A stretch of 64,000 nucleotides of DNA from Desulfovibrio fairfieldensis (GTDB lineage: Bacteria > Desulfobacterota > Desulfovibrionia > Desulfovibrionales > Desulfovibrionaceae), in assembly GCF_001553605.1 (NCBI RefSeq), contig NZ_CP014229.1:565001-629000 (forward strand), given 5' to 3'. This document shows, one piece after another, positions 1-64,000 of this stretch. The notes beneath the pieces are model-generated. The model was not told the origin of the DNA, searched no databases, and worked only from the letters and a program-made list of their open reading frames with translations. Within the stretch, counting starts at the first letter, position 1. Every line of letters begins with the position of its first letter. The translations under genes and the position numbers were made by a program.

Positions 1-2937
<2,937 letters not shown>

Positions 2938-2980
2938 GAAAAACTCCTTCCTTCCCTGTCAATTATATTTTGCCAAATTT

Positions 2981-3094
2981 TTTGGCAGCCATAGAGAAGA
3001 GGGTACACCCGATCCCATTCCGAACTCGGTAGTTAAGCTCTTCCTCGCCGATGATACTGCATAACGTCATGTGGGAAAGTAGGCCGCTGCCAAA
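2981..3094 (+). rRNA. rrf: 5S ribosomal RNA
   Basis: 5S rRNA about 45 nt after the 23S gene. The ends pair (TTTGGCAGC at 2981-2989 with GCTGCCAAA at 3086-3094), and the conserved CCCATTCCGAACTCGGTAGT core lies at about 3014-3033. About 114 nt, normal for bacteria. Confidence 0.95.
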
Positions 3095-3104
3095 AATTGC
3101 TCGG

Positions 3105-3148
3105 AAGCCCCCCTCGCCGCTCTCAGCGCAAGGGGGGCTTCTCTTGTC
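3105..3148 (+). terminator. rRNA operon terminator
   Basis: Perfect 10-bp inverted repeat (AAGCCCCCCT at 3105-3114, AGGGGGGCTT at 3131-3140) followed by a T-rich CTTCTCTTGT tail, just after the 5S gene. Confidence 0.8.
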
Positions 3149-3460
3149 CGCTCTATGCTGCCGCGCCTGCAAGACCCCCCAAGTCCGCGAATCCCCGAAC
3201 CAGCCCACCGCTTCCTTCCTCCCTTCTTCACCTTATCTTGAACCGGACAGGCTGGAAAACCCGCGCGCCTGCTTCTAAAACTGCCCGGGGAGTTTTTTTG
3301 CCGCTGGGAGGTATCCTCTCGGGCTTCTTCGCGCCTGCACGCCGCTTCCTTGACGCTATCTCGGCGTATCCTGCCCACTTGTGCTTTGCCGCTTCCGGCA
3401 CTAACTCTCTAGGATGGAGACTGTTTGTCTCTCCCACCTTCAACTTCAAGGAGAACGGCC
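3149..3460. other. intergenic, no gene seen
   Basis: No convincing coding region between the rRNA terminator and the next gene. The only structure seen is a small imperfect palindrome at 3277-3299 (AAAACTGCCCGGGGAGTTTT followed by Ts) that could be a weak second terminator. A promoter for the 3461 gene must lie here, but no clear -35/-10 pair stands out. Confidence 0.5.
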
Positions 3461-4537
3461 ATGGCTAAGTTACGCATCGCGCAGTACGGCTGCGGTAAAA
3501 TGGCTAAATATACCATGCGCTACATATATGAAAAGGGCGGAGAAATTGTGGCTGCCTTTGACGTCAATCCGGAAATTATCGGCAAGGATATCGGTGAGAT
3601 CATGGGCGGCCCGGCCAAGGGCGTGAAGGTGCGTGACGCCGCCGAGGCTGATGCCGTATTGGCCTCTCTCAAGCCCGACGCCTGCATTATCACCACCATG
3701 AGCCTGATGCGCGACATCCGCGACGCTCTGTTGGTCTGCGCCAAAAACGGCGTCAATGCCATTACCACCAATGAGGAAGCCATTTTCCCCATGAACTCCT
3801 CGCCCTCCCTGACCCGCGAGGTGGACGCCCTGGCGAAAAAGACCGGCTGCACTATCAGCGGCTCGGGCTATCAGGATGTTTTCTGGGGCAATCTTATCGC
3901 CACATTGGCCGGGGCCATGCACAAAATCAACACGATTCGGGGCAGCTCCAGCTACAATGTGGAGGACTACGGCATCGCCCTGGCCAAAGCCCACGGCACG
4001 GGCCTGAACCTGGCCGACTTTGAGAAAGAGATCGCGGCCGCGGACAATATTTCTCCGGCGGAACGGCAGAAACTTATCGACCAAGGCGAATTTCTGCCCT
4101 CCTATATGTGGAACGTCAACGGCTGGCTGGCCGAACGTCTGGGCCTGACCGTCAAAAGCCAGGTGCAGAAATGTGTTCCTCAGACTTATGACAAGGAATT
4201 ACATTCGGAAACCCTAGGCATGACCATTCCCGCAGGCCATGCCACGGGCATGTCCGCTGTGGTCACCACCGAGACCGAGGAGGGCGTGACCCTGGAAACC
4301 GAGTGCGTGGGCAAGGTCTACGCGCCCGAGGAATTTGACCGCAACGATTGGACCCTTTACGGGGAACCGGACACGCAAGTGGTCATCAACCGTCCGGCCA
4401 CGGTGGAATTGACCTGCGCCACCATTGTGAACCGTATCCCGGATCTGATCAATGCCGCTCCGGGATATGTGACCACAGATCTGATGCCCGTCAACAGCTA
4501 CAGGGTCAAGCCGCTGGAGGCTTATCTCGCCAAGTGA
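3461..4537 (+). CDS. NAD(P)-dependent diaminopentanoate/dihydrodipicolinate dehydrogenase-like protein
   Basis: 358 aa. The start is the ATG at 3461 because AAGGAG sits at 3448-3453; an upstream in-frame start would lack this site. The N-terminus has a Rossmann dinucleotide fold (IAQYGCGKMAKYTM, residues about 5-18) of the DapB-like type. The length and the downstream SGSGYQDVFWGN segment (about residue 130) fit the 2,4-diaminopentanoate / diamino-acid dehydrogenase branch better than true DapB, which is about 240-270 aa. Likely a cytoplasmic oxidative deaminase of a diamino acid or an amine-forming reductase; the substrate is not visible. It faces a KamA-family gene across a shared terminator, and KamA enzymes make beta- or delta-amino acids, which makes amino-acid catabolism plausible. 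Family level fairly sure, exact reaction inferred. Confidence 0.6.
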   Translation: MAKLRIAQYGCGKMAKYTMRYIYEKGGEIVAAFDVNPEIIGKDIGEIMGGPAKGVKVRDAAEADAVLASLKPDACIITTMSLMRDIRDALLVCAKNGVNAITTNEEAIFPMNSSPSLTREVDALAKKTGCTISGSGYQDVFWGNLIATLAGAMHKINTIRGSSSYNVEDYGIALAKAHGTGLNLADFEKEIAAADNISPAERQKLIDQGEFLPSYMWNVNGWLAERLGLTVKSQVQKCVPQTYDKELHSETLGMTIPAGHATGMSAVVTTETEEGVTLETECVGKVYAPEEFDRNDWTLYGEPDTQVVINRPATVELTCATIVNRIPDLINAAPGYVTTDLMPVNSYRVKPLEAYLAK

Positions 4538-4592
4538 TGGCCCGTCACGCGCCCCGCAAGCCGAGCGTGGGTATTGCATCTGCACTTTATTG

Positions 4593-4622
4593 CCGTGCCT
4601 CCGCAATGGGGCACGGTTTTTT
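4593..4622 (+). terminator. rho-independent terminator
   Basis: CCGTGCC (4593-4599) pairs with GGCACGG (4610-4616), followed by TTTTTT. Terminates the dehydrogenase-like gene. Confidence 0.75.
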
Positions 4623-4646
4623 ATGGCGGCCGCCGTGAAGAACTCG

Positions 4647-4690
4647 AAACGTCAAAGCCCGGCCATTCCAACAGCCGGGCTTTGACGTTT
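4647..4690. terminator. bidirectional terminator
   Basis: Perfect 17-bp stem (arms 4647-4663 and 4674-4690) with A-rich and T-rich ends, between two convergent genes, so it can serve both strands. Confidence 0.85.
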
Positions 4691-4730
4691 CATCGCCGGA
4701 GCATTCCGCAATCTTCTTGTGTTGACATGC

Positions 4731-5882
4731 TCAGGCGGACGCGCCCACGGAATCCTCCGCGTCTTCCCACGGAATCTCACGCACATCCTTCCCGCCCAGC
4801 CAGCGCTGGCCTGGGCGCAGCGTCACGCTGAACAGACGGCCCTGGTCTTCCTGCGTCTTGGCCTGGTGATACTTGAAGAGCCAGCGCCCGTTTCCCACAG
4901 GACCGAGTATTTCTATCTTGCCTGTCTCGTGCGAAAGCACATAGCGGAATGTCTTGCCCAGGCCGTTCTGCATTTGCTTGGCCTCTTCCACGATGGCGTA
5001 GGCTTGCGAAATGGGCACCTGGAAGTTGTTTTTTACGCCGGTTACAGGGCGGCATTGAAAAACGTAGTAGGGCACGACGCCTCGGCGCACCAACTCCTTC
5101 AGCAGCTTTCCCAGGGTCGGGCCGTGATCGTTGACGCCGTGCAGCAGCACTGTCTGATTGCGCACCATGACGCCGCATTCCTGCAGGGCGTCCAGGGCCC
5201 GCTGGGCCTGCGGGCTCAGTTCGCGCGGGTGGTTGAACTGGGTGACCAGACAGAGATGTTTTTGCGCGCCGTATTCCTTGAACAGGTCCAGCAGCTTCTG
5301 ATCCATGTAAATCCGCATGGGCAGAACTACCGGCGTGCGGCTGCAAATCCTGACGACATCCAGATGCTCCATGCCGCTCAGCTCCTCCAGGTATTCATGG
5401 AGCACGGGCGTGGGGTTGAGCAGGGCGTCGCCGCCGGAAAGCAGAACATTGCTGATCTCGTGATGCTTGCGGATATACGCCAGGATCTTGTCGCGCCGCG
5501 GCTGCGTTTCCCGGCCTTCCAGACCCACCAGGCGCTTGCGGAAGCAATGGCGGCAGTACATGGCGCAGGCATTGGTGGAGAGAACCAGCGCCGTCTGTCT
5601 GTACTTGTGCTGCAAGCCTGTCAGCACCGTATTTGATGCTTCGCCGCTGGTGTCGAGGCGTCCGCCCGGGTCAAGCTCGTCCAGGGCGGGAACGCACATC
5701 TTCCGTATGGGATCATGAGGATCTGATGGGTCGATCAGAGACAGATAATAGGGCGGAATCGAGAAGGGAAACCGCTTGCTAATCCGTTGCAATTGCTCCA
5801 AATGCTCTTCCCGGAAGAAGATGTGCTTTTGCAGTTGCTCAGCTGTCGTCATATTTTCATTGAGCATATTCTGCCAAGGCAT
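4731..5882 (-). CDS. KamA-family radical SAM aminomutase-like protein
   Basis: 383 aa. The start at 5880-5882 is chosen for the strong AAAGGAGGTG site just upstream; a longer frame to 5918 would swallow that site. Radical SAM cluster motif CAMYCRHC (Cys106, Cys110, Cys113) is intact, followed by LSGGDALL, the SAM-contact glycine motif. Family members interconvert alpha- and beta-amino acids with [4Fe-4S], SAM and PLP (lysine or glutamate 2,3-aminomutase; EpmB acts on elongation factor P). The PGGGGK motif that carries the PLP lysine in clostridial lysine 2,3-aminomutase is not seen; the equivalent stretch reads GLGKTFRYVLSHETGKIEIL, so the substrate may differ. Convergent with the diamino-acid dehydrogenase-like gene at 3461. 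Confidence 0.8.
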   Translation of the reverse strand: MPWQNMLNENMTTAEQLQKHIFFREEHLEQLQRISKRFPFSIPPYYLSLIDPSDPHDPIRKMCVPALDELDPGGRLDTSGEASNTVLTGLQHKYRQTALVLSTNACAMYCRHCFRKRLVGLEGRETQPRRDKILAYIRKHHEISNVLLSGGDALLNPTPVLHEYLEELSGMEHLDVVRICSRTPVVLPMRIYMDQKLLDLFKEYGAQKHLCLVTQFNHPRELSPQAQRALDALQECGVMVRNQTVLLHGVNDHGPTLGKLLKELVRRGVVPYYVFQCRPVTGVKNNFQVPISQAYAIVEEAKQMQNGLGKTFRYVLSHETGKIEILGPVGNGRWLFKYHQAKTQEDQGRLFSVTLRPGQRWLGGKDVREIPWEDAEDSVGASA

Positions 5883-5914
5883 AGGCGCACCTCCTTTTTC
5901 GGATTGTATCAAAT

Positions 5915-5943
5915 ACATAACATGCTGTGTGGATACAAGGCAA
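5915..5943 (-). promoter_or_regulatory. possible sigma70 promoter for the KamA-like gene
   Basis: On the minus strand, TTGCCT (5938-5943) and TTATGT (5915-5920) are separated by 17 nt, upstream of the ribosome-binding site. Both hexamers are only partial matches. The surrounding 5900-6080 is AT-rich and otherwise holds nothing recognised. Confidence 0.3.
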
Positions 5944-6166
5944 GTTATTTTTGCGTTACTGTTTTTGCCGGTCCGACGATGTTCCGCATTTCAAAATGAG
6001 AAAAGTTTTCTTTACTTGTTGTACTTCTATGTAATAAATAATTAATTAACTGATATAGAACATAAAAATATTTACTCAGAGTCGGTCCGGAGTGCCTGCA
6101 AATCCATAGGGCTCCGTTCACGTCCCGGCCGCCGCGCGCGAAACGGCCGGCCGTGCCGCCGCTGAT

Positions 6167-6182
6167 TGGCCCGCTCCTTGCA
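6167..6182 (+). promoter_or_regulatory. sigma54 promoter of the flgF operon
   Basis: TGGCCCGCTCCTTGCA keeps the invariant GG and GC with exactly 10 nt between them (consensus TGGCACG-N4-TTGC, one mismatch in the first block). It lies about 85 nt upstream of flgF, the right distance for a leader. Flagellar basal-body genes are commonly sigma54-dependent in this group. Confidence 0.75.
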
Positions 6183-6265
6183 TATTTTTCGGCAAAGGCC
6201 TCTCCGGCCTTGGGCAACGGCTTCGTCCCGTTTTGGGCAACAAGCTGCGGACAAAGGAGTTTTTT

Positions 6266-7060
6266 ATGCAAGACGCGTTGTTTAGCGGGCTGTTCGGCGC
6301 GCTGACCACAGAACACCGCATGAACTTCATCGCCAATAATTTGGCGAACGTGAATACCCACGGCTACAAGCGCGACACCCTGGCATTCAAGGATACCATG
6401 GCCTCCTACGCGCATGACGAAATCCGCGAGCCGCTGATGAATCTGCGTTCCGACCCCCTGTTTCCCGAGCCCAAGAACATGGCGCGCCCGCGCGTCGCCG
6501 TGTCCCAAATCGACTTTTCCCAGGGCTCCATGCAGTTCACCGGCGATCCGCTGGATGTGGCCATCAACGGCGAAAACGCCTTTTTCCGGGTAACCACGCC
6601 CAACGGGGATTATTTGACGCGCAACGGGCATTTTCTGTTGTCCGGCGACGGCACGGTGATGACCCCCCAGGGCTATCCGCTCCAGGGAACGGGCGGCAAT
6701 GTCGTCATCCCGGCGGGCACGCGCAATGTGCTCATCGGCGGCGACGGCCAGGTCATTGCCGACGGCGCGGTGGTCAACCAGATCGCGCTGATCAACGTGG
6801 ACGATCCGCAGAACCTGGAAAAACTGGGCCATAACCTTTTCCGCCCGCGCGAAAAAGTGGCTGTGGCCGAGGGCGACGCCTACCTGGCCGGTGCGCGGTT
6901 GGAGCAGGGCTTCGCCGAAGCGGCCAACGTGCAGGTGGTGACGGAAATGGTCAATATGATCGAGGTGCAGCGTCAGTTTGAGGCTTATCAAAAGGTGATG
7001 CAGTCCTCGGACAGCCTGGACCGTGCGGCCAATGAAAAAATAGGGCGCCGCCAGGGCTAG
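6266..7060 (+). CDS. flgF: flagellar basal-body rod protein FlgF
   Basis: 264 aa. The ATG at 6266 follows AAAGGAG (6253-6259). Proximal rod component of the flagellum, exported through the flagellar type III system, so no Sec signal is expected. It carries the N-terminal rod motif NFIANNLANVNTHGYKRD (residues about 14-31) and the C-terminal TEMVNMIEVQRQFEAYQK helix shared by FlgB/C/F/G/E axial proteins. First gene after a sigma54 promoter; flgG follows 45 nt later. Length and motif order are normal for FlgF. Confidence 0.93.
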   Translation: MQDALFSGLFGALTTEHRMNFIANNLANVNTHGYKRDTLAFKDTMASYAHDEIREPLMNLRSDPLFPEPKNMARPRVAVSQIDFSQGSMQFTGDPLDVAINGENAFFRVTTPNGDYLTRNGHFLLSGDGTVMTPQGYPLQGTGGNVVIPAGTRNVLIGGDGQVIADGAVVNQIALINVDDPQNLEKLGHNLFRPREKVAVAEGDAYLAGARLEQGFAEAANVQVVTEMVNMIEVQRQFEAYQKVMQSSDSLDRAANEKIGRRQG

Positions 7061-7105
7061 CCCGCGCGCGGCCCTCCCGCGTGACTGAGAGAAGGAGAAA
7101 TCCCC

Positions 7106-7891
7106 ATGATGCGTTCCCTGTATACCGGCGCCACGGGCATGGTGGCCCAGCAGCTCAACATCGACGTCATTTCCAACAACCTGGCCAACGTCAACACCAC
7201 GGGCTTCAAAAAAAGCCGGGCCGAGTTTGAGGATCTGATGTACCAGACCATGAAGATCGCCGGGTCCATTACCGAAGGCGACAACCGGCTGCCCGTGGGC
7301 ATCCAGGTGGGCATGGGCGTGCGGCCCACGGCCGTGCACAAGTTCTTCACCCAGGGCGACTTCCAGAATACGGGCAACGCCCTGGACGTGGCCGTTGAAG
7401 GCGACGGCTTTTTCCAGGTGGATGTGAACGGCGAACTGATGTACACCCGCGCCGGTTCCTTCAAGCTCAATCAGGACGGCACCGTGGTCACGGCCAACGG
7501 CTACATTCTGCAGCCGGAATTCGCCGTCCCGGCGGAAACCAAGAACATTTCCATTTCCTCCACCGGGCACATCGCGGCCTTGGACAGCGAGGGCCAGGAA
7601 ATCGCGGGCGCGGAAATTCCTCTCTACACCTTCATCAATCCGGCGGGCCTGGACGCGCGCGGCCGCAACCTCTACACGCCCACCGAAGCCTCGGGCGCGG
7701 AAACCGAAGGCGTGCCCGGCACGGACAACGTGGGCACTCTGGCCCAGGGCTTTCTGGAAATGTCCAATGTGGAAGTGGTGGACGAGATGGTCAATATGAT
7801 CGTGGGCCAGCGCGCTTACGAGGTCAACTCCAAGGCCATTCAGACTTCGGACTCCATGCTGGGCATGGCTGTGCAGCTCAAGCGCAGTTAG
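7106..7891 (+). CDS. flgG: flagellar basal-body distal rod protein FlgG
   Basis: 261 aa, typical FlgG length. AGAAGGAG precedes the ATG at 7106; a second ATG follows immediately, so the start is certain within one codon. Forms the distal rod that crosses the periplasm. Motifs: MMRSLYTGATGMVAQQ at the N-terminus, VISNNLANVNTTGFKKSRAE near residue 25, and the terminal MVNMIVGQRAYEVNSKAIQT helix. Transcribed with flgF upstream and flgA downstream (26-nt gap). Confidence 0.96.
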   Translation: MMRSLYTGATGMVAQQLNIDVISNNLANVNTTGFKKSRAEFEDLMYQTMKIAGSITEGDNRLPVGIQVGMGVRPTAVHKFFTQGDFQNTGNALDVAVEGDGFFQVDVNGELMYTRAGSFKLNQDGTVVTANGYILQPEFAVPAETKNISISSTGHIAALDSEGQEIAGAEIPLYTFINPAGLDARGRNLYTPTEASGAETEGVPGTDNVGTLAQGFLEMSNVEVVDEMVNMIVGQRAYEVNSKAIQTSDSMLGMAVQLKRS

Positions 7892-7917
7892 GGCATTTCA
7901 ATTAGGAGCGAAGGGAG

Positions 7918-9171
7918 ATGCGGGGCGGACGGCATATGCTTACCATGCAAGGGATTTCGGCGCGAAAATCGGCTGTTGCGCCGGTTCTGGCCGTGGTCCT
8001 GGCCTTGCTCTGCACCCTGTGGCCCGCGCCGTTGCGGGCCTGGCCCCAGGGCGGCGTGCCGCAGGCCGTCTGGCAGGACAGCGAGCGCAACAACCGCCGC
8101 TCGCCCTCGCAGATCAAGCGCCAGTTGCGTCCGCCGCAGGTGCGCGCCGCCCAGTTGCCTCTGGCCGACGATGCCCAGGACCAGCGCGCGGCCAAGACCC
8201 GCGGTCTCATCGCGGCCAATGCCGCGCCCCTGGCGGCGCCCCCGGCGTCCGGAGATCAGTTGCCCATGCTGGAACAGGGCGAGTGGCGGCTCAAGGTGGC
8301 CCCGGCGGCCGTGACCAATACCGACAGCGTGCTGCTGGGCGACATTGCCGCGCCCCTGGGGCATATGGACCCCGCGCTCTGGAGCGACCTTAAAAGCCGC
8401 CGGCTCTGGCCCGCGCCGCCGGAAGAGGGCAAACCCCTTCAGATCAACCGCTCCCGCCTCTCCCAGGCCCTGCGCCAGAGCCTGGGCAATGAGCTGGCCG
8501 CGCGCTGCATTCTGCCCACCTCGCTGGTGATCCAGCGCGGCGGCCTGGTGTTCAGGGAAGATGACCTGCGTTCCTATGTCGTCAAAAGCCTGACGCCGCA
8601 ACTGTCCGCCATGCCCGGAGAGGCGGAACTGAACGAGTTTCGTCTGCCGGAATACATTTTCCTGGCACACAGTCAGCAGCGCGTCCAGCTGGAGCCCGGC
8701 AAGCTCACGCCGGGCCGCGTGCCTCTGCGCTTCGCCGTGCAGGAGGCGGACGGCACGGTGCTGCGGCGGGTGTCCGGCACGGTCAACCTGACCCTCTGGA
8801 TCACCGTGCCCGCGGCTTCCCGGCCTTTAGGCAAAGGCGACGCGCTGACGCCCGAAGCCGTGACCTTCATGCGCATCAACGCCAGCCAGCTGCGCGATCT
8901 GCCCTGGGACGGCCACGGCGGCCCCTGGCAGGTGACGCGTTCCCTGATCACGGGCGAGCCCATCCTGCAGAGCGATCTTGCCAGCCAGCTTATGGTCCGG
9001 CGCGGCACGATACTGAGCTTGATTTACACGCGCGGCAATCTGCGCATGACCACCCAGGCGGAAGCCCTGGCGGACGGCGAACCCGGCGCCACGATTCCGG
9101 TGCGGAATTTGCAAACCAAAAAGCAGATCTACGCCACCGTCAAAGACGGCAGCACAGTGGAGATACATTAG
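7918..9171 (+). CDS. flgA: flagellar P-ring assembly chaperone FlgA
   Basis: 417 aa. The ATG at 7918 has AGGAG at 7903-7907; an internal ATG at 7936 is possible but has no better site. The N-terminus has a hydrophobic segment ending LRAWPQGG, consistent with a Sec signal peptide; periplasmic. The C-terminal half carries the SAF/ChapFlgA region (PLGKGDALTPEAVTFMR, then RGTILSLIYTRGNLRMTTQA and TKKQIYATVKDGSTVEI at the end). FlgA helps assemble FlgI into the P ring. It is nearly twice the length of enterobacterial FlgA because of a long N-terminal extension. Its client flgI is not in this operon. Confidence 0.88.
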   Translation: MRGGRHMLTMQGISARKSAVAPVLAVVLALLCTLWPAPLRAWPQGGVPQAVWQDSERNNRRSPSQIKRQLRPPQVRAAQLPLADDAQDQRAAKTRGLIAANAAPLAAPPASGDQLPMLEQGEWRLKVAPAAVTNTDSVLLGDIAAPLGHMDPALWSDLKSRRLWPAPPEEGKPLQINRSRLSQALRQSLGNELAARCILPTSLVIQRGGLVFREDDLRSYVVKSLTPQLSAMPGEAELNEFRLPEYIFLAHSQQRVQLEPGKLTPGRVPLRFAVQEADGTVLRRVSGTVNLTLWITVPAASRPLGKGDALTPEAVTFMRINASQLRDLPWDGHGGPWQVTRSLITGEPILQSDLASQLMVRRGTILSLIYTRGNLRMTTQAEALADGEPGATIPVRNLQTKKQIYATVKDGSTVEIH

Positions 9172-9204
9172 GCCGTCTCATCGCGGCTGAGAGGAGTGGA
9201 GCGT

Positions 9205-9924
9205 ATGAAGACACAACTGATCGTCCCGGTCCTGGGGCTGGCTTTTCTGCTCTGCGCGGCCTGCGGAGGCGGCGCGCACAAGCGCCCGGCCCTGCAGCAT
9301 CCGGTCACGCCGCCGCAGGAATACCGCCAGGAAACCAGCGGCCCGAACAATCCCGGCTCGCTCTTCGCCGCCAGCGAGGAGGACACCCTCTTTGCCGACA
9401 GCCGCGCCCGGCGCGTGGGCGACATCGTGGTGGTCAAATTGGTGGAAAACACCAAGGCCCAGAACAAGGCCGAAACCACGGCCAACAAGGACGGCTCTAA
9501 CGACTACCAGGTCGCCGCCATGTTCGGCAAAAGCAAGACCGGCTTTGTGCCCCTGGTGGGCATCGGCCCGCAGGCCCGCGTGGGCACGCCGGTGCTGAAC
9601 ACCTCGTCGGTCAGCGATCTTTCGGCCACGGGCAAGACCAAGCGTGAAAATTACGTGACCACCTCCATGGCGGCCCGTGTCCTGCGCGTGCTGCCCGGCG
9701 GCCTGCTGCAGATCGAGGGCGCGCGCGAGATCCGGGTCAACGAGGAAACCGAGTACATGGTGGTGCGCGGCATGATCCGCGCCAAGGACGTGGATGCGGA
9801 AAACAGCGTCTATTCCACCCAGATCGCGGATGCGAGCATTGAATACTACGGACGCGGCGTGCTGGCCGACAAGCAGAAGCCGGGCTGGTTTACACGGCTG
9901 ATGGATAATATTTGGCCCTTCTGA
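9205..9924 (+). CDS. flgH: flagellar L-ring protein FlgH
   Basis: 239 aa. The start ATG at 9205 has GAGGAG at 9191-9196; the GTG at 9196 overlaps that site. Outer-membrane lipoprotein forming the L ring. The signal peptide ends LLCAACGGG, a slightly atypical lipobox with Cys at -3. Family motifs: NPGSLFAASEEDTLFADSRARRVGDIVVVKLVENT (positions about 50-85, read in parts), and a C-terminus with LRVLPGGLLQIEGAREIRVN. It closes the flg block: a terminator follows and no flgI/flgJ is found. Confidence 0.92.
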   Translation: MKTQLIVPVLGLAFLLCAACGGGAHKRPALQHPVTPPQEYRQETSGPNNPGSLFAASEEDTLFADSRARRVGDIVVVKLVENTKAQNKAETTANKDGSNDYQVAAMFGKSKTGFVPLVGIGPQARVGTPVLNTSSVSDLSATGKTKRENYVTTSMAARVLRVLPGGLLQIEGAREIRVNEETEYMVVRGMIRAKDVDAENSVYSTQIADASIEYYGRGVLADKQKPGWFTRLMDNIWPF

Positions 9925-10019
9925 GGCGTGTCCGCGGAAAAATAGAAACAGAATTTCCAAATGCCGGGCGTGCCCCAATCTCGCCGGGATACAACATCCG
10001 GCCTCCATCCGGATGGCAA

Positions 10020-10046
10020 AAGGCGGAGCTCCCCCTCCGCCTTTTT
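10020..10046 (+). terminator. terminator after flgH
   Basis: AGGCGGAG (10021-10028) and CTCCGCCT (10035-10042) form a perfect stem followed by TTTTT. Marks the end of the flgFGAH unit. Confidence 0.85.
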
Positions 10047-10349
10047 GTATGCCCGGGATATTTTTTCTAAAAAAATATCTGGGGCCGTCGATTAAGGATC
10101 GGCGGAGGCAAAAGCGTGAGAATGATCACGCTTTTTGTTGAAAGCGTGATTTTAAAGGGGTTCAGGGAGTTGGCGGCGCGCGGGGAGTGGAATTACCCCG
10201 CGGCAAGGCGGGATGGGCACCGGAAAGCGTGACAGGCTGGACCTTTGATCTGAAAGCGTTTATATAATCAGGTATTCAATAATGACATTGCGGCGGCGGA
10301 AAACCGTCGCCATAGATGCGGACTTCGCACCGCAGCAAGGAGAAAGAGT
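10047..10349. other. intergenic with repeated AAAGCGTGA words and a hairpin
   Basis: No gene. A symmetric hairpin lies at 10110-10135 (AAAAGCGTGA / TCACGCTTTT). The word GAAAGCGT(GA/TT) recurs at about 10140, 10225 and 10253, upstream of the Mop gene. The repeated word could be a regulator binding site or remnants of duplicated hairpins; I cannot assign it. Confidence 0.4.
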
Positions 10350-10778
10350 ATGAAAACCAGCGCAAGAAATGTTTTTCACGGCAAAGTTGTTGCGGTCCGT
10401 TCCGGCGCGGTCAATGATGAAGTGGAACTGAGCGTCGAGGGCGGCCAAACCATTGTGGCTTCCATCACCCAGGCCAGCACCGAAAAGCTGGGCCTCAAGC
10501 CCGGCGTGGAAGCCATGGCCCTGATCAAGGCCAGCTTTGTCCTGCTGATGAACGACGCCGAGGACTATCTGCTCTCCACCCGCAACCAGTTCAACGGCAC
10601 GGTGGCCAAGGTCACTCCCGGCGCGGTCAATGCCGAAGTGCTGGTGGACCTGCCCGGCGGCGCGGGCATCACCTCCATCGTGACCATGGGCAGCGTGGAC
10701 AAGCTCCAGCTGGCTCCGGGCAAAAAAGTCACGGCCATCGTCAAGGCCATGCACGTCATCCTGGCCGTGTCCAAGTAA
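10350..10778 (+). CDS. mop: tandem Mop/TOBE-domain molybdate-binding protein
   Basis: 142 aa, two consecutive Mop/TOBE domains: residues about 3-68 (SARNVFHGKVVAVRSGAVND) and about 75-140 (TRNQFNGTVAKVTPGAVNAE). AAGGAG precedes the ATG. Such small cytoplasmic proteins (molbindins) bind molybdate or tungstate oxyanions and buffer them for molybdopterin enzymes. Two molybdopterin-linked neighbours (the MoeA-like fusion at 12101 and, further away, formate dehydrogenase) fit this role. Monocistronic: terminators flank it on both sides. Confidence 0.85.
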   Translation: MKTSARNVFHGKVVAVRSGAVNDEVELSVEGGQTIVASITQASTEKLGLKPGVEAMALIKASFVLLMNDAEDYLLSTRNQFNGTVAKVTPGAVNAEVLVDLPGGAGITSIVTMGSVDKLQLAPGKKVTAIVKAMHVILAVSK

Positions 10779-10805
10779 GGCGCGGGGCAGCGTTTTTTCG
10801 CCTGA

Positions 10806-10841
10806 GGGGGCGCGTCGCACGGCGGCGCGCCCCTTTGTCTT
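10806..10841 (+). terminator. terminator after the Mop gene
   Basis: GGGGCGCG (10807-10814) pairs with CGCGCCCC (10825-10832), followed by TTTGTCTTT. Confidence 0.75.
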
Positions 10842-10898
10842 TGGTGCGGAGTGGAGGTATGCTTGGGGCGTGTCATTTTATTCGTAAGGAGAAACAAT

Positions 10899-11465
10899 AT
10901 GAACATTCTGGAATGCATCAGAACACGACGCAGCATACGCACATATACGGACAGGCACATTGAGGAGGAGACCCTGCGCGAACTTCTGACGCTGGGCGTC
11001 AAGGCGGCCACGGGCTCCAACGAGCAGCCCTGGGGTTTCGCGGTCATTCAGGACAGGGAGGAAATCCGCTTCCTTTCCGAAACGGCCAGGGCCTGGCTCC
11101 TGGAAAATCTCGACGCCTACCCCTATTTTGAGCAATACAGGGAGTGGCTGGACAAACCTTCCTACAGCGTGTTCAACCATGCCGACACCTTGTTGCTTAT
11201 TTACGGCGATACGGCGTCCCACTGGTATGTCTACGACTGCACTCTGTGCGCGGCCAATATTATGCTTGCCGCGCACAGCATGGGCATCGGTTCCTGCTGG
11301 CTGGGCTTCGGCGAGCATGTTCTGGATACGCCCGAATTCAAGCGGGCTCACAATGTACCGGGGTCCTACTCCCTGGTCTGTCCCATGAGTCTGGGCTACA
11401 GCAAAGGAAAGCTGCCGCCGTCGGAGCGGAGAGACCCCCTGGTATTTTCCTGGCAAAAGGCCTGA
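10899..11465 (+). CDS. nitroreductase-family FMN oxidoreductase
   Basis: 188 aa. The ATG at 10899 follows TAAGGAGAAACAAT. N-terminal ILECIRTRRSIRTYTDRHI and ATGSNEQPWGFAVI are the FMN-binding signatures of the nitroreductase family; GIGSCWLGFGE in the C-terminal third is the typical flavin/dimer segment. Cytoplasmic NAD(P)H-dependent reductase of unknown natural substrate (nitroaromatics, quinones or flavin are possible). Single gene with its own terminator. Confidence 0.85.
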   Translation: MNILECIRTRRSIRTYTDRHIEEETLRELLTLGVKAATGSNEQPWGFAVIQDREEIRFLSETARAWLLENLDAYPYFEQYREWLDKPSYSVFNHADTLLLIYGDTASHWYVYDCTLCAANIMLAAHSMGIGSCWLGFGEHVLDTPEFKRAHNVPGSYSLVCPMSLGYSKGKLPPSERRDPLVFSWQKA

Positions 11466-11493
11466 ACGGGTTTCCCAGACGGATAAAAAAGAG

Positions 11494-11537
11494 GGAGCGG
11501 CGTCCGGACATGCGATCCGGCCGCCGCTCCTGCTTTC
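11494..11537 (+). terminator. terminator after nitroreductase
   Basis: GGAGCGGC (11494-11501) and GCCGCTCC (11523-11530) with an inner TCCGGA stem, followed by a modest TGCTTTC tail. Confidence 0.6.
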
Positions 11538-11562
11538 ATCTAAAGCAAGGCGATCCGCCTTG

Positions 11563-11625
11563 GAGCGGATTACCTTTGAGAAGGTGCCAGTTTTCGCAGC
11601 CGCCTTTTCAAAGTTATTTTGCTCT
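11563..11625. repeat. short derivative of dispersed repeat family A
   Basis: GAGCGGATTACCTTTGAG at 11563-11580 matches the left end of the family A copy at 36088, and TTTTCAAAGTT..TTGCTCT at the right resembles its right end, with the 200-bp middle missing. The right end touches the stop codon of the following minus-strand gene. Confidence 0.55.
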
Positions 11626-11953
11626 AATGGGTGTATTCCAACACCGGGAAATCGTCTCCCAGTTTGCGGCGGATGGCCGCCAACATCATGTCCCGGTTGG
11701 GACAGGGAAAGCCGATGGGGTTGCCCGTGGTGATACAGGAGGCCAGGGCCACGGCCTCGGCGCCCCGGTCGCGGAGCATCTGGGCACGCAGCACGGCGCG
11801 CTTGCCGGGACAGCCCCCGCAGGAAATGAAGCCCACCACCTCGCAGGCCCCCAGAGCTTCAAACGAGCCCTTGCCTTTGGCGGCCGTGACGAAGTCCGTG
11901 GTTCCGGGGCAGTAATCCTCTGTCTGCTGGCAACGAATAATGCCGACTTTCAT
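11624..11953 (-). CDS. CGGC-domain protein (putative metal binding)
   Basis: 109 aa; AGGAGG lies just upstream of the start at 11951-11953. The central CGGCPGKR motif (residue about 45) plus Cys8, Cys15 and further cysteines (ALASCITTGNPIGFPCPN) match the CGGC domain family, thought to bind metal through these cysteines. No signal peptide, so probably cytoplasmic. Lies 147 nt downstream of the MoeA-like fusion on the same strand and may be co-transcribed with it, which would link it to molybdenum or tungsten cofactor use; that link is inference. Confidence 0.7.
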   Translation of the reverse strand: MKVGIIRCQQTEDYCPGTTDFVTAAKGKGSFEALGACEVVGFISCGGCPGKRAVLRAQMLRDRGAEAVALASCITTGNPIGFPCPNRDMMLAAIRRKLGDDFPVLEYTH

Positions 11954-12100
11954 GGTATGTCCTCCTGAGATATGCGTGTAACTTCGAGCCCGTGGCCCTT
12001 TATGCCGTCGTTTACAGCGGAACAGTGGAATAATGGGAACATGGGGCGGCGGGCGATGTGGGCCGCCTGAACATTGCTCGCCGCCCAAGCGCATAACGTT

Positions 12101-14068
12101 CTATTCCCCCAATCGGACGCCGGGCCGCATGATCCGGCCGGTGAGCCGGGTTTCATAGCCGCCCAGATTTTCCAGGCGGGTTTTGAAGGCATCGGTCAGC
12201 AGCATGTCGCGCACGGCCAGAATGCGCGGGTCTTCCCAGAAGCGTTCGGGAACAGCCAGATCATAGCGCTCGCGCGCCAGGGGCACGAAATCCAGGCCCA
12301 AAGCCCGCGCCGCCGCGAAAATACCCATGCCGCAGTCCGCCGCGCCGGTCAGCACGTTGACGGCCACGGCCATATGGGTGCTTTCCTCCTTGGCGTAGCC
12401 GTCCACGTCGGCCGGTTTGAGGCCCGCGCGCCGCAGATGCCAGTCAAAGAGAATGCGCGTGCCCGCGCCGCGCTGGCGGTTGATGTAGCGCAGGCCCCGG
12501 CCCTTGAGATCCTCCACGCCCTGAATGCCTTTGGGGTTGCCCGCCGGGACGATCAGGCCCTGCTGACGGATGGCCAGATTGAGCAGGATGATTCTGCCTG
12601 CGGGATAATATTTGTGCAGAAAGGCGAAATTGAAGTCGCCGGTGTCTTCTTCCAGCAGATGCATGCCCGCAATATGGCAGGCATTCTTTTTCAGGGCCGT
12701 GATGCCGCCCATGCTGCCCACGTGCGCGGAAATCAGGCGGAAGGCGTGCGGCAGGCCCATGAGTTCATCGGCCAGGAGGTCCAGCACGTTGTCGTGGCTG
12801 CCCACGCAGATCAGATTGTCATAGAGCCGGGCGGGCGGCACGGAAAGCCGTGCCCGCACCAGGCTGCCTTCGGCCGCGCCCTCGGCCTCGGCCGGGATGC
12901 GCATGACCGCCTGGGCGCGCGTCACGGTGCTGATGTTGCCCGCGCCCCGGTTGAGCGGGATGCCCACGGCCTTTTCCCCCACCCGGCCCACGGCCAGATG
13001 CACGAATTCCTCCAGGCCCAGGCGCGAAGGCAGGCTGCGGGTCAGCTCCACTTCGATTTCGGGCCGCGCGGGCAGGGGCCGATGGGCCAGCAGGCAGATG
13101 GCCGGGGTGATCAGTTCCTCAAAGCAGATCAGGCTGCTCACCGGATAGCCCGGCGCGCCGAACACGGGCCGCCCCCGGCAGATGGCCGCCAGCGAGGGCT
13201 TGCCGGGCATGGCCGCGATGCCGTGGACCAGAATTTCCCCTTCGCTTTCCAGGATCGAGCGGGTGTAGTCCTTGCTGCCCGCCGAGGAACCGGCGCAGAA
13301 GATGACCACATGCGCGCCCGCGTCCAGGCTGTCCCGCAGGGCCGCGCGCAATTGCTCAGGCTGGTCCGGCACGGGTTTGACGCGCTCCACCCGGCAGCCC
13401 AGCTCGCGGGCCAGGGCCGCCAGCACCTGGGAGTTGGATTCCACCACCTGCCCCCGGCCCGGATCGGGCCGCTGCTCGAAGTCCAGCACCTCGTCGCCGG
13501 TGGGGATGATGCGCACCAGCACCCGCTCCCATACCGGCACCTCCCAGATGCCGCCGGAGAGCAGGGCCCCCACGTCGCAGGGCCGGATCTGGTGGTTGCG
13601 CGGGAAGAGCAGTTCCGTGGCCACAATGTCCTCGCCGATGCGCCGCACATGCTGCCAGGGAAAGGCCGGGGCCTCGATGCTCACGCCGCCCTTGCCGTCC
13701 ACGGCCACGTGCTCGATCATGATCACGGCGTCGCAGTCCGCGGGCAGGGGATGGCCGGTATTGACCGCGAAACAGCTTTCGCCCTCGCGCAACAGCACGG
13801 GCTCGCCCTCGCGCGCCGCAAAGGTGTCCGCCGCGCGTACGGCGTAGCCGTCCATGGCCGCCGCATGGCAGGTGGGCGAGGAATAACGGGCGTGCACGGC
13901 CTCGTACAGCACCCGGCCCACGGCCTCCTGGGCCGGGCAGAGCGTTTTGCCCGGCGCGGGCGCGGGCACGTCACCCCGCACTGTGGATCGGGCCAGGGCG
14001 TCCAGCACTTTGCCCACTGCCTCGGGCAGGGACAGGGTTTTCAGATAGACGTTGCGTTTGAAAGACAT
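12101..14068 (-). CDS. MoeA-like molybdopterin molybdotransferase fused to a substrate-binding domain
   Basis: 655 aa. CAGGAGAAGCCC precedes the start at 14066-14068. Residues about 1-400 are MoeA-like (AMDGYAVRAADTF near residue 70, MIEHVAVDG, IIPTGDEVL, FCAGSSAGSKDYT, PVFGAPGYPVSS), the domain that inserts molybdate into adenylated molybdopterin. Residues about 440-640 form a periplasmic-binding-protein-like domain with NRQRGAGTRILFDWHLRRAG and TADCGMGIFAAARALGLDF, the COG1910-type arrangement. No signal peptide, so the binding domain probably works in the cytoplasm as a ligand or metal sensor. Such fusions are known in archaea and anaerobes. Confidence 0.85.
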   Translation of the reverse strand: MSFKRNVYLKTLSLPEAVGKVLDALARSTVRGDVPAPAPGKTLCPAQEAVGRVLYEAVHARYSSPTCHAAAMDGYAVRAADTFAAREGEPVLLREGESCFAVNTGHPLPADCDAVIMIEHVAVDGKGGVSIEAPAFPWQHVRRIGEDIVATELLFPRNHQIRPCDVGALLSGGIWEVPVWERVLVRIIPTGDEVLDFEQRPDPGRGQVVESNSQVLAALARELGCRVERVKPVPDQPEQLRAALRDSLDAGAHVVIFCAGSSAGSKDYTRSILESEGEILVHGIAAMPGKPSLAAICRGRPVFGAPGYPVSSLICFEELITPAICLLAHRPLPARPEIEVELTRSLPSRLGLEEFVHLAVGRVGEKAVGIPLNRGAGNISTVTRAQAVMRIPAEAEGAAEGSLVRARLSVPPARLYDNLICVGSHDNVLDLLADELMGLPHAFRLISAHVGSMGGITALKKNACHIAGMHLLEEDTGDFNFAFLHKYYPAGRIILLNLAIRQQGLIVPAGNPKGIQGVEDLKGRGLRYINRQRGAGTRILFDWHLRRAGLKPADVDGYAKEESTHMAVAVNVLTGAADCGMGIFAAARALGLDFVPLARERYDLAVPERFWEDPRILAVRDMLLTDAFKTRLENLGGYETRLTGRIMRPGVRLGE

Positions 14069-14197
14069 GGGCTTCTCCTGGGGCCGATGGCGCCAATTGC
14101 GCCAACTGCGCGGATAAACGTGTTCCCGGCCAGCATAGCCGCTTTGTGGGCAAAGGGAAAGAAGGACGGGCTTTGGCGGGGCCGCGCGGCGGCGATC

Positions 14198-14347
14198 ATG
14201 AAAAAACGCCGGAATGAAAAAGAAAATCTTACCCTGGCGGAACTTTCGTATCTGCAAATGCTTGCTCAGGATTTGCTAGAGTATACAGATTCAGATTTAG
14301 ATACCGCCATCATAGAGGGAAAAATTCAGGAGGTACATCATGCCTGA
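14198..14347 (+). CDS. small hypothetical protein upstream of an antitoxin remnant
   Basis: 49 aa, charged N-terminus then LTLAELSYLQMLAQDLLEY. Its stop codon overlaps the start of the antitoxin-like pseudogene (CATCATGCCTGA), the arrangement of a coupled two-gene unit, and GGAGG for the second gene lies inside this one. I do not recognise the family. It may be a truncated partner of a toxin-antitoxin or phage regulatory pair. Confidence 0.4.
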   Translation: MKKRRNEKENLTLAELSYLQMLAQDLLEYTDSDLDTAIIEGKIQEVHHA

Positions 14348-14648
14348 ACGTAGTCGGATTTTAGAGGGAGTCTATGAAACTGCGAATGATCCGCATTCGG
14401 CAGAAATCATGAACAAGCGTCGTTTGCAGACATATGAAGCTATCTATCAAGCTCTTCAAGTCCCAAATATACAGAACAAGTCAAAGCATTGCGTAGTAGC
14501 TTGCAAGTAAGCCAGAGCGTGTTTGCCATGTACATAAATACCAGCACCTCGACAGTACCCGCATGGGAGGCAGGCAAAAAATACTGGCGGCCCTTCATGC
14601 AAACTTTTAGACATAATCAGTCGAAAAGGTATTGAAATACTTTTATAA
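14340..14648 (+). pseudogene. HigA/NadS-type XRE antitoxin, two frameshifts
   Basis: Begins with CAGGAGG and ATG at 14340. Frame 1 gives MPERSRILEGVYETANDPHS and onward to about 14462. A one-base loss there (CCCAAATAT for an expected CCCAAAATAT) moves the helix-turn-helix into the next frame: EQVKALRSSLQVSQSVFAMY, then NTSTSTV, AWEAGKK. One extra base near 14583 shifts it again to GGPSCKLLDIISRKGIEILL and a stop at 14646-14648. The restored product is a normal-length HigA-like antitoxin. No intact toxin is adjacent. Confidence 0.75.
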
Positions 14649-14677
14649 TAAGTTGTTTTATCGGCATAGAGATTTAC

Positions 14678-14700
14678 AAAAAGCCCCAGATGGGGCTTTT
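14678..14700. terminator. bidirectional terminator
   Basis: AAAAAGCCCCA / TGGGGCTTTT stem (14678-14688 and 14691-14700), between the antitoxin remnant and the convergent repressor pseudogene. Confidence 0.8.
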
Positions 14701-14710
14701 GGGAGAACTT

Positions 14711-15150
14711 TCATTGCTCCAAGGAGGCTGTATTCATCCAAAACTCTCTAATATCATAGCCCTTTCTTGCAAGTGCAATACAGAGTTTATTCGTTATATA
14801 GTCTAATTTTTCACACAATGTAATATCTTCATTTCTTACTCCAAGTGCTTGGGCAATAACACTTGCTTCGGGTTCAACACCCAAAATTTCAGATAAAAGC
14901 TCTACTATTTCTATAGGCGCTTTTTTTGATATAAGCTCTCTTATGTCAATACCGTGTCGTGCTAGAGCTATATAAATTTCATCTGAAATGCTGCCTTTTT
15001 TTCACTCTCATAAAAGACTGATGGCCGCACATCAAGAATCATTGCGGCCTCAAAAGATGTATTTACATTAAGTCGCTGAAGGATTGGTTCTAATAGTTTT
15101 GAAGAAAATTTTTTCCCAAAATTGGTTGATGTTTTTGATTCTGTAGTCAT
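14711..15150 (-). pseudogene. phage CI-repressor-like HTH protein with a homopolymer frameshift
   Basis: Starts at 15148-15150 with GGAGTC upstream. The first 51 codons read ..LLEPILQRLNVNTSFEAAM.. then VFYESEKK. At the run of seven T on the plus strand (14996-15002) the frame stops soon after; one base restored gives GSISDEIYIALARHGIDIREL and about 95 further codons to the stop at 14711-14713. The restored 145-aa protein matches the CI-type repressor N-domain (..GSIPDEWLL.LA..hGI.). This could be real decay, phase variation at the homopolymer, or a sequencing error. First of three similar genes in a row on this strand. Confidence 0.65.
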
Positions 15151-15190
15151 GATAGACTCCTAGTTAAATGTTGAATAACAGAACCTATAG

Positions 15191-15495
15191 CTAACCAACC
15201 CATGCAGAATGAAGACCGAGTGCATCAAAATAGCAATCCTTGTAATAAATATCTCCTATACCAAAGAGAATCCACATTGGAGAAACATTGTTTGTTGCGT
15301 GAAGTACCATCAACCAGTACATGGAATGTGATTTTCTTCCATAAGAGTTGCGATGGCAGAAATATCAGTGTGAAGTATCTCTGCCAGCTCTTGCGGTTTG
15401 GTTGTTTTTGTAACTTCGTATAAGCGTATAAGAATATATTTGGGGTCATCTACATAAATATCAAACTTGTTTTGAGATGTTATATTTAATAACAT
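15191..15495 (-). pseudogene. second CI-repressor-like HTH protein, frameshifted
   Basis: Start at 15493-15495 with GGAG upstream. The first part reads DDPKYILIRLYEVTKTTKPQ and ..EILHTDISAIATLMEENHIP (residues about 16-58). It stops at 15310, but in the next frame the homology continues as WLMVLHATNNVSPMWILFGI, GDIYYKDCYF to 15191. NHIP..WL..LH...NVSPMWILFG.GD matches the second half of the CI repressor HTH domain, so a single base is missing near 15315. Confidence 0.6.
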
Positions 15496-15656
15496 ATTGT
15501 CTCCAAGTGTTAGAAATTCAGGTATAATGATTTCTTACATTCACTTTATTCTGCGGAGCCTAAAAATTTAGAGCATTACATTATTTCAAATTTGGACTAC
15601 AACTATATTCAAAAAATAAAATATTTGATTTATTTGTATTAGTAATATGGATATAG

Positions 15657-15950
15657 TTAGGATAAAAAGCAACTTTTCTTTCCATATAGATACAGCATTC
15701 TTTTTCTAACCATTTTATTTTTATTAGCTAACTGCATAATTATATCTATTTTTTCAGAAATAGATTCTGAGTTAGCGGTGATATACTGATCCCCGCGTCC
15801 AGTAAGTATCCACTTGGGCGATGCGTGACTTTTTTCATTAATACAATCAAATAATACGCTGGAATCATATGAGGTCATGGGATATCTAGAAAAATTTGGT
15901 TCCATTGACCCCTTCCAAATTTGACACTTCTTTTTTAAATATTCTTTCAT
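15657..15950 (-). CDS. CI-repressor-like remnant or small HTH protein
   Basis: 97 aa, low GC, no visible ribosome-binding site at the ATG complement (15948-15950). The segment SHASPKWILTGRGDQYI (residues about 41-57) matches the C-terminal part of the CI-type HTH domain and is close to SPMWILFGIGD in the neighbouring pseudogene. The helix-turn-helix half is missing or unrecognisable, so this is probably an N-terminally decayed paralog of the two genes next to it. Confidence 0.45.
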   Translation of the reverse strand: MKEYLKKKCQIWKGSMEPNFSRYPMTSYDSSVLFDCINEKSHASPKWILTGRGDQYITANSESISEKIDIIMQLANKNKMVRKRMLYLYGKKSCFLS

Positions 15951-16152
15951 TTTAAATAGTTATGCTGATGCAATGGTGGAAGGAGGAAATCTATTTAAAG
16001 AATACAGCTAGTTATGATAGATTTGCTTATGAATAGTTTGTATGTATGTTTTTTATAGTGTTTACCGCATTTATTTGAATCAAATTTTCGGCAATAATTT
16101 TTATCTATGTAAAATTATTATATTTTTAAATATATATCTGTGGTAATAGATA

Positions 16153-16181
16153 TTGTTAAGTAGAAATTTTTTTGATATATA
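16153..16181 (+). promoter_or_regulatory. possible sigma70 promoter for the XRE pair
   Basis: TTGTTA (16153-16158), 17 nt, TATATA (16176-16181), about 60 nt upstream of the first XRE gene. Each hexamer matches consensus at four of six positions; the region is very AT-rich, so chance matches are likely. Confidence 0.4.
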
Positions 16182-16243
16182 CTGTTCCAATTTTTACGTA
16201 ATAAACTGATCCCATTGATAGTGTTTTCTGCTATGTATAAAGG

Positions 16244-16615
16244 ATGAATCAGTCAGAAAAGCGCATAAGCCGGTCGATTTTGCTTGGCAGGCGAGTACGG
16301 ACGTACAGAGAGCGCGCTGGGCTCACTATCGCCCAACTCGCTGCTCTGGCCGATGTGGCACCGACTACACTTGCCGAACTTGAACGAGGAAAAGGAAATC
16401 CTCGATATGAAACACTATGTAATTTAGCTGCTGGATTAGGTATACCTATTACAGTTCTTGTCCAATATGAGGATATGATGTTGCGGGATATATATATTGA
16501 GTCCGCAAAAGAACTGCTAATATTGTTTAATGAACTGAATGATGAAGAACGTAAAAAGCTCAATCAACTTATTCTTATATTTCAAAGAATCAATTCTTGG
16601 AAAGAAAAAGATTAA
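16244..16615 (+). CDS. XRE-family transcriptional regulator
   Basis: 123 aa. Helix-turn-helix of the Cro/CI type at residues about 14-68: LGRRVRTYRERAGLTIAQLA, then DVAPTTLAELERGKGNPRYE and GLGIPITVLVQ. The C-terminal helix region (residues 75-120) has no known sensor domain. AAAGG abuts the start, so translation may be weak. A close paralog follows after 24 nt, probably in one transcript. Low GC and clustering with decayed repressors suggest horizontal origin; the target is unknown. Confidence 0.8.
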   Translation: MNQSEKRISRSILLGRRVRTYRERAGLTIAQLAALADVAPTTLAELERGKGNPRYETLCNLAAGLGIPITVLVQYEDMMLRDIYIESAKELLILFNELNDEERKKLNQLILIFQRINSWKEKD

Positions 16616-16639
16616 TAACTAATATTTGATGTAAGTACA

Positions 16640-17008
16640 ATGGCTAAAAATAGCTATAAAGAATCGGAAGAGTTAATACGCATTGGAAAGCGTATAAAGT
16701 GCTTTCGGGAACAAGCCAATTTATCGCTTGCAGATCTATCACGATTATCCGGTGTACCGGCAAATACATTATCAAACATTGAGCATGGACGAGAAAATCC
16801 TGCTTATTCCCGAATTTTTGCTATATCTAAAGGATTAGGCTTACCTATTTCTCTAGTAGTACAAATTGACGATGGCCCTCTACAAGAAATAGTAGAAGAG
16901 TCATCGAAAGAATTTATTAGATTTTTGAAGGATGCTACAGATGAAGAAATACTAAAATACCAGCGGATGACTTTTATATTACAGCGTCTTTCAAAATGGA
17001 AAGAATAG
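16640..17008 (+). CDS. XRE-family transcriptional regulator, paralog of the preceding gene
   Basis: 122 aa. HTH at residues about 15-70: IGKRIKCFREQANLSLADLS, SGVPANTLSNIEHGRENPAY, GLGLPISLVVQ. Both this protein and its neighbour end in a similar helix (TFILQRLSKWKE here, IFQRINSWKEKD there), so they arose by tandem duplication and may form heterodimers. No typical SD sequence immediately upstream. Followed by a strong terminator. Confidence 0.8.
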   Translation: MAKNSYKESEELIRIGKRIKCFREQANLSLADLSRLSGVPANTLSNIEHGRENPAYSRIFAISKGLGLPISLVVQIDDGPLQEIVEESSKEFIRFLKDATDEEILKYQRMTFILQRLSKWKE

Positions 17009-17042
17009 GGGCCTACTTATAAAATATTCCCCTAGACTCAGA

Positions 17043-17075
17043 GAACGCCCCCACTTGCGAAAAGTGGGGGCGTTC
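17043..17075 (+). terminator. terminator after the XRE pair
   Basis: Perfect 13-bp stem GAACGCCCCCACT / AGTGGGGGCGTTC followed by TTCTT. Also marks the right edge of the AT-rich island. Confidence 0.8.
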
Positions 17076-17488
17076 TTCTTGCCGGGAGAAGAGAACCTTT
17101 GGTTCCGACTGTGGGGCGAACTGCGGCAGCCGCTTCGGGGGTGTCATTTCTGCGGGCTGCGCCTCTGGGCCTTCACGACCTGGTTACGGCCTTCCCGCCT
17201 GTGCCGCGCGATCTTTTCCACCGTGAGGTGCGCTACTCAAGTACGTGAGCAGCAAAAACGCGCCGATAACGCCGCCCGCGCGGAAGAGGCGGATTTTGTA
17301 AAATAATTGCAAAGGCACAGGAAGGCTGGGGCAAGAGTGTTTTTCTTTTTCACTCCGGACACAAAAAATGCTCATCCTATTCATTTGATTGCCCTGCATG
17401 CCCCCGGCGGAGATATTGCGCCCCGGACGGCCAAGCGCTATGCTGCATCGTCCCGCAACTCCAACCCCCGGCGGCAAGCCGTTTTCAT
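17076..17488. other. intergenic, GC-rich, no gene supported
   Basis: About 410 nt between the island and the sugar cluster. Short open frames exist on both strands (for example a minus-strand frame around 17184-17477), but none has a ribosome-binding site and recognisable domain together. No repeat of families A-C was seen here. Confidence 0.4.
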
Positions 17489-18280
17489 ATGACAGTACAT
17501 GACATCCGCGCCCTGCTGGCCCGCGACAAGCCCACCGTGGGCACTTGGCTGCAACTGCCCTCCACGGACGTGGCCGAGCTCATGGCGCGCGCCGGATACG
17601 ACTGGGTGGCCGTGGACATGGAACACGGCTCCTTCGGCCGCACCGGCCTGCCGGATATCTTCCGGGCCATTGAGTGCGGAGGGGCCGCGCCCTTCGCCCG
17701 CCTGCCCGAGGCTGCAAAAAGCCAGATCAAGTCCGCGCTGGAAGCCGGGGCCCAGGGCCTGATCTTTCCCATGATCGAAAGCCGGGAACAGCTCGACCGG
17801 GCCATTGACTGGTCCGTGTATCCCGGTCAGGACAGTTGGCGCAAAGCGGGCGAAACCGCCGCGGAATATCGCGGCGTGGGCTATTGCCGGGCCAACGTCT
17901 TCGGCAAGGATTTTGAGAACTACCGGCAAGAACGCGCGCCGGGGCTGTTTCTGGTGGCCCAGATCGAACACATCCGGGCCGTGGACAATCTGGACGCCAT
18001 TCTGACCCATCCCCGCCTGGACGCCATCATGGTGGGGCCCTACGACCTTTCGGGCAGCATGGGCCTGACCGCGCAATTCGACCATCCGGACTTCCAGGCG
18101 GCCATGGCGCGCATTCAGGCGGCCTGCCGCAAGCACAAGGCGCGCATGGGCCTGCATATCGTGCAGCCGGACCCGGCGGAACTGGCCCGGCAGGTGGCGG
18201 CGGGCAGCCGTTTCATCGCCTACGGCATTGATTCGGTATTTTTATGGCAAGGGGCCGAACGCCCCGGCGTGGAGAACTAG
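17489..18280 (+). CDS. HpcH/HpaI-family pyruvate aldolase
   Basis: 263 aa. Class II, metal-dependent aldolase fold: VDMEHGSFGR (residues about 42-51; acidic and basic active-site residues), ALEAGAQGLIFPMIES (about 88-103), VAQIEHIRAVDN, IMVGPYDLSGSMG (about 180-192). Family enzymes reversibly join pyruvate to an aldehyde, giving 2-keto-3-deoxy acids. The ATG at 17489 has no strong SD, but no better start exists. It opens a five-gene run (aldolase, epimerase, glycosyltransferase, KdsB-like, acyltransferase) with gaps of 31 nt or less, so a role in making a 3-deoxy-ulosonic acid for the cell surface is a reasonable inference. Confidence 0.85.
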   Translation: MTVHDIRALLARDKPTVGTWLQLPSTDVAELMARAGYDWVAVDMEHGSFGRTGLPDIFRAIECGGAAPFARLPEAAKSQIKSALEAGAQGLIFPMIESREQLDRAIDWSVYPGQDSWRKAGETAAEYRGVGYCRANVFGKDFENYRQERAPGLFLVAQIEHIRAVDNLDAILTHPRLDAIMVGPYDLSGSMGLTAQFDHPDFQAAMARIQAACRKHKARMGLHIVQPDPAELARQVAAGSRFIAYGIDSVFLWQGAERPGVEN

Positions 18281-18282
18281 CT

Positions 18283-19197
18283 GTGAAAATAACTGTTTTC
18301 GGCGGTTCCGGCTTTCTGGGCTCGCATATCTGCGACAAGCTCTCCGAGGCCGGGCACGCGGTGACCATTGTGGATCTGCATCCCTCGCCCTGGCTGCGTC
18401 CGGACCAGACCATGCTGACCGGCAATATCCTGGACGAAGAAACCGTGCGCCGGGGCGTGGAAGGCGCGGACATGGTCTTCAACTACGCGGGCATCGCGGA
18501 CATCGGCGAGGCCAACAACCGCCCGGTGGACACGGCGCGGATCAACGTCCTGGGCAACGTCATGATCCTTGAGGCCTGCCGCAGGGAGCGGGTCAGGCGT
18601 TACGTCTTCGCCTCTTCCCTCTATGTCTACGGCAAATCCGGCGGCTTTTACCGTTGCAGCAAGCAGGCCTGCGAGATTTATATCGAGAACTACCAGGCCA
18701 TGCACAAGTTGCCGTATACCATACTGCGCTACGGCTCGCTCTACGGCCCGCGCGCGGACAGGCGCAACGCCATCCACCGCTTTGTCTACGAAGCCTTGAC
18801 CACGGGAGCGATCACCTATTACGGCGCGCCCACGGCCCTGCGCGAATACGTGCACGTGGACGACGCCTCCACGGCCACCCTGGCGGTGCTGGCCCCGGAA
18901 TTCGAGAATCAGAACATCATCATTTCCGGCAACCAGCCCATGCGGGTCGGGGATCTGTTCAAGATGATCGGCGAAATGCTTGGCAAGGAGCTGACCATCA
19001 ACTATCAGAACGATCCCAATAGCGGACATTACCAGGTCACGCCCTACGCTTTCATGCCCAAGGTGGGCCGCAAGCTGGTGCCGCCGCTGACAGTGGACCT
19101 GGGGCAGGGCATTTTGCGGGTCATGGAAGATGAGCACAGGGAACTGCACACGGAATTGCAGGCCGAAGGGGGATATCTGGTCCCCACGGATGACTGA
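18283..19197 (+). CDS. NAD-dependent epimerase/dehydratase (extended SDR)
   Basis: 304 aa with a GTG start at 18283; GGAG at 18271-18274 fits this start, and a longer frame would run back into the aldolase. Rossmann motif FGGSGFLGSHICD at the N-terminus, catalytic Ser in SSLYVYGKSGG with downstream YRCSKQACEIYIENY supplying a Tyr/Lys pair (here spaced differently from the classic YxxxK), and YGSLYGPRADRRN. Acts on a nucleotide sugar (C4 epimerisation, dehydration or reduction). Overlaps the next gene by 8 nt. Confidence 0.85.
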   Translation: MKITVFGGSGFLGSHICDKLSEAGHAVTIVDLHPSPWLRPDQTMLTGNILDEETVRRGVEGADMVFNYAGIADIGEANNRPVDTARINVLGNVMILEACRRERVRRYVFASSLYVYGKSGGFYRCSKQACEIYIENYQAMHKLPYTILRYGSLYGPRADRRNAIHRFVYEALTTGAITYYGAPTALREYVHVDDASTATLAVLAPEFENQNIIISGNQPMRVGDLFKMIGEMLGKELTINYQNDPNSGHYQVTPYAFMPKVGRKLVPPLTVDLGQGILRVMEDEHRELHTELQAEGGYLVPTDD

Positions 19198-20254
19198 GAC
19201 GGCGCCTGACGCCCTGGCGGGCGGCGACGCCCGGCCTTTTTGCGAGCCTGGTCGCGCGCCTGCCCGCAAGTCCTCCCGTCTGGTGACGTTGGGCGTCACC
19301 GGCGACTGGGCCTTTGCGGCCGGGACATTGCTGCTGGCCCTGCGGCGGCACAATCCGGATCTGGGCGCGGATATTCTCGTCTTTCACGACGACGGCCTGC
19401 GCCCGTCGGACCGGGCCCTGCTGGAAGGCCTGGGCGCGCATTGCGAACCGTTTGCCGTGGCCTGCGACGGTCTTCGACCCGAGGCCGTGCGCCTTCTTTC
19501 CCCGCTCTCCCTGGCCAAATTCGCCTGTTTCCGCCTGCTGGCCGACTATGAAAGCGTGCTCTGGCTGGATACCGACCTGGTGGTGCAGGACGACCTGGGG
19601 GATGTCTTCAGCCACGGCCCGCTGGCTCTGGCCGTGGAAGATCCCGAATTCACCGGCGAGGGCCGCACCTGCGGGGCGGCTGTCAATTTTTATGAGCCCG
19701 TGCCCGGTGTGGACGGCGACGCGCCCAATCTGAATACCGGCGTCATGGTCTGGCGGCGCGGCCTGCGCGATCCGGAGGCGCTGGAGCGACGCTGTCTGGA
19801 TTTTCTGCAAGCCCATGGTCCCAAGCTGCGCTATCCGGATCAGGCGGCTCTCAATGCCTTGGCCCAGTGGATGCGCATCGAGCGGCCCGGCGAACTGGCC
19901 GAACTGCCCCGGCGCTTCAACTGCCATCCGCGCAATCCGGCGACCGTGTATGCGCCTGTGGTGCACGCCTTCGGCGCGTACAAGCTCTGGAACGACGGGC
20001 TCACGGCCGCCTGCTTCCCCGAATGGCAGCGGGATTACGCCCGCTGGCTGCGCCTGGGCGGCAGCCCCTATGCCGGGCCGGTGGACAACGCGGCCTACGG
20101 CGAGGGTGGGGCCTTCTATCTTTTGCGGGGGCTCTTTGATACCATCGGCAAAAGTGAACAGGCCCTGAACTCCCTGCGGGAGCGGCTGGCCGCCGAAAGC
20201 GCGGCGCGGAAAAAACTGGAAGATCTGCTGCGGCGTCTGCAGCCGCGTACATAA
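19190..20254 (+). CDS. GT8-type glycosyltransferase
   Basis: 354 aa; the ATG at 19190 overlaps the epimerase stop (GATGACTGA), implying translational coupling. VLWLDTDLVVQDDLGDVF (about residues 122-139) holds the DxD metal/sugar-nucleotide motif; PNLNTGVMVWRR and PDQAALNALAQ plus HAFGAYKLW follow in the order typical for family GT8 (galactosyl/glucosyltransferases of LPS cores). An extra Ala/Arg/Pro-rich N-terminus of about 25 residues precedes the domain. The C-terminal 35 residues look like a coiled coil (SEQALNSLRERLAAESAARK). Confidence 0.82.
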   Translation: MTETAPDALAGGDARPFCEPGRAPARKSSRLVTLGVTGDWAFAAGTLLLALRRHNPDLGADILVFHDDGLRPSDRALLEGLGAHCEPFAVACDGLRPEAVRLLSPLSLAKFACFRLLADYESVLWLDTDLVVQDDLGDVFSHGPLALAVEDPEFTGEGRTCGAAVNFYEPVPGVDGDAPNLNTGVMVWRRGLRDPEALERRCLDFLQAHGPKLRYPDQAALNALAQWMRIERPGELAELPRRFNCHPRNPATVYAPVVHAFGAYKLWNDGLTAACFPEWQRDYARWLRLGGSPYAGPVDNAAYGEGGAFYLLRGLFDTIGKSEQALNSLRERLAAESAARKKLEDLLRRLQPRT

Positions 20255-20285
20255 CATCGCCATCTTTTCCAAGGAGAAGGAATCA

Positions 20286-21056
20286 ATGAACATCATCGCC
20301 ATCATCCCGGCGCGCATGGGTTCCAGCCGCTATCCCGGCAAGCCGCTGGCCCTGATCCACAATGTGCCCATGGTGGGCCATGTGACCTTCCGCACGGCCA
20401 TGAGCAAGGTGCTGTCCGATACCTATGTGGCCACCTGCGACAGCATCATTGAGGATTACTGCAAGAATGCGGGCCTCAAATGCGTGATGACCGGCGACCA
20501 CCATGTGCGCTGCTCCACGCGCACCGCCGAGGCCCTGCTCAAGATCGAAGAGGCCACGGGCAAGAAGGCCGACATCGTGGTCATGGTCCAGGGCGACGAG
20601 CCCATGGTCCGGCCAGAGATGATCGACGCCGCCGTGCAGCCCATGCTGGACGATCCGTCCATCAATGTGGTCAATCTCATGGCCGAGATGGACACCTTGG
20701 AAGAATTCGAGGACCCCAACGAGGTCAAGGTGGTGGTGGACCGCTTCAATAACGCCCTGTACTTCTCGCGCGAGCCCATTCCGTCCCGTAAAAAAGGTTC
20801 GGATAAAGTGCCCATGCGCAAACAGGTCTGCATTATTCCCTTCCGACGCGATTATCTGCTCCGCTTCAATGAAATGGAGGAAAGTCCGCTGGAAATCTAC
20901 GAATCCGTGGATATGATGCGTATTTTGGAATACGGGGAAAAAGTGCGCATGGTGCCCACGGACTGCCGCACCTGGAGCGTGGACACGCCCGAGGATCTGG
21001 CGCGCGTGGCCCGGCTCATGGAGGGCGACGACCTGATGCGGGAGTACAGCAAGTAA
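20286..21056 (+). CDS. KdsB-like CMP-sugar (ulosonic acid) cytidylyltransferase
   Basis: 256 aa; AAGGAGAAGGAATCA precedes the ATG. IPARMGSSRYPGKPLA at the N-terminus is the nucleotide-binding loop of the NTP-transferase/KdsB family; MVQGDEPMV (about residue 100) and the C-terminal WSVDTPEDL are also KdsB-like. Family members activate KDO or related 3-deoxy sugars as CMP derivatives. Two canonical KDO-contact segments differ: the GTDR box is replaced by CSTRTAE, and GIYAYRRDFL by CIIPFRRDYL, so the substrate may be a KDO relative. Its cluster supplies an aldolase and a phosphatase. Confidence 0.8.
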   Translation: MNIIAIIPARMGSSRYPGKPLALIHNVPMVGHVTFRTAMSKVLSDTYVATCDSIIEDYCKNAGLKCVMTGDHHVRCSTRTAEALLKIEEATGKKADIVVMVQGDEPMVRPEMIDAAVQPMLDDPSINVVNLMAEMDTLEEFEDPNEVKVVVDRFNNALYFSREPIPSRKKGSDKVPMRKQVCIIPFRRDYLLRFNEMEESPLEIYESVDMMRILEYGEKVRMVPTDCRTWSVDTPEDLARVARLMEGDDLMREYSK

Positions 21057-21755
21057 ATGGCGCGGCCCGCTTCGCCCGCCACGCCTCCGGGCGCGCCGGG
21101 CTCTTCCGATTCCGCCGGGGCTTCCGGTTCTTGCGGCTCCTGTGGTGCGTGCGGCCCAGGGCATGTAGACAGGCCGTCGGCCCAATCCCGCCTGGGGGCC
21201 GCCCTGGAAGAGTTCTGGATCGCACTTTTTGCCTGGGTGCCCACGCCTCTGGGCCTGGCCCTGCGCCTGCTGGCCTGGCGCTGGCTGTTCGCGGCCTGCG
21301 GCTCGGTGCGTTTCGGCACGGGCCTGACCTTGGCCGGGTGCCGCAATATGCGTCTGGGCCGGGGCGTGCGCCTGGGGCGGGGCTGTTTCGTGACCGCCGG
21401 GGGCGGCAGCCTGACGCTGGGTGAGAATGTGGCCGTGTCGCCCTGCGCCCATCTGGGGGCCGACAACGGCCGCATCGAGATCGGCGCGCAGACGGCCATC
21501 GGGCCGGGCACGGTGATCCGCGCGGCCAATCACCGCTTCGCGCGCCAGGATCTGCCCATCATGCACCAGGGCCATCAGCCGGGCCAAGTGATTATTGAAG
21601 ACGATGTCTGGATTGGGGCCAACTGCGTGATCACGCCCGACGTGCGCATCGGGCGCGGGGCCGTGGTCGGCGCGGGCGCTGTGGTGACGCGCAATGTGGC
21701 TCCTTTTTCCATTGTGGCCGGGGTGCCGGCCAAGGTTATCGGCCGCCGGGGCTAG
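21057..21755 (+). CDS. hexapeptide-repeat O-acyltransferase with a Cys/Gly-rich N-terminus
   Basis: 232 aa, starting one base after the previous stop codon. Left-handed beta-helix of the LbH/WbbJ type: [47 protein letters not shown] with the catalytic His, [33 protein letters not shown] at the end. Probably acetylates a surface glycan. The first 45 residues are low-complexity ([20 protein letters not shown]) and not part of the family; whether they are translated depends on the start, but no better start with an SD sequence lies further in. Confidence 0.82.
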
Positions 21756-21903
21756 GGGCTGTCCTAAATTGGTTCTTTTGCCTTCCAGCTTCGTCAATCT
21801 GCGCTTTTTGCTCCAGTCGAGTACCATTGAGAGTATACTCCTTTCGCAAAAAGCTTGTTTTCCTCGCTGGAAAGGCAAAACGCCTCAATTTAGAAACAGC
21901 CCC
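21755..21903. repeat. long inverted repeat, family C copy 1
   Basis: A 149-nt element whose ends are perfect inverted repeats (GGGGCTGT / ACAGCCCC) with further pairing inside: CTAAATT with AATTTAG, TTTTGCCTTCCAGC with GCTGGAAAGGCAAAA, GCTTTTTGC with GCAAAAAGC. It can fold into one long hairpin. A shorter hairpin, GAGCATTT-N-AAATGCTC, follows at 21905-21928. Confidence 0.75.
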
Positions 21904-21984
21904 GGAGCATTTGACACTTGAAATGCTCTCGCATGCGCCGTTGCAACCGGGACAATACGTGACGTTATTTTTTGAGGAAAATTT

Positions 21985-22620
21985 ATGCCTTTGCAATGTC
22001 TGGTTTTTGACTGCGACGGAGTGATTCTGGACAGCGTGCCGGTCAAGACGCGGGCCTTCGCCCGGCTGGCCGAGCCTTTCGGCCCGGAAGCGCGGGACCG
22101 CTTCGTCATGTACCATACGGTGCACGGCGGGGTCAGCCGCTACAAGAAGTTCGAGTGGTTCTTCCGCGAAGTGCTGGGCCGCGAGATCAGCCAAGAGGAA
22201 TCCACCCAATGGGGCCGCCGCTTCGCGGAGTATACCCTGGACGAAGTGCGTCGCTGCCCGCTGATTCCCGGCGTGCGGGACGTGCTGGAAAGCTGGCACG
22301 GCAGATTGCCGCTCTATGTCTGCTCCGGCGCGCCGGAAGAGGAACTGCGCCTGGTGCTGCACGAACGGCGGCTGGAAGGTTATTTTACCGGTATTCACGG
22401 TTCGCCGCCCGCCAAGGCCCAATTGCTGGCCGAAATCGTGCGCAGCGCCGGGGTGGAGCCCGAAAACGCCCTGATGGTGGGCGACGCCGTGACGGACCGC
22501 GACGCGGCGGAACAGGTGGGCACCTTGTTCTACGGGGTAGGGCAGGAGCTCAAGGGCGGCCCCTTCCCCTGGGGCGAGGATCTCACCGGGCTCAATGACT
22601 GGATCAGGGCCAGGGTCTGA
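21985..22620 (+). CDS. HAD-superfamily phosphatase
   Basis: 211 aa. GAGGAAAATTT precedes the ATG. HAD motif I FDCDGVILDS (nucleophile Asp9, Asp11), motif II Ser in YVCSGAPEEE, motif III Lys in PPAKAQLL, motif IV GDAVTDRDAA. Subfamily IA with a helical cap, similar in layout to beta-phosphoglucomutase and phosphoglycolate phosphatases. Separated from the sugar cluster by a family C repeat but in the same direction; dephosphorylation of a ulosonate phosphate would fit the cluster, though this is inference. Confidence 0.8.
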   Translation: MPLQCLVFDCDGVILDSVPVKTRAFARLAEPFGPEARDRFVMYHTVHGGVSRYKKFEWFFREVLGREISQEESTQWGRRFAEYTLDEVRRCPLIPGVRDVLESWHGRLPLYVCSGAPEEELRLVLHERRLEGYFTGIHGSPPAKAQLLAEIVRSAGVEPENALMVGDAVTDRDAAEQVGTLFYGVGQELKGGPFPWGEDLTGLNDWIRARV

Positions 22621-22766
22621 TTTGAAAAATTAGACATCCAAAACCTGTAGGGTTTTGCGGGGCGTAGCCGCCGTGGGTCAGTGAAAAACGCGGTTTTTCG
22701 CTGATGATCCTGCGAAAATTGAGAGCATGGCTATGCTCGAAATTTTTGTGATCAGAGACTAGAATA

Positions 22767-23039
22767 GATTACCTTTGAAATGCTTTGCGCTTCAAAGGGG
22801 ACATTCCGGAAAAAGCGCGGTTATCGCTGCTGTCGATCCCCGTATGGCTCCGTTGTCGCCAACGGGGACAGCCCTTCGGGCTGCCTTCGGTCGCTTTTCC
22901 GGAATCCACGCCGCGTTGCTCTCGATGCCTGTACGCCCTTTGGGCTACAGGCACGGCCCTACGGGCCGCCCGTCGGGTCGGTCTTCGCGGCGCGCCTCAC
23001 CGCGTTCGGCGTTAGAGCATTTCAAAGTTGAAATGCTCT
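22767..23039. repeat. dispersed repeat family A, copy 1 (~270 bp)
   Basis: Nearly identical to 36093-36362. Begins GATTACCTTTGAAA and ends in a hairpin, AGAGCATTTCAA-AG-TTGAAATGCTCT. Internal stems include CAGCC-CTTCG-GGCTG (a UUCG loop at about 22869-22883), GCCTGTA...TACAGGC and CGGCCC-TAC-GGGCCG. A one-base difference relative to copy 2 (CGCCAACGGGG versus CGCCAAACGGGG) changes reading frames, so it is not a conserved coding region. The 22621-22766 stretch before it has small hairpins only. Confidence 0.9.
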
Positions 23040-23144
23040 GGCCTGCGGAAGCACTGATTAGAGCCATTTTTCCTTGCTTTGTTGTACGCATTCCCGCCTC
23101 TCCGCTGGAGCCCCCGGCACAGAGGCACAACCCGGTTTATTCCC

Positions 23145-24149
23145 ATGAAAAAAGCACTATTTTTGTTCTGCTGCCTGTGCCTGGTCTTTGCTCTGGCGGC
23201 TTGCGGTTCCGACGACGACCAGAAAAGCGGCAGTGCCGCCGGACAAAGCGCGCCCGCCTCACCTGACGCCGTGCCGTCTTCGCCGGGGTCTGCCGCTTCC
23301 GCTCCCTCCGTTGTCCCCGCGCCCGTATCCCGGCCTCCGGCCACGCCTGAGGAAAAGAAGCAGGCCGACAGGATGGTGGCCTTTTACAATACCGCCGCCG
23401 GAGTGCTGGCCAGCGGCTGGTACGGCCAGCCCGACGCGTTGCTGACCAATGTGCGCGCCTATCTGGAAGACTGGCAGCTCGCGCCCCGGCCCGCCGTACG
23501 CGGCGCGCGCGGCGAAGCGGCCAAAGGCCTCGCGCCCGCCAAGGGGCTTTTTTCGGCTGAGGTGGAAGCGCATCTGGCTCAATGGGTCACGGACATGGAC
23601 AAGTCCCTGGACGCCATGCTGGCGGATTACAAGGCCCTGGAAAAATACGTGCGCGACGACAGCATCCGGGACGACGGAGCCCAGGGGAAAAAGCTGGCGG
23701 CAAGCCTGGGCGCGGCCCATGCGACCTTTATGGCCGCCCGCGACAGTTATCTGGAAGTTGTGGAGGCCCGGGCCGCGCAGGCCGAGGACGTGCTGCTGCG
23801 CGACCATCCGCTTCAACGGCAGATTGTGGCGGCTGAAAAGATTTTTTCCCTTTTCCGCAAGGCTGCCGGATTGCTCGGCCCGGAAAAGCCGGATAAGGAA
23901 GCCCTGGAGCAATTGCGTCAGGAGCTGGAATCCGCCATTGCCCTTGCCGGGCGGCCGCCTTTCCCGGCTTCGCCGGAACTGGAACGGGTTTACCGGGCCT
24001 TTCTCAAGGAAGCCGCGCTCTTTCCCCAGGGACTCGCGCGCGGTCTCTCCGAAGGCTTTTACAGCCCGTTGCGGCGCGATCTGAATAGTATCGTCGGTCG
24101 CAGCCGCGAGGCGTATAACGCCTTTGCGCGGGCGGCCAATCAGTCGTAG
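23145..24149 (+). CDS. exported lipoprotein, DUF3829/YiiG-like
   Basis: 334 aa. Start at the ATG 23145, directly before the signal peptide (MKKALFLFCCLCLVF..ALAAC), whose lipobox LAAC puts Cys20 or nearby as the lipidated residue. A Ser/Ala/Pro-rich linker (to about residue 65) leads to an all-helical domain. MVAFYNTAAGVLASGWYGQP and the long helices after it resemble DUF3829 lipoproteins such as YiiG; function unknown. No obvious SD sequence. The gene begins 105 nt after repeat A copy 1 and ends at its own terminator. Confidence 0.65.
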   Translation: MKKALFLFCCLCLVFALAACGSDDDQKSGSAAGQSAPASPDAVPSSPGSAASAPSVVPAPVSRPPATPEEKKQADRMVAFYNTAAGVLASGWYGQPDALLTNVRAYLEDWQLAPRPAVRGARGEAAKGLAPAKGLFSAEVEAHLAQWVTDMDKSLDAMLADYKALEKYVRDDSIRDDGAQGKKLAASLGAAHATFMAARDSYLEVVEARAAQAEDVLLRDHPLQRQIVAAEKIFSLFRKAAGLLGPEKPDKEALEQLRQELESAIALAGRPPFPASPELERVYRAFLKEAALFPQGLARGLSEGFYSPLRRDLNSIVGRSREAYNAFARAANQS

Positions 24150-24206
24150 CGCAAAATATTTTTGCAAAGCTCCGGCTTCCTTTCTCCGGAAAGCGGAGCA
24201 CCTCAT

Positions 24207-24247
24207 CCCGGCAACCGTCAAGACGCTGACAGTTGTCGGGATTTTTT
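24207..24247 (+). terminator. terminator after the lipoprotein gene
   Basis: CCCGGCAACCGTCA (24207-24220) pairs with TGACAGTTGTCGGG (24227-24240) with two mismatches, followed by ATTTTTT. Confidence 0.75.
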
Positions 24248-24391
24248 ATATCCAACCTATGAATAATTAAGATAAAAATATGCTTGGCAAGCTGTTTGCA
24301 AAAAGGAGAACGGAAAAGTTTTGCGTGTCCGGCCAGGTCCGGCAATTCAAGAGCGCCAAGTGCGCCGATTTCGCCAAGTTCGGAGGTCAGC

Positions 24392-24811
24392 ATGTTTTTT
24401 TTGCTGGGAGGCAATGACAAAAAAGCCCGCAAGGCTGAGAAACAGACGCGGGCGTCCGACGCCACCGCGCGCGTGCGTGACGTCTTTCTGGCCGGACGTT
24501 TTCCCGTGGTGACCACCCATCAGGTGGAGGGCCGCCGCATCGCCAAGGTGCTGGGCCTGGTCTGCTGCCGGGGCTATGACTCGGAAGAGGCCTTTTTCGG
24601 CATGGCGGGCCGGGCCATGAACAAAGGGGCCCAGGCCATTGTGGGCTATAATGAAAATGTGGCCTTTCATCCTGACGGCAGCAAATATTTCTCCTGCTTC
24701 GGTACGGCCGTCATGTTTGAATACGACCCGGCGGACCCGGATTCCCTGCCGCTCATGCTCCAGCAGAAATTCAGGGAGCGGGAGCAGCAGCCCAACAGCG
24801 ATATGATTTAA
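24392..24811 (+). CDS. YbjQ-like heavy-metal-binding-domain protein
   Basis: 139 aa; GGAGG at 24382-24386 sets the start at 24392. The C-terminal part (VTTHQVEGRRIAKVLGLVCC, then GAQAIVGYNENVAFHP) follows the YbjQ/UPF0145 pattern: a small beta-barrel protein that forms pentamers in solved structures, function unknown. The N-terminal 20 residues are charged (GGNDKKARKAEKQTRASD) and may be a linker. Monocistronic, terminator downstream. Confidence 0.65.
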   Translation: MFFLLGGNDKKARKAEKQTRASDATARVRDVFLAGRFPVVTTHQVEGRRIAKVLGLVCCRGYDSEEAFFGMAGRAMNKGAQAIVGYNENVAFHPDGSKYFSCFGTAVMFEYDPADPDSLPLMLQQKFREREQQPNSDMI

Positions 24812-24878
24812 CAACTTCTCCTCAGTCCGGCGCGGGCAGAGGAGAAAAATCCTCAGTGCGCAGCAAGGCGCCAATGTT

Positions 24879-24907
24879 AAAAAGCCGTCGATTACCGACG
24901 GCTTTTT
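24879..24907. terminator. bidirectional terminator
   Basis: AAAAAGCCGTCG / CGACGGCTTTTT with a 5-nt loop, between the YbjQ-like gene and convergent truA. Confidence 0.85.
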
Positions 24908-24912
24908 ATGTT

Positions 24913-25686
24913 TCAGACATATTCCACGCTGGCCAGCGCCAGCCCCCCGGCCGGGGCCGTGGCCGAGGGCACGGCCCGGCGGTCGCGGGCCGCCAGCAGG
25001 TCCGGCACGTTTTCAGGCCGGATTTTGCCCTGCCCGCAGGCCGCCAGCAACCCGGCCATATTGCGTACCATCTGCTTGAGAAAGCCGTTGGCCGTGACGG
25101 TCAGGCGCAGCCCGGGCGCGTGCGGAGGATAGAATTCGCAGGGCGGCGGGATGTCCAGTTCCGCCCGGAAAACGGTGCGCGTGGTGCTTTCCATGTCCGT
25201 GCCCGCGTTTTGCAGCCCGGCGAAATCGTGCTCGCCCAGCAGATGGGGCAGGGCCGCGCGCATGGCTTCCACATCCAGCGGGCCGCAGTTCCAGACAAAG
25301 GGGGCCAGTTGCGGCGGCACAAAGGCGCGTTCCTGCCAGAACTGGTACACGTAAGTTTTGCGCAGGGCATCCTTGCGGGCGTGAAAATCCGCCGCCGCGG
25401 GCTCGGCCGCCAGTATGCGGATTTCCGGCGGCAGCAGGGCATTGAGGCTGCGCTGCCAGCGCAACCCGGCCTTGGCGTCGGGGACATCGCAATGGGCTAC
25501 CTGGCCGTGGGCGTGCACGCCCGCGTCGGTGCGGCCTGAACCGTGCACCCGCACCGGCGCGCCGGCCAGCACGCGCAGGGCGGCTTCCAGCTCGCCCTGA
25601 ATAGTGGGCGGCGGCGACGGCTTTTCCTGGATCTGCCAGCCGCTGTAGCCGGTGCCCAGATAGGCCAGCAGCAGTTTCAGGCGCAT
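24913..25686 (-). CDS. truA: tRNA pseudouridine(38-40) synthase TruA
   Basis: 257 aa. Converts U38-U40 in the tRNA anticodon stem-loop to pseudouridine. The catalytic motif HGSGRTDAGVHAHGQVAH (Asp at about residue 53) is intact; YSGWQIQ near the N-terminus and FLKQMVRNMAG near the C-terminus are family signatures. Its start codon overlaps the stop of the upstream MotE-like gene (TGATG), so it is translated as the last gene of a fliJ / MotE-like / truA run, an odd partner for flagellar genes but common for housekeeping genes in compact operons. Confidence 0.95.
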   Translation of the reverse strand: MRLKLLLAYLGTGYSGWQIQEKPSPPPTIQGELEAALRVLAGAPVRVHGSGRTDAGVHAHGQVAHCDVPDAKAGLRWQRSLNALLPPEIRILAAEPAAADFHARKDALRKTYVYQFWQERAFVPPQLAPFVWNCGPLDVEAMRAALPHLLGEHDFAGLQNAGTDMESTTRTVFRAELDIPPPCEFYPPHAPGLRLTVTANGFLKQMVRNMAGLLAACGQGKIRPENVPDLLAARDRRAVPSATAPAGGLALASVEYV

Positions 25687-26990
25687 CAGTCCGGCAGCCT
25701 CATGCGGGTGATCAGTTCCGTGAACTTGGCGGTCTTGACCGGATTGGTATAGGTCAGGATTTCACCGGACTGCTTGGGAGCCATGCCCGAGAGAATCCGA
25801 ATGGCCACGCGCTCGTCCATGCTTTCCAGCGCCTTGGCCGCCGTCCGGGGCTTCATGTTGGCATACATCTGGATCAGATTGCGGATTTTTTTGTCTTCCA
25901 GGCCTTTGGCCTCGCGGATCATGTCCTTCATCTTCTGTTCGGCGTCCTGCAAATCTTTCAGGCGCTGGTCCATCTGCTGCCGGAGCATGAGAATATCCTG
26001 CTGCTGGCGGGCCAGGTCCTGGGCTTTATCGTTGGGATCGCCGGGGGGAGCGGTGGGCGTCACGCGGGGCGCGGGCGGCGGCAGGGTGGCGGGCTGTCCG
26101 TTTTGCGGCAGCGAGGGTAGGGCCGAGGAGGCTCCGGCGCTACGCGGAGGCAGGGGCGCGCCGTCGGTTCCCTGGCCGCGCGGAATATCGGCCGGAATGT
26201 CCGGCGCGCCGGGCATGGCCATGGGCGCGGTCTGTTCCGCCGGGGCAAAGGGGGACGACGCGGCCGGGGCTTGGGGCACAGGCATGTCCAGCGCGGCGGC
26301 GTGCGCGGCCTGAACGCTGCCGAGTCGCGGAATGGGCAGGCTTTTCAGGCCCAGTATGTCCAGAAGGCCGTCGTCGTGGCCGGGTTGTCTGACCGGTGCT
26401 GCGGCCAGCAGGGATACGGGATTTTCGGCCGGAGCCGGAGTGCCGGCCTCGGCCACGGGAGCGCCGAGAGGCGCGGGAGCGGGCAGTCTGGGCGGCGTGA
26501 AGGCGGCACTGTCCGCGTCAGGGACGCTGCGGACTTTGGCCGCCACCAGCGGTGCGGGAAGCGCGGATTCCGTGCCCGCCTGCTGCGCGTGCCGACGCGG
26601 CTTCGCAGCGGCGGCCAGTTGCGCGGCGGCGGAACCCTGCGGCATGTCGCCGCCGGGCAGCGCGTCTGTTTGAAGGTCTTGTCCGGAGGATGCGGCCGCA
26701 GCGGCCGCCGGGGCGCTTTTTCGCAGATTTTCCCGGGAATCCGGGTCGCGCGATGCCGTGGCCGCCGGGTTGACCGAGGCGACGGGGCCAGCCTCAGGCA
26801 CGGTTTCCCGCGTGGTTTTTTGAGTATCCAGCCGCGCCGCGTCATTCGGCACGCCGCCGAGCCAGACGGGCAGGGGCACGTCCAGCATGAGCATGCCCAG
26901 AATGGCAAGTTTGATAAAGCAAAGCACCGCCAGCCAGCGAAAGAGCCTAGAAAGACGGAGCCTTATAGCGGAGGGTCGCGATTTCGTCAT
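25686..26990 (-). CDS. MotE-like protein (MgtE-N-type domain, single membrane anchor)
   Basis: 434 aa. One N-terminal transmembrane segment (WLAVLCFIKLAILGMLML, residues about 19-36), then about 250 residues of Pro/Ala-rich low-complexity linker, a coiled coil (RQQQDILMLRQQMDQRLKDL), and a C-terminal MgtE-N-like module (MYANMKPRTAAKALESMDER..ILSGMAPKQSGEIL). This layout matches MotE-type proteins encoded next to fliJ, linked to flagellar motor or export function. GGAG lies 10 nt upstream of the start, which is inside fliJ (44-nt overlap). The long linker is unusual in size. Confidence 0.75.
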   Translation of the reverse strand: MTKSRPSAIRLRLSRLFRWLAVLCFIKLAILGMLMLDVPLPVWLGGVPNDAARLDTQKTTRETVPEAGPVASVNPAATASRDPDSRENLRKSAPAAAAAASSGQDLQTDALPGGDMPQGSAAAQLAAAAKPRRHAQQAGTESALPAPLVAAKVRSVPDADSAAFTPPRLPAPAPLGAPVAEAGTPAPAENPVSLLAAAPVRQPGHDDGLLDILGLKSLPIPRLGSVQAAHAAALDMPVPQAPAASSPFAPAEQTAPMAMPGAPDIPADIPRGQGTDGAPLPPRSAGASSALPSLPQNGQPATLPPPAPRVTPTAPPGDPNDKAQDLARQQQDILMLRQQMDQRLKDLQDAEQKMKDMIREAKGLEDKKIRNLIQMYANMKPRTAAKALESMDERVAIRILSGMAPKQSGEILTYTNPVKTAKFTELITRMRLPD

Positions 26991-27384
26991 TGAAGCGTTG
27001 CTCCTTCAACTGTTCTTCGCGGGCATGGTAGTGTTTCTGCCGTTCCTTGAGTTTTTCCAGCAGTTTTTTGTCTATGGCGCGGGCCGCCAGCAGATTTCTG
27101 GCTTCCTCCACCATCTGGGCCAGCATGCGCGCCTGGAGGGAGGCTGCGGCCACGTCGCCGCGCAGGCCCTTGACGTATTGTTCCAGCAGCCAGCGTTCAC
27201 CGGCTTCCATAAGAGCTTCGTTGCAGAGGCGGTCCTGGGCGCCCCGGAGTTCCGCCTGGAGCGCGTCCAGGCGTTCCCGGGCCTCCTGGAAGCGGCGCTG
27301 CGCCGTGGCCAGGCGCACTTTGGCCTCTTCTTCCAACTGCTCCCGGTAGTCGAGCACCTTCTGCATTTTGAAGCGAAACGGCAT
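26947..27384 (-). CDS. fliJ: flagellar export protein FliJ
   Basis: 145 aa, almost entirely coiled coil. The start at 27382-27384 follows GGCGGAG; an upstream in-frame start lacks a site. MPFRFKMQKVLDYREQLEEE is the typical FliJ N-terminus. FliJ is the cytoplasmic escort/stalk protein of the flagellar type III export ATPase FliI. The rest of the fliFGHI set is not adjacent: the upstream neighbour is thiD, so this is a detached pair of fliJ and the MotE-like gene. Confidence 0.85.
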   Translation of the reverse strand: MPFRFKMQKVLDYREQLEEEAKVRLATAQRRFQEARERLDALQAELRGAQDRLCNEALMEAGERWLLEQYVKGLRGDVAAASLQARMLAQMVEEARNLLAARAIDKKLLEKLKERQKHYHAREEQLKEQRFNDEIATLRYKAPSF

Positions 27385-27483
27385 GCAAACTCCGCCTTGT
27401 TTTTGACGCCTGTCCTGAACCGCCAAAGGGAATTGCAAACTGCGGGCCAAAAGGCGGAGCTGCCGCCTTGCGGCAGCTTCCGG

Positions 27484-28284
27484 TCAGACGTTCAGGGCCG
27501 CCGCGTGATTGACCGGGCCGCAGCCCTTGCCGGGGCTGTAGCTCTTGCGCAGAGCGAGATTGAGAAATTCCTGGGCCTTGGTCACGGCCACCCGCAGGGG
27601 CAGGCCCTTGCCCAGACCCGTGGCGATGGCCGCTGAAAGCGTGCAACCCGTGCCGTGGTTGTTGGCGGTCTCCACCTTGGCCTGGGGCAGAGCCTTGGGC
27701 GCTTCGCCGGGCAGACAGAGGCAATCCGTGACCACAATGGAGCTGTCCATGTGGCCGCCCTTGATCAGCACGGCCCTGGCCCCCATGTGGAGCAGCTTTT
27801 CGCCCGCCGCGAAGGCGTCCTCCACGTCGGCGATGCTGAGGCCGGTCAACATTTCGGCCTCGGGCCGGTTGGGCGTGAGCAGATCGCAGCCGGGCAGGAT
27901 TTCTTCTTTCAGAGCCGTCACCGCGTCCTCCTGCAACAGGCGGCTGCCGCTCTGGCTTACGGACACGGGGTCCACCACCAGGGGAAAGGCGCGGCGGCGC
28001 AGAATGGGGCTGATGGCGTGGATGATGCCCGCGGAAAACAGCATGCCGGTTTTGGCCGCGGCCACGGGAAAGCCTGCCAGCACGGTTTCGAGTTCCAGAG
28101 CCACGAATTCGGGCTCCGGCGCCTGGATGCCCGTGACGCCCAGGCCGTTCTGGGCCGTCAGGGCGGTGATGACGCTCATGCCGTAGCCGCCCAAGGCCAT
28201 GATGGTTTTCAGGTCGGCCTGGATGCCCGCGCCGCCGCCGGAGTCGGAACCGGCAATGGTCAGAATGTTAGGGGGGGTCGGCAT
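27484..28284 (-). CDS. thiD: hydroxymethylpyrimidine/phosphomethylpyrimidine kinase ThiD
   Basis: 266 aa. GGGAGTGCGT precedes the start at 28282-28284. Phosphorylates HMP and HMP-P for thiamine synthesis. Motifs: [21 protein letters not shown] at the N-terminus (substrate and phosphate binding), [35 protein letters not shown], and the anion-hole [14 protein letters not shown] (catalytic Cys about residue 215). Full length, all motifs intact. No TPP riboswitch was recognised upstream. Lies 99 nt ahead of fliJ on the same strand. Confidence 0.95.
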
Positions 28285-28334
28285 ACGCACTCCCGTTTCG
28301 GGTTGCAGATGTGATTGCGCCGTTTCCGGCGCTG

Positions 28335-28365
28335 AAAAAAAGGGCAGGGCGTCACAGCCCTGCCC
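28335..28365 (-). terminator. terminator on the minus strand, upstream of thiD
   Basis: GGGCAGGGC / GCCCTGCCC (28342-28350 and 28357-28365); reading the minus strand the stem is followed by a run of seven T. It would stop transcription coming from cstA, about 420 nt upstream, before thiD. Confidence 0.7.
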
Positions 28366-28394
28366 GGAGAGCGTTGACAGCGTCAACGCGACCA

Positions 28395-28558
28395 AAAATC
28401 AGGAGCAGGCCACGGCTTTGCCGTGCCGTTAGTTGCCCGAAGGGTGCCCGGCCGTGCCGGGCATTTCCCTTGATTTTTGCGCCTTACCGCCCGGCAAGTT
28501 TTTTTGAAACCGAGCCGATGGCGGAGCAAACACCGCGTAAGCGGAGTTTGTCATCAGT
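28395..28558. repeat. dispersed repeat family B, copy 1
   Basis: Shares an ordered set of blocks with 44207-44327 and, more loosely, 60824-60940: AAAATCAGGAGCAGG, GGCTTTGCCGTGCCGTTA, a TGATTTTTGCG(C/T) block, and GATGGCGGAGCAAACACCGC...GCGGAGTTTG. Non-coding; internal hairpins such as CACGGC-TTT-GCCGTG. Confidence 0.7.
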
Positions 28559-28634
28559 TGATCAATGCGTCCTGTCCGGAGGAATCTTTATAGCCCGCGC
28601 CGGACGGGCGCGCAATACGCGGCTGGACCGCCGG

Positions 28635-28756
28635 GAGCCGTTTCTAAATTGCCTTTTCGCCCTTTGTCTGCGTCCGGTTTGCCCCGTGCGAAGGTCGGGT
28701 TTGAATAAGCCCTTTCGCGGCAGAGAACGAAAATCCTTGATGTGGAAACAGCCCCC
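28635..28756. repeat. family C element, copy 2 (degenerate)
   Basis: Starts AGCCGTTTCTAAATTGCCTT and ends GTGGAAACAGCCCCC, matching the reverse complement and direct ends of the long inverted repeat at 21755-21903. The middle is diverged. Lies just after a family B copy. Confidence 0.55.
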
Positions 28757-28780
28757 GGGGCATTTCAACGCTGATCCGCT

Positions 28781-30217
28781 CTAGACGTTTTCAGGCGCGC
28801 CGTCCACGGTGCGGCGACCCAGCACCATAAAGGCCACAAAAGCCACGATGGCGGCGGCCACGCCGATGATGTTGGAGATGTCGATGCCCATGCCGAAGCC
28901 CATGGAAGGCTCAAAGCAGATATACGAGACGCAGACCGCGGTCATGAACACGGCGGGTATGGTGCAGATCCAGTGGCAGCGGTCCCGACGGACAAGGTAG
29001 GCCGCCCCGGCCCAGAGCACGATTGTCGCCAGGGACTGGTTGGCCCAGCCGAAGTAGCGCCAGATGATGTTGAAGTCCACCTGCGACAGGATAATGCCGA
29101 TCACGAACATGGGCACGGCGATGAGCAGGCGCGGGGAAATGGCCTTCTGGGAATAGTTAAAGGTTTCGGCGATGGTCAGACGCGCGGCGCGGAAGGCCGT
29201 GTCGCCCGAGGTGATGGGCAGCACCACCACGCCCAGGATGGCCAGGATGCCGCCCACGGTGCCCATCAGGGCGAAGGAGGATTCCGTCACCACGTTGCCG
29301 GGACCACCGGCGGCCAAGGCAGCGGCCAGAGCTTCGGGGCCGTGGTAGAAGCTCATGCCCACGGTGGCCCAGACCAGGCCGATAAAGCCTTCGGCCACCA
29401 TGCTGCCGTAAAACACGGGCTTGCCCAGCTTTTCATTGGCCATGCAGCGGGCCATGAGCGGAGACTGGGTGGCATGGAAGCCGGACAGCGCGCCGCAGGC
29501 AATGGTGATGAACACCAGCGGGAAGATGGGCAGGCCCTTGGGATTCTGGTTGGCCCACTGGGCGGAATTGTAAAATTCCGTGCCGCTGACGAACATCATC
29601 ACGGTGATGCCCACGGCCATGAAGATCAGGATGGCCCCGAAAATGGGATAGAAGCGGCCGATGATCTTGTCGATGGGCATAATGGTCGCCAAGAAGTAAT
29701 AGGCGAAGATCACGCAGACCCAGAAGGTGAGGTTCAGGGCGGAGGGGGTCAGCTTGGCCAGCAGGGCGGCCGGGGCGGCCACGAAGACCACGCCCACCAG
29801 GATGAGCAGCACCACGGCGAAGACGCGCATGATCTGTTTGGCGGCGCTGCCCAGGTTGTAGCCCACGAAGGTGGGCACGTTGGCCCCGCCGTAACGGATG
29901 GAAAGCATGCCCGACATATAGTCATGCACCGCGCCGGCGAAGATGGTGCCGATCACGATCCAGAGCAGGGCCGAAGGGCCCCACAGCGCGCCCAGAATGG
30001 GGCCGAACACCGGGCCCACGCCCGCGATGTTCAGCAACTGGACCAGCCAGACTTTCCAGACCGGCATTTCCACGTAGTCCACGCCGTCGGCATGGGTCTG
30101 GGCCGGGGTGGCGCGGCTCGGCTGCACGCCGAAGACTCTGGTGACAATGCCCCCGTAGATGATGTAGCCGACAATCAGCGCGGCCACAGCCAGAAGAAAA
30201 TAGACGTAGTTTGGCAT
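28781..30217 (-). CDS. carbon starvation protein CstA family transporter (short form)
   Basis: 478 aa, compared with about 700 for Escherichia coli CstA. GAGGGAGTT precedes the start at 30215-30217. Polytopic inner-membrane protein with about 12 hydrophobic segments. Signatures: VQLLNIAGVGPVFGPILGAL, GTIFAGAVHDYMSGMLSIRY, FHATQSPLMARCMANE. The family imports peptides or pyruvate by secondary transport; which one applies here is unknown. Repeat families B and C lie between this gene and the first clear terminator downstream. Confidence 0.88.
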   Translation of the reverse strand: MPNYVYFLLAVAALIVGYIIYGGIVTRVFGVQPSRATPAQTHADGVDYVEMPVWKVWLVQLLNIAGVGPVFGPILGALWGPSALLWIVIGTIFAGAVHDYMSGMLSIRYGGANVPTFVGYNLGSAAKQIMRVFAVVLLILVGVVFVAAPAALLAKLTPSALNLTFWVCVIFAYYFLATIMPIDKIIGRFYPIFGAILIFMAVGITVMMFVSGTEFYNSAQWANQNPKGLPIFPLVFITIACGALSGFHATQSPLMARCMANEKLGKPVFYGSMVAEGFIGLVWATVGMSFYHGPEALAAALAAGGPGNVVTESSFALMGTVGGILAILGVVVLPITSGDTAFRAARLTIAETFNYSQKAISPRLLIAVPMFVIGIILSQVDFNIIWRYFGWANQSLATIVLWAGAAYLVRRDRCHWICTIPAVFMTAVCVSYICFEPSMGFGMGIDISNIIGVAAAIVAFVAFMVLGRRTVDGAPENV

Positions 30218-30603
30218 AACTCCCTCTGTATGCAAAAATGAATGAGACACCCGAAAAAAACACCCGGCCATCGCGCGGATGCGTGATGGTATTGCCTCTC
30301 AAGTAACCATATGGCGTCCGTGCGTCAATACAAAGCGGGACCGGGAGTAAAAAGAAAAGTCTTGTCCGGCGCGGCCGGACGGGCCCCCCGAGGGGCGTCG
30401 CCGGTTTTTGCCGAAAGCCTCGGTTGCCGGGCCGGACAGAGGACGGGCGGGAGAATGCGTTTTCCTCAATATCTGAAATTAGATATTTCATGCGGCCGGA
30501 GCTTCAAGACAATGTCTAGAAAAAGTATTCACACCCGAAAAAAGCAATGATACCATGAAAACAGGGGAAAAGCGCTGCCGGAAGCGGCGGGCCGCGCCCC
30601 GTG

Positions 30604-30712
30604 CTTCCAATTTCAGATAAAAATTCAAGTACGTTTTATCTGCCATTGGAAGGCGCGACTGCGTTCGCGCTCCAGCCGACAGGTAAAAACGGCATGGGCG
30701 CAGTTTTTACCT
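30604..30712. repeat. two adjacent hairpins in a 500-nt intergenic region
   Basis: Stem 1: CTTCCAATTTCAGATAAAA (30604-30622) with TTTTATCTGCCATTGGAAG (30634-30652), two-base mismatch only. Stem 2: AGGTAAAAAC (30681-30690) with GTTTTTACCT (30703-30712). They sit between cstA and the next gene (30218-30736), a stretch with no coding region seen; the promoters of both divergent genes must lie here. Stem 2 ends 24 nt before the ATG at 30737 and could influence its translation. Confidence 0.6.
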
Positions 30713-30736
30713 GGAAATGGTCATGAGGAGATCTGC

Positions 30737-32149
30737 ATGAAATTGGAAAAGAAAACGCCCGAGGTTCCCGACATCATGAACCTCCCCAAACCCCGTCCCG
30801 GCAAGGGCGCGGGGCGCAAAGCCGGGCTGCTGGCCCTGGTGGCGGTGCTGGCCGTGGGCGGCGCGGCCTTCTGGCTGACCCGCGACCCCTCCACCCGCGA
30901 TCAGTGGCGGGAACAGGCCGCCGGCGTCATTGACAATGCCACCAGCGGCACGCCCCTGGCAGGGGTGGGCGATCTGCTGCGCGACGCTCCGCCGCCTCCG
31001 CCGAGCGCGGTGACCAATCCGAGCACCGCTCCGGGCACTCTGGCCGGGCGGAACGTGCAGGGCACGGTGCCCGCGCCGGTGGACACCAGCCTGCCGCCGG
31101 GACAGAGCGGGCTCGCCGGAAGCGGCGGAGCGCCGGGCATGGCAGGACAGGAGGCTGTGCAGCCCGTGGCTCCCAAGGTCACGGCGGACAGCAAGGTCCG
31201 TCCGGACTTTGTGGAGGATCTGGCCGCCTATCTGGTTTCCCGCTACAAACCCGGCCCGCGCGGCGGTTCGCTGGCGGTCAGCGTGCAGAGCGTCAACCAG
31301 CGCTACGGCGTCAAGCTGGCCGGGCAGGTCGAAGGGGGCCGGGCGGGCCTTCTGCGCTACGCCTTCCATCCCACCATGCTCCAGAGCCTGTACGCGCTCT
31401 ATGTGGACCGCTTCATGGCGGCTCTGGACCGCGAGGCGGCGGCCAAATCCCTGTCGCCGGAGCAGAACCGGGAGATGCACATGGCTCTGGCGGGCCGCTT
31501 CGTGATGCTGGCCGGCGCGCTGGAGGGCGTGGCCTCGGTGCCGGATCTGGGCAAGCGGATCAAGGGCCTGGAGCAGATTTCCCAGAACGTGGTGGACATC
31601 AATTCCCAGATGACGGCCGCGGTCTTTGATCTGGACCAGTTGCGCGAAAACAAGGCCTCCCAGCCCGAGATCGCCACGACGCAACTGCGGGTGGACGGTT
31701 TGAGCGCCCGCTACCGGCGCGCTCTTGAAGAGCGGGCGGCGGCGCAGCGCGCTCTGGTGGCGGCCATTCGCAAGGGCGGCGGACAGGCTCTGGACGACGA
31801 CTCCCTGCTGTTTGTGGCCTATTGGGTGGACCGGCGTTTGCGGGAAGGGCCGCAGGCTCCGGCTTCGGTGCAGAGCGCCGCCGCCGTGCTGCGGGATCTG
31901 GCCCGGCGTTGCGCTCAGGCCGGTGCCGCCGCGCCCGCCAATCGGGACAATCCGGCCGCGCAACCGGCTCTGTCCGCCCCGGCGGCCCCGGCCCGGAATA
32001 CCGCGCCCCAAACCACAGCGCCTCAAAATACGCTGCCCCGGAATACACAGCCGCAGGCCGGTACAAGGCTTCCGGCGGCCCCGGCTCCCGCGCCCGCACA
32101 GTCCTTGGCCGTGCCCGCGCCTGTTCAGGTGGGCGGCCAGGGCCGGTGA
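30737..32149 (+). CDS. hypothetical membrane-anchored protein, Pro/Ala-rich ends
   Basis: 470 aa; GAGGAG lies 8-13 nt before the ATG. Short cytoplasmic N-terminus, one transmembrane segment (AGLLALVAVLAVGGAAFWL, residues about 28-46), then a Pro/Gly-rich linker, a helical domain (VEDLAAYLVSRYKPGPRGGS to about residue 390) and a low-complexity C-terminal tail (PRNTAPQTTAPQNTLPRNTQ type repeats). I do not recognise the domain. The stop overlaps the GTG of cobU (GTGA), so the two are translationally coupled. Confidence 0.6.
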   Translation: MKLEKKTPEVPDIMNLPKPRPGKGAGRKAGLLALVAVLAVGGAAFWLTRDPSTRDQWREQAAGVIDNATSGTPLAGVGDLLRDAPPPPPSAVTNPSTAPGTLAGRNVQGTVPAPVDTSLPPGQSGLAGSGGAPGMAGQEAVQPVAPKVTADSKVRPDFVEDLAAYLVSRYKPGPRGGSLAVSVQSVNQRYGVKLAGQVEGGRAGLLRYAFHPTMLQSLYALYVDRFMAALDREAAAKSLSPEQNREMHMALAGRFVMLAGALEGVASVPDLGKRIKGLEQISQNVVDINSQMTAAVFDLDQLRENKASQPEIATTQLRVDGLSARYRRALEERAAAQRALVAAIRKGGGQALDDDSLLFVAYWVDRRLREGPQAPASVQSAAAVLRDLARRCAQAGAAAPANRDNPAAQPALSAPAAPARNTAPQTTAPQNTLPRNTQPQAGTRLPAAPAPAPAQSLAVPAPVQVGGQGR

Positions 32150-32715
32150 ACGCGCCGTTGCTTCTTTTTGTGGGCGGCACGCGCAGCGGCAAAAGCGGAC
32201 TGGCCCAGCGCTGGGCCGAGGCGCAGTCTCCCCGGCGTCTTTTTCTGGCGACCTGCCGGGTGGAGGATGCCGAAATGGCGGCCCGCGTGGCTCGGCATCA
32301 GGCCGCGCGCGGCGCGGGCTGGCACTGCGTGGAGGAGCCTCTGGACCCTTTGGCCGTGTTGGGCGGCTGCTCGGCCGGAAGCGCTTTTGGCGGGGCCGGA
32401 GTGGTTCTGCTGGATTGCGTGAGCCTCTGGATTGCCAATCTGCTGGCCGCCGGTCTGACGCCTGAGGCGGTTCAGGCGCGGGTGGCGGCCCTGGCCGCCG
32501 GCCTGGCTGAAAATGGATGCCGCGCCCGGCCCGTGGCCCTGGTCAGTGCGGAAACCGGCCTGGGCATTGTGCCGCCTACGCCCCTGGGGCGCTTGTACCG
32601 GGATGTGCTGGGTCTTGCCAATCAGACGCTGGCAAGGGCCTGCACCCATGTGATTTTTGTCAGTTGCGGGCTGCCCCTGGCGCTCAAAGGCCCGTTGCCG
32701 GAGGGCATATGCTGA
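32146..32715 (+). CDS. cobU: adenosylcobinamide kinase / adenosylcobinamide-phosphate guanylyltransferase CobU
   Basis: 189 aa, GTG start at 32146 overlapping the upstream stop. P-loop GGTRSGKS at residues 10-17; RVARHQAARGAGWHCVEEP carries the His that is guanylylated in CobU, and LLDCVSLWIANLL follows. VSAETGLGIVPPTPLGRLYRD matches the conserved VSNEVGxGIVP segment with Asn replaced by Ala. Acts in the nucleotide-loop assembly of cobalamin. It stands alone here; no other cob gene is near. The next gene starts inside its last codons (ATGCTGA). Confidence 0.9.
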   Translation: MNAPLLLFVGGTRSGKSGLAQRWAEAQSPRRLFLATCRVEDAEMAARVARHQAARGAGWHCVEEPLDPLAVLGGCSAGSAFGGAGVVLLDCVSLWIANLLAAGLTPEAVQARVAALAAGLAENGCRARPVALVSAETGLGIVPPTPLGRLYRDVLGLANQTLARACTHVIFVSCGLPLALKGPLPEGIC

Positions 32716-33392
32716 TTCCTGCTTCGTGCCGCAGGCTGGGCCTGCTCCCTTATATATTCTGTTGCCTGTTCTTGGGCTTGGGCCTCTTTTCGATGCTGTC
32801 GCCCTCATCGGCGCGGGCCGCGAATACGGCTGACCCGCGCCAATGCCTGGTGGAGGTGGGACAAGCCATTGACGCGGCGGATGCCGCCACCTTTGAACGC
32901 CTGGTGGATGTGGACGCCATTCTGGGCGCGGCCCTGACCCTTTTTCTGCGCGATGTGCAAAAGCCGGAGGTGGCTGATCAACTGCCGCCCCTGCTGGCCG
33001 TGATGTTTTCCCAGGCCGCCTCCGGGGACGCCGGGGGAAACAAACTGCGCGATCTGCTGTTCAGCGAGGCCCGTGCCTTTGTGATCAACGGCGTGTCCTC
33101 CGGGGCTTTTGCAGGACGCGCGCCCAGCGGCGGGAGCGCCCAAGGGATGCTGGCCCCGCTTTTTGCCGACGCCTCCACGGGCCGCAAGGAAATCCGGCGG
33201 ATCGGCCAGGCCAAGCCCGACGGCCACGGCTGGCTGGTGCCTTTTGTGGTGCATGACGCGGGCAACGCTGAAAGCTATCCGGTGCTCGGGCGGCTTAGTC
33301 CGGTGGAAAACGGCTTCCGCCTGACTTCCGTGGAGAACCTGGAAGAGCTGCTGGGCCGCGTGCGCGCCGAAAGCCTGAATCTGAGCCAATAG
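32709..33392 (+). CDS. hypothetical exported protein
   Basis: 227 aa. The ATG at 32709 overlaps the cobU stop, with GGAGG just upstream (about 32698-32703). The N-terminus is a signal peptide (ILFGLGLFSMLSPSSARA-type, cleavage after about residue 37, ARAANTA). The mature part is a small alpha/beta domain (VEVGQAIDAADAATFERLVD, VFVINGVSS...). I do not recognise a named family; the layout resembles periplasmic proteins of unknown function in this genus. Last gene of the coupled trio around cobU. Confidence 0.6.
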   Translation: MLIPASCRRLGLLPYIFCCLFLGLGLFSMLSPSSARAANTADPRQCLVEVGQAIDAADAATFERLVDVDAILGAALTLFLRDVQKPEVADQLPPLLAVMFSQAASGDAGGNKLRDLLFSEARAFVINGVSSGAFAGRAPSGGSAQGMLAPLFADASTGRKEIRRIGQAKPDGHGWLVPFVVHDAGNAESYPVLGRLSPVENGFRLTSVENLEELLGRVRAESLNLSQ

Positions 33393-33518
33393 AGCGTTTT
33401 GATATTGAAAATATCTCAGCGCTCGGTGCGGATTTTCTGTGAAAATCCGCACCGCGAAATTATCGCAAGGCGAATTTACTTCGCCGTTAAGCGATAATTT
33501 CAAGCGCAAAATGCTCTA
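33390..33518. repeat. nested palindromic intergenic element
   Basis: Outer arms TAGAGCGTTTTG / CAAAATGCTCTA, enclosing GGTGCGGATTTTC-TGT-GAAAATCCGCACC (perfect), GAAATTATCGC / GCGATAATTTC, and GGCGAA..TTCGCC. The left arm includes the stop codon of the preceding gene. It can fold as a branched RNA, or serve as a terminator for both flanking genes. The AGAGC..GCTCT ends recall those of family A. Confidence 0.75.
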
Positions 33519-33600
33519 ACAGGCGCGTCCGCCGGATTTGCAGGGCGCGGCGCCGGACCCGCGCCATTGCCTTGCGGGAATCGCGCGAAAGCGGGCGGCA

Positions 33601-34467
33601 TCAGATATCAATCTGCAACCAGGCGCGGGCCCCCCAGCCGATGAGGAAGGAAATGAGGGCCACGCTGAAGCTGATGGTCAGCATTTCCCGGAATCCGTGC
33701 AGAAAAGAGGATTTGCGCACCACGGAAACAAAATAGGTGAAGCCCAGAATAATCAGGGCGGCGATCAGCAGGCAGAAGGCCAGGGACACAAGCGGCGCGG
33801 AAAAGATGATATACGGGGCGAGCAGCAGGGCCACGGTAAAAAGGTAGGCCAGGCCGGTATACACGGCCGCTTTCAGCGGATGTTTCTCGCCGGAATCCGT
33901 TTTCTTGGAAAGATATTCAGAGGCCGCCATGGACAAGGTGGCGGCGACGCCGGTGATAAAACCGGCCAGGCCGATCATTTTGTTGTCGTTCAGCGCCAGA
34001 GTGAAACCGGCCAGCGCGCCTGTCAGTTCCACCAGGGCGTCATTGAGCCCCAGAACCATGGAGCTGATATAACTGAGGCCGTCCTCTTCAATCATGGCGG
34101 CCAGTTCCTCTTCATGCCGGCTTTCATCCTCAAGTATTTTCCGGGCAATGGGGAATTGCTCGGAAATCGCCTTGTATTCTTCAATGGCCTTGGCTTCTCC
34201 CGATTCCATCAGGTTGAGGACAAAGGTCAGGCCGAAAATTTTTGCCAGAAGCGTAAAAAACCAGACTCGGAACGCATTGAGTTTGGGGAGATTATCTAAA
34301 TAGGAAGCCCACTGGGCTTTGTGTTTTCTCTCGTCATGCGCAATGGCCTCCAGAATCTTGCGATTATGCTCAGATTTGGTTTTTTTCGCCAGGATCGCGT
34401 AAACCTCGGCGTCCAGAGCCTCATCGAGATAAAAGTTATGTACGTAACGTTTCATTTCCGGGGTCAT
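33601..34467 (-). CDS. ferritin-like / VIT1-CCC1 membrane iron-manganese transporter
   Basis: 288 aa. GTGGAG precedes the start at 34465-34467. Residues about 1-140 are a ferritin-like four-helix domain (DEALDAEVYAILAKKTKSEH, AIAHDERKHKAQW, LEDESRHEEELAA supply Glu/His ligands for a di-iron site). Residues about 145-288 are VIT1/CCC1-like with five hydrophobic segments (VLGLNDALVELTGALAGFT, ITGVAATLSMAASEYLSKK). This is the layout of membrane-bound ferritin MbfA, an iron exporter protecting from peroxide in other bacteria. Role here: iron or manganese efflux or storage, by family inference. Confidence 0.87.
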   Translation of the reverse strand: MTPEMKRYVHNFYLDEALDAEVYAILAKKTKSEHNRKILEAIAHDERKHKAQWASYLDNLPKLNAFRVWFFTLLAKIFGLTFVLNLMESGEAKAIEEYKAISEQFPIARKILEDESRHEEELAAMIEEDGLSYISSMVLGLNDALVELTGALAGFTLALNDNKMIGLAGFITGVAATLSMAASEYLSKKTDSGEKHPLKAAVYTGLAYLFTVALLLAPYIIFSAPLVSLAFCLLIAALIILGFTYFVSVVRKSSFLHGFREMLTISFSVALISFLIGWGARAWLQIDI

Positions 34468-34672
34468 AGTCAACTCCACAGTAAAAGTGCAATATAATGC
34501 AATGCGAGCCTGCAAAACAGGAAGCGCCGGCTTCATGTCCGGCGGTGGAAAGAATGTTTTCCGCATTGCGGCATGTCTGGTCCGCCCGCGCGGCAGGGAC
34601 AAGAGCGCGGGCCTGCAAAGCGGGCTTGTTTTTCCTGATATATCACGAAAATATCCCGCTTGGCGAGTTTCC

Positions 34673-35935
34673 CTAGAGGGCGTGGCGCTGAGTTGCTTTG
34701 TCCCTCCAGATCATGCGCATCCTGTCTATCAGCATGCAGCAGCCGCAGAGAGAGATGGTGACGGCGGTGGCGGTGAACACGCCGCGATACCCGTAGCCCG
34801 CGTGGATGACCAGGCCGCCCAGCAGCGGGCCCAGCATGCCGCTGGCGTCAAAGGTCGCCATCATTACATTGGAGTTGATGGAGCGGGTGGTGGGCGTGGA
34901 GCGGTCGTACACGGCGGCGGCCAGCAGGGGGTAGAGCAGGCCCAGGCCCAGGCCGTAGACGCAGGTGAGGGGAATGAAGGCCCAAAGCGGCCCCCAGGCC
35001 AGGCCCAGCATGCAGCAGGCCAGCACCGCGCAGCAGAGCGTGGTCACGCGGTAGCGGGGCAAGGTATCCAGGCGGTGGCTGCCGAACAGCCGGACCAGAA
35101 TGATGGTCACCGTGTAAATGGAGAAAAACCAGGCCGGTTGCGCGCCGGTGACCGAGCAGAGCCCCTTCATGAAGAAGATGGCCAGCACGGTCATGATGCT
35201 GAAGGTCAGACAGGCCATGTAGATGAAAAACAGGCCTGAATGGCTCACGGCCTGCCAGAGAGCCCGGCCTGAAAGGCTGCCCGCGCCTTGGGCGGGCATT
35301 TCCGGCGTCCGCAGGCGCGGGGCCAGGGGAATCAGCATGGCCAGGGCGGGCAGGCCAAGCACGGCGGTGAAGGCGAAGAGATGCGGTTCGCCGCCCAGAA
35401 TGGGCAGGATACGCTCGGACAGGGCCGGAATGATCGAATAGGGCAGCAGCATGGTCAGGGAGAACAGGGCAAAGCCCCTGGCGCTCTGGCCCGTGGGGAT
35501 GCAGCTGACCAGCACGGCCACCGTGCAGCTGGAATATACGGCCAGGGCAATGCCCTGGATGGTGCGCAGCAGCCAGATGATGCCGATGACATGCTCTCCC
35601 TGAACGTAGGGATAGGCCAGCAGGACGCAGCTGGAAACGATGATGGACAGCAGCATGGGCAGCAGCTTGCCGCGCTTGAGCAACAGCACGCTTGCCAGGG
35701 GACGGCAGAGCAGGACCATGGCGAAGAGGGAGGAAAGCAGCACGCCGCGCCAGTTGGGGGTGATGCTGAGACCTTCCAGCCATTGCTCGAAGCAGTAGAA
35801 CACGGCGATGTAGCTGTTGCTGCACATAGCCATGCAGAAGAGCAGGATAAAGTCGCGGCTTAAGAGTTTTTGCGGCGGTTCGGAAGGTTTGTCCCAACGC
35901 TTGGGCTGTTCTTGCGGTCCACTGAAGGGGGGCAT
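34673..35935 (-). CDS. major facilitator superfamily transporter
   Basis: 420 aa, about 12 predicted transmembrane segments. The start at 35933-35935 (MPPFSGPQEQ) is chosen because the longer frame adds a non-membrane Arg/Gly-rich leader. The MFS loop after helix 2 is degenerate (LCRPLASVLLLKRGKLLPML). TRSINSNVMMATFDASGMLGP and LGGLVIHAGYGYRGVF in the C-terminal half are reminiscent of drug or metabolite efflux MFS members. Substrate not evident. Single gene; the family A repeat lies directly upstream. Confidence 0.8.
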   Translation of the reverse strand: MPPFSGPQEQPKRWDKPSEPPQKLLSRDFILLFCMAMCSNSYIAVFYCFEQWLEGLSITPNWRGVLLSSLFAMVLLCRPLASVLLLKRGKLLPMLLSIIVSSCVLLAYPYVQGEHVIGIIWLLRTIQGIALAVYSSCTVAVLVSCIPTGQSARGFALFSLTMLLPYSIIPALSERILPILGGEPHLFAFTAVLGLPALAMLIPLAPRLRTPEMPAQGAGSLSGRALWQAVSHSGLFFIYMACLTFSIMTVLAIFFMKGLCSVTGAQPAWFFSIYTVTIILVRLFGSHRLDTLPRYRVTTLCCAVLACCMLGLAWGPLWAFIPLTCVYGLGLGLLYPLLAAAVYDRSTPTTRSINSNVMMATFDASGMLGPLLGGLVIHAGYGYRGVFTATAVTISLCGCCMLIDRMRMIWRDKATQRHAL

Positions 35936-36092
35936 GAGGGCCTCGTTTATCTTGGGCGTTGCCCACAACGGACGCGCGCCGTCGCGGAAGCCCGCGCACC
36001 CATGGAACGTCGCGCGCAGGCAACTGCCGCGCAACCTTTGAGAATGTCAATTTTCAAAGGAATCTGCTCCGGCAAAATCCGCTCTGAGAGCG

Positions 36093-36362
36093 GATTACCT
36101 TTGAAACGCTTTGCGTTTCAAAGGGTTCATTCCGCCAAAAAGCGCGGTTATCGCTGCTGTCGATCCCCGTATGGCCCCGTTGTCGCCAAACGGGGACAGC
36201 CCTTCGGGCTGCCTTCGGTCGCTTTTCCGGAATCCACGCCGCGTTGCTCTCGATGCCTGTACGCCCTTTGGGCTACAGGCACGGCCCTACGGGCCGCCCG
36301 TCGGGTCGGTCTTCGCGGCGCGCCTCACCGTGTTCGGCGTTAGAGCATTTCAAAGTTGAAAT
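36093..36362. repeat. dispersed repeat family A, copy 2 (~270 bp)
   Basis: Same orientation and nearly identical to 22767-23039. It is preceded by the palindrome CCGCTCTGAGAGCGG (36079-36093) and ends AGAGCATTTCAAAGTTGAAAT, three bases from the stop codon of the PEP-synthase-like gene. The same internal hairpins, including CAGCC-CTTCG-GGCTG, are present. In this copy the 3' hairpin is imperfect (..GAAATACGCT). Confidence 0.9.
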
Positions 36363-36365
36363 ACG

Positions 36366-38933
36366 CTAATGATACTCGCCATTGAGAAACTTGGCGGCAT
36401 ATGCCTGGACAGCTTCGTCATTGACCATGAGCATGTCCATCTGGCGAGTCATGATCAGAAGACGCCCCAACTGATCCAGGCGCGAGCACAGTTCAAGTTT
36501 GGGATATTTCTGGTAGCGCGCGCGTATCCTATCACCCGTGACCACGACGGTAAAGCCGAGTTCCGTGAGGATCAGCCCGATGCAGCGCACCCGCCGGGCG
36601 CGCTGCTCATTGCCTGCCGCGCCGCCCGCGAATTCAAAGCGGATGTAGTTTTTGCTCAGGGTGTCGCCGCACCAGGTGTCCAGAATGGCGTAGTGATAGC
36701 CCACGCGCGAGGAAAAGTTGAGGTAGCGGTCGGAAACAATGGCGTAGCTGCGGTCGCCGAAACGCTCGCCGCCGTGCTGGTTGCCGCCGATCATGGCCTG
36801 GCCCATGACCGAGAGAAAGCCGCTCATGTTCACCGGGCGGGGACCCTTGGCCTGCACGGCCGGATTGAGCATGCCGCCCAGAACGTGCCGGAAGGGCACG
36901 CTGGTGACCTCCTCGGGGGTGGCCGTGGCCGCTTCGGGATTTTTCAGGCCGCCGCCCAGGTCGATGATGTAGAGATCCAGCGGCACGGAACATACCAGAC
37001 GGCTGGCCGCGCCGCCCGCGCAGTTTTCGGACAGACAGTCGGACAGCAGAAACATTTCCGAATAGCTCAGTTCGTGCGCGTAGCGCATGACGTCGTGCAG
37101 GGAGGTGCAGTTGGCCGGGCTGAACAATGCCGACTGCGGGTCCACCAGATGCAGGGGCAGAATGTAGGGAGCCACCCGCCGCAACAGCACCAGGGCGGGC
37201 GTATCGGCCCTAGGCTGGCGGCGGCTCAGGCGCAGGGCCAGCAATTCCGGAACTTCGCCGTCGAAAACCCGGCCCGAAAGAGCGTCCACGGTCACCACCT
37301 GCCCCGGCGTGAGCTGGTTGGTGGCTCCGGCCAGATTCATCAATGTGGGCACCCCGAACTCGCGGCAGATGGAGGCCATGTGCCCGGTGAGGCTGCCGGT
37401 TTCGGCAATGATGGCCGCGGCCCGCTGCATGGCGGTCATGGCGTTGGGCGAGGAGTGCTGCATAAGCATGACCGCGCCTTCGGGAAAATGGGTCAGATCC
37501 TCGTCCGGCTGTACCGGCACCACCGGACCGCAGCCCACGCCCTTGGCCGCCACGTCCGCGCCGGAGAGCAGCGGCCGCATGTGCTTCAGGGCCGGGGCAG
37601 CGCTTTCCGCCGCCGTGCTGTCCAGGCCCATGGGCCGGGTCTGGAGCAGAATGATCTGGTCGTCCTCGTCCACGGCCCACTCCAGATCCTGGGGATACTG
37701 GTAGTGGCGCTCCAGTTCCAGGGCCATGGCGGCCAGCCGCTCCACCTGCTCGCGGCTGAGACAGGGCACGTCGCGCAGTGCCTCGGGCACGTCCACCACC
37801 TCGCTTTCCACGGTCTCGCCCCGGCGCACCAGAACCAGCCGCGCCTCCTTGTGGGCGATGGTTTCACGCGTGATCTTGCGGGTAGCCCGCGAAACCAGCC
37901 ACTGGTCGGGCGTGCCCGAACCGTCCACTACCATCTCGCCCAGGCCCCAGAGGCCGTTGATCAGCACGCAGTTGGAGCGCAGATCCACGGGATGGCGGGA
38001 AAAGGCCACACCGGCGGCCTTGGCCCGGACCATTTCCAGGCAGCACAAGCCCATGCCCGAGGCTTCCAGGGTATAGCCGTGGCTGGCCCGGTAGGTCATG
38101 GCGCGCGGCGAAAAGAGGCTTGCCACCACTTTTTTGAAGGAAGGCAACAGGGTTTGGCGGGTGACGCCCAGGATGCTGCGGTACTGCCCGGCGAAGGACT
38201 GCACGCCGTCCTCGGCAATGGCGCTGGAACGCAGGGCCGCCACCGCGTCGCCCCCGCCGAAAGATTCATCCCAGGCGCGGAGCAGGGCTCCGCCCACCTC
38301 CTCGGGAACGGGCGCGTCCACAATGAGCTGTTCCACCCTGGCCGAGGCTTCGCGGATGCTGGCCGGGTCGTCCGGGTCCACGGCGCGGAGCGTGAGATGG
38401 ATGTTTTTGAACAGCCCGCTGCTTTGCAGCAGCAGCAAAATGCCCGCCTGGATGGTGATGGCGAAGCCGCGCGGCACGGGCATGTCCAGCATGTTGCGCA
38501 ATTCGCCCAGGTTGGCGTTTTTGCCGCCCACGCTGTAGGCCATGCTGGCGTCCACCTCGCTGAGCGGCAGGGTCAGGGAGGTCACGTCGCCGCGCGTATG
38601 CTGTTCCAGCTCATGTTCAATGCGGGCGCCCAGGGCCTCCACGGCCGTATTGAGATCCTGGTGGCGCTGATTGGAAATGTCGTTGAGGCAGGTCGCCATG
38701 CGCTCGCTCTGGACTATGGCCCGCCGGGCCTCCTTGCGCACCTGGCTGGTTTCCAGGCTGCGCTCGCCGCGCTGGGCCGCGTTCAGGGAGGCCATGATGC
38801 CCGCCAGATCGGCATTGGCCTGCAGCAATTCCTTGAAGGAGGCGTAACGGCGGGTAAAGGCGGCCATGGCCTGCTCGCGGCTGATGCGCGGCTTGAGGCC
38901 CAGGAGTTTTTTCAGGCTCTGTACGGCGTTCAT
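36366..38933 (-). CDS. PEP-synthase-like protein with an atypical C-terminus
   Basis: 855 aa. After a helical N-terminus (residues 1-130) comes a pyruvate-phosphate-dikinase-type ATP-grasp domain (YSVGGKNANLGELRNMLDMP about residue 132; RSSAIAEDGVQSFAGQYRSI; LEWAVDEDDQIILLQTRPM), then the phosphohistidine domain with AETGSLTGHMASICREFGVP (catalytic His about residue 500). The TIM-barrel PEP/pyruvate-binding domain of PpsA is not seen; the last 300 residues form another domain with GDRSYAIVSDRYLNFSSRVG and YIRFEFAGGAAG. So ATP-dependent His phosphorylation seems likely but the acceptor is unknown. The start overlaps the stop of the upstream sigma54 activator (TGATG). Confidence 0.8.
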   Translation of the reverse strand: MNAVQSLKKLLGLKPRISREQAMAAFTRRYASFKELLQANADLAGIMASLNAAQRGERSLETSQVRKEARRAIVQSERMATCLNDISNQRHQDLNTAVEALGARIEHELEQHTRGDVTSLTLPLSEVDASMAYSVGGKNANLGELRNMLDMPVPRGFAITIQAGILLLLQSSGLFKNIHLTLRAVDPDDPASIREASARVEQLIVDAPVPEEVGGALLRAWDESFGGGDAVAALRSSAIAEDGVQSFAGQYRSILGVTRQTLLPSFKKVVASLFSPRAMTYRASHGYTLEASGMGLCCLEMVRAKAAGVAFSRHPVDLRSNCVLINGLWGLGEMVVDGSGTPDQWLVSRATRKITRETIAHKEARLVLVRRGETVESEVVDVPEALRDVPCLSREQVERLAAMALELERHYQYPQDLEWAVDEDDQIILLQTRPMGLDSTAAESAAPALKHMRPLLSGADVAAKGVGCGPVVPVQPDEDLTHFPEGAVMLMQHSSPNAMTAMQRAAAIIAETGSLTGHMASICREFGVPTLMNLAGATNQLTPGQVVTVDALSGRVFDGEVPELLALRLSRRQPRADTPALVLLRRVAPYILPLHLVDPQSALFSPANCTSLHDVMRYAHELSYSEMFLLSDCLSENCAGGAASRLVCSVPLDLYIIDLGGGLKNPEAATATPEEVTSVPFRHVLGGMLNPAVQAKGPRPVNMSGFLSVMGQAMIGGNQHGGERFGDRSYAIVSDRYLNFSSRVGYHYAILDTWCGDTLSKNYIRFEFAGGAAGNEQRARRVRCIGLILTELGFTVVVTGDRIRARYQKYPKLELCSRLDQLGRLLIMTRQMDMLMVNDEAVQAYAAKFLNGEYH

Positions 38934-41527
38934 CAGGAGCGTCCTTTGTCAGCCGGAACGTATCCGCCGGGCTGCACGATCACATAACGCTGGGCCGGGC
39001 CGCGCCCTTCCTTGCGCATCAGGCCGAGCCGCACCATCTGTTGCAAATCATACTGCGCCGTGCGCATGGAAATGCCTTCCCCGGCCAGGTTCTGGTATTC
39101 CTGGCGGCTCACGCTGCCCAGAGCCGCCAGGCGCGGCAGCAGTTCCCGCTGGCGGTGGTTGAGCTGTTCCGGGTCCGGCGCGACAGGCGGCCCGGCCGTG
39201 ATCTTGTCCTGATTCGGAGCGGGGCGGGCAGCCGCGTCCCGGCTTTTGTCCCGTTCTCCGTCCTGTGTTCTCTCCGGCGCGGTGTCGCCGGGCTGTTCCC
39301 CGGCGGAGGCGGCCGGATCGGCTCCATGCCGGGCCTCGTACTGGACGCCGGGATCAAGCTGGATGTTTTCCGCCAGAATCAGGTCCTCGTCGCAAAAGGT
39401 CAAGGCCCGGGTCAGAGTGTTTTTCAGTTCGCGCACATTGCCGGGCCAGTGATGGCGCATGATCTTTTCCAGCGCGCCCCGGCTGATTTTGGGAATGGTC
39501 CGGGGCATGCCCTGTTCGCGGGTGGCGACGGCTTCAGCCATGAAGTGGACCATCAGGGCCGGGATGTCCTCCTTGCGCCGGCGCAGAGGCGGGGTCTGGA
39601 TGGTGATGACGGCCAGGCGGTAGTAAAGGTCGTCGCGGAAGGAGCCGTCCTGCCCGTCCCCGCGCAGTTCGGCGTTGGTGGCGGCGATGATCCGGGTGTC
39701 GAAGGGCACGTCGTGGTCCGCGCCCAGGGGGCGGATGCGCCGGGTGGAGAGGGCGCGGAGCAGGGCCTGCTGCACTTTGGGCGCGGCGTTGCCCACCTCG
39801 TCCAGCATCAGGGTGCCGCCCTCGGCGGCCAGAAAAGCCCCCTTGCGCGCCTGCTTGGCTTCGGTGAACGCGCCCTTGACGTGCCCGAACAGGGTGTCCA
39901 TGAGCAGGGCCTCGTCCAGCGCGCCGCAGTTGATGGTGATGAAAGGCCCGTCGGCGCGGTCGCTCAAGCGGTGGATGGATTCGGAAACCAGTTCCTTGCC
40001 GGTGCCCGTCTCGCCCACGATCAGCACGTCGGCCAGAACCTGGGAGGCCTTCTGGATCTGGCCGTAGAGGGTCTGCATGGGCAGGGAGGTGCCCACCAGA
40101 CCGCGGACCGGCAAATCCGCCGGATCGGGTAGGTCCTCCACCGGTTCCCTCTGCTGTTGGGCGTTCTGTTCCGCCGCCTGGGAGATCTGGTCGGCCTTGG
40201 CCCGGCGCAGCCTGGCGAGCAGAATGTTCACATTCCGTTTGATTCTTTCCAGTTCCAGCGGCATGGGGGGAAGATTGAGCGCGTCGGCGCTGTCGTGCTC
40301 GTTGCGGTTGCGCAGCTCGCCGGAAAGCCTGTTCAGGCTCTTGCCGGTGCTGTGGGCCAGCCACCAGAGGCTCAGGCCCAACAGCAGCGTGCCGCCCAGA
40401 AAACACAGGGAATAAATGCTCAACAACTGCATGCCCGTGCGCGTGGAGGTAAAGCTGCTGTCCAGCATGCCGAGGCCGCCGACCACCACACGCGGCCCTT
40501 CCGGTCCGGACATGAAGGTCACCGGCGCGTAGCTTACGCCCTCCACTCGATTCTGGCCGGTATTCCAGACCGGTCCGGTGCCCGAGAGGGAAAGCTGGCC
40601 GGACCGGCCGGCCTGCACCTCGGCTACCATGGTCCAGTAGTTGATATGCTCGGGGCCGGGCCGGAAGGCCGGGCTGAAGCCGGGGCGGCCGAAATCTCCG
40701 CGAAAACCGGCCCGTACCGCGTCGGAGCTCAAGAGGCTTTCGCCGGAATCCGCGTCCAGGCTTTCGGACTGGAAGAGCATCCAGCCGTCCCGGTCGAAAA
40801 AGAGGCTGCGCACACGGGTTTCCTCGCCGCCGTTGATGGGTGCGTCGGGCGAGGAAAACAGCGACATGGTGTCGCGCAGGGCCTTGAGATCCAGCGAAAG
40901 AATCAGAATGCCCTGAAAATTGCCCGCCGCGTCGTAAATGGGCGTGGAAAAACGCAGCACATAAAACGCCAGGCTTTGCAGCGACTTGTCGATGGGCACC
41001 ATGGAATAGGTTACTTCCAGCGGCTGGCCCACGTTGACGTTGCCGGATTTCTGGCCGGGACTGATGTTGTGGAAGGGGCCCGCCGGGGCGTCCAGAGCCA
41101 CGTGGGGGGGCACGGCAATGATTTCGCCGCCGTAATTGAGGAGAAGATAGCGGTTTTCCGGCGTCAGGCCCATGAAGGCCACTTCGCGATAGCGCAGGCC
41201 GTCGGCCCGGGAGCGGAATTTGAGGCGGCGCACCATCTCCTGCCGGTCCATGGAGCCGGCGGCCAGGATCAGCAACTGGTTGCGCGTTTCCACCAGGGTC
41301 TGCTCCAGCGCAAGGCTCATTGCCTGGGCCTGAAGTCGCGCGTTGCGCGTTATTGCACGATTGACGATGTTTTCGATGCTGCGCCCGGTGGCGAAAAAGA
41401 TAAGCGCCAGGACCAGGGCCAGCAAGGGCAGCCCCAGCATCAGCATGCGGCCGGCGAGGCTGCGATTCGCAAAAAAAAGGGCGGTTTCCACGGAGCTTCC
41501 ACCGGTGACGGAGCCAAAAACGCGCAT
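38933..41527 (-). CDS. membrane-anchored sigma54-dependent activator with extracytoplasmic sensor domain
   Basis: 864 aa. AGGGAGGAGT lies directly before the start at 41525-41527. Transmembrane segment about residues 30-48 (LGLPLLALVLALIFFATG), a Cache-like periplasmic sensor (about 60-360), a second transmembrane segment (YSLCFLGGTLLLGLSLWWLA, about 370-390), a HAMP-like/coiled linker, then an AAA+ sigma54 activation domain (Walker A GETGTGKE about residue 504, sigma54 loop GAFTEA about 552, DEVGNAAPKVQQALLRAL). The C-terminus is a winged-helix-like segment (LGSVSRQEYQNLAGEGISMR) rather than a Fis helix. So one polypeptide senses outside and activates transcription inside. Divergent from a sigma54 promoter and coupled to the gene downstream. 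Confidence 0.87.
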   Translation of the reverse strand: MRVFGSVTGGSSVETALFFANRSLAGRMLMLGLPLLALVLALIFFATGRSIENIVNRAITRNARLQAQAMSLALEQTLVETRNQLLILAAGSMDRQEMVRRLKFRSRADGLRYREVAFMGLTPENRYLLLNYGGEIIAVPPHVALDAPAGPFHNISPGQKSGNVNVGQPLEVTYSMVPIDKSLQSLAFYVLRFSTPIYDAAGNFQGILILSLDLKALRDTMSLFSSPDAPINGGEETRVRSLFFDRDGWMLFQSESLDADSGESLLSSDAVRAGFRGDFGRPGFSPAFRPGPEHINYWTMVAEVQAGRSGQLSLSGTGPVWNTGQNRVEGVSYAPVTFMSGPEGPRVVVGGLGMLDSSFTSTRTGMQLLSIYSLCFLGGTLLLGLSLWWLAHSTGKSLNRLSGELRNRNEHDSADALNLPPMPLELERIKRNVNILLARLRRAKADQISQAAEQNAQQQREPVEDLPDPADLPVRGLVGTSLPMQTLYGQIQKASQVLADVLIVGETGTGKELVSESIHRLSDRADGPFITINCGALDEALLMDTLFGHVKGAFTEAKQARKGAFLAAEGGTLMLDEVGNAAPKVQQALLRALSTRRIRPLGADHDVPFDTRIIAATNAELRGDGQDGSFRDDLYYRLAVITIQTPPLRRRKEDIPALMVHFMAEAVATREQGMPRTIPKISRGALEKIMRHHWPGNVRELKNTLTRALTFCDEDLILAENIQLDPGVQYEARHGADPAASAGEQPGDTAPERTQDGERDKSRDAAARPAPNQDKITAGPPVAPDPEQLNHRQRELLPRLAALGSVSRQEYQNLAGEGISMRTAQYDLQQMVRLGLMRKEGRGPAQRYVIVQPGGYVPADKGRS

Positions 41528-41539
41528 ACTCCTCCCTAT

Positions 41540-41557
41540 TTGCGCAAAAAAGCGCAA
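41540..41557. promoter_or_regulatory. candidate activator-binding inverted repeat
   Basis: TTGCGC-AAAAAA-GCGCAA, a perfect 6-bp inverted repeat, about 100 nt upstream of the sigma54 promoter at 41654 and next to the activator gene. Position fits an enhancer for the divergent operon and for autoregulation. Confidence 0.45.
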
Positions 41558-41653
41558 TCTCTGGACGGAGCATAGAAAAAAACAGCTCTTTTGACAAGGT
41601 CCTCAACGGATTTTGCCCGTATAGCGCGAAAAAAATCACCATAAATCACGCAA

Positions 41654-41669
41654 TGGCACGGGCATTGCT
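41654..41669 (+). promoter_or_regulatory. sigma54 promoter of the TauE/SafE operon
   Basis: TGGCACGGGCATTGCT matches the consensus TGGCACG-N4-TTGC at every defined base, with GG and GC spaced by 10 nt. It lies about 85 nt before the first gene of the operon. Confidence 0.9.
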
Positions 41670-41751
41670 AATATTTTCACAATTGCGCTGACAGGTAGTT
41701 TGATGCGGCGGCCGTGCCGCCTGATGGGAACCAAACAATGTGGAGGATGTC

Positions 41752-42054
41752 ATGAAGAAAATGCGCAGGCTTTGGACCTGGATTATGGGCTGCGCGCTGA
41801 TGCTGCCCGTACTTATGCCATCATTGGCTCTGGCGGCCAAGAAAAAGGCCGACGTGGTCATCGTGGCCGACACCCGCAAACTGGACGGCCTTCTGTACTG
41901 GTGGGCGGAGATGTATAATGAAAGCCACTTCTTCTTCGCTATTCTGACCATGATCATCATTCCGATTCTCGGTTGTATCCTCGGCCTTCTCGCCGACGTC
42001 GTCATGTCGCGCATCGGCATCGACCTCAAACACCGCGAACTGGCTGAAAAGTAG
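41752..42054 (+). CDS. small exported membrane protein
   Basis: 100 aa. GGAGG at 41742-41746 sets the ATG at 41752. Signal peptide (MKKMRRLWTWIMGCALMLPV..ALA), a short periplasmic stretch (KKKADVVIVADTRKLDGLLY), one transmembrane segment (FFAILTMIIIPILGCILGLL, about residues 60-79) and a short charged tail. No family recognised. First gene of a sigma54-controlled operon, 18 nt before the TauE/SafE exporter, so probably an accessory subunit of it. Confidence 0.75.
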   Translation: MKKMRRLWTWIMGCALMLPVLMPSLALAAKKKADVVIVADTRKLDGLLYWWAEMYNESHFFFAILTMIIIPILGCILGLLADVVMSRIGIDLKHRELAEK

Positions 42055-42072
42055 CCCGGAAAGGAGGCAGAT

Positions 42073-43137
42073 ATGGATTGGCTGTATATTTTGATGCCCA
42101 TTTCCGGCGTGAGTATTTTCTGGCCCGGTCTGGTCATTCTTGGTTTGGGCGTCGGCGTCATCGGCGGCTTCTTCGGTCTGGGCGGCGCCTGGATGGTGAC
42201 CCCCGGTCTGAATATTCTCGGCTTCCCCATGGCCTTCGCCATCGGCACCGACGTGGCGCAGATGGCCGGTAAATCTCTGATTTCCACCATGCGGCACGGC
42301 AAGTTCGGCAACGTGGACTACGCGCTGGGCCTGACCATGCTGGTCGGTACCGTCGTGGGCGTTGAAATCGGCGCCCAGATGGTCATGTGGCTTGAACGTA
42401 TCGGCTCGGTGGACAAGGTCGTCCGCTGGCTGTACGTGGTGCTGCTTGTTCTGCTGGCCTGGCTGGTCTTCCATGACGTGGCCCTGCGCCGCAAGAAGGA
42501 GCGCGAAGCCAAGGCTCACAAGCAGGAACTGGACAAGAGCGCCGTGGGTCTGGACTGGGCCACCAAGCTCCAGGCCTTCAAGGTTCCTCCTGTCGTGCAC
42601 TTCAAGCATGCCAACATCACCTGCTCGGCGTGGCTGCCTATCATCGTCAGCCTGTTCACCGGCTGGCTGGCCGGTATCCTGGGCATCGGCGGCGGTCTGA
42701 TCCGCATGCCCGCTCTGGTGTATCTGATCGGCTGCCCGACCCATCTGGCCGTGGGCACGGACCTTTTCGAAGTGGCCATCTCCGGCCTGTACGGCACGGC
42801 GTCCTATGCGTATAAGGGCCGTGTCGAACTGCTGGCCGCCATCATCATGCTCTGCGGCGCGGCCATCGGCGCCCAGATCGGCACTGTCGCCACCAAGTAC
42901 GTCAAGGGCTACGGCATCCGCATCGTGTTCGGCCTGGCCGTGCTCGGCTGCCTGATGTCCGTCGTGCTCAAGCTGCTCCAGGCCCAGTTCCCCGTGTACG
43001 GCTGGATCCTCGGACCCTTGGCTACTGTGGAAGTACTGGGCTTCGTGAGCGCCATCTCCATTTACATCACCATCCGGATGGTCCAGGGCGCCAAGGCGGA
43101 ACTGGCGGCCAAGAAGCAACAAGCCGCCGGCAACTAG
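42073..43137 (+). CDS. TauE/SafE-family sulfite/organosulfonate exporter
   Basis: 354 aa; AAAGGAGGCAGAT precedes the ATG. Two repeats of the family motif are visible: VGVIGGFFGLGGAWMVTPGL (about residue 28) and WLAGILGIGGGLIRMPALVY (about 200), each followed by a GTD segment (AIGTDVAQ, AVGTDLFE). About eight hydrophobic segments with a long charged loop in the middle (residues about 140-180). The family exports sulfite, sulfoacetate or related anions. Control by a sigma54 activator with an extracytoplasmic sensor suggests substrate-induced expression. Confidence 0.88.
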   Translation: MDWLYILMPISGVSIFWPGLVILGLGVGVIGGFFGLGGAWMVTPGLNILGFPMAFAIGTDVAQMAGKSLISTMRHGKFGNVDYALGLTMLVGTVVGVEIGAQMVMWLERIGSVDKVVRWLYVVLLVLLAWLVFHDVALRRKKEREAKAHKQELDKSAVGLDWATKLQAFKVPPVVHFKHANITCSAWLPIIVSLFTGWLAGILGIGGGLIRMPALVYLIGCPTHLAVGTDLFEVAISGLYGTASYAYKGRVELLAAIIMLCGAAIGAQIGTVATKYVKGYGIRIVFGLAVLGCLMSVVLKLLQAQFPVYGWILGPLATVEVLGFVSAISIYITIRMVQGAKAELAAKKQQAAGN

Positions 43138-43150
43138 AAGGAGACAAGCC

Positions 43151-43744
43151 ATGAAAATACGTAGTTTGCTGCTTACGCTGGTCCTGGCCCTCTCCTTTGC
43201 TCTCGCGGCCTGCGACTTTGACGGCGGCGTGGAACAGGGCCGTTGTGTGGCCTTCGACCCGGCCGCGAAAACCCTGACCATCGTGGTGGACGTGACTCAC
43301 GATCAGTCCGCGCCCCATTACAGCGGCGATGTGCATACCTTCAAGCTGCCCGCCGAAGCCCGCGACATGGGCCCGGCCCCCACTGTGGGCGGCCGCCTGA
43401 TGATCGAACTGGATAAGTCCGCTCTGCTGCTCTATGACCCGGATTCCAAGAGCATCAAGGAACTGCCCGTGCAGTTCACGGACGTGGAGAAGAACATCAG
43501 CGCCAAGCATCCCAAGGTCGCGGGCAAGACCTTCCCCGTCGTGGACAAGGAAAAGCAGACCGTCACCGTGTACTCCAAGCGCCTGCAGGCTCTGGTCACC
43601 TTTAAGGTGCCTGTGCCCGCGCTGGATCTGCCCCCCTATGTCTGGACGGCCGGCGACGAAATGCGCATTGCCTACCGCAATGCCGACAAGGGCCAGGCCA
43701 TCCGCATCATGAACGTGAGCAAGACCAACATCTTCCAGAAGTAA
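43151..43744 (+). CDS. exported lipoprotein of unknown function
   Basis: 197 aa. AGAAGGAGACAAGCC precedes the ATG. Lipoprotein signal MKIRSLLLTLVLALSFALAAC with lipobox LAAC (Cys21). The mature part looks beta-rich (CVAFDPAAKTLTIVVDVTHD, HTFKLPAEARDMG, KTFPVVDKEKQTVTVYSKRL). I do not recognise the domain; I recall similar lipoproteins next to such exporters in Desulfovibrio but cannot verify. 13 nt after TauE/SafE, clearly co-transcribed. Confidence 0.75.
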   Translation: MKIRSLLLTLVLALSFALAACDFDGGVEQGRCVAFDPAAKTLTIVVDVTHDQSAPHYSGDVHTFKLPAEARDMGPAPTVGGRLMIELDKSALLLYDPDSKSIKELPVQFTDVEKNISAKHPKVAGKTFPVVDKEKQTVTVYSKRLQALVTFKVPVPALDLPPYVWTAGDEMRIAYRNADKGQAIRIMNVSKTNIFQK

Positions 43745-43812
43745 ATCCGCCGTAGAACCGGGAGCGGGGCGCGAGCCCCGCCCCACGGGGCGGCGCGGGC
43801 CGGAGAAATGCC

Positions 43813-44127
43813 ATGAACAGTTACAAACAATCCCTGTATGTCGGGCTGATTCGCGTTATGGCCAACCTGCTCATGCTGGGGGCGGTGTTCCTGTCCATGT
43901 ACCGGGCCTCCCAGTGGTCGTCGTGGCCGTCGGAAGCGGTGTTCTGCTGCTGGTTTTTCGGCATTACCGTGCCGGTCTGGACCGGGGCCTTTTATCTGAC
44001 GCGCCTGATCCGGCGGCGTTTTCCGGCGGAGCATGAGAGCCTGATCGAACTTCCCCGCAAAGGCCGCCAACTGGTGCGCTGGCGTGTGCTGGAGGAGGCC
44101 GGGGGCACATGCCTGCTGGCCCGCTGA
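43813..44127 (+). CDS. small inner-membrane protein
   Basis: 104 aa, two hydrophobic segments (IRVMANLLMLGAVFLSMY, residues about 13-30, and AVFCCWFFGITVPVWTGAFY, about 42-61) and a basic C-terminal tail (RRRFPAEHESLIELPRKGRQ). Ribosome-binding site moderate (CCGGAGAAATGCC). 68 nt after the lipoprotein; probably the last gene of the TauE/SafE operon. Function unknown. Confidence 0.65.
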   Translation: MNSYKQSLYVGLIRVMANLLMLGAVFLSMYRASQWSSWPSEAVFCCWFFGITVPVWTGAFYLTRLIRRRFPAEHESLIELPRKGRQLVRWRVLEEAGGTCLLAR

Positions 44128-44151
44128 ACGACACGGCAGTCCGGGATGGAT

Positions 44152-44352
44152 TGAAAGCGCGCGGCTTCTGCGCGCGTTGAGGCTGCCGACAAAGTCGGCA
44201 GCCCCGAAAATCAGGAGCAGGTCGCGGCTTTGCCGCGCCGTTAAGCGACTGATTTTCGTGTCTTTCCACCCGGCGGCGAAGCCGCCGTTGGTGGCGCAAA
44301 CCACGCGAAGCGGAGTTTGCCATCAGTCTGAAAGCGCGCGGCTTCCGCGCGC
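44152..44352. repeat. dispersed repeat family B, copy 2, bracketed by 24-bp direct repeats
   Basis: TGAAAGCGCGCGGCTTCTGC (start of 24-bp repeat, 44152-44175) recurs at 44329-44352 with one change (T to C). Between them lie a hairpin (GGCTGCCGAC-AAA-GTCGGCAGCC) and the family B blocks: GAAAATCAGGAGCAG, GGCTTTGCCGCGCCGTTA, CGACTGATTTTCG, GGCGCAAACCACGCGAAGCG. The right-hand direct repeat is itself a hairpin followed by TTTTT, so it can act as a terminator for the TauE operon. Confidence 0.75.
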
Positions 44353-44395
44353 TTTTTGCTTGTCCCCGCCGCCGCTTGCCCGTATAAGGAGAGAT

Positions 44396-45268
44396 ATGCT
44401 TTCACAGCTCAACACACCTCTCTGGCAGGCTTGCCGCCAGGCCCGCCGCCGCCAGCGTCTTGTGGGCAAGATCAGCGCCTTTCTGCTGGCCGTGGCCCTG
44501 CTGGGGCTTATGGACGGCCTGCTGGCGGAAATGCGCACCGGTTCCAATCAGGTGGACCTCCTGCCCGGCGAGGCCATCTCGCTTTCCGGTCCGTCAGCGC
44601 TCAAAAATCCGCTCGACAGTGATGTGCTGATACGTTTCAAGCCCGAAAACGCCCCCCTGCATTTCAATCTGGAAGGCTTTTTCACCGGTTACTGGTTCGG
44701 CAACGGCATGTGGCGCGGCGGGGTACAGGCCGAACCCCAGGCCGAGCCGGGCAGTTATGAGCTGCGCGTGTCCTTCAAAGGGGCCGCAGGCCAGGCCGAG
44801 CAACCTTTTGTTCTGGTGGTTTGGGCCGACGAAGCTGCCCGGCGGGCGGGCTCGCCTTCCTACATCCGCCGGATCGCCGATTGGAATCCCTTTATTCTGG
44901 CTGCCTGGTCCGGTGCCCTCGGGATTGTCTGCGGCGTGGGCACCTATCTGCTGGGCCGCCGCTATCTGCGCCTTTTGACGGAACTGGGCTGCAGCGAGAT
45001 TTTTCGCGTCAGCCGGAACAGCCCCCCCCGTATCTGGTGCCTGGCCTCAGGGCCAAAAGCGCCCCGCCCAGGCGACCTGCGTATGGTTCTGGACGCTGAC
45101 GGGCGGCCCCTGGGCGAAGCCCGTGCGGAAAAACTGCACAAGGGCGTTCTGGAACTGGTTCTGCTGGAGGAGGCACCCGTGCTCCTCGGCGGCCTGGTCT
45201 GCCTGCGGCCCGCCGCTGATCCCGTTCCTCCCGCCGCCCCGGTGCCTGAAAAGGACGCGCGCGCCTGA
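44396..45268 (+). CDS. hypothetical membrane protein
   Basis: 290 aa; AAGGAGAGAT precedes the ATG at 44396. Transmembrane segment about residues 28-45 (ISAFLLAVALLGLMDGLL), a periplasmic beta-rich domain (about 48-150, ISLSGPSALKNPLDSDVLIR, YELRVSFKGAAGQAEQPFVL), a second transmembrane segment (PFILAAWSGALGIVCGVGTY, about 165-187), then a cytoplasmic domain of about 100 residues. No family recognised. Stands alone between a family B repeat and ychJ. Confidence 0.65.
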   Translation: MLSQLNTPLWQACRQARRRQRLVGKISAFLLAVALLGLMDGLLAEMRTGSNQVDLLPGEAISLSGPSALKNPLDSDVLIRFKPENAPLHFNLEGFFTGYWFGNGMWRGGVQAEPQAEPGSYELRVSFKGAAGQAEQPFVLVVWADEAARRAGSPSYIRRIADWNPFILAAWSGALGIVCGVGTYLLGRRYLRLLTELGCSEIFRVSRNSPPRIWCLASGPKAPRPGDLRMVLDADGRPLGEARAEKLHKGVLELVLLEEAPVLLGGLVCLRPAADPVPPAAPVPEKDARA

Positions 45269-45374
45269 GGCCATCCTCCCGGCCCGCTCTTGCCGCCCGT
45301 CAGGCCATAGGCTATGCTGTAAGAGATCGGTGCGGCCCATTCCGGGCCGTGGATAAAGAAAGGCGGCTTTTTTC

Positions 45375-45887
45375 ATGTCCCAACTCTGTCCCTGCGGCAG
45401 CGGACTGTCTCTCGCGGAATGCTGCGGCCCCTGTCTTGACGGCGCGGCCTGGCCGTCCAGCGCCGAAGCCCTGATGCGTTCCCGCTATTCGGCCTATGCC
45501 CTGGGGCGTTATGACTGGCTGGTGGAGAGCACGCATCCTGATTTCCGGGAAGGACTCTCCGCGGAAAAACTGGCGGAGCAGGGCAAGGACGTGCGCTGGC
45601 TGCGTCTGGAAATGGGCCGGTGCGAGGATGACGCGCCTGTGGGCGAAAACGGCGAGCTTTACGATATCGTGGAGTTCCGCGCCTTTTATGAGCTGGACGG
45701 CATTCCCCGGCAATTGGGCGAGAAAAGTTTTTTCCGGCGCAAGGACGATAAAATTTATTATGTGGACGGCGTGGCCCTGCGTCCCACAGCCTACCGGCGG
45801 CCCGATCCAAAGGTGGGCCGCAATGACCCCTGTCCCTGCGGCAGCGGCAAAAAGTACAAGAAATGCTGCGGGGCGGCGGCTGAGTAA
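45375..45887 (+). CDS. YchJ-family protein with two SEC-C metal-binding motifs
   Basis: 170 aa. N-terminal [14 protein letters not shown] and C-terminal [14 protein letters not shown] are both SEC-C type zinc motifs; between them [20 protein letters not shown] and HPDF begin the NTF2-like YchJ domain. This is the usual UPF0225/YchJ layout; function unknown, possibly a zinc-dependent cytoplasmic adaptor like the SecA tail. Only a weak SD (GGCGG) lies upstream of the ATG. The next gene starts 2 nt after its stop. Confidence 0.88.
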
Positions 45888-45889
45888 GC

Positions 45890-46252
45890 ATGGCCAGAAG
45901 CGGCGCCATAGCGGCCATTCGGCAGTTCTGCCTGGAATGCCAAGGGGCATCGTCCAGATCGGTGCGCTCCTGCCCTGATGACCAGTGCCCTTTGTGGGTC
46001 TGGCGCATGGCGGCCCTGCCCGGCGAATCGCCTGTGGCGCCGGAGGCTGCCGAGGCGGGCGATGTTGCGCGGGCTGCCTTGCGCGCCGTGCGGCGGCAGT
46101 GCATGAACTGCGCGGGCAATCGGCGCGAGGTGCGGGCCTGCCCGGCGCGCGGAAGCTGCCCGCTCTGGCACTGCCGTTTCGGTGTGCGGCCGCAAACCTA
46201 TAAGGCCGTGCGCCGCCGTTTTTTCGCGCCGAAGGCTTTGCGGCTTTTTTAA
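45890..46252 (+). CDS. Cys-rich protein with duplicated CxxC...CPLW motif
   Basis: 120 aa, directly after ychJ. Two similar halves: FCLECQG..SVRSCPDDQCPLWVWR (residues about 13-39) and QCMNCAGN..EVRACPARGSCPLWHCR (about 70-96), each with four cysteines in C-x2-C...C-x4/5-C spacing, typical of a zinc ribbon. I know the CxxC..C.sCPLyxyR pattern from phage and uncharacterised bacterial proteins. Basic and without signal peptide, so perhaps a nucleic-acid binder. Likely co-expressed with ychJ. Confidence 0.65.
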   Translation: MARSGAIAAIRQFCLECQGASSRSVRSCPDDQCPLWVWRMAALPGESPVAPEAAEAGDVARAALRAVRRQCMNCAGNRREVRACPARGSCPLWHCRFGVRPQTYKAVRRRFFAPKALRLF

Positions 46253-46316
46253 CAGCAGGCGGACATGCTTCTGTTGCAGGATATCCAGCCCAAATTCAAA
46301 ACGCGGGAGGTGCGTC

Positions 46317-47657
46317 ATGCCTCATAGTCTTGAGTGGTCCAGAGCGTATACGGCCCGTCTGTCCGAAAGCGATGCGGCGGGCTGCGAGGCCCGGAGCGCG
46401 GAGCTTGCGCAACGTCTGGCCCGTGAAACGGCAGCGGGTGAGCTGCCTTTTCTGTCCATGCCCTACCGCGCCAAGCTGGAAGTGGAAATGGCGCCGCTGA
46501 CCCCGCGCCTCAAGGCCTACAAGCATATGCTGGTGCTGGGCATCGGCGGTTCGGCGCTGGGCGCGCGCGCCATGCAGCGGGCTTTCGCGCCGGGCCAGGA
46601 CGGCCCCGGTCACAAGGGCCCCTGGCTTTGGATCGCGGATAATGTCTGCGCGGAACAGTTCGAAGCCCTGCTCGCCAAACTCAGTCCCTCGGAAACCGTG
46701 GTGGTCTGCATCAGCAAATCCGGGGGCACCATTGAGACCCTGGCCCAGTATTTTCTGGTGCGCGACTGGCTCAAGGCCGCCCTTGGGAAATGCTGGCAGG
46801 AGCAGATGATTGTGGTCACCGACGAGCGCAAGGGCTACCTGCGTGAGGAAGCCGTGCGTTACGGCCTCACGGCTCTGGAAGTTCCGGATTATCTGGGCGG
46901 GCGCTATTCCGCCCTGTCCGCCGTGGGCCTGTTGCCCGCCGCTTTTCTGGGCATCGACTGGCAAGCCTTGCTGGACGGCGCGGCCGAGGTCGCCCGTCCT
47001 CTGGTGGAGCAGCCCGAAAGCATCGCGCGGCACCCTTCCTTTGCCCTGGCCTGCTGGGCCAAGGCTCTGGAAGACCACGGCTACAGCCAGTTGATTTTCT
47101 TTTGCTACATCCCGCAGTGGGCCGCCTACGGCCCCTGGTTCGGCCAGCTCTGGGCCGAAAGCCTGGGCAAGGACGGCAAGGGCGTTATGCCCGTGCCCGC
47201 CACCGGCGTGACGGACCAGCACTCGATCAATCAGATGTTCCTGGATGGCCCGCGCGACAAGGGCTGCATTTTCCTGACCAGCCGCAACCAGGCCCAGGGC
47301 CGCAATTTCGGCATGGACGTGCCCGAGCAGTGGGCATGGCTGCGCGCCAAGCCCTTCGGCAGCCTGCTGGAGGCCGAGGCTCTGGGCACGCGCATGGCCC
47401 TGTGCAAGAGCGGCGTGCCCCTGGTGCATATCGAAATGAGCGACACCGGGCCGCGTGCCGCCGGGGCGCTGATGATGCTGTTGGAGGCGGCCACCCTGTT
47501 CACCGGCTGGCTCATGGGCATCAATCCTCTGGACCAACCGGCTGTGGAACTGGGCAAGCGCCTGGCCAACGCCCGTCTGGGCGCGGGGGGCTATCCGCGG
47601 GAAGAGGCGGATCTGGCTGCCTATCTGGCCGCACCGCAGCGCAAAGAGAGCTTTTAG
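46317..47657 (+). CDS. pgi: glucose-6-phosphate isomerase
   Basis: 446 aa. GGGAGG lies just before the ATG at 46317; an upstream start is possible only by overlapping the previous gene. Interconverts glucose-6-P and fructose-6-P. Motifs: VLGIGGSALGARAM (sugar phosphate loop), CISKSGGTIETL, GGRYSALSAVGLLPAA, and the C-terminal TGVTDQHSINQMFLDGPRDK with the catalytic His. The compact length matches the short bacterial PGI form rather than the 550-aa enzyme. Confidence 0.94.
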   Translation: MPHSLEWSRAYTARLSESDAAGCEARSAELAQRLARETAAGELPFLSMPYRAKLEVEMAPLTPRLKAYKHMLVLGIGGSALGARAMQRAFAPGQDGPGHKGPWLWIADNVCAEQFEALLAKLSPSETVVVCISKSGGTIETLAQYFLVRDWLKAALGKCWQEQMIVVTDERKGYLREEAVRYGLTALEVPDYLGGRYSALSAVGLLPAAFLGIDWQALLDGAAEVARPLVEQPESIARHPSFALACWAKALEDHGYSQLIFFCYIPQWAAYGPWFGQLWAESLGKDGKGVMPVPATGVTDQHSINQMFLDGPRDKGCIFLTSRNQAQGRNFGMDVPEQWAWLRAKPFGSLLEAEALGTRMALCKSGVPLVHIEMSDTGPRAAGALMMLLEAATLFTGWLMGINPLDQPAVELGKRLANARLGAGGYPREEADLAAYLAAPQRKESF

Positions 47658-47804
47658 AACCGCGTCCATGAAAATATCCATTGCGGTGAAATGTTCCGGC
47701 GGCATAAAGCGAAGCGTAACAACGCCCACGAGATTTCCGCAGTCGGACTTTGCCCGGCGTCACGCGGAAGTCCCCGGCGCAACACGCTGTAAGGACGGGC
47801 GCGC

Positions 47805-49322
47805 ATGAGCGAATCAAACCATGTTTCGCCGGAAACCTGTGAATGCCGGAAACAGGCCGCGCCTGCGGAAAGCGCGCTGCCGCTGAGTTATGCCCGCACC
47901 CTGTCCTGGCTGTCGCTGGTGGTCATTCTGCTGACCAGCCTGGGGCTTTCGTTCTTCATTTCCAATTCGGCGCGCGAAACCCTGCTGACCCGTCAGGAGG
48001 ATTTTGCGCGCCTGCTGGTGGAAAACCTCAACAGCCAGATTTTCCGGCGTTTCGCCCTGCCCACCATTCTGGCCAGCGGGCGTATCGCCCTGCGCCAGCC
48101 CACCCAGTATGAGCATCTGGACCGGGTGGTACAGTCCGTGATCCAGGGCCTGCCGGTGGAGCGGCTGCGCATCTATGATTTTTCGCGCCTGGTGGCCTAT
48201 TCCACCAAGAAGGAGGATGTGGGCCGGGCGGGCCTGTCCCCGCCCAACCTGGACGACGTGCTGCACGGCGCGGCTCCCAAGTCGGAGATTATTTCCAGCA
48301 TCCCGGCCTGGCAGGCTCCTTTCCGGGTGCCGTTGCGCGAGGGCACTTTTGTGTTGCGCGTGCTCTATCCCCTGCGCGGCGAGCCGCTGCGGCCGGGCGA
48401 GGATGCGCCGGTCATGGGCGCGTTGGAGCTGACCCAGGACATCACCGGCGACTATGAGCAGGTGCTGGCCTTTCAGGGCATCATTGTGGTGATGTGCCTT
48501 TTGTCCTCGGTGGTCCTGTTCGGGCTGCTGCTCATGCTCATCCACCGCGCCGAGCGGGTGCTGGCCGAGCGCATGCACAGGAACCGCCTGCTGGAAAACG
48601 AGCTGCACAGCAATGAAAAGCTCGCGGGCATGGGGCGGGTCATCGCCAGCATCGCGCACGAGATCCGCAATCCCCTGGGCATCATCCGTTCCAGCGCCGA
48701 ACTGCTTCAGCGCCGCACGGACAAGGCCGATTCGGGCACGGCGCGCATTCTGGGAGCCATTTACGACGAATCCGTTCGCCTTTCCCAGACGGTCAATGAT
48801 TTTCTGGACTACGCCCGGCCGCGCCAGCCCCGCCAGGATCTGGTGGATGTGAATCTGGTGCTGGACCAGGTGATGGCTTTTCTGGAAGGGGAATTGGGCC
48901 GCCACGGCGTGGCCGTGGAGCGTGAAACCGAAGCCGGTCTGTTTGTGCACGGGGACAAGGATTTGCTGTACCGGGCCTTTTACAATATCCTGATCAACGG
49001 CCAGCAGGCCATGGACGGGCCGGGCATCGTGCGCATTCGCGGCGCGTTGGAACATCCGGCGCAGGAAAGCGGGCCTGGCCGCGTGCGCCTGGAATTTCTG
49101 GATTCCGGGCCGGGTTTTGATCCCGCTGTTCTGTCCAGTCTGCTGGATCCTTTCTTTACCACCAAGGACGGCGGCACGGGCCTCGGCCTGCCCATCGTCC
49201 AGTCGATCATAACCAGTCACGGCGGCCAGATCGAGCTTGAGAACGGCCCCGAGGGCGGGGCGCTGGTACGGGTGCTGCTGCCCGCCGCCGATATTGAAGC
49301 GCCTGAGGTTCAAGATGAGTGA
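47805..49322 (+). CDS. two-component sensor histidine kinase (NtrB/ZraS type)
   Basis: 505 aa; AAGGA upstream of the ATG. Two transmembrane segments (about residues 35-52 and 225-247) flank a periplasmic sensor of about 170 residues. Then a HisKA domain with SIAHEIRNPLGIIRSSAELL (His285 phosphoacceptor) and an HATPase domain with NILINGQQAMDG (N box), DSGPGFDP (G1) and DGGTGLGLPIV (G2). The start of the NtrC-like regulator overlaps its stop, so the two are coupled partners. The sensed signal is not evident. Confidence 0.9.
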   Translation: MSESNHVSPETCECRKQAAPAESALPLSYARTLSWLSLVVILLTSLGLSFFISNSARETLLTRQEDFARLLVENLNSQIFRRFALPTILASGRIALRQPTQYEHLDRVVQSVIQGLPVERLRIYDFSRLVAYSTKKEDVGRAGLSPPNLDDVLHGAAPKSEIISSIPAWQAPFRVPLREGTFVLRVLYPLRGEPLRPGEDAPVMGALELTQDITGDYEQVLAFQGIIVVMCLLSSVVLFGLLLMLIHRAERVLAERMHRNRLLENELHSNEKLAGMGRVIASIAHEIRNPLGIIRSSAELLQRRTDKADSGTARILGAIYDESVRLSQTVNDFLDYARPRQPRQDLVDVNLVLDQVMAFLEGELGRHGVAVERETEAGLFVHGDKDLLYRAFYNILINGQQAMDGPGIVRIRGALEHPAQESGPGRVRLEFLDSGPGFDPAVLSSLLDPFFTTKDGGTGLGLPIVQSIITSHGGQIELENGPEGGALVRVLLPAADIEAPEVQDE

Positions 49323-50694
49323 AAAATCGCATATTCTGGTCCTGGACGATGAAAAAAATTACCTTCTGGTTCTTCAGACCCTGCTGGAGGACGAGGGATA
49401 CACGGTCACGGCCATCAGCGACCCGGAAACCGCGCTGGCGTTTCTGAGCGAAAGCGAGGTGGATGTGGTGGTGACGGACATGAAAATGCCCAAGGTCACC
49501 GGCAGGGAGGTGCTGCAACGGGTCAAGAAGTCCTGGCCGTATATTCCGGTGCTGATCATGACGGCCTTCGGCTCCATCGAAAGCGCGGTGGAGGTCATGA
49601 AATACGGGGCCTTTGACTACATAACCAAGCCTTTTTCCAATGACGAGCTGCTGCTCTCCATCCACAATGCCGCGGAGCTCGCGCGCGCCCACCGCCGGTA
49701 TCGCCTTCTGCAGGAAGTCATGGAAGAGCGCTACGGCGTGCATAAGATCGTGGGCCGCAGCCGGGCCATCCGCGATGTGCTGGTCATGGTGGACCGCGCC
49801 GCGCCCAGCCGCTCCACGGTGCTGATCACCGGCGAATCAGGCACGGGCAAGGAACTGGTGGCCCGGGCCATCCATTATACCAGCCCGCGCAAGGACAAGC
49901 CCTTTGTGTCCGTGAACTGCATGGCCCTGAACCCCGGCGTGCTCGAGAGCGAGCTTTTCGGCCATGAAAAAGGTTCCTTCACCGGCGCGGTGGCCATGCG
50001 CCGGGGCCGTTTTGAGCAGGCCGACGGCGGCACGCTTTTTCTGGACGAAATCGCCGAGCTGACGCCCGACCTGCAGGTCAAGTTGCTGCGCGTTCTGCAG
50101 GAACGGAAGTTCGAGCGTGTGGGCGGCGGCGAGGAGATCGAGGTGGACATCCGCGTGGTGGCGGCCACCAACAAGGACCTGGCGGCTCTGGTGGAGAAGG
50201 GCACCTTCCGCGACGATCTCTATTACCGGTTGAACGTGGTCCAGGTTCCCCTGCCGCCCCTGCGCGAGCGGCGGGAGGACATCCCCCTGCTGGTGGCCCA
50301 TTTCGTGGAAAAGGTCGTGGCGGACAACAACATGCCCTCCAAGACCTTCAGCACCGAGGCCCTCAATTACCTGACCGGCTACGAATGGCCGGGCAACATC
50401 CGCCAGTTGGAAAACGTGGTGGAGAGCTGTCTGGTGCTGGTGCCGGGCTCGATCATCGAGGTGGACAACCTGCCCGCGGAAATCCGTGACGAGGAATCCC
50501 AGTTCAAGAGCGCCGTGGACCTGCTGCCCGTACAGCTGGATCTGGCCGACACCCTGGAAAAAATCGAGGCCGCGCTGATCCGCCGGGCCCTGGTGCGCGC
50601 CGATCTGGTGCAGGTCAAGGCGGCGGAGTATCTGGGCATTTCCAAAAGTCTTCTCCAGTACAAACTGAAAAAATACGGCATTACCGGGCATTAG
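49315..50694 (+). CDS. NtrC-family sigma54 response regulator
   Basis: 459 aa; ATG at 49315 overlaps the kinase stop (ATGAGTGA). Receiver domain residues 1-120 (phosphoacceptor Asp55 in VVTDMKMP; Thr in MTAFGS; Lys in ITKPF), AAA+ domain with GESGTGKE (about residue 173), sigma54 loop GSFTGA (about 222), and a Fis-type helix-turn-helix at the C-terminus ([20 protein letters not shown]). Activates sigma54 promoters when phosphorylated by the adjacent kinase. Target genes unknown. Confidence 0.93.
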
Positions 50695-51015
50695 GCTCAG
50701 CCCTCATTAAAAGCGCCTGCTGCAAAGCCGCCTTTTTCCGTGCAGCTGCGTTACAAAAAAGAAATTGACCTCGCGGTATGTTCAATACAGCTTCGCCCAA
50801 TTTCTCCTTTGCGCCTTGCTGCTCGAAAAAATTCAGCTTTTCGCGGACGGCGTTTTAATGAGAGCTGATCCTAGTCATTTTTCGCCATTGCCGCCTTGCG
50901 GAGGGAACACTTTTCCCTCATTGAGCGTGCCGCAGTGGTGCGCGCACTCGGTTTTTCCATCCGGCCATTGTTACTTACGAGAGCGAGCAACTCCGTGGAC
51001 GACGATAAAAAAAAC
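50695..51015. other. intergenic, promoter region of the diguanylate cyclase
   Basis: No clear gene. The cyclase frame stays open upstream to a TTG at 50896 and a GTG at 50995, so part of this stretch may be coding. No clear terminator for the response regulator was found. Confidence 0.35.
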
Positions 51016-52326
51016 ATGCGCGGCGAGCGGGATCTGAGATGGCTCATGGAAATGTGCAAGGAGAAGGACAAGGAGCTGGAGAGCGTTCTCAGCCATGCGG
51101 CGGACGGCGTCGGCAAATTTGCCTGTGATCCCTCCCTCACCATTCTGTACTACAATAAGGGGCTCGCGACGCTCGTCGGCACCACGCGCGGCAAAATTGA
51201 AAAGGAAGGCTTCAACAGCAGCCTCTATGTGCATCCGGATGACCTTGCCTATGTGCAGGAAAGCATGGCCAAGAGCGTCGCGTCAGGCCAGACCTTCAAC
51301 ATGCGTTACCGTCTCAGGCATTTGTCAGGCAGGGATATCTGGGTAAAGACGACGGGTTTTTTCACAAAGGAATTTTATCAAGGCATTTATCCCGTCATTT
51401 ATCTGATTTTTACGGACATCACCGAATTGGTCACGCTCAACGAGAAACTTGCCTGGGCCAATACACAGCTTGAGCTCGAAGCCAATCGATATAAGGTCTT
51501 CGCGGAACTCGTGAATGAGTCGTTTTTTGAGTACGACATTGATACGGGTCAGATGGTATTGTTTGGCGGAAAGCGGGGTGGGGATCAGGCGGAAATCGCC
51601 CCGCCGACCCGGCAGAATGTGGATATTTTTCTGACCGAGTTCGCGCAGCGGCGGGATTTTGAGGACATTGAACTTCAGTTGCACGCCACGGACGGCACCC
51701 TGACATGGCATGCCGTACGAGCCGGCAATATCGAAAAGTCGAACGGGCGCTCTCTGCGCATCATCGGCACAATAAAAAATATTCAGGCCCTGAAAGACGC
51801 TGAGGCGTGCCGCGAAAACAAAGAACGCCAATTGCTCATGCAGTCCCGTTGCGACCCCATGACGCAACTGCTCAACCGCTCCGCCATGCAGCAGGCCATA
51901 GAGGACCAAATCAATTCGCAAGCCGCGTATATGTTCTCCATCATAGACATTGATGATTTTAAATCCATCAATGACAACCACGGGCATGTGTTCGGAGACG
52001 AAGTTCTGAAGTATGTGGCCGACATTCTTCGTAATGCATGCCGCTCCAACGATATCACGGGCAGGCTTGGCGGTGATGAGTTCGTCATGCTTTTTCGCGC
52101 CGATTTTACCAGGGAAGAGGCGGACCGCCGTTTGATATCCATTATCAGGCGGATCCGGGAAGGCGTCGATACTCTTTCCATTGAGGCCAGAGTGTCCGTA
52201 AGCATCGGCGCGATCCTCGTCACCAGGCCGGGCTTGTCGTTTCTGGACGTGTACCGCAGCGCGGATGCCGCCCTGTATGAGGCCAAACACAAAGGCAAGA
52301 AAACCTATTCCCTTTCCGTCTATTGA
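51016..52326 (+). CDS. PAS-domain diguanylate cyclase
   Basis: 436 aa from the ATG at 51016. The start is uncertain: no candidate (TTG 50896, GTG 50995, ATG 51016) has a good ribosome-binding site. A PAS domain covers residues about 20-145 (ILYYNKGLATLVGTTRGKIE, YVHPDD, YRLRHLSGRDIWVKTTGFF), a second PAS-like domain about 155-260, and a GGDEF domain follows. Active-site RLGGDEFVML has GGDEF at about 352, with an RSND inhibitory I-site exactly five residues before it. Soluble, with no transmembrane segment. Makes cyclic-di-GMP; flagellar and surface-sugar genes elsewhere in the window are typical outputs. Confidence 0.88.
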   Translation: MRGERDLRWLMEMCKEKDKELESVLSHAADGVGKFACDPSLTILYYNKGLATLVGTTRGKIEKEGFNSSLYVHPDDLAYVQESMAKSVASGQTFNMRYRLRHLSGRDIWVKTTGFFTKEFYQGIYPVIYLIFTDITELVTLNEKLAWANTQLELEANRYKVFAELVNESFFEYDIDTGQMVLFGGKRGGDQAEIAPPTRQNVDIFLTEFAQRRDFEDIELQLHATDGTLTWHAVRAGNIEKSNGRSLRIIGTIKNIQALKDAEACRENKERQLLMQSRCDPMTQLLNRSAMQQAIEDQINSQAAYMFSIIDIDDFKSINDNHGHVFGDEVLKYVADILRNACRSNDITGRLGGDEFVMLFRADFTREEADRRLISIIRRIREGVDTLSIEARVSVSIGAILVTRPGLSFLDVYRSADAALYEAKHKGKKTYSLSVY

Positions 52327-52552
52327 CCCGCCGCCCGCGCCGTCCCTGCCGGGTTCCGCGCACGGACCGTGGCGGAGCGTAAAATCCGCCTCCCTCCTTG
52401 CATCACTGTTTATTTTGGCATAACGTACCTCTATATGTTTTTTCAGGCATATTGCGAGGAATATGCGCTTCGGACCGCCCGGAACAGACCGGGCGCTTCC
52501 GGCGCATATGACTTTCAAGGGAACCGTTCATGCTCCAACAGGGAGATGCCTT

Positions 52553-55500
52553 ATGCGCTGTTCTCGGCGAAATTTTTTGAAACTCGCGGGCGTGGGCACC
52601 TTGTGCCTGACCCTCGGACAACTGGGGGTCAACCTGGATGAGGCGCTGGCCTACTCCAGGTCGCTCAAGATTGAGGGCGCCAAGGAAGTGGTGACGATCT
52701 GTCCCTTCTGCGCCGTTTGCTGTCAGGTCATCGCCTATGTGCGGGACGGCAAGCTCGTGTCCACGGAGGGGGATCCGGATTTTCCGGTCAACGAGGGCGC
52801 GCTCTGCGCCAAGGGCGCGGCCCTGTACAGCATGTACACCAACGACCATCGGCTGAAAAAGCCTCTGTACCGTGCCGCGCACGGCGACACCTGGGAAGAG
52901 AAGGACTGGGACTGGACCCTGGACCAGATCGCCCGGCGCGTGAAGGATGCCCGCGACAAGGACATGATTCTGAAAAACGCGCAGGGGCAGACGGTCAACC
53001 GTCTGGAAAGCATTTTCATGATGGGTACCTCGCACGCCTCCAACGAGGAATGCGCGGTGATCCATCAAGCCATGCGCGGCCTGGGTGTTGTCCATATGGA
53101 CCACCAGGCCCGGGTCTGACACAGCCCCACAGTTGCGGCTCTGGCAGAGTCGTTCGGACGCGGTGCTATGACCAACCACTGGATCGACATCAAGAATGCC
53201 GATGCGGTGCTTATTATCGGCAGCAATGCCGCGGAACATCATCCTGTCGCCTTCAAGTGGATCATGCGGGCCAAAGACAAGGGCGCGGTGCTCATGCACG
53301 TGGACCCCAAGTTCTCGCGTACTTCGGCCCGTTGCGATTTTCATGTGCCCCTGCGCTCGGGCACGGACATCGCCTTCCTCGGCGGCATGGTCAATTACAT
53401 CATTCAGTCGGAGAGCTACCTCAAGGATTACGTTCTCAACTACACCAACGCCTCCTTTGTGGTGGGCAAGGACTACGCCTTTGAGGACGGGCTGTTCAGC
53501 GGGTACGACCCGAAAACCCGCAGCTACGACCGGAGCAAATGGGCCTTTGAGAAAGGCCCGGACGGCGCGCCCGTGCGCGACGCCGCCCTGCGGAACGAGC
53601 GTTGCGTCTTCAATCTGATGAAGACGCACTACGCCCGCTATACCCTGAAGAACGTCTCGGACGTGACCGGCGTTTCCGAAAAGAACCTCATGCGGGTGTA
53701 CGAGGCCTTCTGCGCCACGGGCAAGCCGGACAAGGCCGGAACCATTCTCTACGCCCTGGGCTGGACCCAGCACACGGTGGGCGTGCAGAATATCCGCACC
53801 TCCACCCTGGTGCAGTTGCTGCTGGGCAACATCGGCGTGGCGGGCGGCGGCATCAATGCCCTGCGCGGCGAGCCCAATGTGCAGGGCTCCACGGACCACG
53901 CCCTGCTGTACAACATCCTGCCGGGCTATATTGCCCTGCCCCTGGCCCAGTGGCAGACCCTGGAGGAGTTCAACAAGGCCAATACCCCGGTCACGGCGCT
54001 GAAAAACAGCGCCAACTGGTGGGGCAACCGGCCCAAGTACTTTGCCAGCCTGCTCAAGGGCTGGTTCGGCGACGAAGCCACGCCGGAAAACGACTTCTGC
54101 TACGGGCTGCTGCCCAAGGGGGAAGCGGGCGTCGATTATTCCTACATGTACGTCATGGACAGGATGCTCCACGGCGAGATCAAGGGCGGCTTCATTTTCG
54201 GCGTCAACCCCATGAACAGCTTCCCCAATACCAACAAGATGCGCGTGGCCCTGGACAACCTGGACTGGCTGGTCTGTTCGGAACTGCACCATTCGGAAAC
54301 CACGGACAACTGGCGGCGTCCCGGCGCGGATCCCAAGGAGAAAAAGACCGAAGTCTTTTTGCTGCCTTCGGCTCACCGCGTGGAAAAGGAAGGCACCATC
54401 AGCAACAGCGGCCGCTGGCTGCTCTGGTTCGACAAGGCCGTGGAACCCGGCGGCGAGGCCCGCAACTTCGCGGACATCTTCGTGCCGCTGGTCAACCGGA
54501 TCCGCGCGCTGTACACGGCCGAGGGCGGCACGCTGCCCGAACCGCTGCTCAAGCTGAACTGGCCTGAAACATTTGACGCCGAGGAATGGACCCGCCGCAT
54601 CAACGGCCTGTACTGGGCCGACGCCAAGGTCGGCAACAAGACCTACAAGCGCGGCCAGCTGGTGCCCGCGTTCGGCCAGTTGAAAGAGGACGGCTCCACC
54701 TCCTCCCTGAACTGGCTGTACTGCGGCAGCTATACGGAAGAGGAGGGCAACAAGTCCAAACGCCGCGACCCCAGCCAGACGCCCATGCAGGCGGCCATCG
54801 GCCTGTTCCCCAACTGGTCGTGGTGCTGGCCGGTGAACCGGCGCATCCTCTACAACCGCGCTTCGGTGGATCTGAACGGTCAGCCGCTCAATCCCGCAAA
54901 ACCCGTGATCAAGTGGGACGGCAAGAAATGGGTGGGCGACGTGCCCGACGGCCCGTGGCCGCCGCAGGCCGACGCCGAAAAGGGCAAACTGGCCTTTATC
55001 ATGACCACGGACGGCTATGCCCAGCTCTACGGCACGGGCCGCCTGGACGGCCCCTTCCCCGAACATTACGAGCCCGCGGAAACGCCTCTGGCCCGGCATC
55101 CGTTCTCCGGCCAGCTGCGCAGCCCGGTCTACAAGTTCCATTCGTCCGAACTGGACAAGTTCGCCGAAGCGGCCGACCCGCGCTATCCCATTGTGCTGAC
55201 CACCTACAGCCTGACGGAACACTGGTGCGGCGGCGGCGAAACGCGCAATGTGCCCAACCTGCTGGAAACGGAACCCCAGCTCTATATTGAAATGAGCCAC
55301 GATCTGGCCAAGGAGAAAGGCATCAAGAACGGCGACGGCGTCATCATTGAAAGCGCGCGCGGGCGCGTGGAGGCTATCGCCATGGTCACCATCCGTATCC
55401 GGCCCTTCACGGTCATGGGCAAAACGGTCCACCTGGTGGGCATGCCCTTTGCCTTCGGCTGGACCACGCCCAAATGCGGGGACTCCACCAACCGTCTGAC

Positions 55501-55594
55501 CGTGACGGCCTATGATCCGAACACGACCATTCCCGAAACCAAAGCCTGTTGCGTGAACATCCGCAAGGCCGATACGTTGACGGAAATCGCCTGA
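52553..55594 (+). CDS. fdhA: selenocysteine formate dehydrogenase, catalytic alpha subunit
   Basis: 1013 residues with an in-frame TGA read as selenocysteine at 53117-53119 (residue 189). GGGAG lies before the ATG at 52553. Twin-arginine signal MRCSRRNFLKLAGVG, so exported folded to the periplasm. [4Fe-4S] cluster CPFCAVCC with a later Cys in GALCAKGAA. Up to the TGA: VVHMDHQARV; after it HSPTVAALAESFGRGAMTNH, exactly the sequence around Sec in known FdhA. The molybdopterin (Mo or W) domain and the C-terminal MopD domain (about residues 870-1010) are intact. An automatic caller would split it in two. Oxidises formate to CO2 and passes electrons to FdhB and cytochrome c3. Confidence 0.95.
53117..53160 (+). 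promoter_or_regulatory. SECIS element for selenocysteine insertion
   Basis: The TGA at 53117-53119 is followed directly by a GC-rich segment (CACAGCCCCACAGTTGCGGC) able to fold into a stem-loop, as in the Escherichia coli fdnG and fdhF recoding signals, which begin with the UGA. Bacterial SECIS elements sit exactly here, within about 40 nt of the UGA. Confidence 0.75.
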
Positions 55595-55644
55595 CCCGAA
55601 TGTCGGGTGCGTCCGCAGGGGCGCGCCCGTCAAGGAGCATTGCA

Positions 55645-56304
55645 ATGCCGAAAGCCTTTTTAGTCGACACCACGCGGTGCACGGCATGTCGCGGCTGCCA
55701 GGTGGCCTGCAAGGAATGGCACGATCTGCCGGCCAATGCCACAAAACAGCGCGGCACGCATCAGAATCCCCCGGATCTCAATCCCTACAACTACAAAATC
55801 GTGCGTTTCCACGAGCATCTGAACGCGGCGGGCGACGTGGTCTGGAATTTTTTTCCCGATCAGTGCCGTCACTGCTTGACGCCCGTGTGCGTGGACGTGG
55901 CGGATATGGCCGTGCCCGGCGCAATGGTCAAGGACGCCAAGACCGGCGCGGTTCTGGCCACGGACAAATCCGCCGGCCTCAACGCCGAGGACGCGCGGGC
56001 CATCACCGAGGCCTGCCCGTATAACATCCCCCGTTATGACGCCGCGGCCAAGCGCATCACCAAGTGCGACATGTGCATCGACCGGGTGGAGGCGGGGCTG
56101 CCGCCCATGTGCGTCAAAACCTGTCCCACCGGGGCCATGGTCTTTGACGAGCGCGACGCCCTGCTGACCCTGGCGCAACAGCGGCTGGCCGCGGCCAGGG
56201 AACGCTTCCCCAAGGCGCATCTGGTCGATGTGGAGGACGTAAGCGTCATTTACCTGCTGGCGGAAGAAAAAGAACACTATTACGAGCACGCCTCCTTTAT
56301 GTAG
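55645..56304 (+). CDS. fdhB: formate dehydrogenase iron-sulfur beta subunit
   Basis: 219 aa. CAAGGAG precedes the ATG at 55645. Four ferredoxin-type cysteine groups: CTACRGCQVACKEW (residues about 11-24), CRHCLTPVC (about 76-84), CPYNIPRYDAAAKRITKCDM with CVKTCPTG, together enough for four [4Fe-4S] clusters. No transmembrane anchor, so the enzyme is the soluble periplasmic type typical of Desulfovibrio; the subunit is carried out with FdhA through Tat. Confidence 0.93.
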   Translation: MPKAFLVDTTRCTACRGCQVACKEWHDLPANATKQRGTHQNPPDLNPYNYKIVRFHEHLNAAGDVVWNFFPDQCRHCLTPVCVDVADMAVPGAMVKDAKTGAVLATDKSAGLNAEDARAITEACPYNIPRYDAAAKRITKCDMCIDRVEAGLPPMCVKTCPTGAMVFDERDALLTLAQQRLAAARERFPKAHLVDVEDVSVIYLLAEEKEHYYEHASFM

Positions 56305-56393
56305 GGCGGCGTACACGGCGGCGCGCCGGACATATCCGCGCGCCGCCTTTACCTTCGGCGAAGGCCGGATCCTTCGCGTTTTGAGGAGCAGAC

Positions 56394-57365
56394 ATGGCAG
56401 CATCCTGTCAGAACGTGGCCCAGACCCTGGCGGCCGTGGCCGCGCGCCGTCCCGCACTGGAGCCTGTGTTGCGGGCTTTTGAGGACGTGCTGACCGCCCG
56501 CGCGGCCCTGGCAGCGGAATTGAGCGCGGAGCGGGCGGACGCGGCGGGCATGGCGGAGGGCGGCGGGCCGCGCTTGCCGGACTGGAGCGGAGAGCGGGCC
56601 GAGCAGGGCCGGAGCCTTCTGGCGGGCGTGCCTCTGACCGGGCTGCGCGCTGCCGTGCGCAGGACAGCGGAGACCCTGCTTCCCCTGCTCTGCGCCAAGG
56701 GGGATGTGGCCGCCCACAAGGCGGCTCTGGAGGCCTTTTTCCTGGCCCCGGCGCAGTCCCGGGGGGACAGGCGCGACGCCCTGGCCGAAGCTGTGCTGGC
56801 CGGGGACGCCCCGACTTTCCAGCGTCTGGCGGCCGAAGCGGGCCTGCCTCCCGAGGTGTTGGAATTCGTGGCGGAATTCGTCCTGTCTCCGCCCTTGCGG
56901 GCTTTGGCCGCCCAAGCCGGACGGGCCGGACAAAACGCTCCCTGGGATGAGGCAGGGGCGTGGCGGCAGGGCTATTGTCCGGTCTGTTCTTCCTTTCCGG
57001 TCATGGGCTGGCTGGACAAGCCCGCTTTTGACGAGAAAAACGCCTTTCTTTCCGGTGGCGGCGGGAAAAAACATCTGTATTGCTCCCTGTGCGGCACAAG
57101 CTGGACGTTCCGGCGTGGGGCCTGCCCGGCCTGCGGCGAGGAGGGCAACGGGGTTATGGAAATTCTGCGCGAAAGCGGCAAGTCCAGGGGCGAGCGGCTT
57201 GACTGGTGCACCAAGTGCAAAAGCTATTGTCCCACAGTGGATCTGCGCGAATACGGCGGGGTTCCGGACATGGACGCCATGGCCCTGGGCATGATGCATC
57301 TGGACATGGTGGCGGCGCGCAAAGGCCTGAGCCCGCTCAAGGCTTCCTTTTGGAATCTTTTTTAA
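56394..57365 (+). CDS. fdhE: formate dehydrogenase accessory protein FdhE
   Basis: 323 aa. TGAGGAGCAGAC precedes the ATG. Four rubredoxin-like CxxC pairs in the C-terminal half: CPVC (about residue 199), CSLC, CPAC, CTKC, as in FdhE, which binds iron and checks or matures FdhA before export. The N-terminal half is helical and Ala/Arg-rich. Cytoplasmic; third gene of the fdh operon, 89 nt after fdhB. Confidence 0.87.
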   Translation: MAASCQNVAQTLAAVAARRPALEPVLRAFEDVLTARAALAAELSAERADAAGMAEGGGPRLPDWSGERAEQGRSLLAGVPLTGLRAAVRRTAETLLPLLCAKGDVAAHKAALEAFFLAPAQSRGDRRDALAEAVLAGDAPTFQRLAAEAGLPPEVLEFVAEFVLSPPLRALAAQAGRAGQNAPWDEAGAWRQGYCPVCSSFPVMGWLDKPAFDEKNAFLSGGGGKKHLYCSLCGTSWTFRRGACPACGEEGNGVMEILRESGKSRGERLDWCTKCKSYCPTVDLREYGGVPDMDAMALGMMHLDMVAARKGLSPLKASFWNLF

Positions 57366-57377
57366 CAGGAGCATCCC

Positions 57378-57803
57378 ATGCAGTATCTGTTTATCGCCCT
57401 GTTTGCGTTTTCCCTGCTGTGTGCCGGTCCGGCTCAAGCAGGGGAAAGCCGGGGGAATCTGAGCAACATCAAGAAGCCCATCGAGCTCAACGGCGGCACC
57501 TCCAAGCGCATGTTCGTGACGTTTAACCATTCCTCGCACAAGGGCGTCAAATGCCGCACCTGCCATCATGAAGGGCTGCCGAAAGACCGTTACGCTTCCT
57601 GTACCAACGAGGAGTGCCATTCCATCAAGGGAGCGCGCGAGCGCGACACCATGAGTCTGTTCATGGCTTATCATTCCCCGGATACGGACCGCTCCTGCTA
57701 TGGCTGCCACCGTAAGCTGGCGGGCAAATACCCCAATTTCAAAGGCTGTCGCCCCTGCCATATGAGCCCGCAGGCCCGCGAGGCGGCTGCCGCGAAAAAG
57801 TAA
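57378..57803 (+). CDS. periplasmic tetraheme cytochrome c3
   Basis: 141 aa. AACAGGAGCATCCC precedes the ATG. Sec signal peptide ending PAQA-GES (about residue 22). Four heme sites: CRTCH, CTNEECH (C-x4-CH), CYGCH, CRPCH, with extra His residues as sixth ligands (HSSHKG, AYHSPD). C-x4-CH is usual at one site in class III cytochromes. As the last gene of the fdh operon it is the likely electron acceptor of the periplasmic formate dehydrogenase and feeds the type I c3/hydrogenase network. Confidence 0.93.
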   Translation: MQYLFIALFAFSLLCAGPAQAGESRGNLSNIKKPIELNGGTSKRMFVTFNHSSHKGVKCRTCHHEGLPKDRYASCTNEECHSIKGARERDTMSLFMAYHSPDTDRSCYGCHRKLAGKYPNFKGCRPCHMSPQAREAAAAKK

Positions 57804-57846
57804 GTTCTTCAGAGAGTAGGCAACTTTCAAGGTTGATCTGCGTTAA

Positions 57847-57884
57847 CACAGAAGGCGCGCGGAATTTCCGCGCGCCTTCTGTGT
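57847..57884. terminator. bidirectional terminator
   Basis: 18-bp stem ACAGAAGGCGCGCGGAA-like arms (57847-57864 and 57866-57884, ACACAGAAGGC / GCCTTCTGTGT ends). It separates the fdh operon from convergent citF. Confidence 0.8.
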
Positions 57885-57964
57885 GCCGAAAACCGGGCGG
57901 GGTGTCAGCGCCCGGCCGGAGGGAATGCAATGGTATTGCTCCCGGCATGCCGGGAGGCTTGTTC

Positions 57965-59524
57965 TTACTTGGGCTGCCTGACCACGTCAATGACCGTGCC
58001 GTCGCGGTATTCCACCACGCCCACGATCCTGTCGGTAAACTCGATGGGATCGGGCTTGCCTGCCAGTTTGTCGCCGATTTCCTTGAGTTTCTGGATGTCC
58101 ATGATCGGCAGCTTGGAATCTTTCAGCTTTTCCAGCAAATCGGTCCGCCGGGGGTTGATGGCGATGCCCCGGTCCGTGACCAGGGCGTCGATGGTTTCGC
58201 CGGGGCTGGTCACGGTGGTGACGTGATCGCGCAGCACGCAGAGGCGGCCCTTGAGCAGATTGGTGACCACAATGGAGATCTTGCTGCCCGCCGCCGTGTC
58301 GTTGTGCCCGCCGGAAGCGCCCATGATGGTGCCGTCCGAGCCGGTGACCACGTTGACGTTGAAGTCCGTGTCGATTTCCGTGGCGCCCAGGATCATGATG
58401 TCCAGATTGTTGACCACCGGACCGCAGTTGTGCGGGTTGCCGTACAGCGAGCCGCTCATGGCCATATGTTTGGGATTGCTGCCCGCCGAGGCCACGGAAA
58501 CCAGATCGAAGTCCTGCACGTCGAAGAGCGCGCGGAACAGGCCCTCATTGAGCATTTCCACAAAGTAGGCGGTAATGCCGCCCGCGCCGAAAGAACCCAC
58601 CACGCCCTTGGCCTGCATGCGTTTCTTGATTTCCGCGGCCACGGCCAGGGACGTGCCGCCCGCGCCGGTCTGGCAGGACATGCCTTCCTTGATGTAGCCG
58701 GTCGCGTCAATAAGTTCGGCGGCGGCCGCCGCGATTTTCAGACCTATGGGATCGGACGTGACCTTGGTGGTGCCGGAGACGATGCCGTTGGGGTCGCCGA
58801 TGGAATCCACCACAACCACGTAGTCCACGAAATCCTGGGAGATTTCAATGGGGCAGGCCGGGTAGGGCACCAGGTTGTCGGTCACGGCCACCACCTGGTC
58901 GGCGTACTGGGCGTCGGGATAGATGTAAGACAGCACGCCGCAGGCGGATTTGCCCTGGGTGCCGTTGATGTTGCCGTAATCGTCGCAGCAGGGCGCGGCG
59001 ATGAAGGCCACGTCCACATGCAGGTCGCCCGCTTCCACGGCGCGCGGGCGGCCGCCGTGGCTGCGGAAGACTGCCGGTTTGGGCAGCAGGCCCTTGGTGA
59101 TGGCCTTGGCTACCGGGCCGGGCGAAATGTAGTTGACCGAAATGGCGGTGATGACGCCGGATTTGATATATTCCACCAGCGGCTCGTGGCAGGCGAAAAT
59201 GCCGGTGGCCGCCACATGGATGTCCTTGATGCCCTTGTCGGCAATGACCTTCATGACCATGTTTGTCACATAGTCGCCATTGCGCAGATGGTGGTGAAAG
59301 GACACGGTCATGCCGTCCTTGAGGCCGGTTTTTTCCACGGCCTCCTCAATGGAGGCCAGCAGCTTGGCGTCGCCGGATTCCAGTTTGTCGCCGGGCTTGA
59401 CCGAACGGCGGGTGATGGTGGTCCTGGTTCTGGAATCAATGCTGGCGTAGGCGCCTTTGAACGGCTTTACCTGACCATAGCCCTCGATGAATTCGGGGAT
59501 TTCACGGCCGAGGATATTTTTCAT
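57965..59524 (-). CDS. citF: citrate lyase alpha subunit (citrate CoA-transferase)
   Basis: 519 aa, normal CitF length. Transfers citrate onto the acetylated acyl carrier CitD. Conserved segments: FHHHLRNGDYVTNMVM (about residue 76), GSFGAGGITAYFVEMLNEGL, VVTGSDGTIMGASGGHND, ALVTDRGIAINPRRTDL. Full length and intact. Last gene of citDEF, 97 nt after citE. Soluble cytoplasmic complex. Confidence 0.95.
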   Translation of the reverse strand: MKNILGREIPEFIEGYGQVKPFKGAYASIDSRTRTTITRRSVKPGDKLESGDAKLLASIEEAVEKTGLKDGMTVSFHHHLRNGDYVTNMVMKVIADKGIKDIHVAATGIFACHEPLVEYIKSGVITAISVNYISPGPVAKAITKGLLPKPAVFRSHGGRPRAVEAGDLHVDVAFIAAPCCDDYGNINGTQGKSACGVLSYIYPDAQYADQVVAVTDNLVPYPACPIEISQDFVDYVVVVDSIGDPNGIVSGTTKVTSDPIGLKIAAAAAELIDATGYIKEGMSCQTGAGGTSLAVAAEIKKRMQAKGVVGSFGAGGITAYFVEMLNEGLFRALFDVQDFDLVSVASAGSNPKHMAMSGSLYGNPHNCGPVVNNLDIMILGATEIDTDFNVNVVTGSDGTIMGASGGHNDTAAGSKISIVVTNLLKGRLCVLRDHVTTVTSPGETIDALVTDRGIAINPRRTDLLEKLKDSKLPIMDIQKLKEIGDKLAGKPDPIEFTDRIVGVVEYRDGTVIDVVRQPK

Positions 59525-59621
59525 GCTCTTTTCCCTTTTCCGTTATCTGGATGCTTGCTGCCCGGGCGCGTCAGTATGGCTTCGCGCTGCGGGCGGACGG
59601 GCCGCCGGAGAGGTCGGGACG

Positions 59622-60314
59622 TCAGGCGAAAATTTCGTTGATCAGCGGAACCTGTCCGCCGTTGACCGCCAGCTTGCCGGTAAAGCCCAGGGCTCGGGCA
59701 TTGCGGGCGTCGGCTTCAAAACCGGCGCGATCCTTGGCGTCGTACCAGGGCCGGTCAATGGCCGGAACTCCGGCCGCCCGGCAGGCCAGGGCCACCTTGC
59801 TGCGGGCGTGGAGAATCTGCATGGCGTCGCCGGTGTCGGCCACGCCCAGATCTTTCAGGAAATTCGCGGCATTGAACACCACGGCGGCGATCCTGGGGCA
59901 GGAAGCCAGCAGGGCGTTGATGTTCTCCACGGCGGCCACGGATTCCACAGTGGGAATCAGCTTGGCGGAGCCGGGCGCGAAGCCGTTTTCGGCTTCCAGC
60001 GCGGCAACGGCGGCATCCGCCTTGGGCAGGCTTTCCGCATCGGCCCGCGGCAGGATGAAGGCCTGGGGCTTGCCCTTACCCGCCACGGCAATGTCTTCCG
60101 TGCCGCCTTCGGACAGGGGATTCACGCGCACAAAGACGCCGCTGTCCCCGAAATCGAAAAAGGCCAGGGCTTCCTGCAACAGCAGGCGCGCGGCGTCCTT
60201 GTCGGCCGTTCCCACGGCTTCATGCAGGTCATAGGCCACGGCGTCGGCCCCGTAGAGCGTGGAATTGAGCAGGGCTTTGGGGTCGTTGCCGTTGATGAGC
60301 AAAATGCTTTTCAT
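59622..60314 (-). CDS. citE: citrate lyase beta subunit (citryl-ACP lyase), C-terminally short
   Basis: 230 aa; AAAGGAGTC precedes the start at 60312-60314. HpcH/HpaI-type TIM barrel: ADAVAYDLHEAVGTADKD (acidic active-site residues), FVRVNPLS, PRADAESL, IPTVESVAAVENI. The frame ends GFTGKLAVNGGQVPLINEIFA, where CitE proteins of 290-300 aa continue with about 60 residues of helices forming a lid. The 97-nt gap downstream cannot encode them. Either this lineage has a naturally short CitE or the gene is truncated. Confidence 0.87.
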   Translation of the reverse strand: MKSILLINGNDPKALLNSTLYGADAVAYDLHEAVGTADKDAARLLLQEALAFFDFGDSGVFVRVNPLSEGGTEDIAVAGKGKPQAFILPRADAESLPKADAAVAALEAENGFAPGSAKLIPTVESVAAVENINALLASCPRIAAVVFNAANFLKDLGVADTGDAMQILHARSKVALACRAAGVPAIDRPWYDAKDRAGFEADARNARALGFTGKLAVNGGQVPLINEIFA

Positions 60315-60327
60315 GCTGCCGACTCCT

Positions 60328-60597
60328 TTACACGGCCCGCTGGATGGCGGCGCGGACTCTGGCTTTGATGGTGCAGTCAAGAGCGCCGTTGTCCTTGGCG
60401 CTGATCCGGGCGTTTTCCACGCCGTTTTCCTCGGCGGTTTTCCGGATCAGTTCCCTGATCTGTCTGCCGAACTGCTTGAGGATGACCGATTTGCCGCTCA
60501 GTTCGATCTGAAGGCCCGGTTCCTCGGCGGGGGCGACGGTCACGAGAATGTCGCCGCTTTCAGCGGCTCCGGCTTCGCCTGTTTTATTCAGTTTCAT
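60328..60597 (-). CDS. citD: citrate lyase acyl carrier protein (gamma subunit)
   Basis: 89 aa. The Ser in GEAGAAESGDILVTV (Ser14) is the attachment site for the dephospho-CoA-derived arm. Short alpha/beta protein typical of CitD. 13 nt ahead of citE; first gene of the operon. The citC, citX and citG genes needed for maturation are not in this window. No clear promoter was seen; the upstream region holds repeat remnants. Confidence 0.93.
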   Translation of the reverse strand: MKLNKTGEAGAAESGDILVTVAPAEEPGLQIELSGKSVILKQFGRQIRELIRKTAEENGVENARISAKDNGALDCTIKARVRAAIQRAV

Positions 60598-60823
60598 TGA
60601 CTGTCTCCTGAAGGTTGCCTGTCGAGGGAAGAGGTTGCGTCAAAGCGCGTTATGGCCGGGTATTGCAGGGAACGTCGGGCGTTGAGCCGCAACATTGCCG
60701 CCGGAAAAGGCCTCCCGGACAGTTCGCGCTTATCGGTCTCTGGGCCGGAGATTGGAATCAGGGGGCTGCCGCTCCTCTCCGGCAACGTGGAAAGCGGCGC
60801 GGGCATTGCTTTTGTCGGCGCGA

Positions 60824-60940
60824 CGGAAATCAGGAGCCGTCTGGGGCTGTGCCGCGCCGATGGGCGGCTAATTTTTGTGCTTTTCCGCTCTGCGGCTCCT
60901 CCGCCGATGCGGCGCAAAGCCTGTGGAGCGGGGGGCTTGT
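60824..60940. repeat. dispersed repeat family B, copy 3 (degenerate)
   Basis: GAAATCAGGAGC, GGGCTGTGCCGCGCCG, GCTAATTTTTGTGCTTTTCC, CGATGCGGCGCAAAGC and GGAGCGG appear in the same order as in 44207-44327, with many substitutions. Confidence 0.5.
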
Positions 60941-61000
60941 GTGGAGTAAAAAGCGCGGTTCGCTTCAGCCGTTGGCGGCTATGCCGCCTTAGATAAAGCC

Positions 61001-61049
61001 AGCCTCGAACGAAGCCGCATGGTAAAAGAACCGATTTGGAAACAGCCCC
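61001..61049. repeat. family C element end, copy 3
   Basis: Its reverse complement begins GGGGCTGTTTCCAAATCGGT and continues CTTTTACC..GCTTCGTTCG, paralleling the left end of the 21755 element (GGGGCTGTCCTAAATTGGTT, then TTTTGCC..GCTTCGTC). Only one arm is clear. Confidence 0.45.
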
Positions 61050-61052
61050 GGT

Positions 61053-61088
61053 AAGGCCGCCCCCTCCGTCAGCGGGGGGAGCGGCCTT
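61053..61088. terminator. hairpin downstream of the oxidase iron-sulfur gene
   Basis: AAGGCCGC-CCCC at 61053 pairs with GGGG-A-GCGGCCTT ending 61088, five bases after the minus-strand stop. The T run expected for the minus strand is missing, so it may be a factor-dependent or RNA-stabilising hairpin. Confidence 0.5.
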
Positions 61089-61093
61089 GGTTT

Positions 61094-62386
61094 TCAGCGC
61101 AGGGAGTCCGCGTAGATTTCAATAGTGTGTTTGACTTTGACCGAGTCGCGGTTACGGGCGAGCATGTCCGAGATCTGCATCATGCAGGCCGGACAGCCCA
61201 TGGCCACCACTTCGGCGCCGCTGGCCACGATGTTGTCGCGTTTGCGCTGGCCGATCTTGGCGGAAAGCTCGGGCTGGGTCAGGGTGAAGGTGCCGCCGCA
61301 GCCGCAGCAGTGGTCGGCTTCCTTCATGGGCACGAGCTGGTAATCCCGGTTCATATTGATGAGATCCTTGGGCTGTTTGCTGACGCGCAGGGATTTCATC
61401 AGATGGCAGGATTCATGGTAGGCGACCTTGGTCTTGCCCTGGCCCGCGCCCTCAGGCGGCGTGACCTTGAGCACGTCCACCACAAAGGCGTTGATGTCCA
61501 TGGCCTTTTCGCCCAGTGAGCGGGCGAAGTCGCGCTGGGCCGGGGTGAGATCCTCGGCGTTGCGCCAGTGTTCCTTGATGGTGGCGGTGCAGGATGAGCA
61601 GGGCGTGACGATATAGTCGAACTTGCTCTTGCTGAACACGTCCAGATTGTAGCGGGCCAGTTTGCCGAAGCTCTTCAGGTCGCCGGAAGTCAGCGCCGGA
61701 ATGCCGCAGCAGGCCTGATTGTCGGGCATGTAGACGCCCACGCCGTGATATTCGAAGACCTTCAGGCAGGCTTCGGCCATGTCGGTGTAGATCTTGTCGC
61801 CCATGCAGCCGGGGAAGAAGGCGACCCGCAGGCCGCTTTTTCCGGCCGGGGTGTCGCGGGCGCCCAGCTTGGCCGACAGCGTCTTTTTGGCCAGCATGGG
61901 GATATGCCGCTCACCGATGAAAGCCTTGAACATGGGCACACAGGCCGTATTCTGCGGCGAATTGTCCTTCTTGATGAACAGACCCTGGAAGGGCGAGCTG
62001 ACTTTCATCAAGGTGTTGAGCAGTTTCGGATTGGGCAGCAGGGTACGGAAAATAGCTTTTTTGAGGGGCGAAAGCCCCAGATAGCTGACCACAATGGCAC
62101 GCGCTTCAAGGAAGATCTCCATCGTGGGCGCGCCTGCCGGGCAGCTGAAGTTGCAGCCGCCGCAGAGAAGGCAGCGGGAGAGCCGCTCGTAAACGGCCTC
62201 AGGGTTCTGAATGACAAGGTGGGCCAGGTTTTCCACAAGGGCGATTTTGCCTCGGGTTACGTCGCCCTCTTCGCCGGTTTCGTCAAAAACCGGGCAGAAG
62301 GCCTGGCAGAAGCCGCATTTCATGCAGGAGACCAGCTTGTCGTCCAGAGCCATCAACGAATTGGCAAGCCTGGTAAGATCGTTCAT
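61094..62386 (-). CDS. glcF: iron-sulfur subunit of D-lactate/glycolate oxidase
   Basis: 430 aa. Two [4Fe-4S] motifs near the N-terminus (CMKCGFCQAFCP residues 21-32 and CLLCGGCNFSCP about 72-83), then two CCG domains (FFPGCMGDKIY..ACCGIPALTSGD and ..YHESCHLMKS..HCCGCGGTFTL) typical of GlcF/LutA/HdrB-like proteins. Passes electrons from the flavin subunit encoded just upstream to the quinone or another carrier. The gene pair matches the lactate-utilisation region known in Desulfovibrio vulgaris, so D-lactate is the likely substrate. Confidence 0.9.
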   Translation of the reverse strand: MNDLTRLANSLMALDDKLVSCMKCGFCQAFCPVFDETGEEGDVTRGKIALVENLAHLVIQNPEAVYERLSRCLLCGGCNFSCPAGAPTMEIFLEARAIVVSYLGLSPLKKAIFRTLLPNPKLLNTLMKVSSPFQGLFIKKDNSPQNTACVPMFKAFIGERHIPMLAKKTLSAKLGARDTPAGKSGLRVAFFPGCMGDKIYTDMAEACLKVFEYHGVGVYMPDNQACCGIPALTSGDLKSFGKLARYNLDVFSKSKFDYIVTPCSSCTATIKEHWRNAEDLTPAQRDFARSLGEKAMDINAFVVDVLKVTPPEGAGQGKTKVAYHESCHLMKSLRVSKQPKDLINMNRDYQLVPMKEADHCCGCGGTFTLTQPELSAKIGQRKRDNIVASGAEVVAMGCPACMMQISDMLARNRDSVKVKHTIEIYADSLR

Positions 62387-62483
62387 GCTCCAGCCCCTGT
62401 GCCGGACGGAAAATGTCTGCCGTCCGTCCGGCTTGCTTGAGATTTATGGTTCGGGGCGGCCAGAGGCCGCCCCGGCGGATTTT

Positions 62484-63875
62484 CTACCCACGGGCCCCGA
62501 CAATTTTTTCCGGATTGAACAGGCCCTTGGGGTCAAAGGCGTTGCGCAACCGGCGCGAGAACATGATGGAACCGCGCGAGGTCTCCTGCTCAAGCCACTG
62601 CTTCTTGGCCAGGCCGATGCCGTGCTCGCCGGAAAGCGTGCCCTTGAGTTCGAGGCCGAGGTTGAAGAGGTCGTCCACGGCCAGTTCCACGCGGGCCCAT
62701 TCCTGCTTGTCGCGCTTGTCGCAGAGGATGCCGGGATGGAGGTTGCCGTCGCCGGCATGGCCGAAGGTGGCGATGGTCACGTTACGGTCCTTGGCGATCT
62801 TTTCCAGGCCTGCGATCATGGCCGGAATCTTGGAGCGCGGCACGGTGACGTCTTCCATCATGAAGGTGGGTTTGGCGCGGGCAAGGGCCGGAATGGCCAC
62901 GCGGCGGGCTTCCCAGATGTTCTTCTTCTGCTCGGCGTCCTTGGCCACGACCACTTCGGTGGAACCGCATTCCTTGAGCACCTTTTCCACAACGGCGGCG
63001 TCGTCCTCGACCTGGGCGGGATGGCCGTCCACTTCCACCAGCAGCATGGCGCCGGCGTCGCGGGGCAGGCCGATTTTCACATAGTCTTCCACGTAGTTGA
63101 TGGTGGCGTGGTCCAGGAATTCCAAGGTACACGGCACCACGTGCGCGGAGATGATGGCGGCCACGGCCTTGGAGGCGGACTGCATGTCCGTGAACAGGGC
63201 CATCATGGCTTTGGAGGCCTTCGGCGGGGGCACGAGTTTCAGGGTCACCTGGCTGGTGACGGCCAGAGTGCCTTCGCTGCCCACCATAAGGGGCGAAATG
63301 GCGTAGCCCGTGGCGCATTTCACGCAACGCGAGCCGCAACGCACCAGGTCGCCGGTATTGGCATAGACTTCCATGCCCATGACGTAGTCTTTGGTGGTGC
63401 CGTATTTCAGGCCGCGCAGGCCGCCCGAGTTCTCAGCCACGTTGCCGCCGATGGTGGACACGGACATGGAGCCCGGATCCGGGGGATAGAAGAGGCCCAT
63501 GGAAGCGATTTTGGCGGCCATGGGAGCGGTGATGACGCCGGGCTCCACAATGGCGTAGAGGTCTTCCGTATTGATCTCAAGAATGCGGTTCAGCGCGGTG
63601 GTCAGAATGACGATGGTGTCGGTGGTGTCCGGGATGGTGCCGCCGGAAAGGTTGGTGCCCGCGCCGCGCACGGTCATGGGCAGACCTTCCTTGTAGCAGA
63701 GCTCAATGATCGGGCCAAGCTGCTCGGTTCTGGTAGGACGCACCACGCCGCCGGGAATGCACGGAGCCCACACGCACGAGTCGTAGGCGTAGTTCTGGCG
63801 GTCAGCTTCACTGGTAAAGACATTTTCCTTACCGACGATGGCCTCGAATTCCTTGGCAAGGGAATCACTCAACAT
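62484..63875 (-). CDS. glcD: FAD-linked D-lactate/glycolate dehydrogenase subunit
   Basis: 463 aa, full length. The N-terminal VAO-type FAD-binding domain has PMTVRGAGTNLSGGTIPDTT (about residues 66-85) and PDPGSMSVSTIGGNVAENSG (about 131-150); the C-terminal cap ends ..FGHAGDGNLHPGILCD.. and SGEHGIGLAKKQWL with the His residues of the active site. GGGGAAAATGT precedes the start at 63873-63875. Oxidises a 2-hydroxy acid, probably D-lactate, at the inner face of the membrane. Co-transcribed with the iron-sulfur gene (97-nt gap). Confidence 0.92.
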   Translation of the reverse strand: MLSDSLAKEFEAIVGKENVFTSEADRQNYAYDSCVWAPCIPGGVVRPTRTEQLGPIIELCYKEGLPMTVRGAGTNLSGGTIPDTTDTIVILTTALNRILEINTEDLYAIVEPGVITAPMAAKIASMGLFYPPDPGSMSVSTIGGNVAENSGGLRGLKYGTTKDYVMGMEVYANTGDLVRCGSRCVKCATGYAISPLMVGSEGTLAVTSQVTLKLVPPPKASKAMMALFTDMQSASKAVAAIISAHVVPCTLEFLDHATINYVEDYVKIGLPRDAGAMLLVEVDGHPAQVEDDAAVVEKVLKECGSTEVVVAKDAEQKKNIWEARRVAIPALARAKPTFMMEDVTVPRSKIPAMIAGLEKIAKDRNVTIATFGHAGDGNLHPGILCDKRDKQEWARVELAVDDLFNLGLELKGTLSGEHGIGLAKKQWLEQETSRGSIMFSRRLRNAFDPKGLFNPEKIVGARG

Positions 63876-63918
63876 ACATTTTCCCCAACAGGGTTAGAGG
63901 ATTGTGCGAGCGACATGC

Positions 63919-64000
63919 TCAGGCGCGCACTTGCTTGGCCAGGCGCTTCCGCAAATTTTCCGCCACGACGGCGGGGTCGATCTTCACACGGGCGATGCCG
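63919..64000 (-). CDS. C-terminal end of a further gene (partial)
   Basis: The last 26 codons of a minus-strand gene: GIARVKIDPAVVAENLRKRL, then AKQVRA and a stop at 63919-63921. It lies 43 nt upstream of the glcD-like gene and is probably in the same operon. Too short to name. In Desulfovibrio vulgaris a lactate permease and pyruvate oxidoreductase neighbour this module, but this tail cannot be matched to either by eye. Confidence 0.55.
   Translation of the reverse strand, partial: GIARVKIDPAVVAENLRKRLAKQVRA

Follow-up and report, generated by a model that had tools for sequence, protein, structure and literature searches.

What are the two nearly identical repeats found in the window, a stretch of 64,000 nt that covers positions 565001–629000 of a genome consisting of one contig of 3,699,310 bp, and how did they come to lie there? 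The sequence-only reading described them as a family of two copies and suggested two possibilities, a miniature mobile element or a non-coding RNA with a defined fold. In the open-access literature searched, no paper was found that deals with these Desulfovibrio repeats.

The repeat pair is real. About 270 bp of the two copies can be aligned with few substitutions and two 1-base indels, giving 97% identity, and both copies run slightly further than had been thought, up to and including the flanking TA (Table 1). The fold is much stronger than that of shuffled sequences, with z = -6.7 on the + strand, z = -7.2 on the - strand, and 0 of 200 shuffles as strong on each strand. On the other hand, the UUCG tetraloop assigned to CAGCCCTTCGGGCTG is not supported because the best pairing of this sequence is a 6-bp stem closing a 3-base loop, and it is this register (helix 3 of the module described below) that covaries. 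The proposed location between unrelated genes agrees with the finding that none of 30 copies examined in the genome lies inside a called gene (simple codon-usage gene calls), except that copy 2 extends into the stop codon of the neighboring gene at 36366–38933.

Table 1. Positions of the two copies and of their parts in the window.
Feature	Position	Strand	
Copy 1, 270-bp element, TA to TA (right TA is TG)	22760..23040	+	
Copy 1, left terminal inverted repeat (TAGAATAGATTACCTTTGAAA), continuing into hairpin 1 (22772-22798)	22760..22798	+	
Copy 1, hairpin 2: ATTCCGGAA (22803-22811) paired with TTCCGGAAT (22897-22905); loop holds module A	22803..22905	+	
Copy 1, module A, ~72-nt structured loop module	22823..22894	+	
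Copy 1, hairpin 3: CGCCGC (22909-22914) paired with GCGGCG (22987-22992); loop holds module B	22909..22992	+	
Copy 1, module B, homologue of A	22912..22983 (model match); extra relative to short form 22915-22983	+	
Copy 1, hairpin 4, imperfect in copy 1	22993..23011	+	
Copy 1, right terminal inverted repeat, hairpin 5	23013..23040	+	
Copy 2, 270-bp element; right end is the stop codon of the 36366-38933 (-) gene	36086..36368	+	
Copy 2, module A	36150..36222	+	
Copy 2, module B	36240..36311	+	
Copy 2, right terminal inverted repeat, hairpin 5	36341..36368	+	
Gene with PPDK_N and PEP-utilizers domains, here labelled PEP-synthase-like; its TAG stop is TA plus the terminal G of the element	36366..38933	-	

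The two window copies have the same orientation and lie 13 kb apart, as would be expected if they had arisen by a segmental duplication or an assembly artefact. This explanation has practically no chance of being correct, since the element is present, whole or in part, at no fewer than 40 places on both strands of the genome (40 of 155 candidates were scored), with pieces 76–98% identical to copy 1. The family is thus far larger than the two copies first claimed. Many of the copies lack one or both inner parts, and four size classes share common ends: palindromes of 48 bp, cores of ~140 bp, forms of ~200 bp that keep a single inner part, and forms of ~270–280 bp. The basic unit is the 140-bp string of five hairpins.

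A search of the genome with the end pattern gave 246 matches at up to 3 mismatches, compared to a single match for the reversed control. At up to 2 mismatches, 149 end sites were found in this genome (G000) and 263 and 202 in the genomes of two sister species, G002 and G017, respectively, with no control match in any of the three. Terminal inverted repeats are present, although they are imperfect (TAGAGCRGATT..CTTTGAAA and TAGAGCANTTTCA..TTGAAAT), and most of 30 aligned cores have TA at both ends. The element carries no transposase gene, is present in high copy number, and is under ~300 bp in length, as is usual for MITEs. AT-richness, a typical but not strictly required MITE feature, is not observed, the GC content of the modules being 0.67–0.71.

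The termini of the element, TA followed by GAGC, match the ends of an insertion sequence of the IS630 family in G002. This insertion sequence (locus L281) is a ~998-bp element at 1031–2028 with two overlapping frames. The larger frame exceeds the curated cut-off of NF033545, the model of the IS630 transposase, and the smaller one matches this model below the cut-off. Its left end is identical at 18 of 19 positions to the closest end of a G002 short element and, by eye, at 17 of 19 to the commoner G002 end version, while its right end is identical to the closest short element at 14 of 19. The same locus has one more end of this kind at 922. The match between the TA-flanked terminal inverted repeats and the ends of this G002 insertion sequence makes IS630-type miniature transposable elements with BOX-like loop modules the most likely identity of the repeats; we hold this interpretation of the sequences with considerable confidence. 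Judging from the matching ends, an IS630 transposase is likely to have moved these copies. Against this interpretation stand the ends in G000, which are only about 15–17 of 19 identical to the G002 insertion sequence (by eye), and the GC-rich modules, which are unlike typical MITEs.

An IS630-type transposase would spread the gene-less element, but no match to this transposase (PF13358) was found in the G000 genome. As a result, the copies there look like orphans, and we infer that the transposase has been lost. Across ten genomes, PF13358 matches were found in G002 (9) and in G003 (11, mostly short or broken), and none in seven other relatives. The short elements sampled have a mean identity of 97.4% in G002 (n = 8), 91.4% in G017 (n = 9), and 80.3% in G000 (n = 13), these being small samples picked from hit lists. 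The near-identical short elements of G002 fit an enzyme that may still be active there, although G017 is also without a PF13358 match despite its 202 end sites and 91.4%-similar cores. Insertion of an IS630-family element into TA with duplication of the TA has been shown by experiment (PMC2170065), and the TA flanks of the G000 copies probably reflect the same target duplication.

Other transposase families were also searched, namely PF01797 and PF01609, and PF01609 elements were listed in G000, G002, and G017. The high copy number, intergenic location, mosaic build, and abundance of hairpins are shared with REP/BIME-type palindromes, which would be moved by a Y1 (RAYT-like) transposase, and the genome has 13 Y1 transposase matches. 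However, 11 of the 13 belong to one IS200-like element and its near variant and the remaining two to a second such element, and, among the boundaries and sequences inspected and in a BLAST search of copy 1, no Y1 locus was seen to have these ends as its own. One IS200 has in fact inserted into a copy of the element. The flanking TA and the IS630-like termini also point to a DDE element rather than to Y1. Y1/IS200 was rejected as the mobiliser since the ends do not match, and a REP/BIME origin is considered very improbable.

The ends of the element bear on how an IS630-type element could settle close to genes. The loci in G000 contain 159 ends, and an open coding frame runs up to 21 of them. 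In 19 of these 21, several of which are weak or of another type (L019, L024, L098:2462, L102, and L129:513), the frame stops at a TAG formed by TA and the first G of the element (p = 8e-8). The other two are out of frame: L115 has a mutated end with the TAG one base further on, and the match at L100:2511 is weak and may not represent an end. On the far side, 12 of 22 cases could be read by eye, the other 10 having been left out as the far end was not intact or was ambiguous, and each of the 12 has A or G as the base after the TA (p = 2e-4). The far TA itself is intact in 7 of the 12 and has become TG or CA in 5. A far-side A or G is what the splitting of a TAA or TAG would leave. Based on the flanks, the IS630 match, and these gene ends, insertion would occur into TA. 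Where this TA lies within a TAA or TAG stop codon, the first base of the element, G, would rebuild TAG and the gene would survive; the TAG at the junction is what is seen.

In the window, the right end of copy 2 supplies the TAG stop of the 36366–38933 gene. A search of G000 and 19 relatives found homologues of this gene in eight relatives (67–83% identity), and the seven whose ends were read (G012 was left out) all end in FLNGEYH*, as does the gene in the window. Their stop codons are TAA in four, TAG in two, and TGA in one. One of the two TAG homologues, that of G002, itself runs into a TAGAGC end, suggesting that this site was hit twice or long ago. Supplying a stop codon is a shared habit and is not new, since BOX elements have been reported to do the same: of 58 CDSs that overlap a BOX, 36 end at a stop codon supplied by the repeat, and there is no strong evidence that this truncates them (PMC3049150).

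The structure proposed for the repeats was examined in the short forms. Thirty natural cores of ~140 bp were aligned, 13 from G000, 8 from G002, and 9 from G017; core L128 was left out (1 of 31) as its left end was not found. Across the three species, the five hairpins with their 46 pairs are paired in 92.4% of the cells, compared to 36–45% when the structure is slid, a comparison that favours the true register because the structure string was taken from one G000 copy. Cells changed on both sides number 105, compared to 5–28 in the slid versions, and these both-side changes are the stronger part of the covariation evidence. Four of five covariation measures lie above the shuffles and the further pair types do not (38 compared to 40.1). 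Helix 4 pairs in only 71% because eight G002 rows kept in the alignment are out of register. The compensatory changes are strong, and the claim of a conserved structure stands. They exceed what a passive MITE needs and to this extent count against the mobile-element reading; their explanation would have to lie in quasi-palindrome repair or in selection.

A strong fold with covariation in both the frame and the module would be expected of a structured regulatory or small RNA that was dispersed as useful and whose two modules are functional domains. In the relatives (59 loci, some near-duplicate), 51 loci have a call for the upstream gene, and in 38 of these the module lies in sense behind that gene; its loci are convergent in 18 and divergent in 2, with 15 tandem sense and 10 tandem antisense. 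However, the 30 G000 copies show no such preference, with 10 sense and 10 antisense tandem placements, 5 convergent, 3 divergent, and 2 incomplete. Mismatches of the G-T and A-C types are also similar in number, 33:28 in the core frame and 11:8 in the module, so that no strand is clearly favoured; constraint or repair therefore concerns the inverted repeat at the level of DNA, or else an RNA from either strand. No Rfam family scored over its gathering score on either copy, rRNA being the only such match elsewhere in the window, and the best weak match over copy 1 reaches 16.2 bits. No promoter-like site was found wholly inside either copy, one sigma-70-like site at 22737–22765 running into the left end of copy 1, and no intrinsic terminator was found within the copies. 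Immediately upstream of copy 1, positions 22723–22738 form a short hairpin with a T-run (2 sites found, 1.1 expected). The lack of an Rfam family, of internal promoter- and terminator-like sites, and of a strand or G000 orientation preference speaks against a discrete sRNA gene, and we regard an RNA origin of the family as unlikely. Of the two possibilities in the sequence-only reading, it is the mobile element that the terminal inverted repeats, TA flanks, copy number, and IS630-like ends favour. If the hairpins have any role, it is likely to be that of an inert 3'-UTR structure.

In comparison with the short forms, the 270-bp form of the element contains two copies of one ~72-nt module, the first in the loop of hairpin 2 and the second in that of hairpin 3. 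Modules A and B align end to end. Since the first model (R1) included module B, their homology was retested with a model built without it (R2), which matches B at E = 1.4e-11. The module stems covary as well, with 92.3% of cells paired compared to 28–46% when slid, and 31 both-side cells compared to 1–8. The genome has at least 89 model matches (150 of 4277 candidates were scored), 60 of them in the 40 places and 29 elsewhere. By R1 matches, 21 of the 40 places hold two modules, 18 hold one, and 1 holds none. Some of the 29 outside modules lie in other TAGAGC-ended elements (for example 118769 in L109), and two (L323 and L324) are flanked, as judged by eye, by the arms GGCGCTTTTTGC and GCAAAAAGYGCC.

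In a class-wide sample of 199 genomes with 24 candidates scored per genome, module matches at E = 1e-4 were found in at least 32, all belonging to the family of the window genome: 19 of the same genus, G000 included, and 13 of other genera. Among the relatives, other hairpins carry the module too, and it forms tandem arrays with as many as eight units, such as L191, a near-perfect tandem of eight 73-bp units with 99% matches. The sequences flanking the module pair together (z < -3) in 22 of 54 distinct loci, compared to 3 of 229 control places; this loop placement is a tendency and not a rule, as 32 of the 54 loci did not pass. Whether an element holds modules does not depend on its ends, as with boxB in BOX elements. 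It is a tentative and rather doubtful possibility that the ~72-nt module is a distinct genetic element, a dweller of hairpin tips in one bacterial family that would enter the loops of unrelated palindromic repeats, hitch-hike on their movers, and multiply there in tandem.

By comparison with known systems, the Desulfovibrio element works like the pneumococcal RUP and BOX repeats taken together. RUP, with IS630-Spn1, is also a non-autonomous intergenic element of ~100 bp with IS630-like ends and TA targets (PMC2229807 and PMC3049150), but it has other ends and another host and is a simple 107-bp unit without loop modules. For the Desulfovibrio element, the matching insertion sequence is found only in the sister species. 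In the Streptococcus BOX, end modules frame a variable, tandem central module, and in S. suis one core module is used with different end types (PMC3049150). The same modularity is found here, in the variable number of modules between the ends (2, 1, or 0 per place) and in the eight tandem units of L191. The likeness to BOX is one of analogy only. The Desulfovibrio module differs in that it occupies defined hairpin loops, reaches at most two per element, and also occurs in unrelated hairpins. Correia elements are bounded by terminal inverted repeats and flanked by TA. They are not known to share sequence with the Desulfovibrio element beyond a GGATTAAC-like stretch. Correia elements (NEMIS) are alike in being hairpin-forming MITEs, and they are called MITEs in PMC10969869, but they are without loop modules. 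REP/BIME and ERIC are likewise intergenic palindromic mosaics, and REP dimers inserted within palindromes are reported (PMC3733652). REP/BIME differ in that no Y1 gene is seen with the ends of the Desulfovibrio element.

For annotators, the family gives a name to dozens of unexplained intergenic stretches per genome. A covarying module that is spread across one bacterial family and occurs in the loops of different palindromes would offer a clean system for studying how modular repeats such as BOX come by their middle parts and multiply them. If the proposed mechanism is true, an IS630-type element that rebuilds a stop codon on landing would explain how it could fill a compact genome without breaking genes.

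Two other repeats flanked by TA have been found next to copies of the element. The second MITE-like repeat, with ends GGGYCTGTTAACRCTATAG, adjoins the copies or sits within them (loci L028, L017, L019, L077, L084, and L089), and its arms, GGTCGAGTACC...GAGTACACTCCC, recur in genome G007 (L054) and in the sister species G017 (L186). The third, with ends GGRGCTGTTTCTAAAT, adjoins copies at L092 and L071. In addition, one copy in the source genome (L024 / L035, G000:C1:1634179 region) contains an IS200-like element.

The TAGAGC ends are also observed on a further element in the window, and elements of this same type adjoin L003, L004, L005, and L070. An additional TAGAGC-ended type, in which the inner part differs (GCTGACGCTGCCTTCAGCC...GCGGCCGCCAAGGC), is found at L091, L101, L104, L106, and L110.

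Additional features of the window, with window coordinates
Feature	Position	Sequence
TAGAGC-ended element, ~129 bp	33390-33518	inner palindrome GGTGCGGATTTTC...GAAAATCCGCACC
Element of 66 bp	11561-11626	TIR-like ends TGGAGCGGATTACCTTTGA / TAGAGCAAAATAACTTTGA
Palindrome immediately 5' of copy 1	22700-22760	GAAAATTGAGAGCAT/ATGCTCGAAATTTT

The palindrome is separate from copy 1 and was scored as a terminator-like hairpin.

A G-rich hairpin (GTGGGGGAGGGACCCT...) occurs without the 140-bp core at L062, L185, and L186, and it holds this core at a TA in its loop at L048, L056, L069, and L181-L184 (G017).
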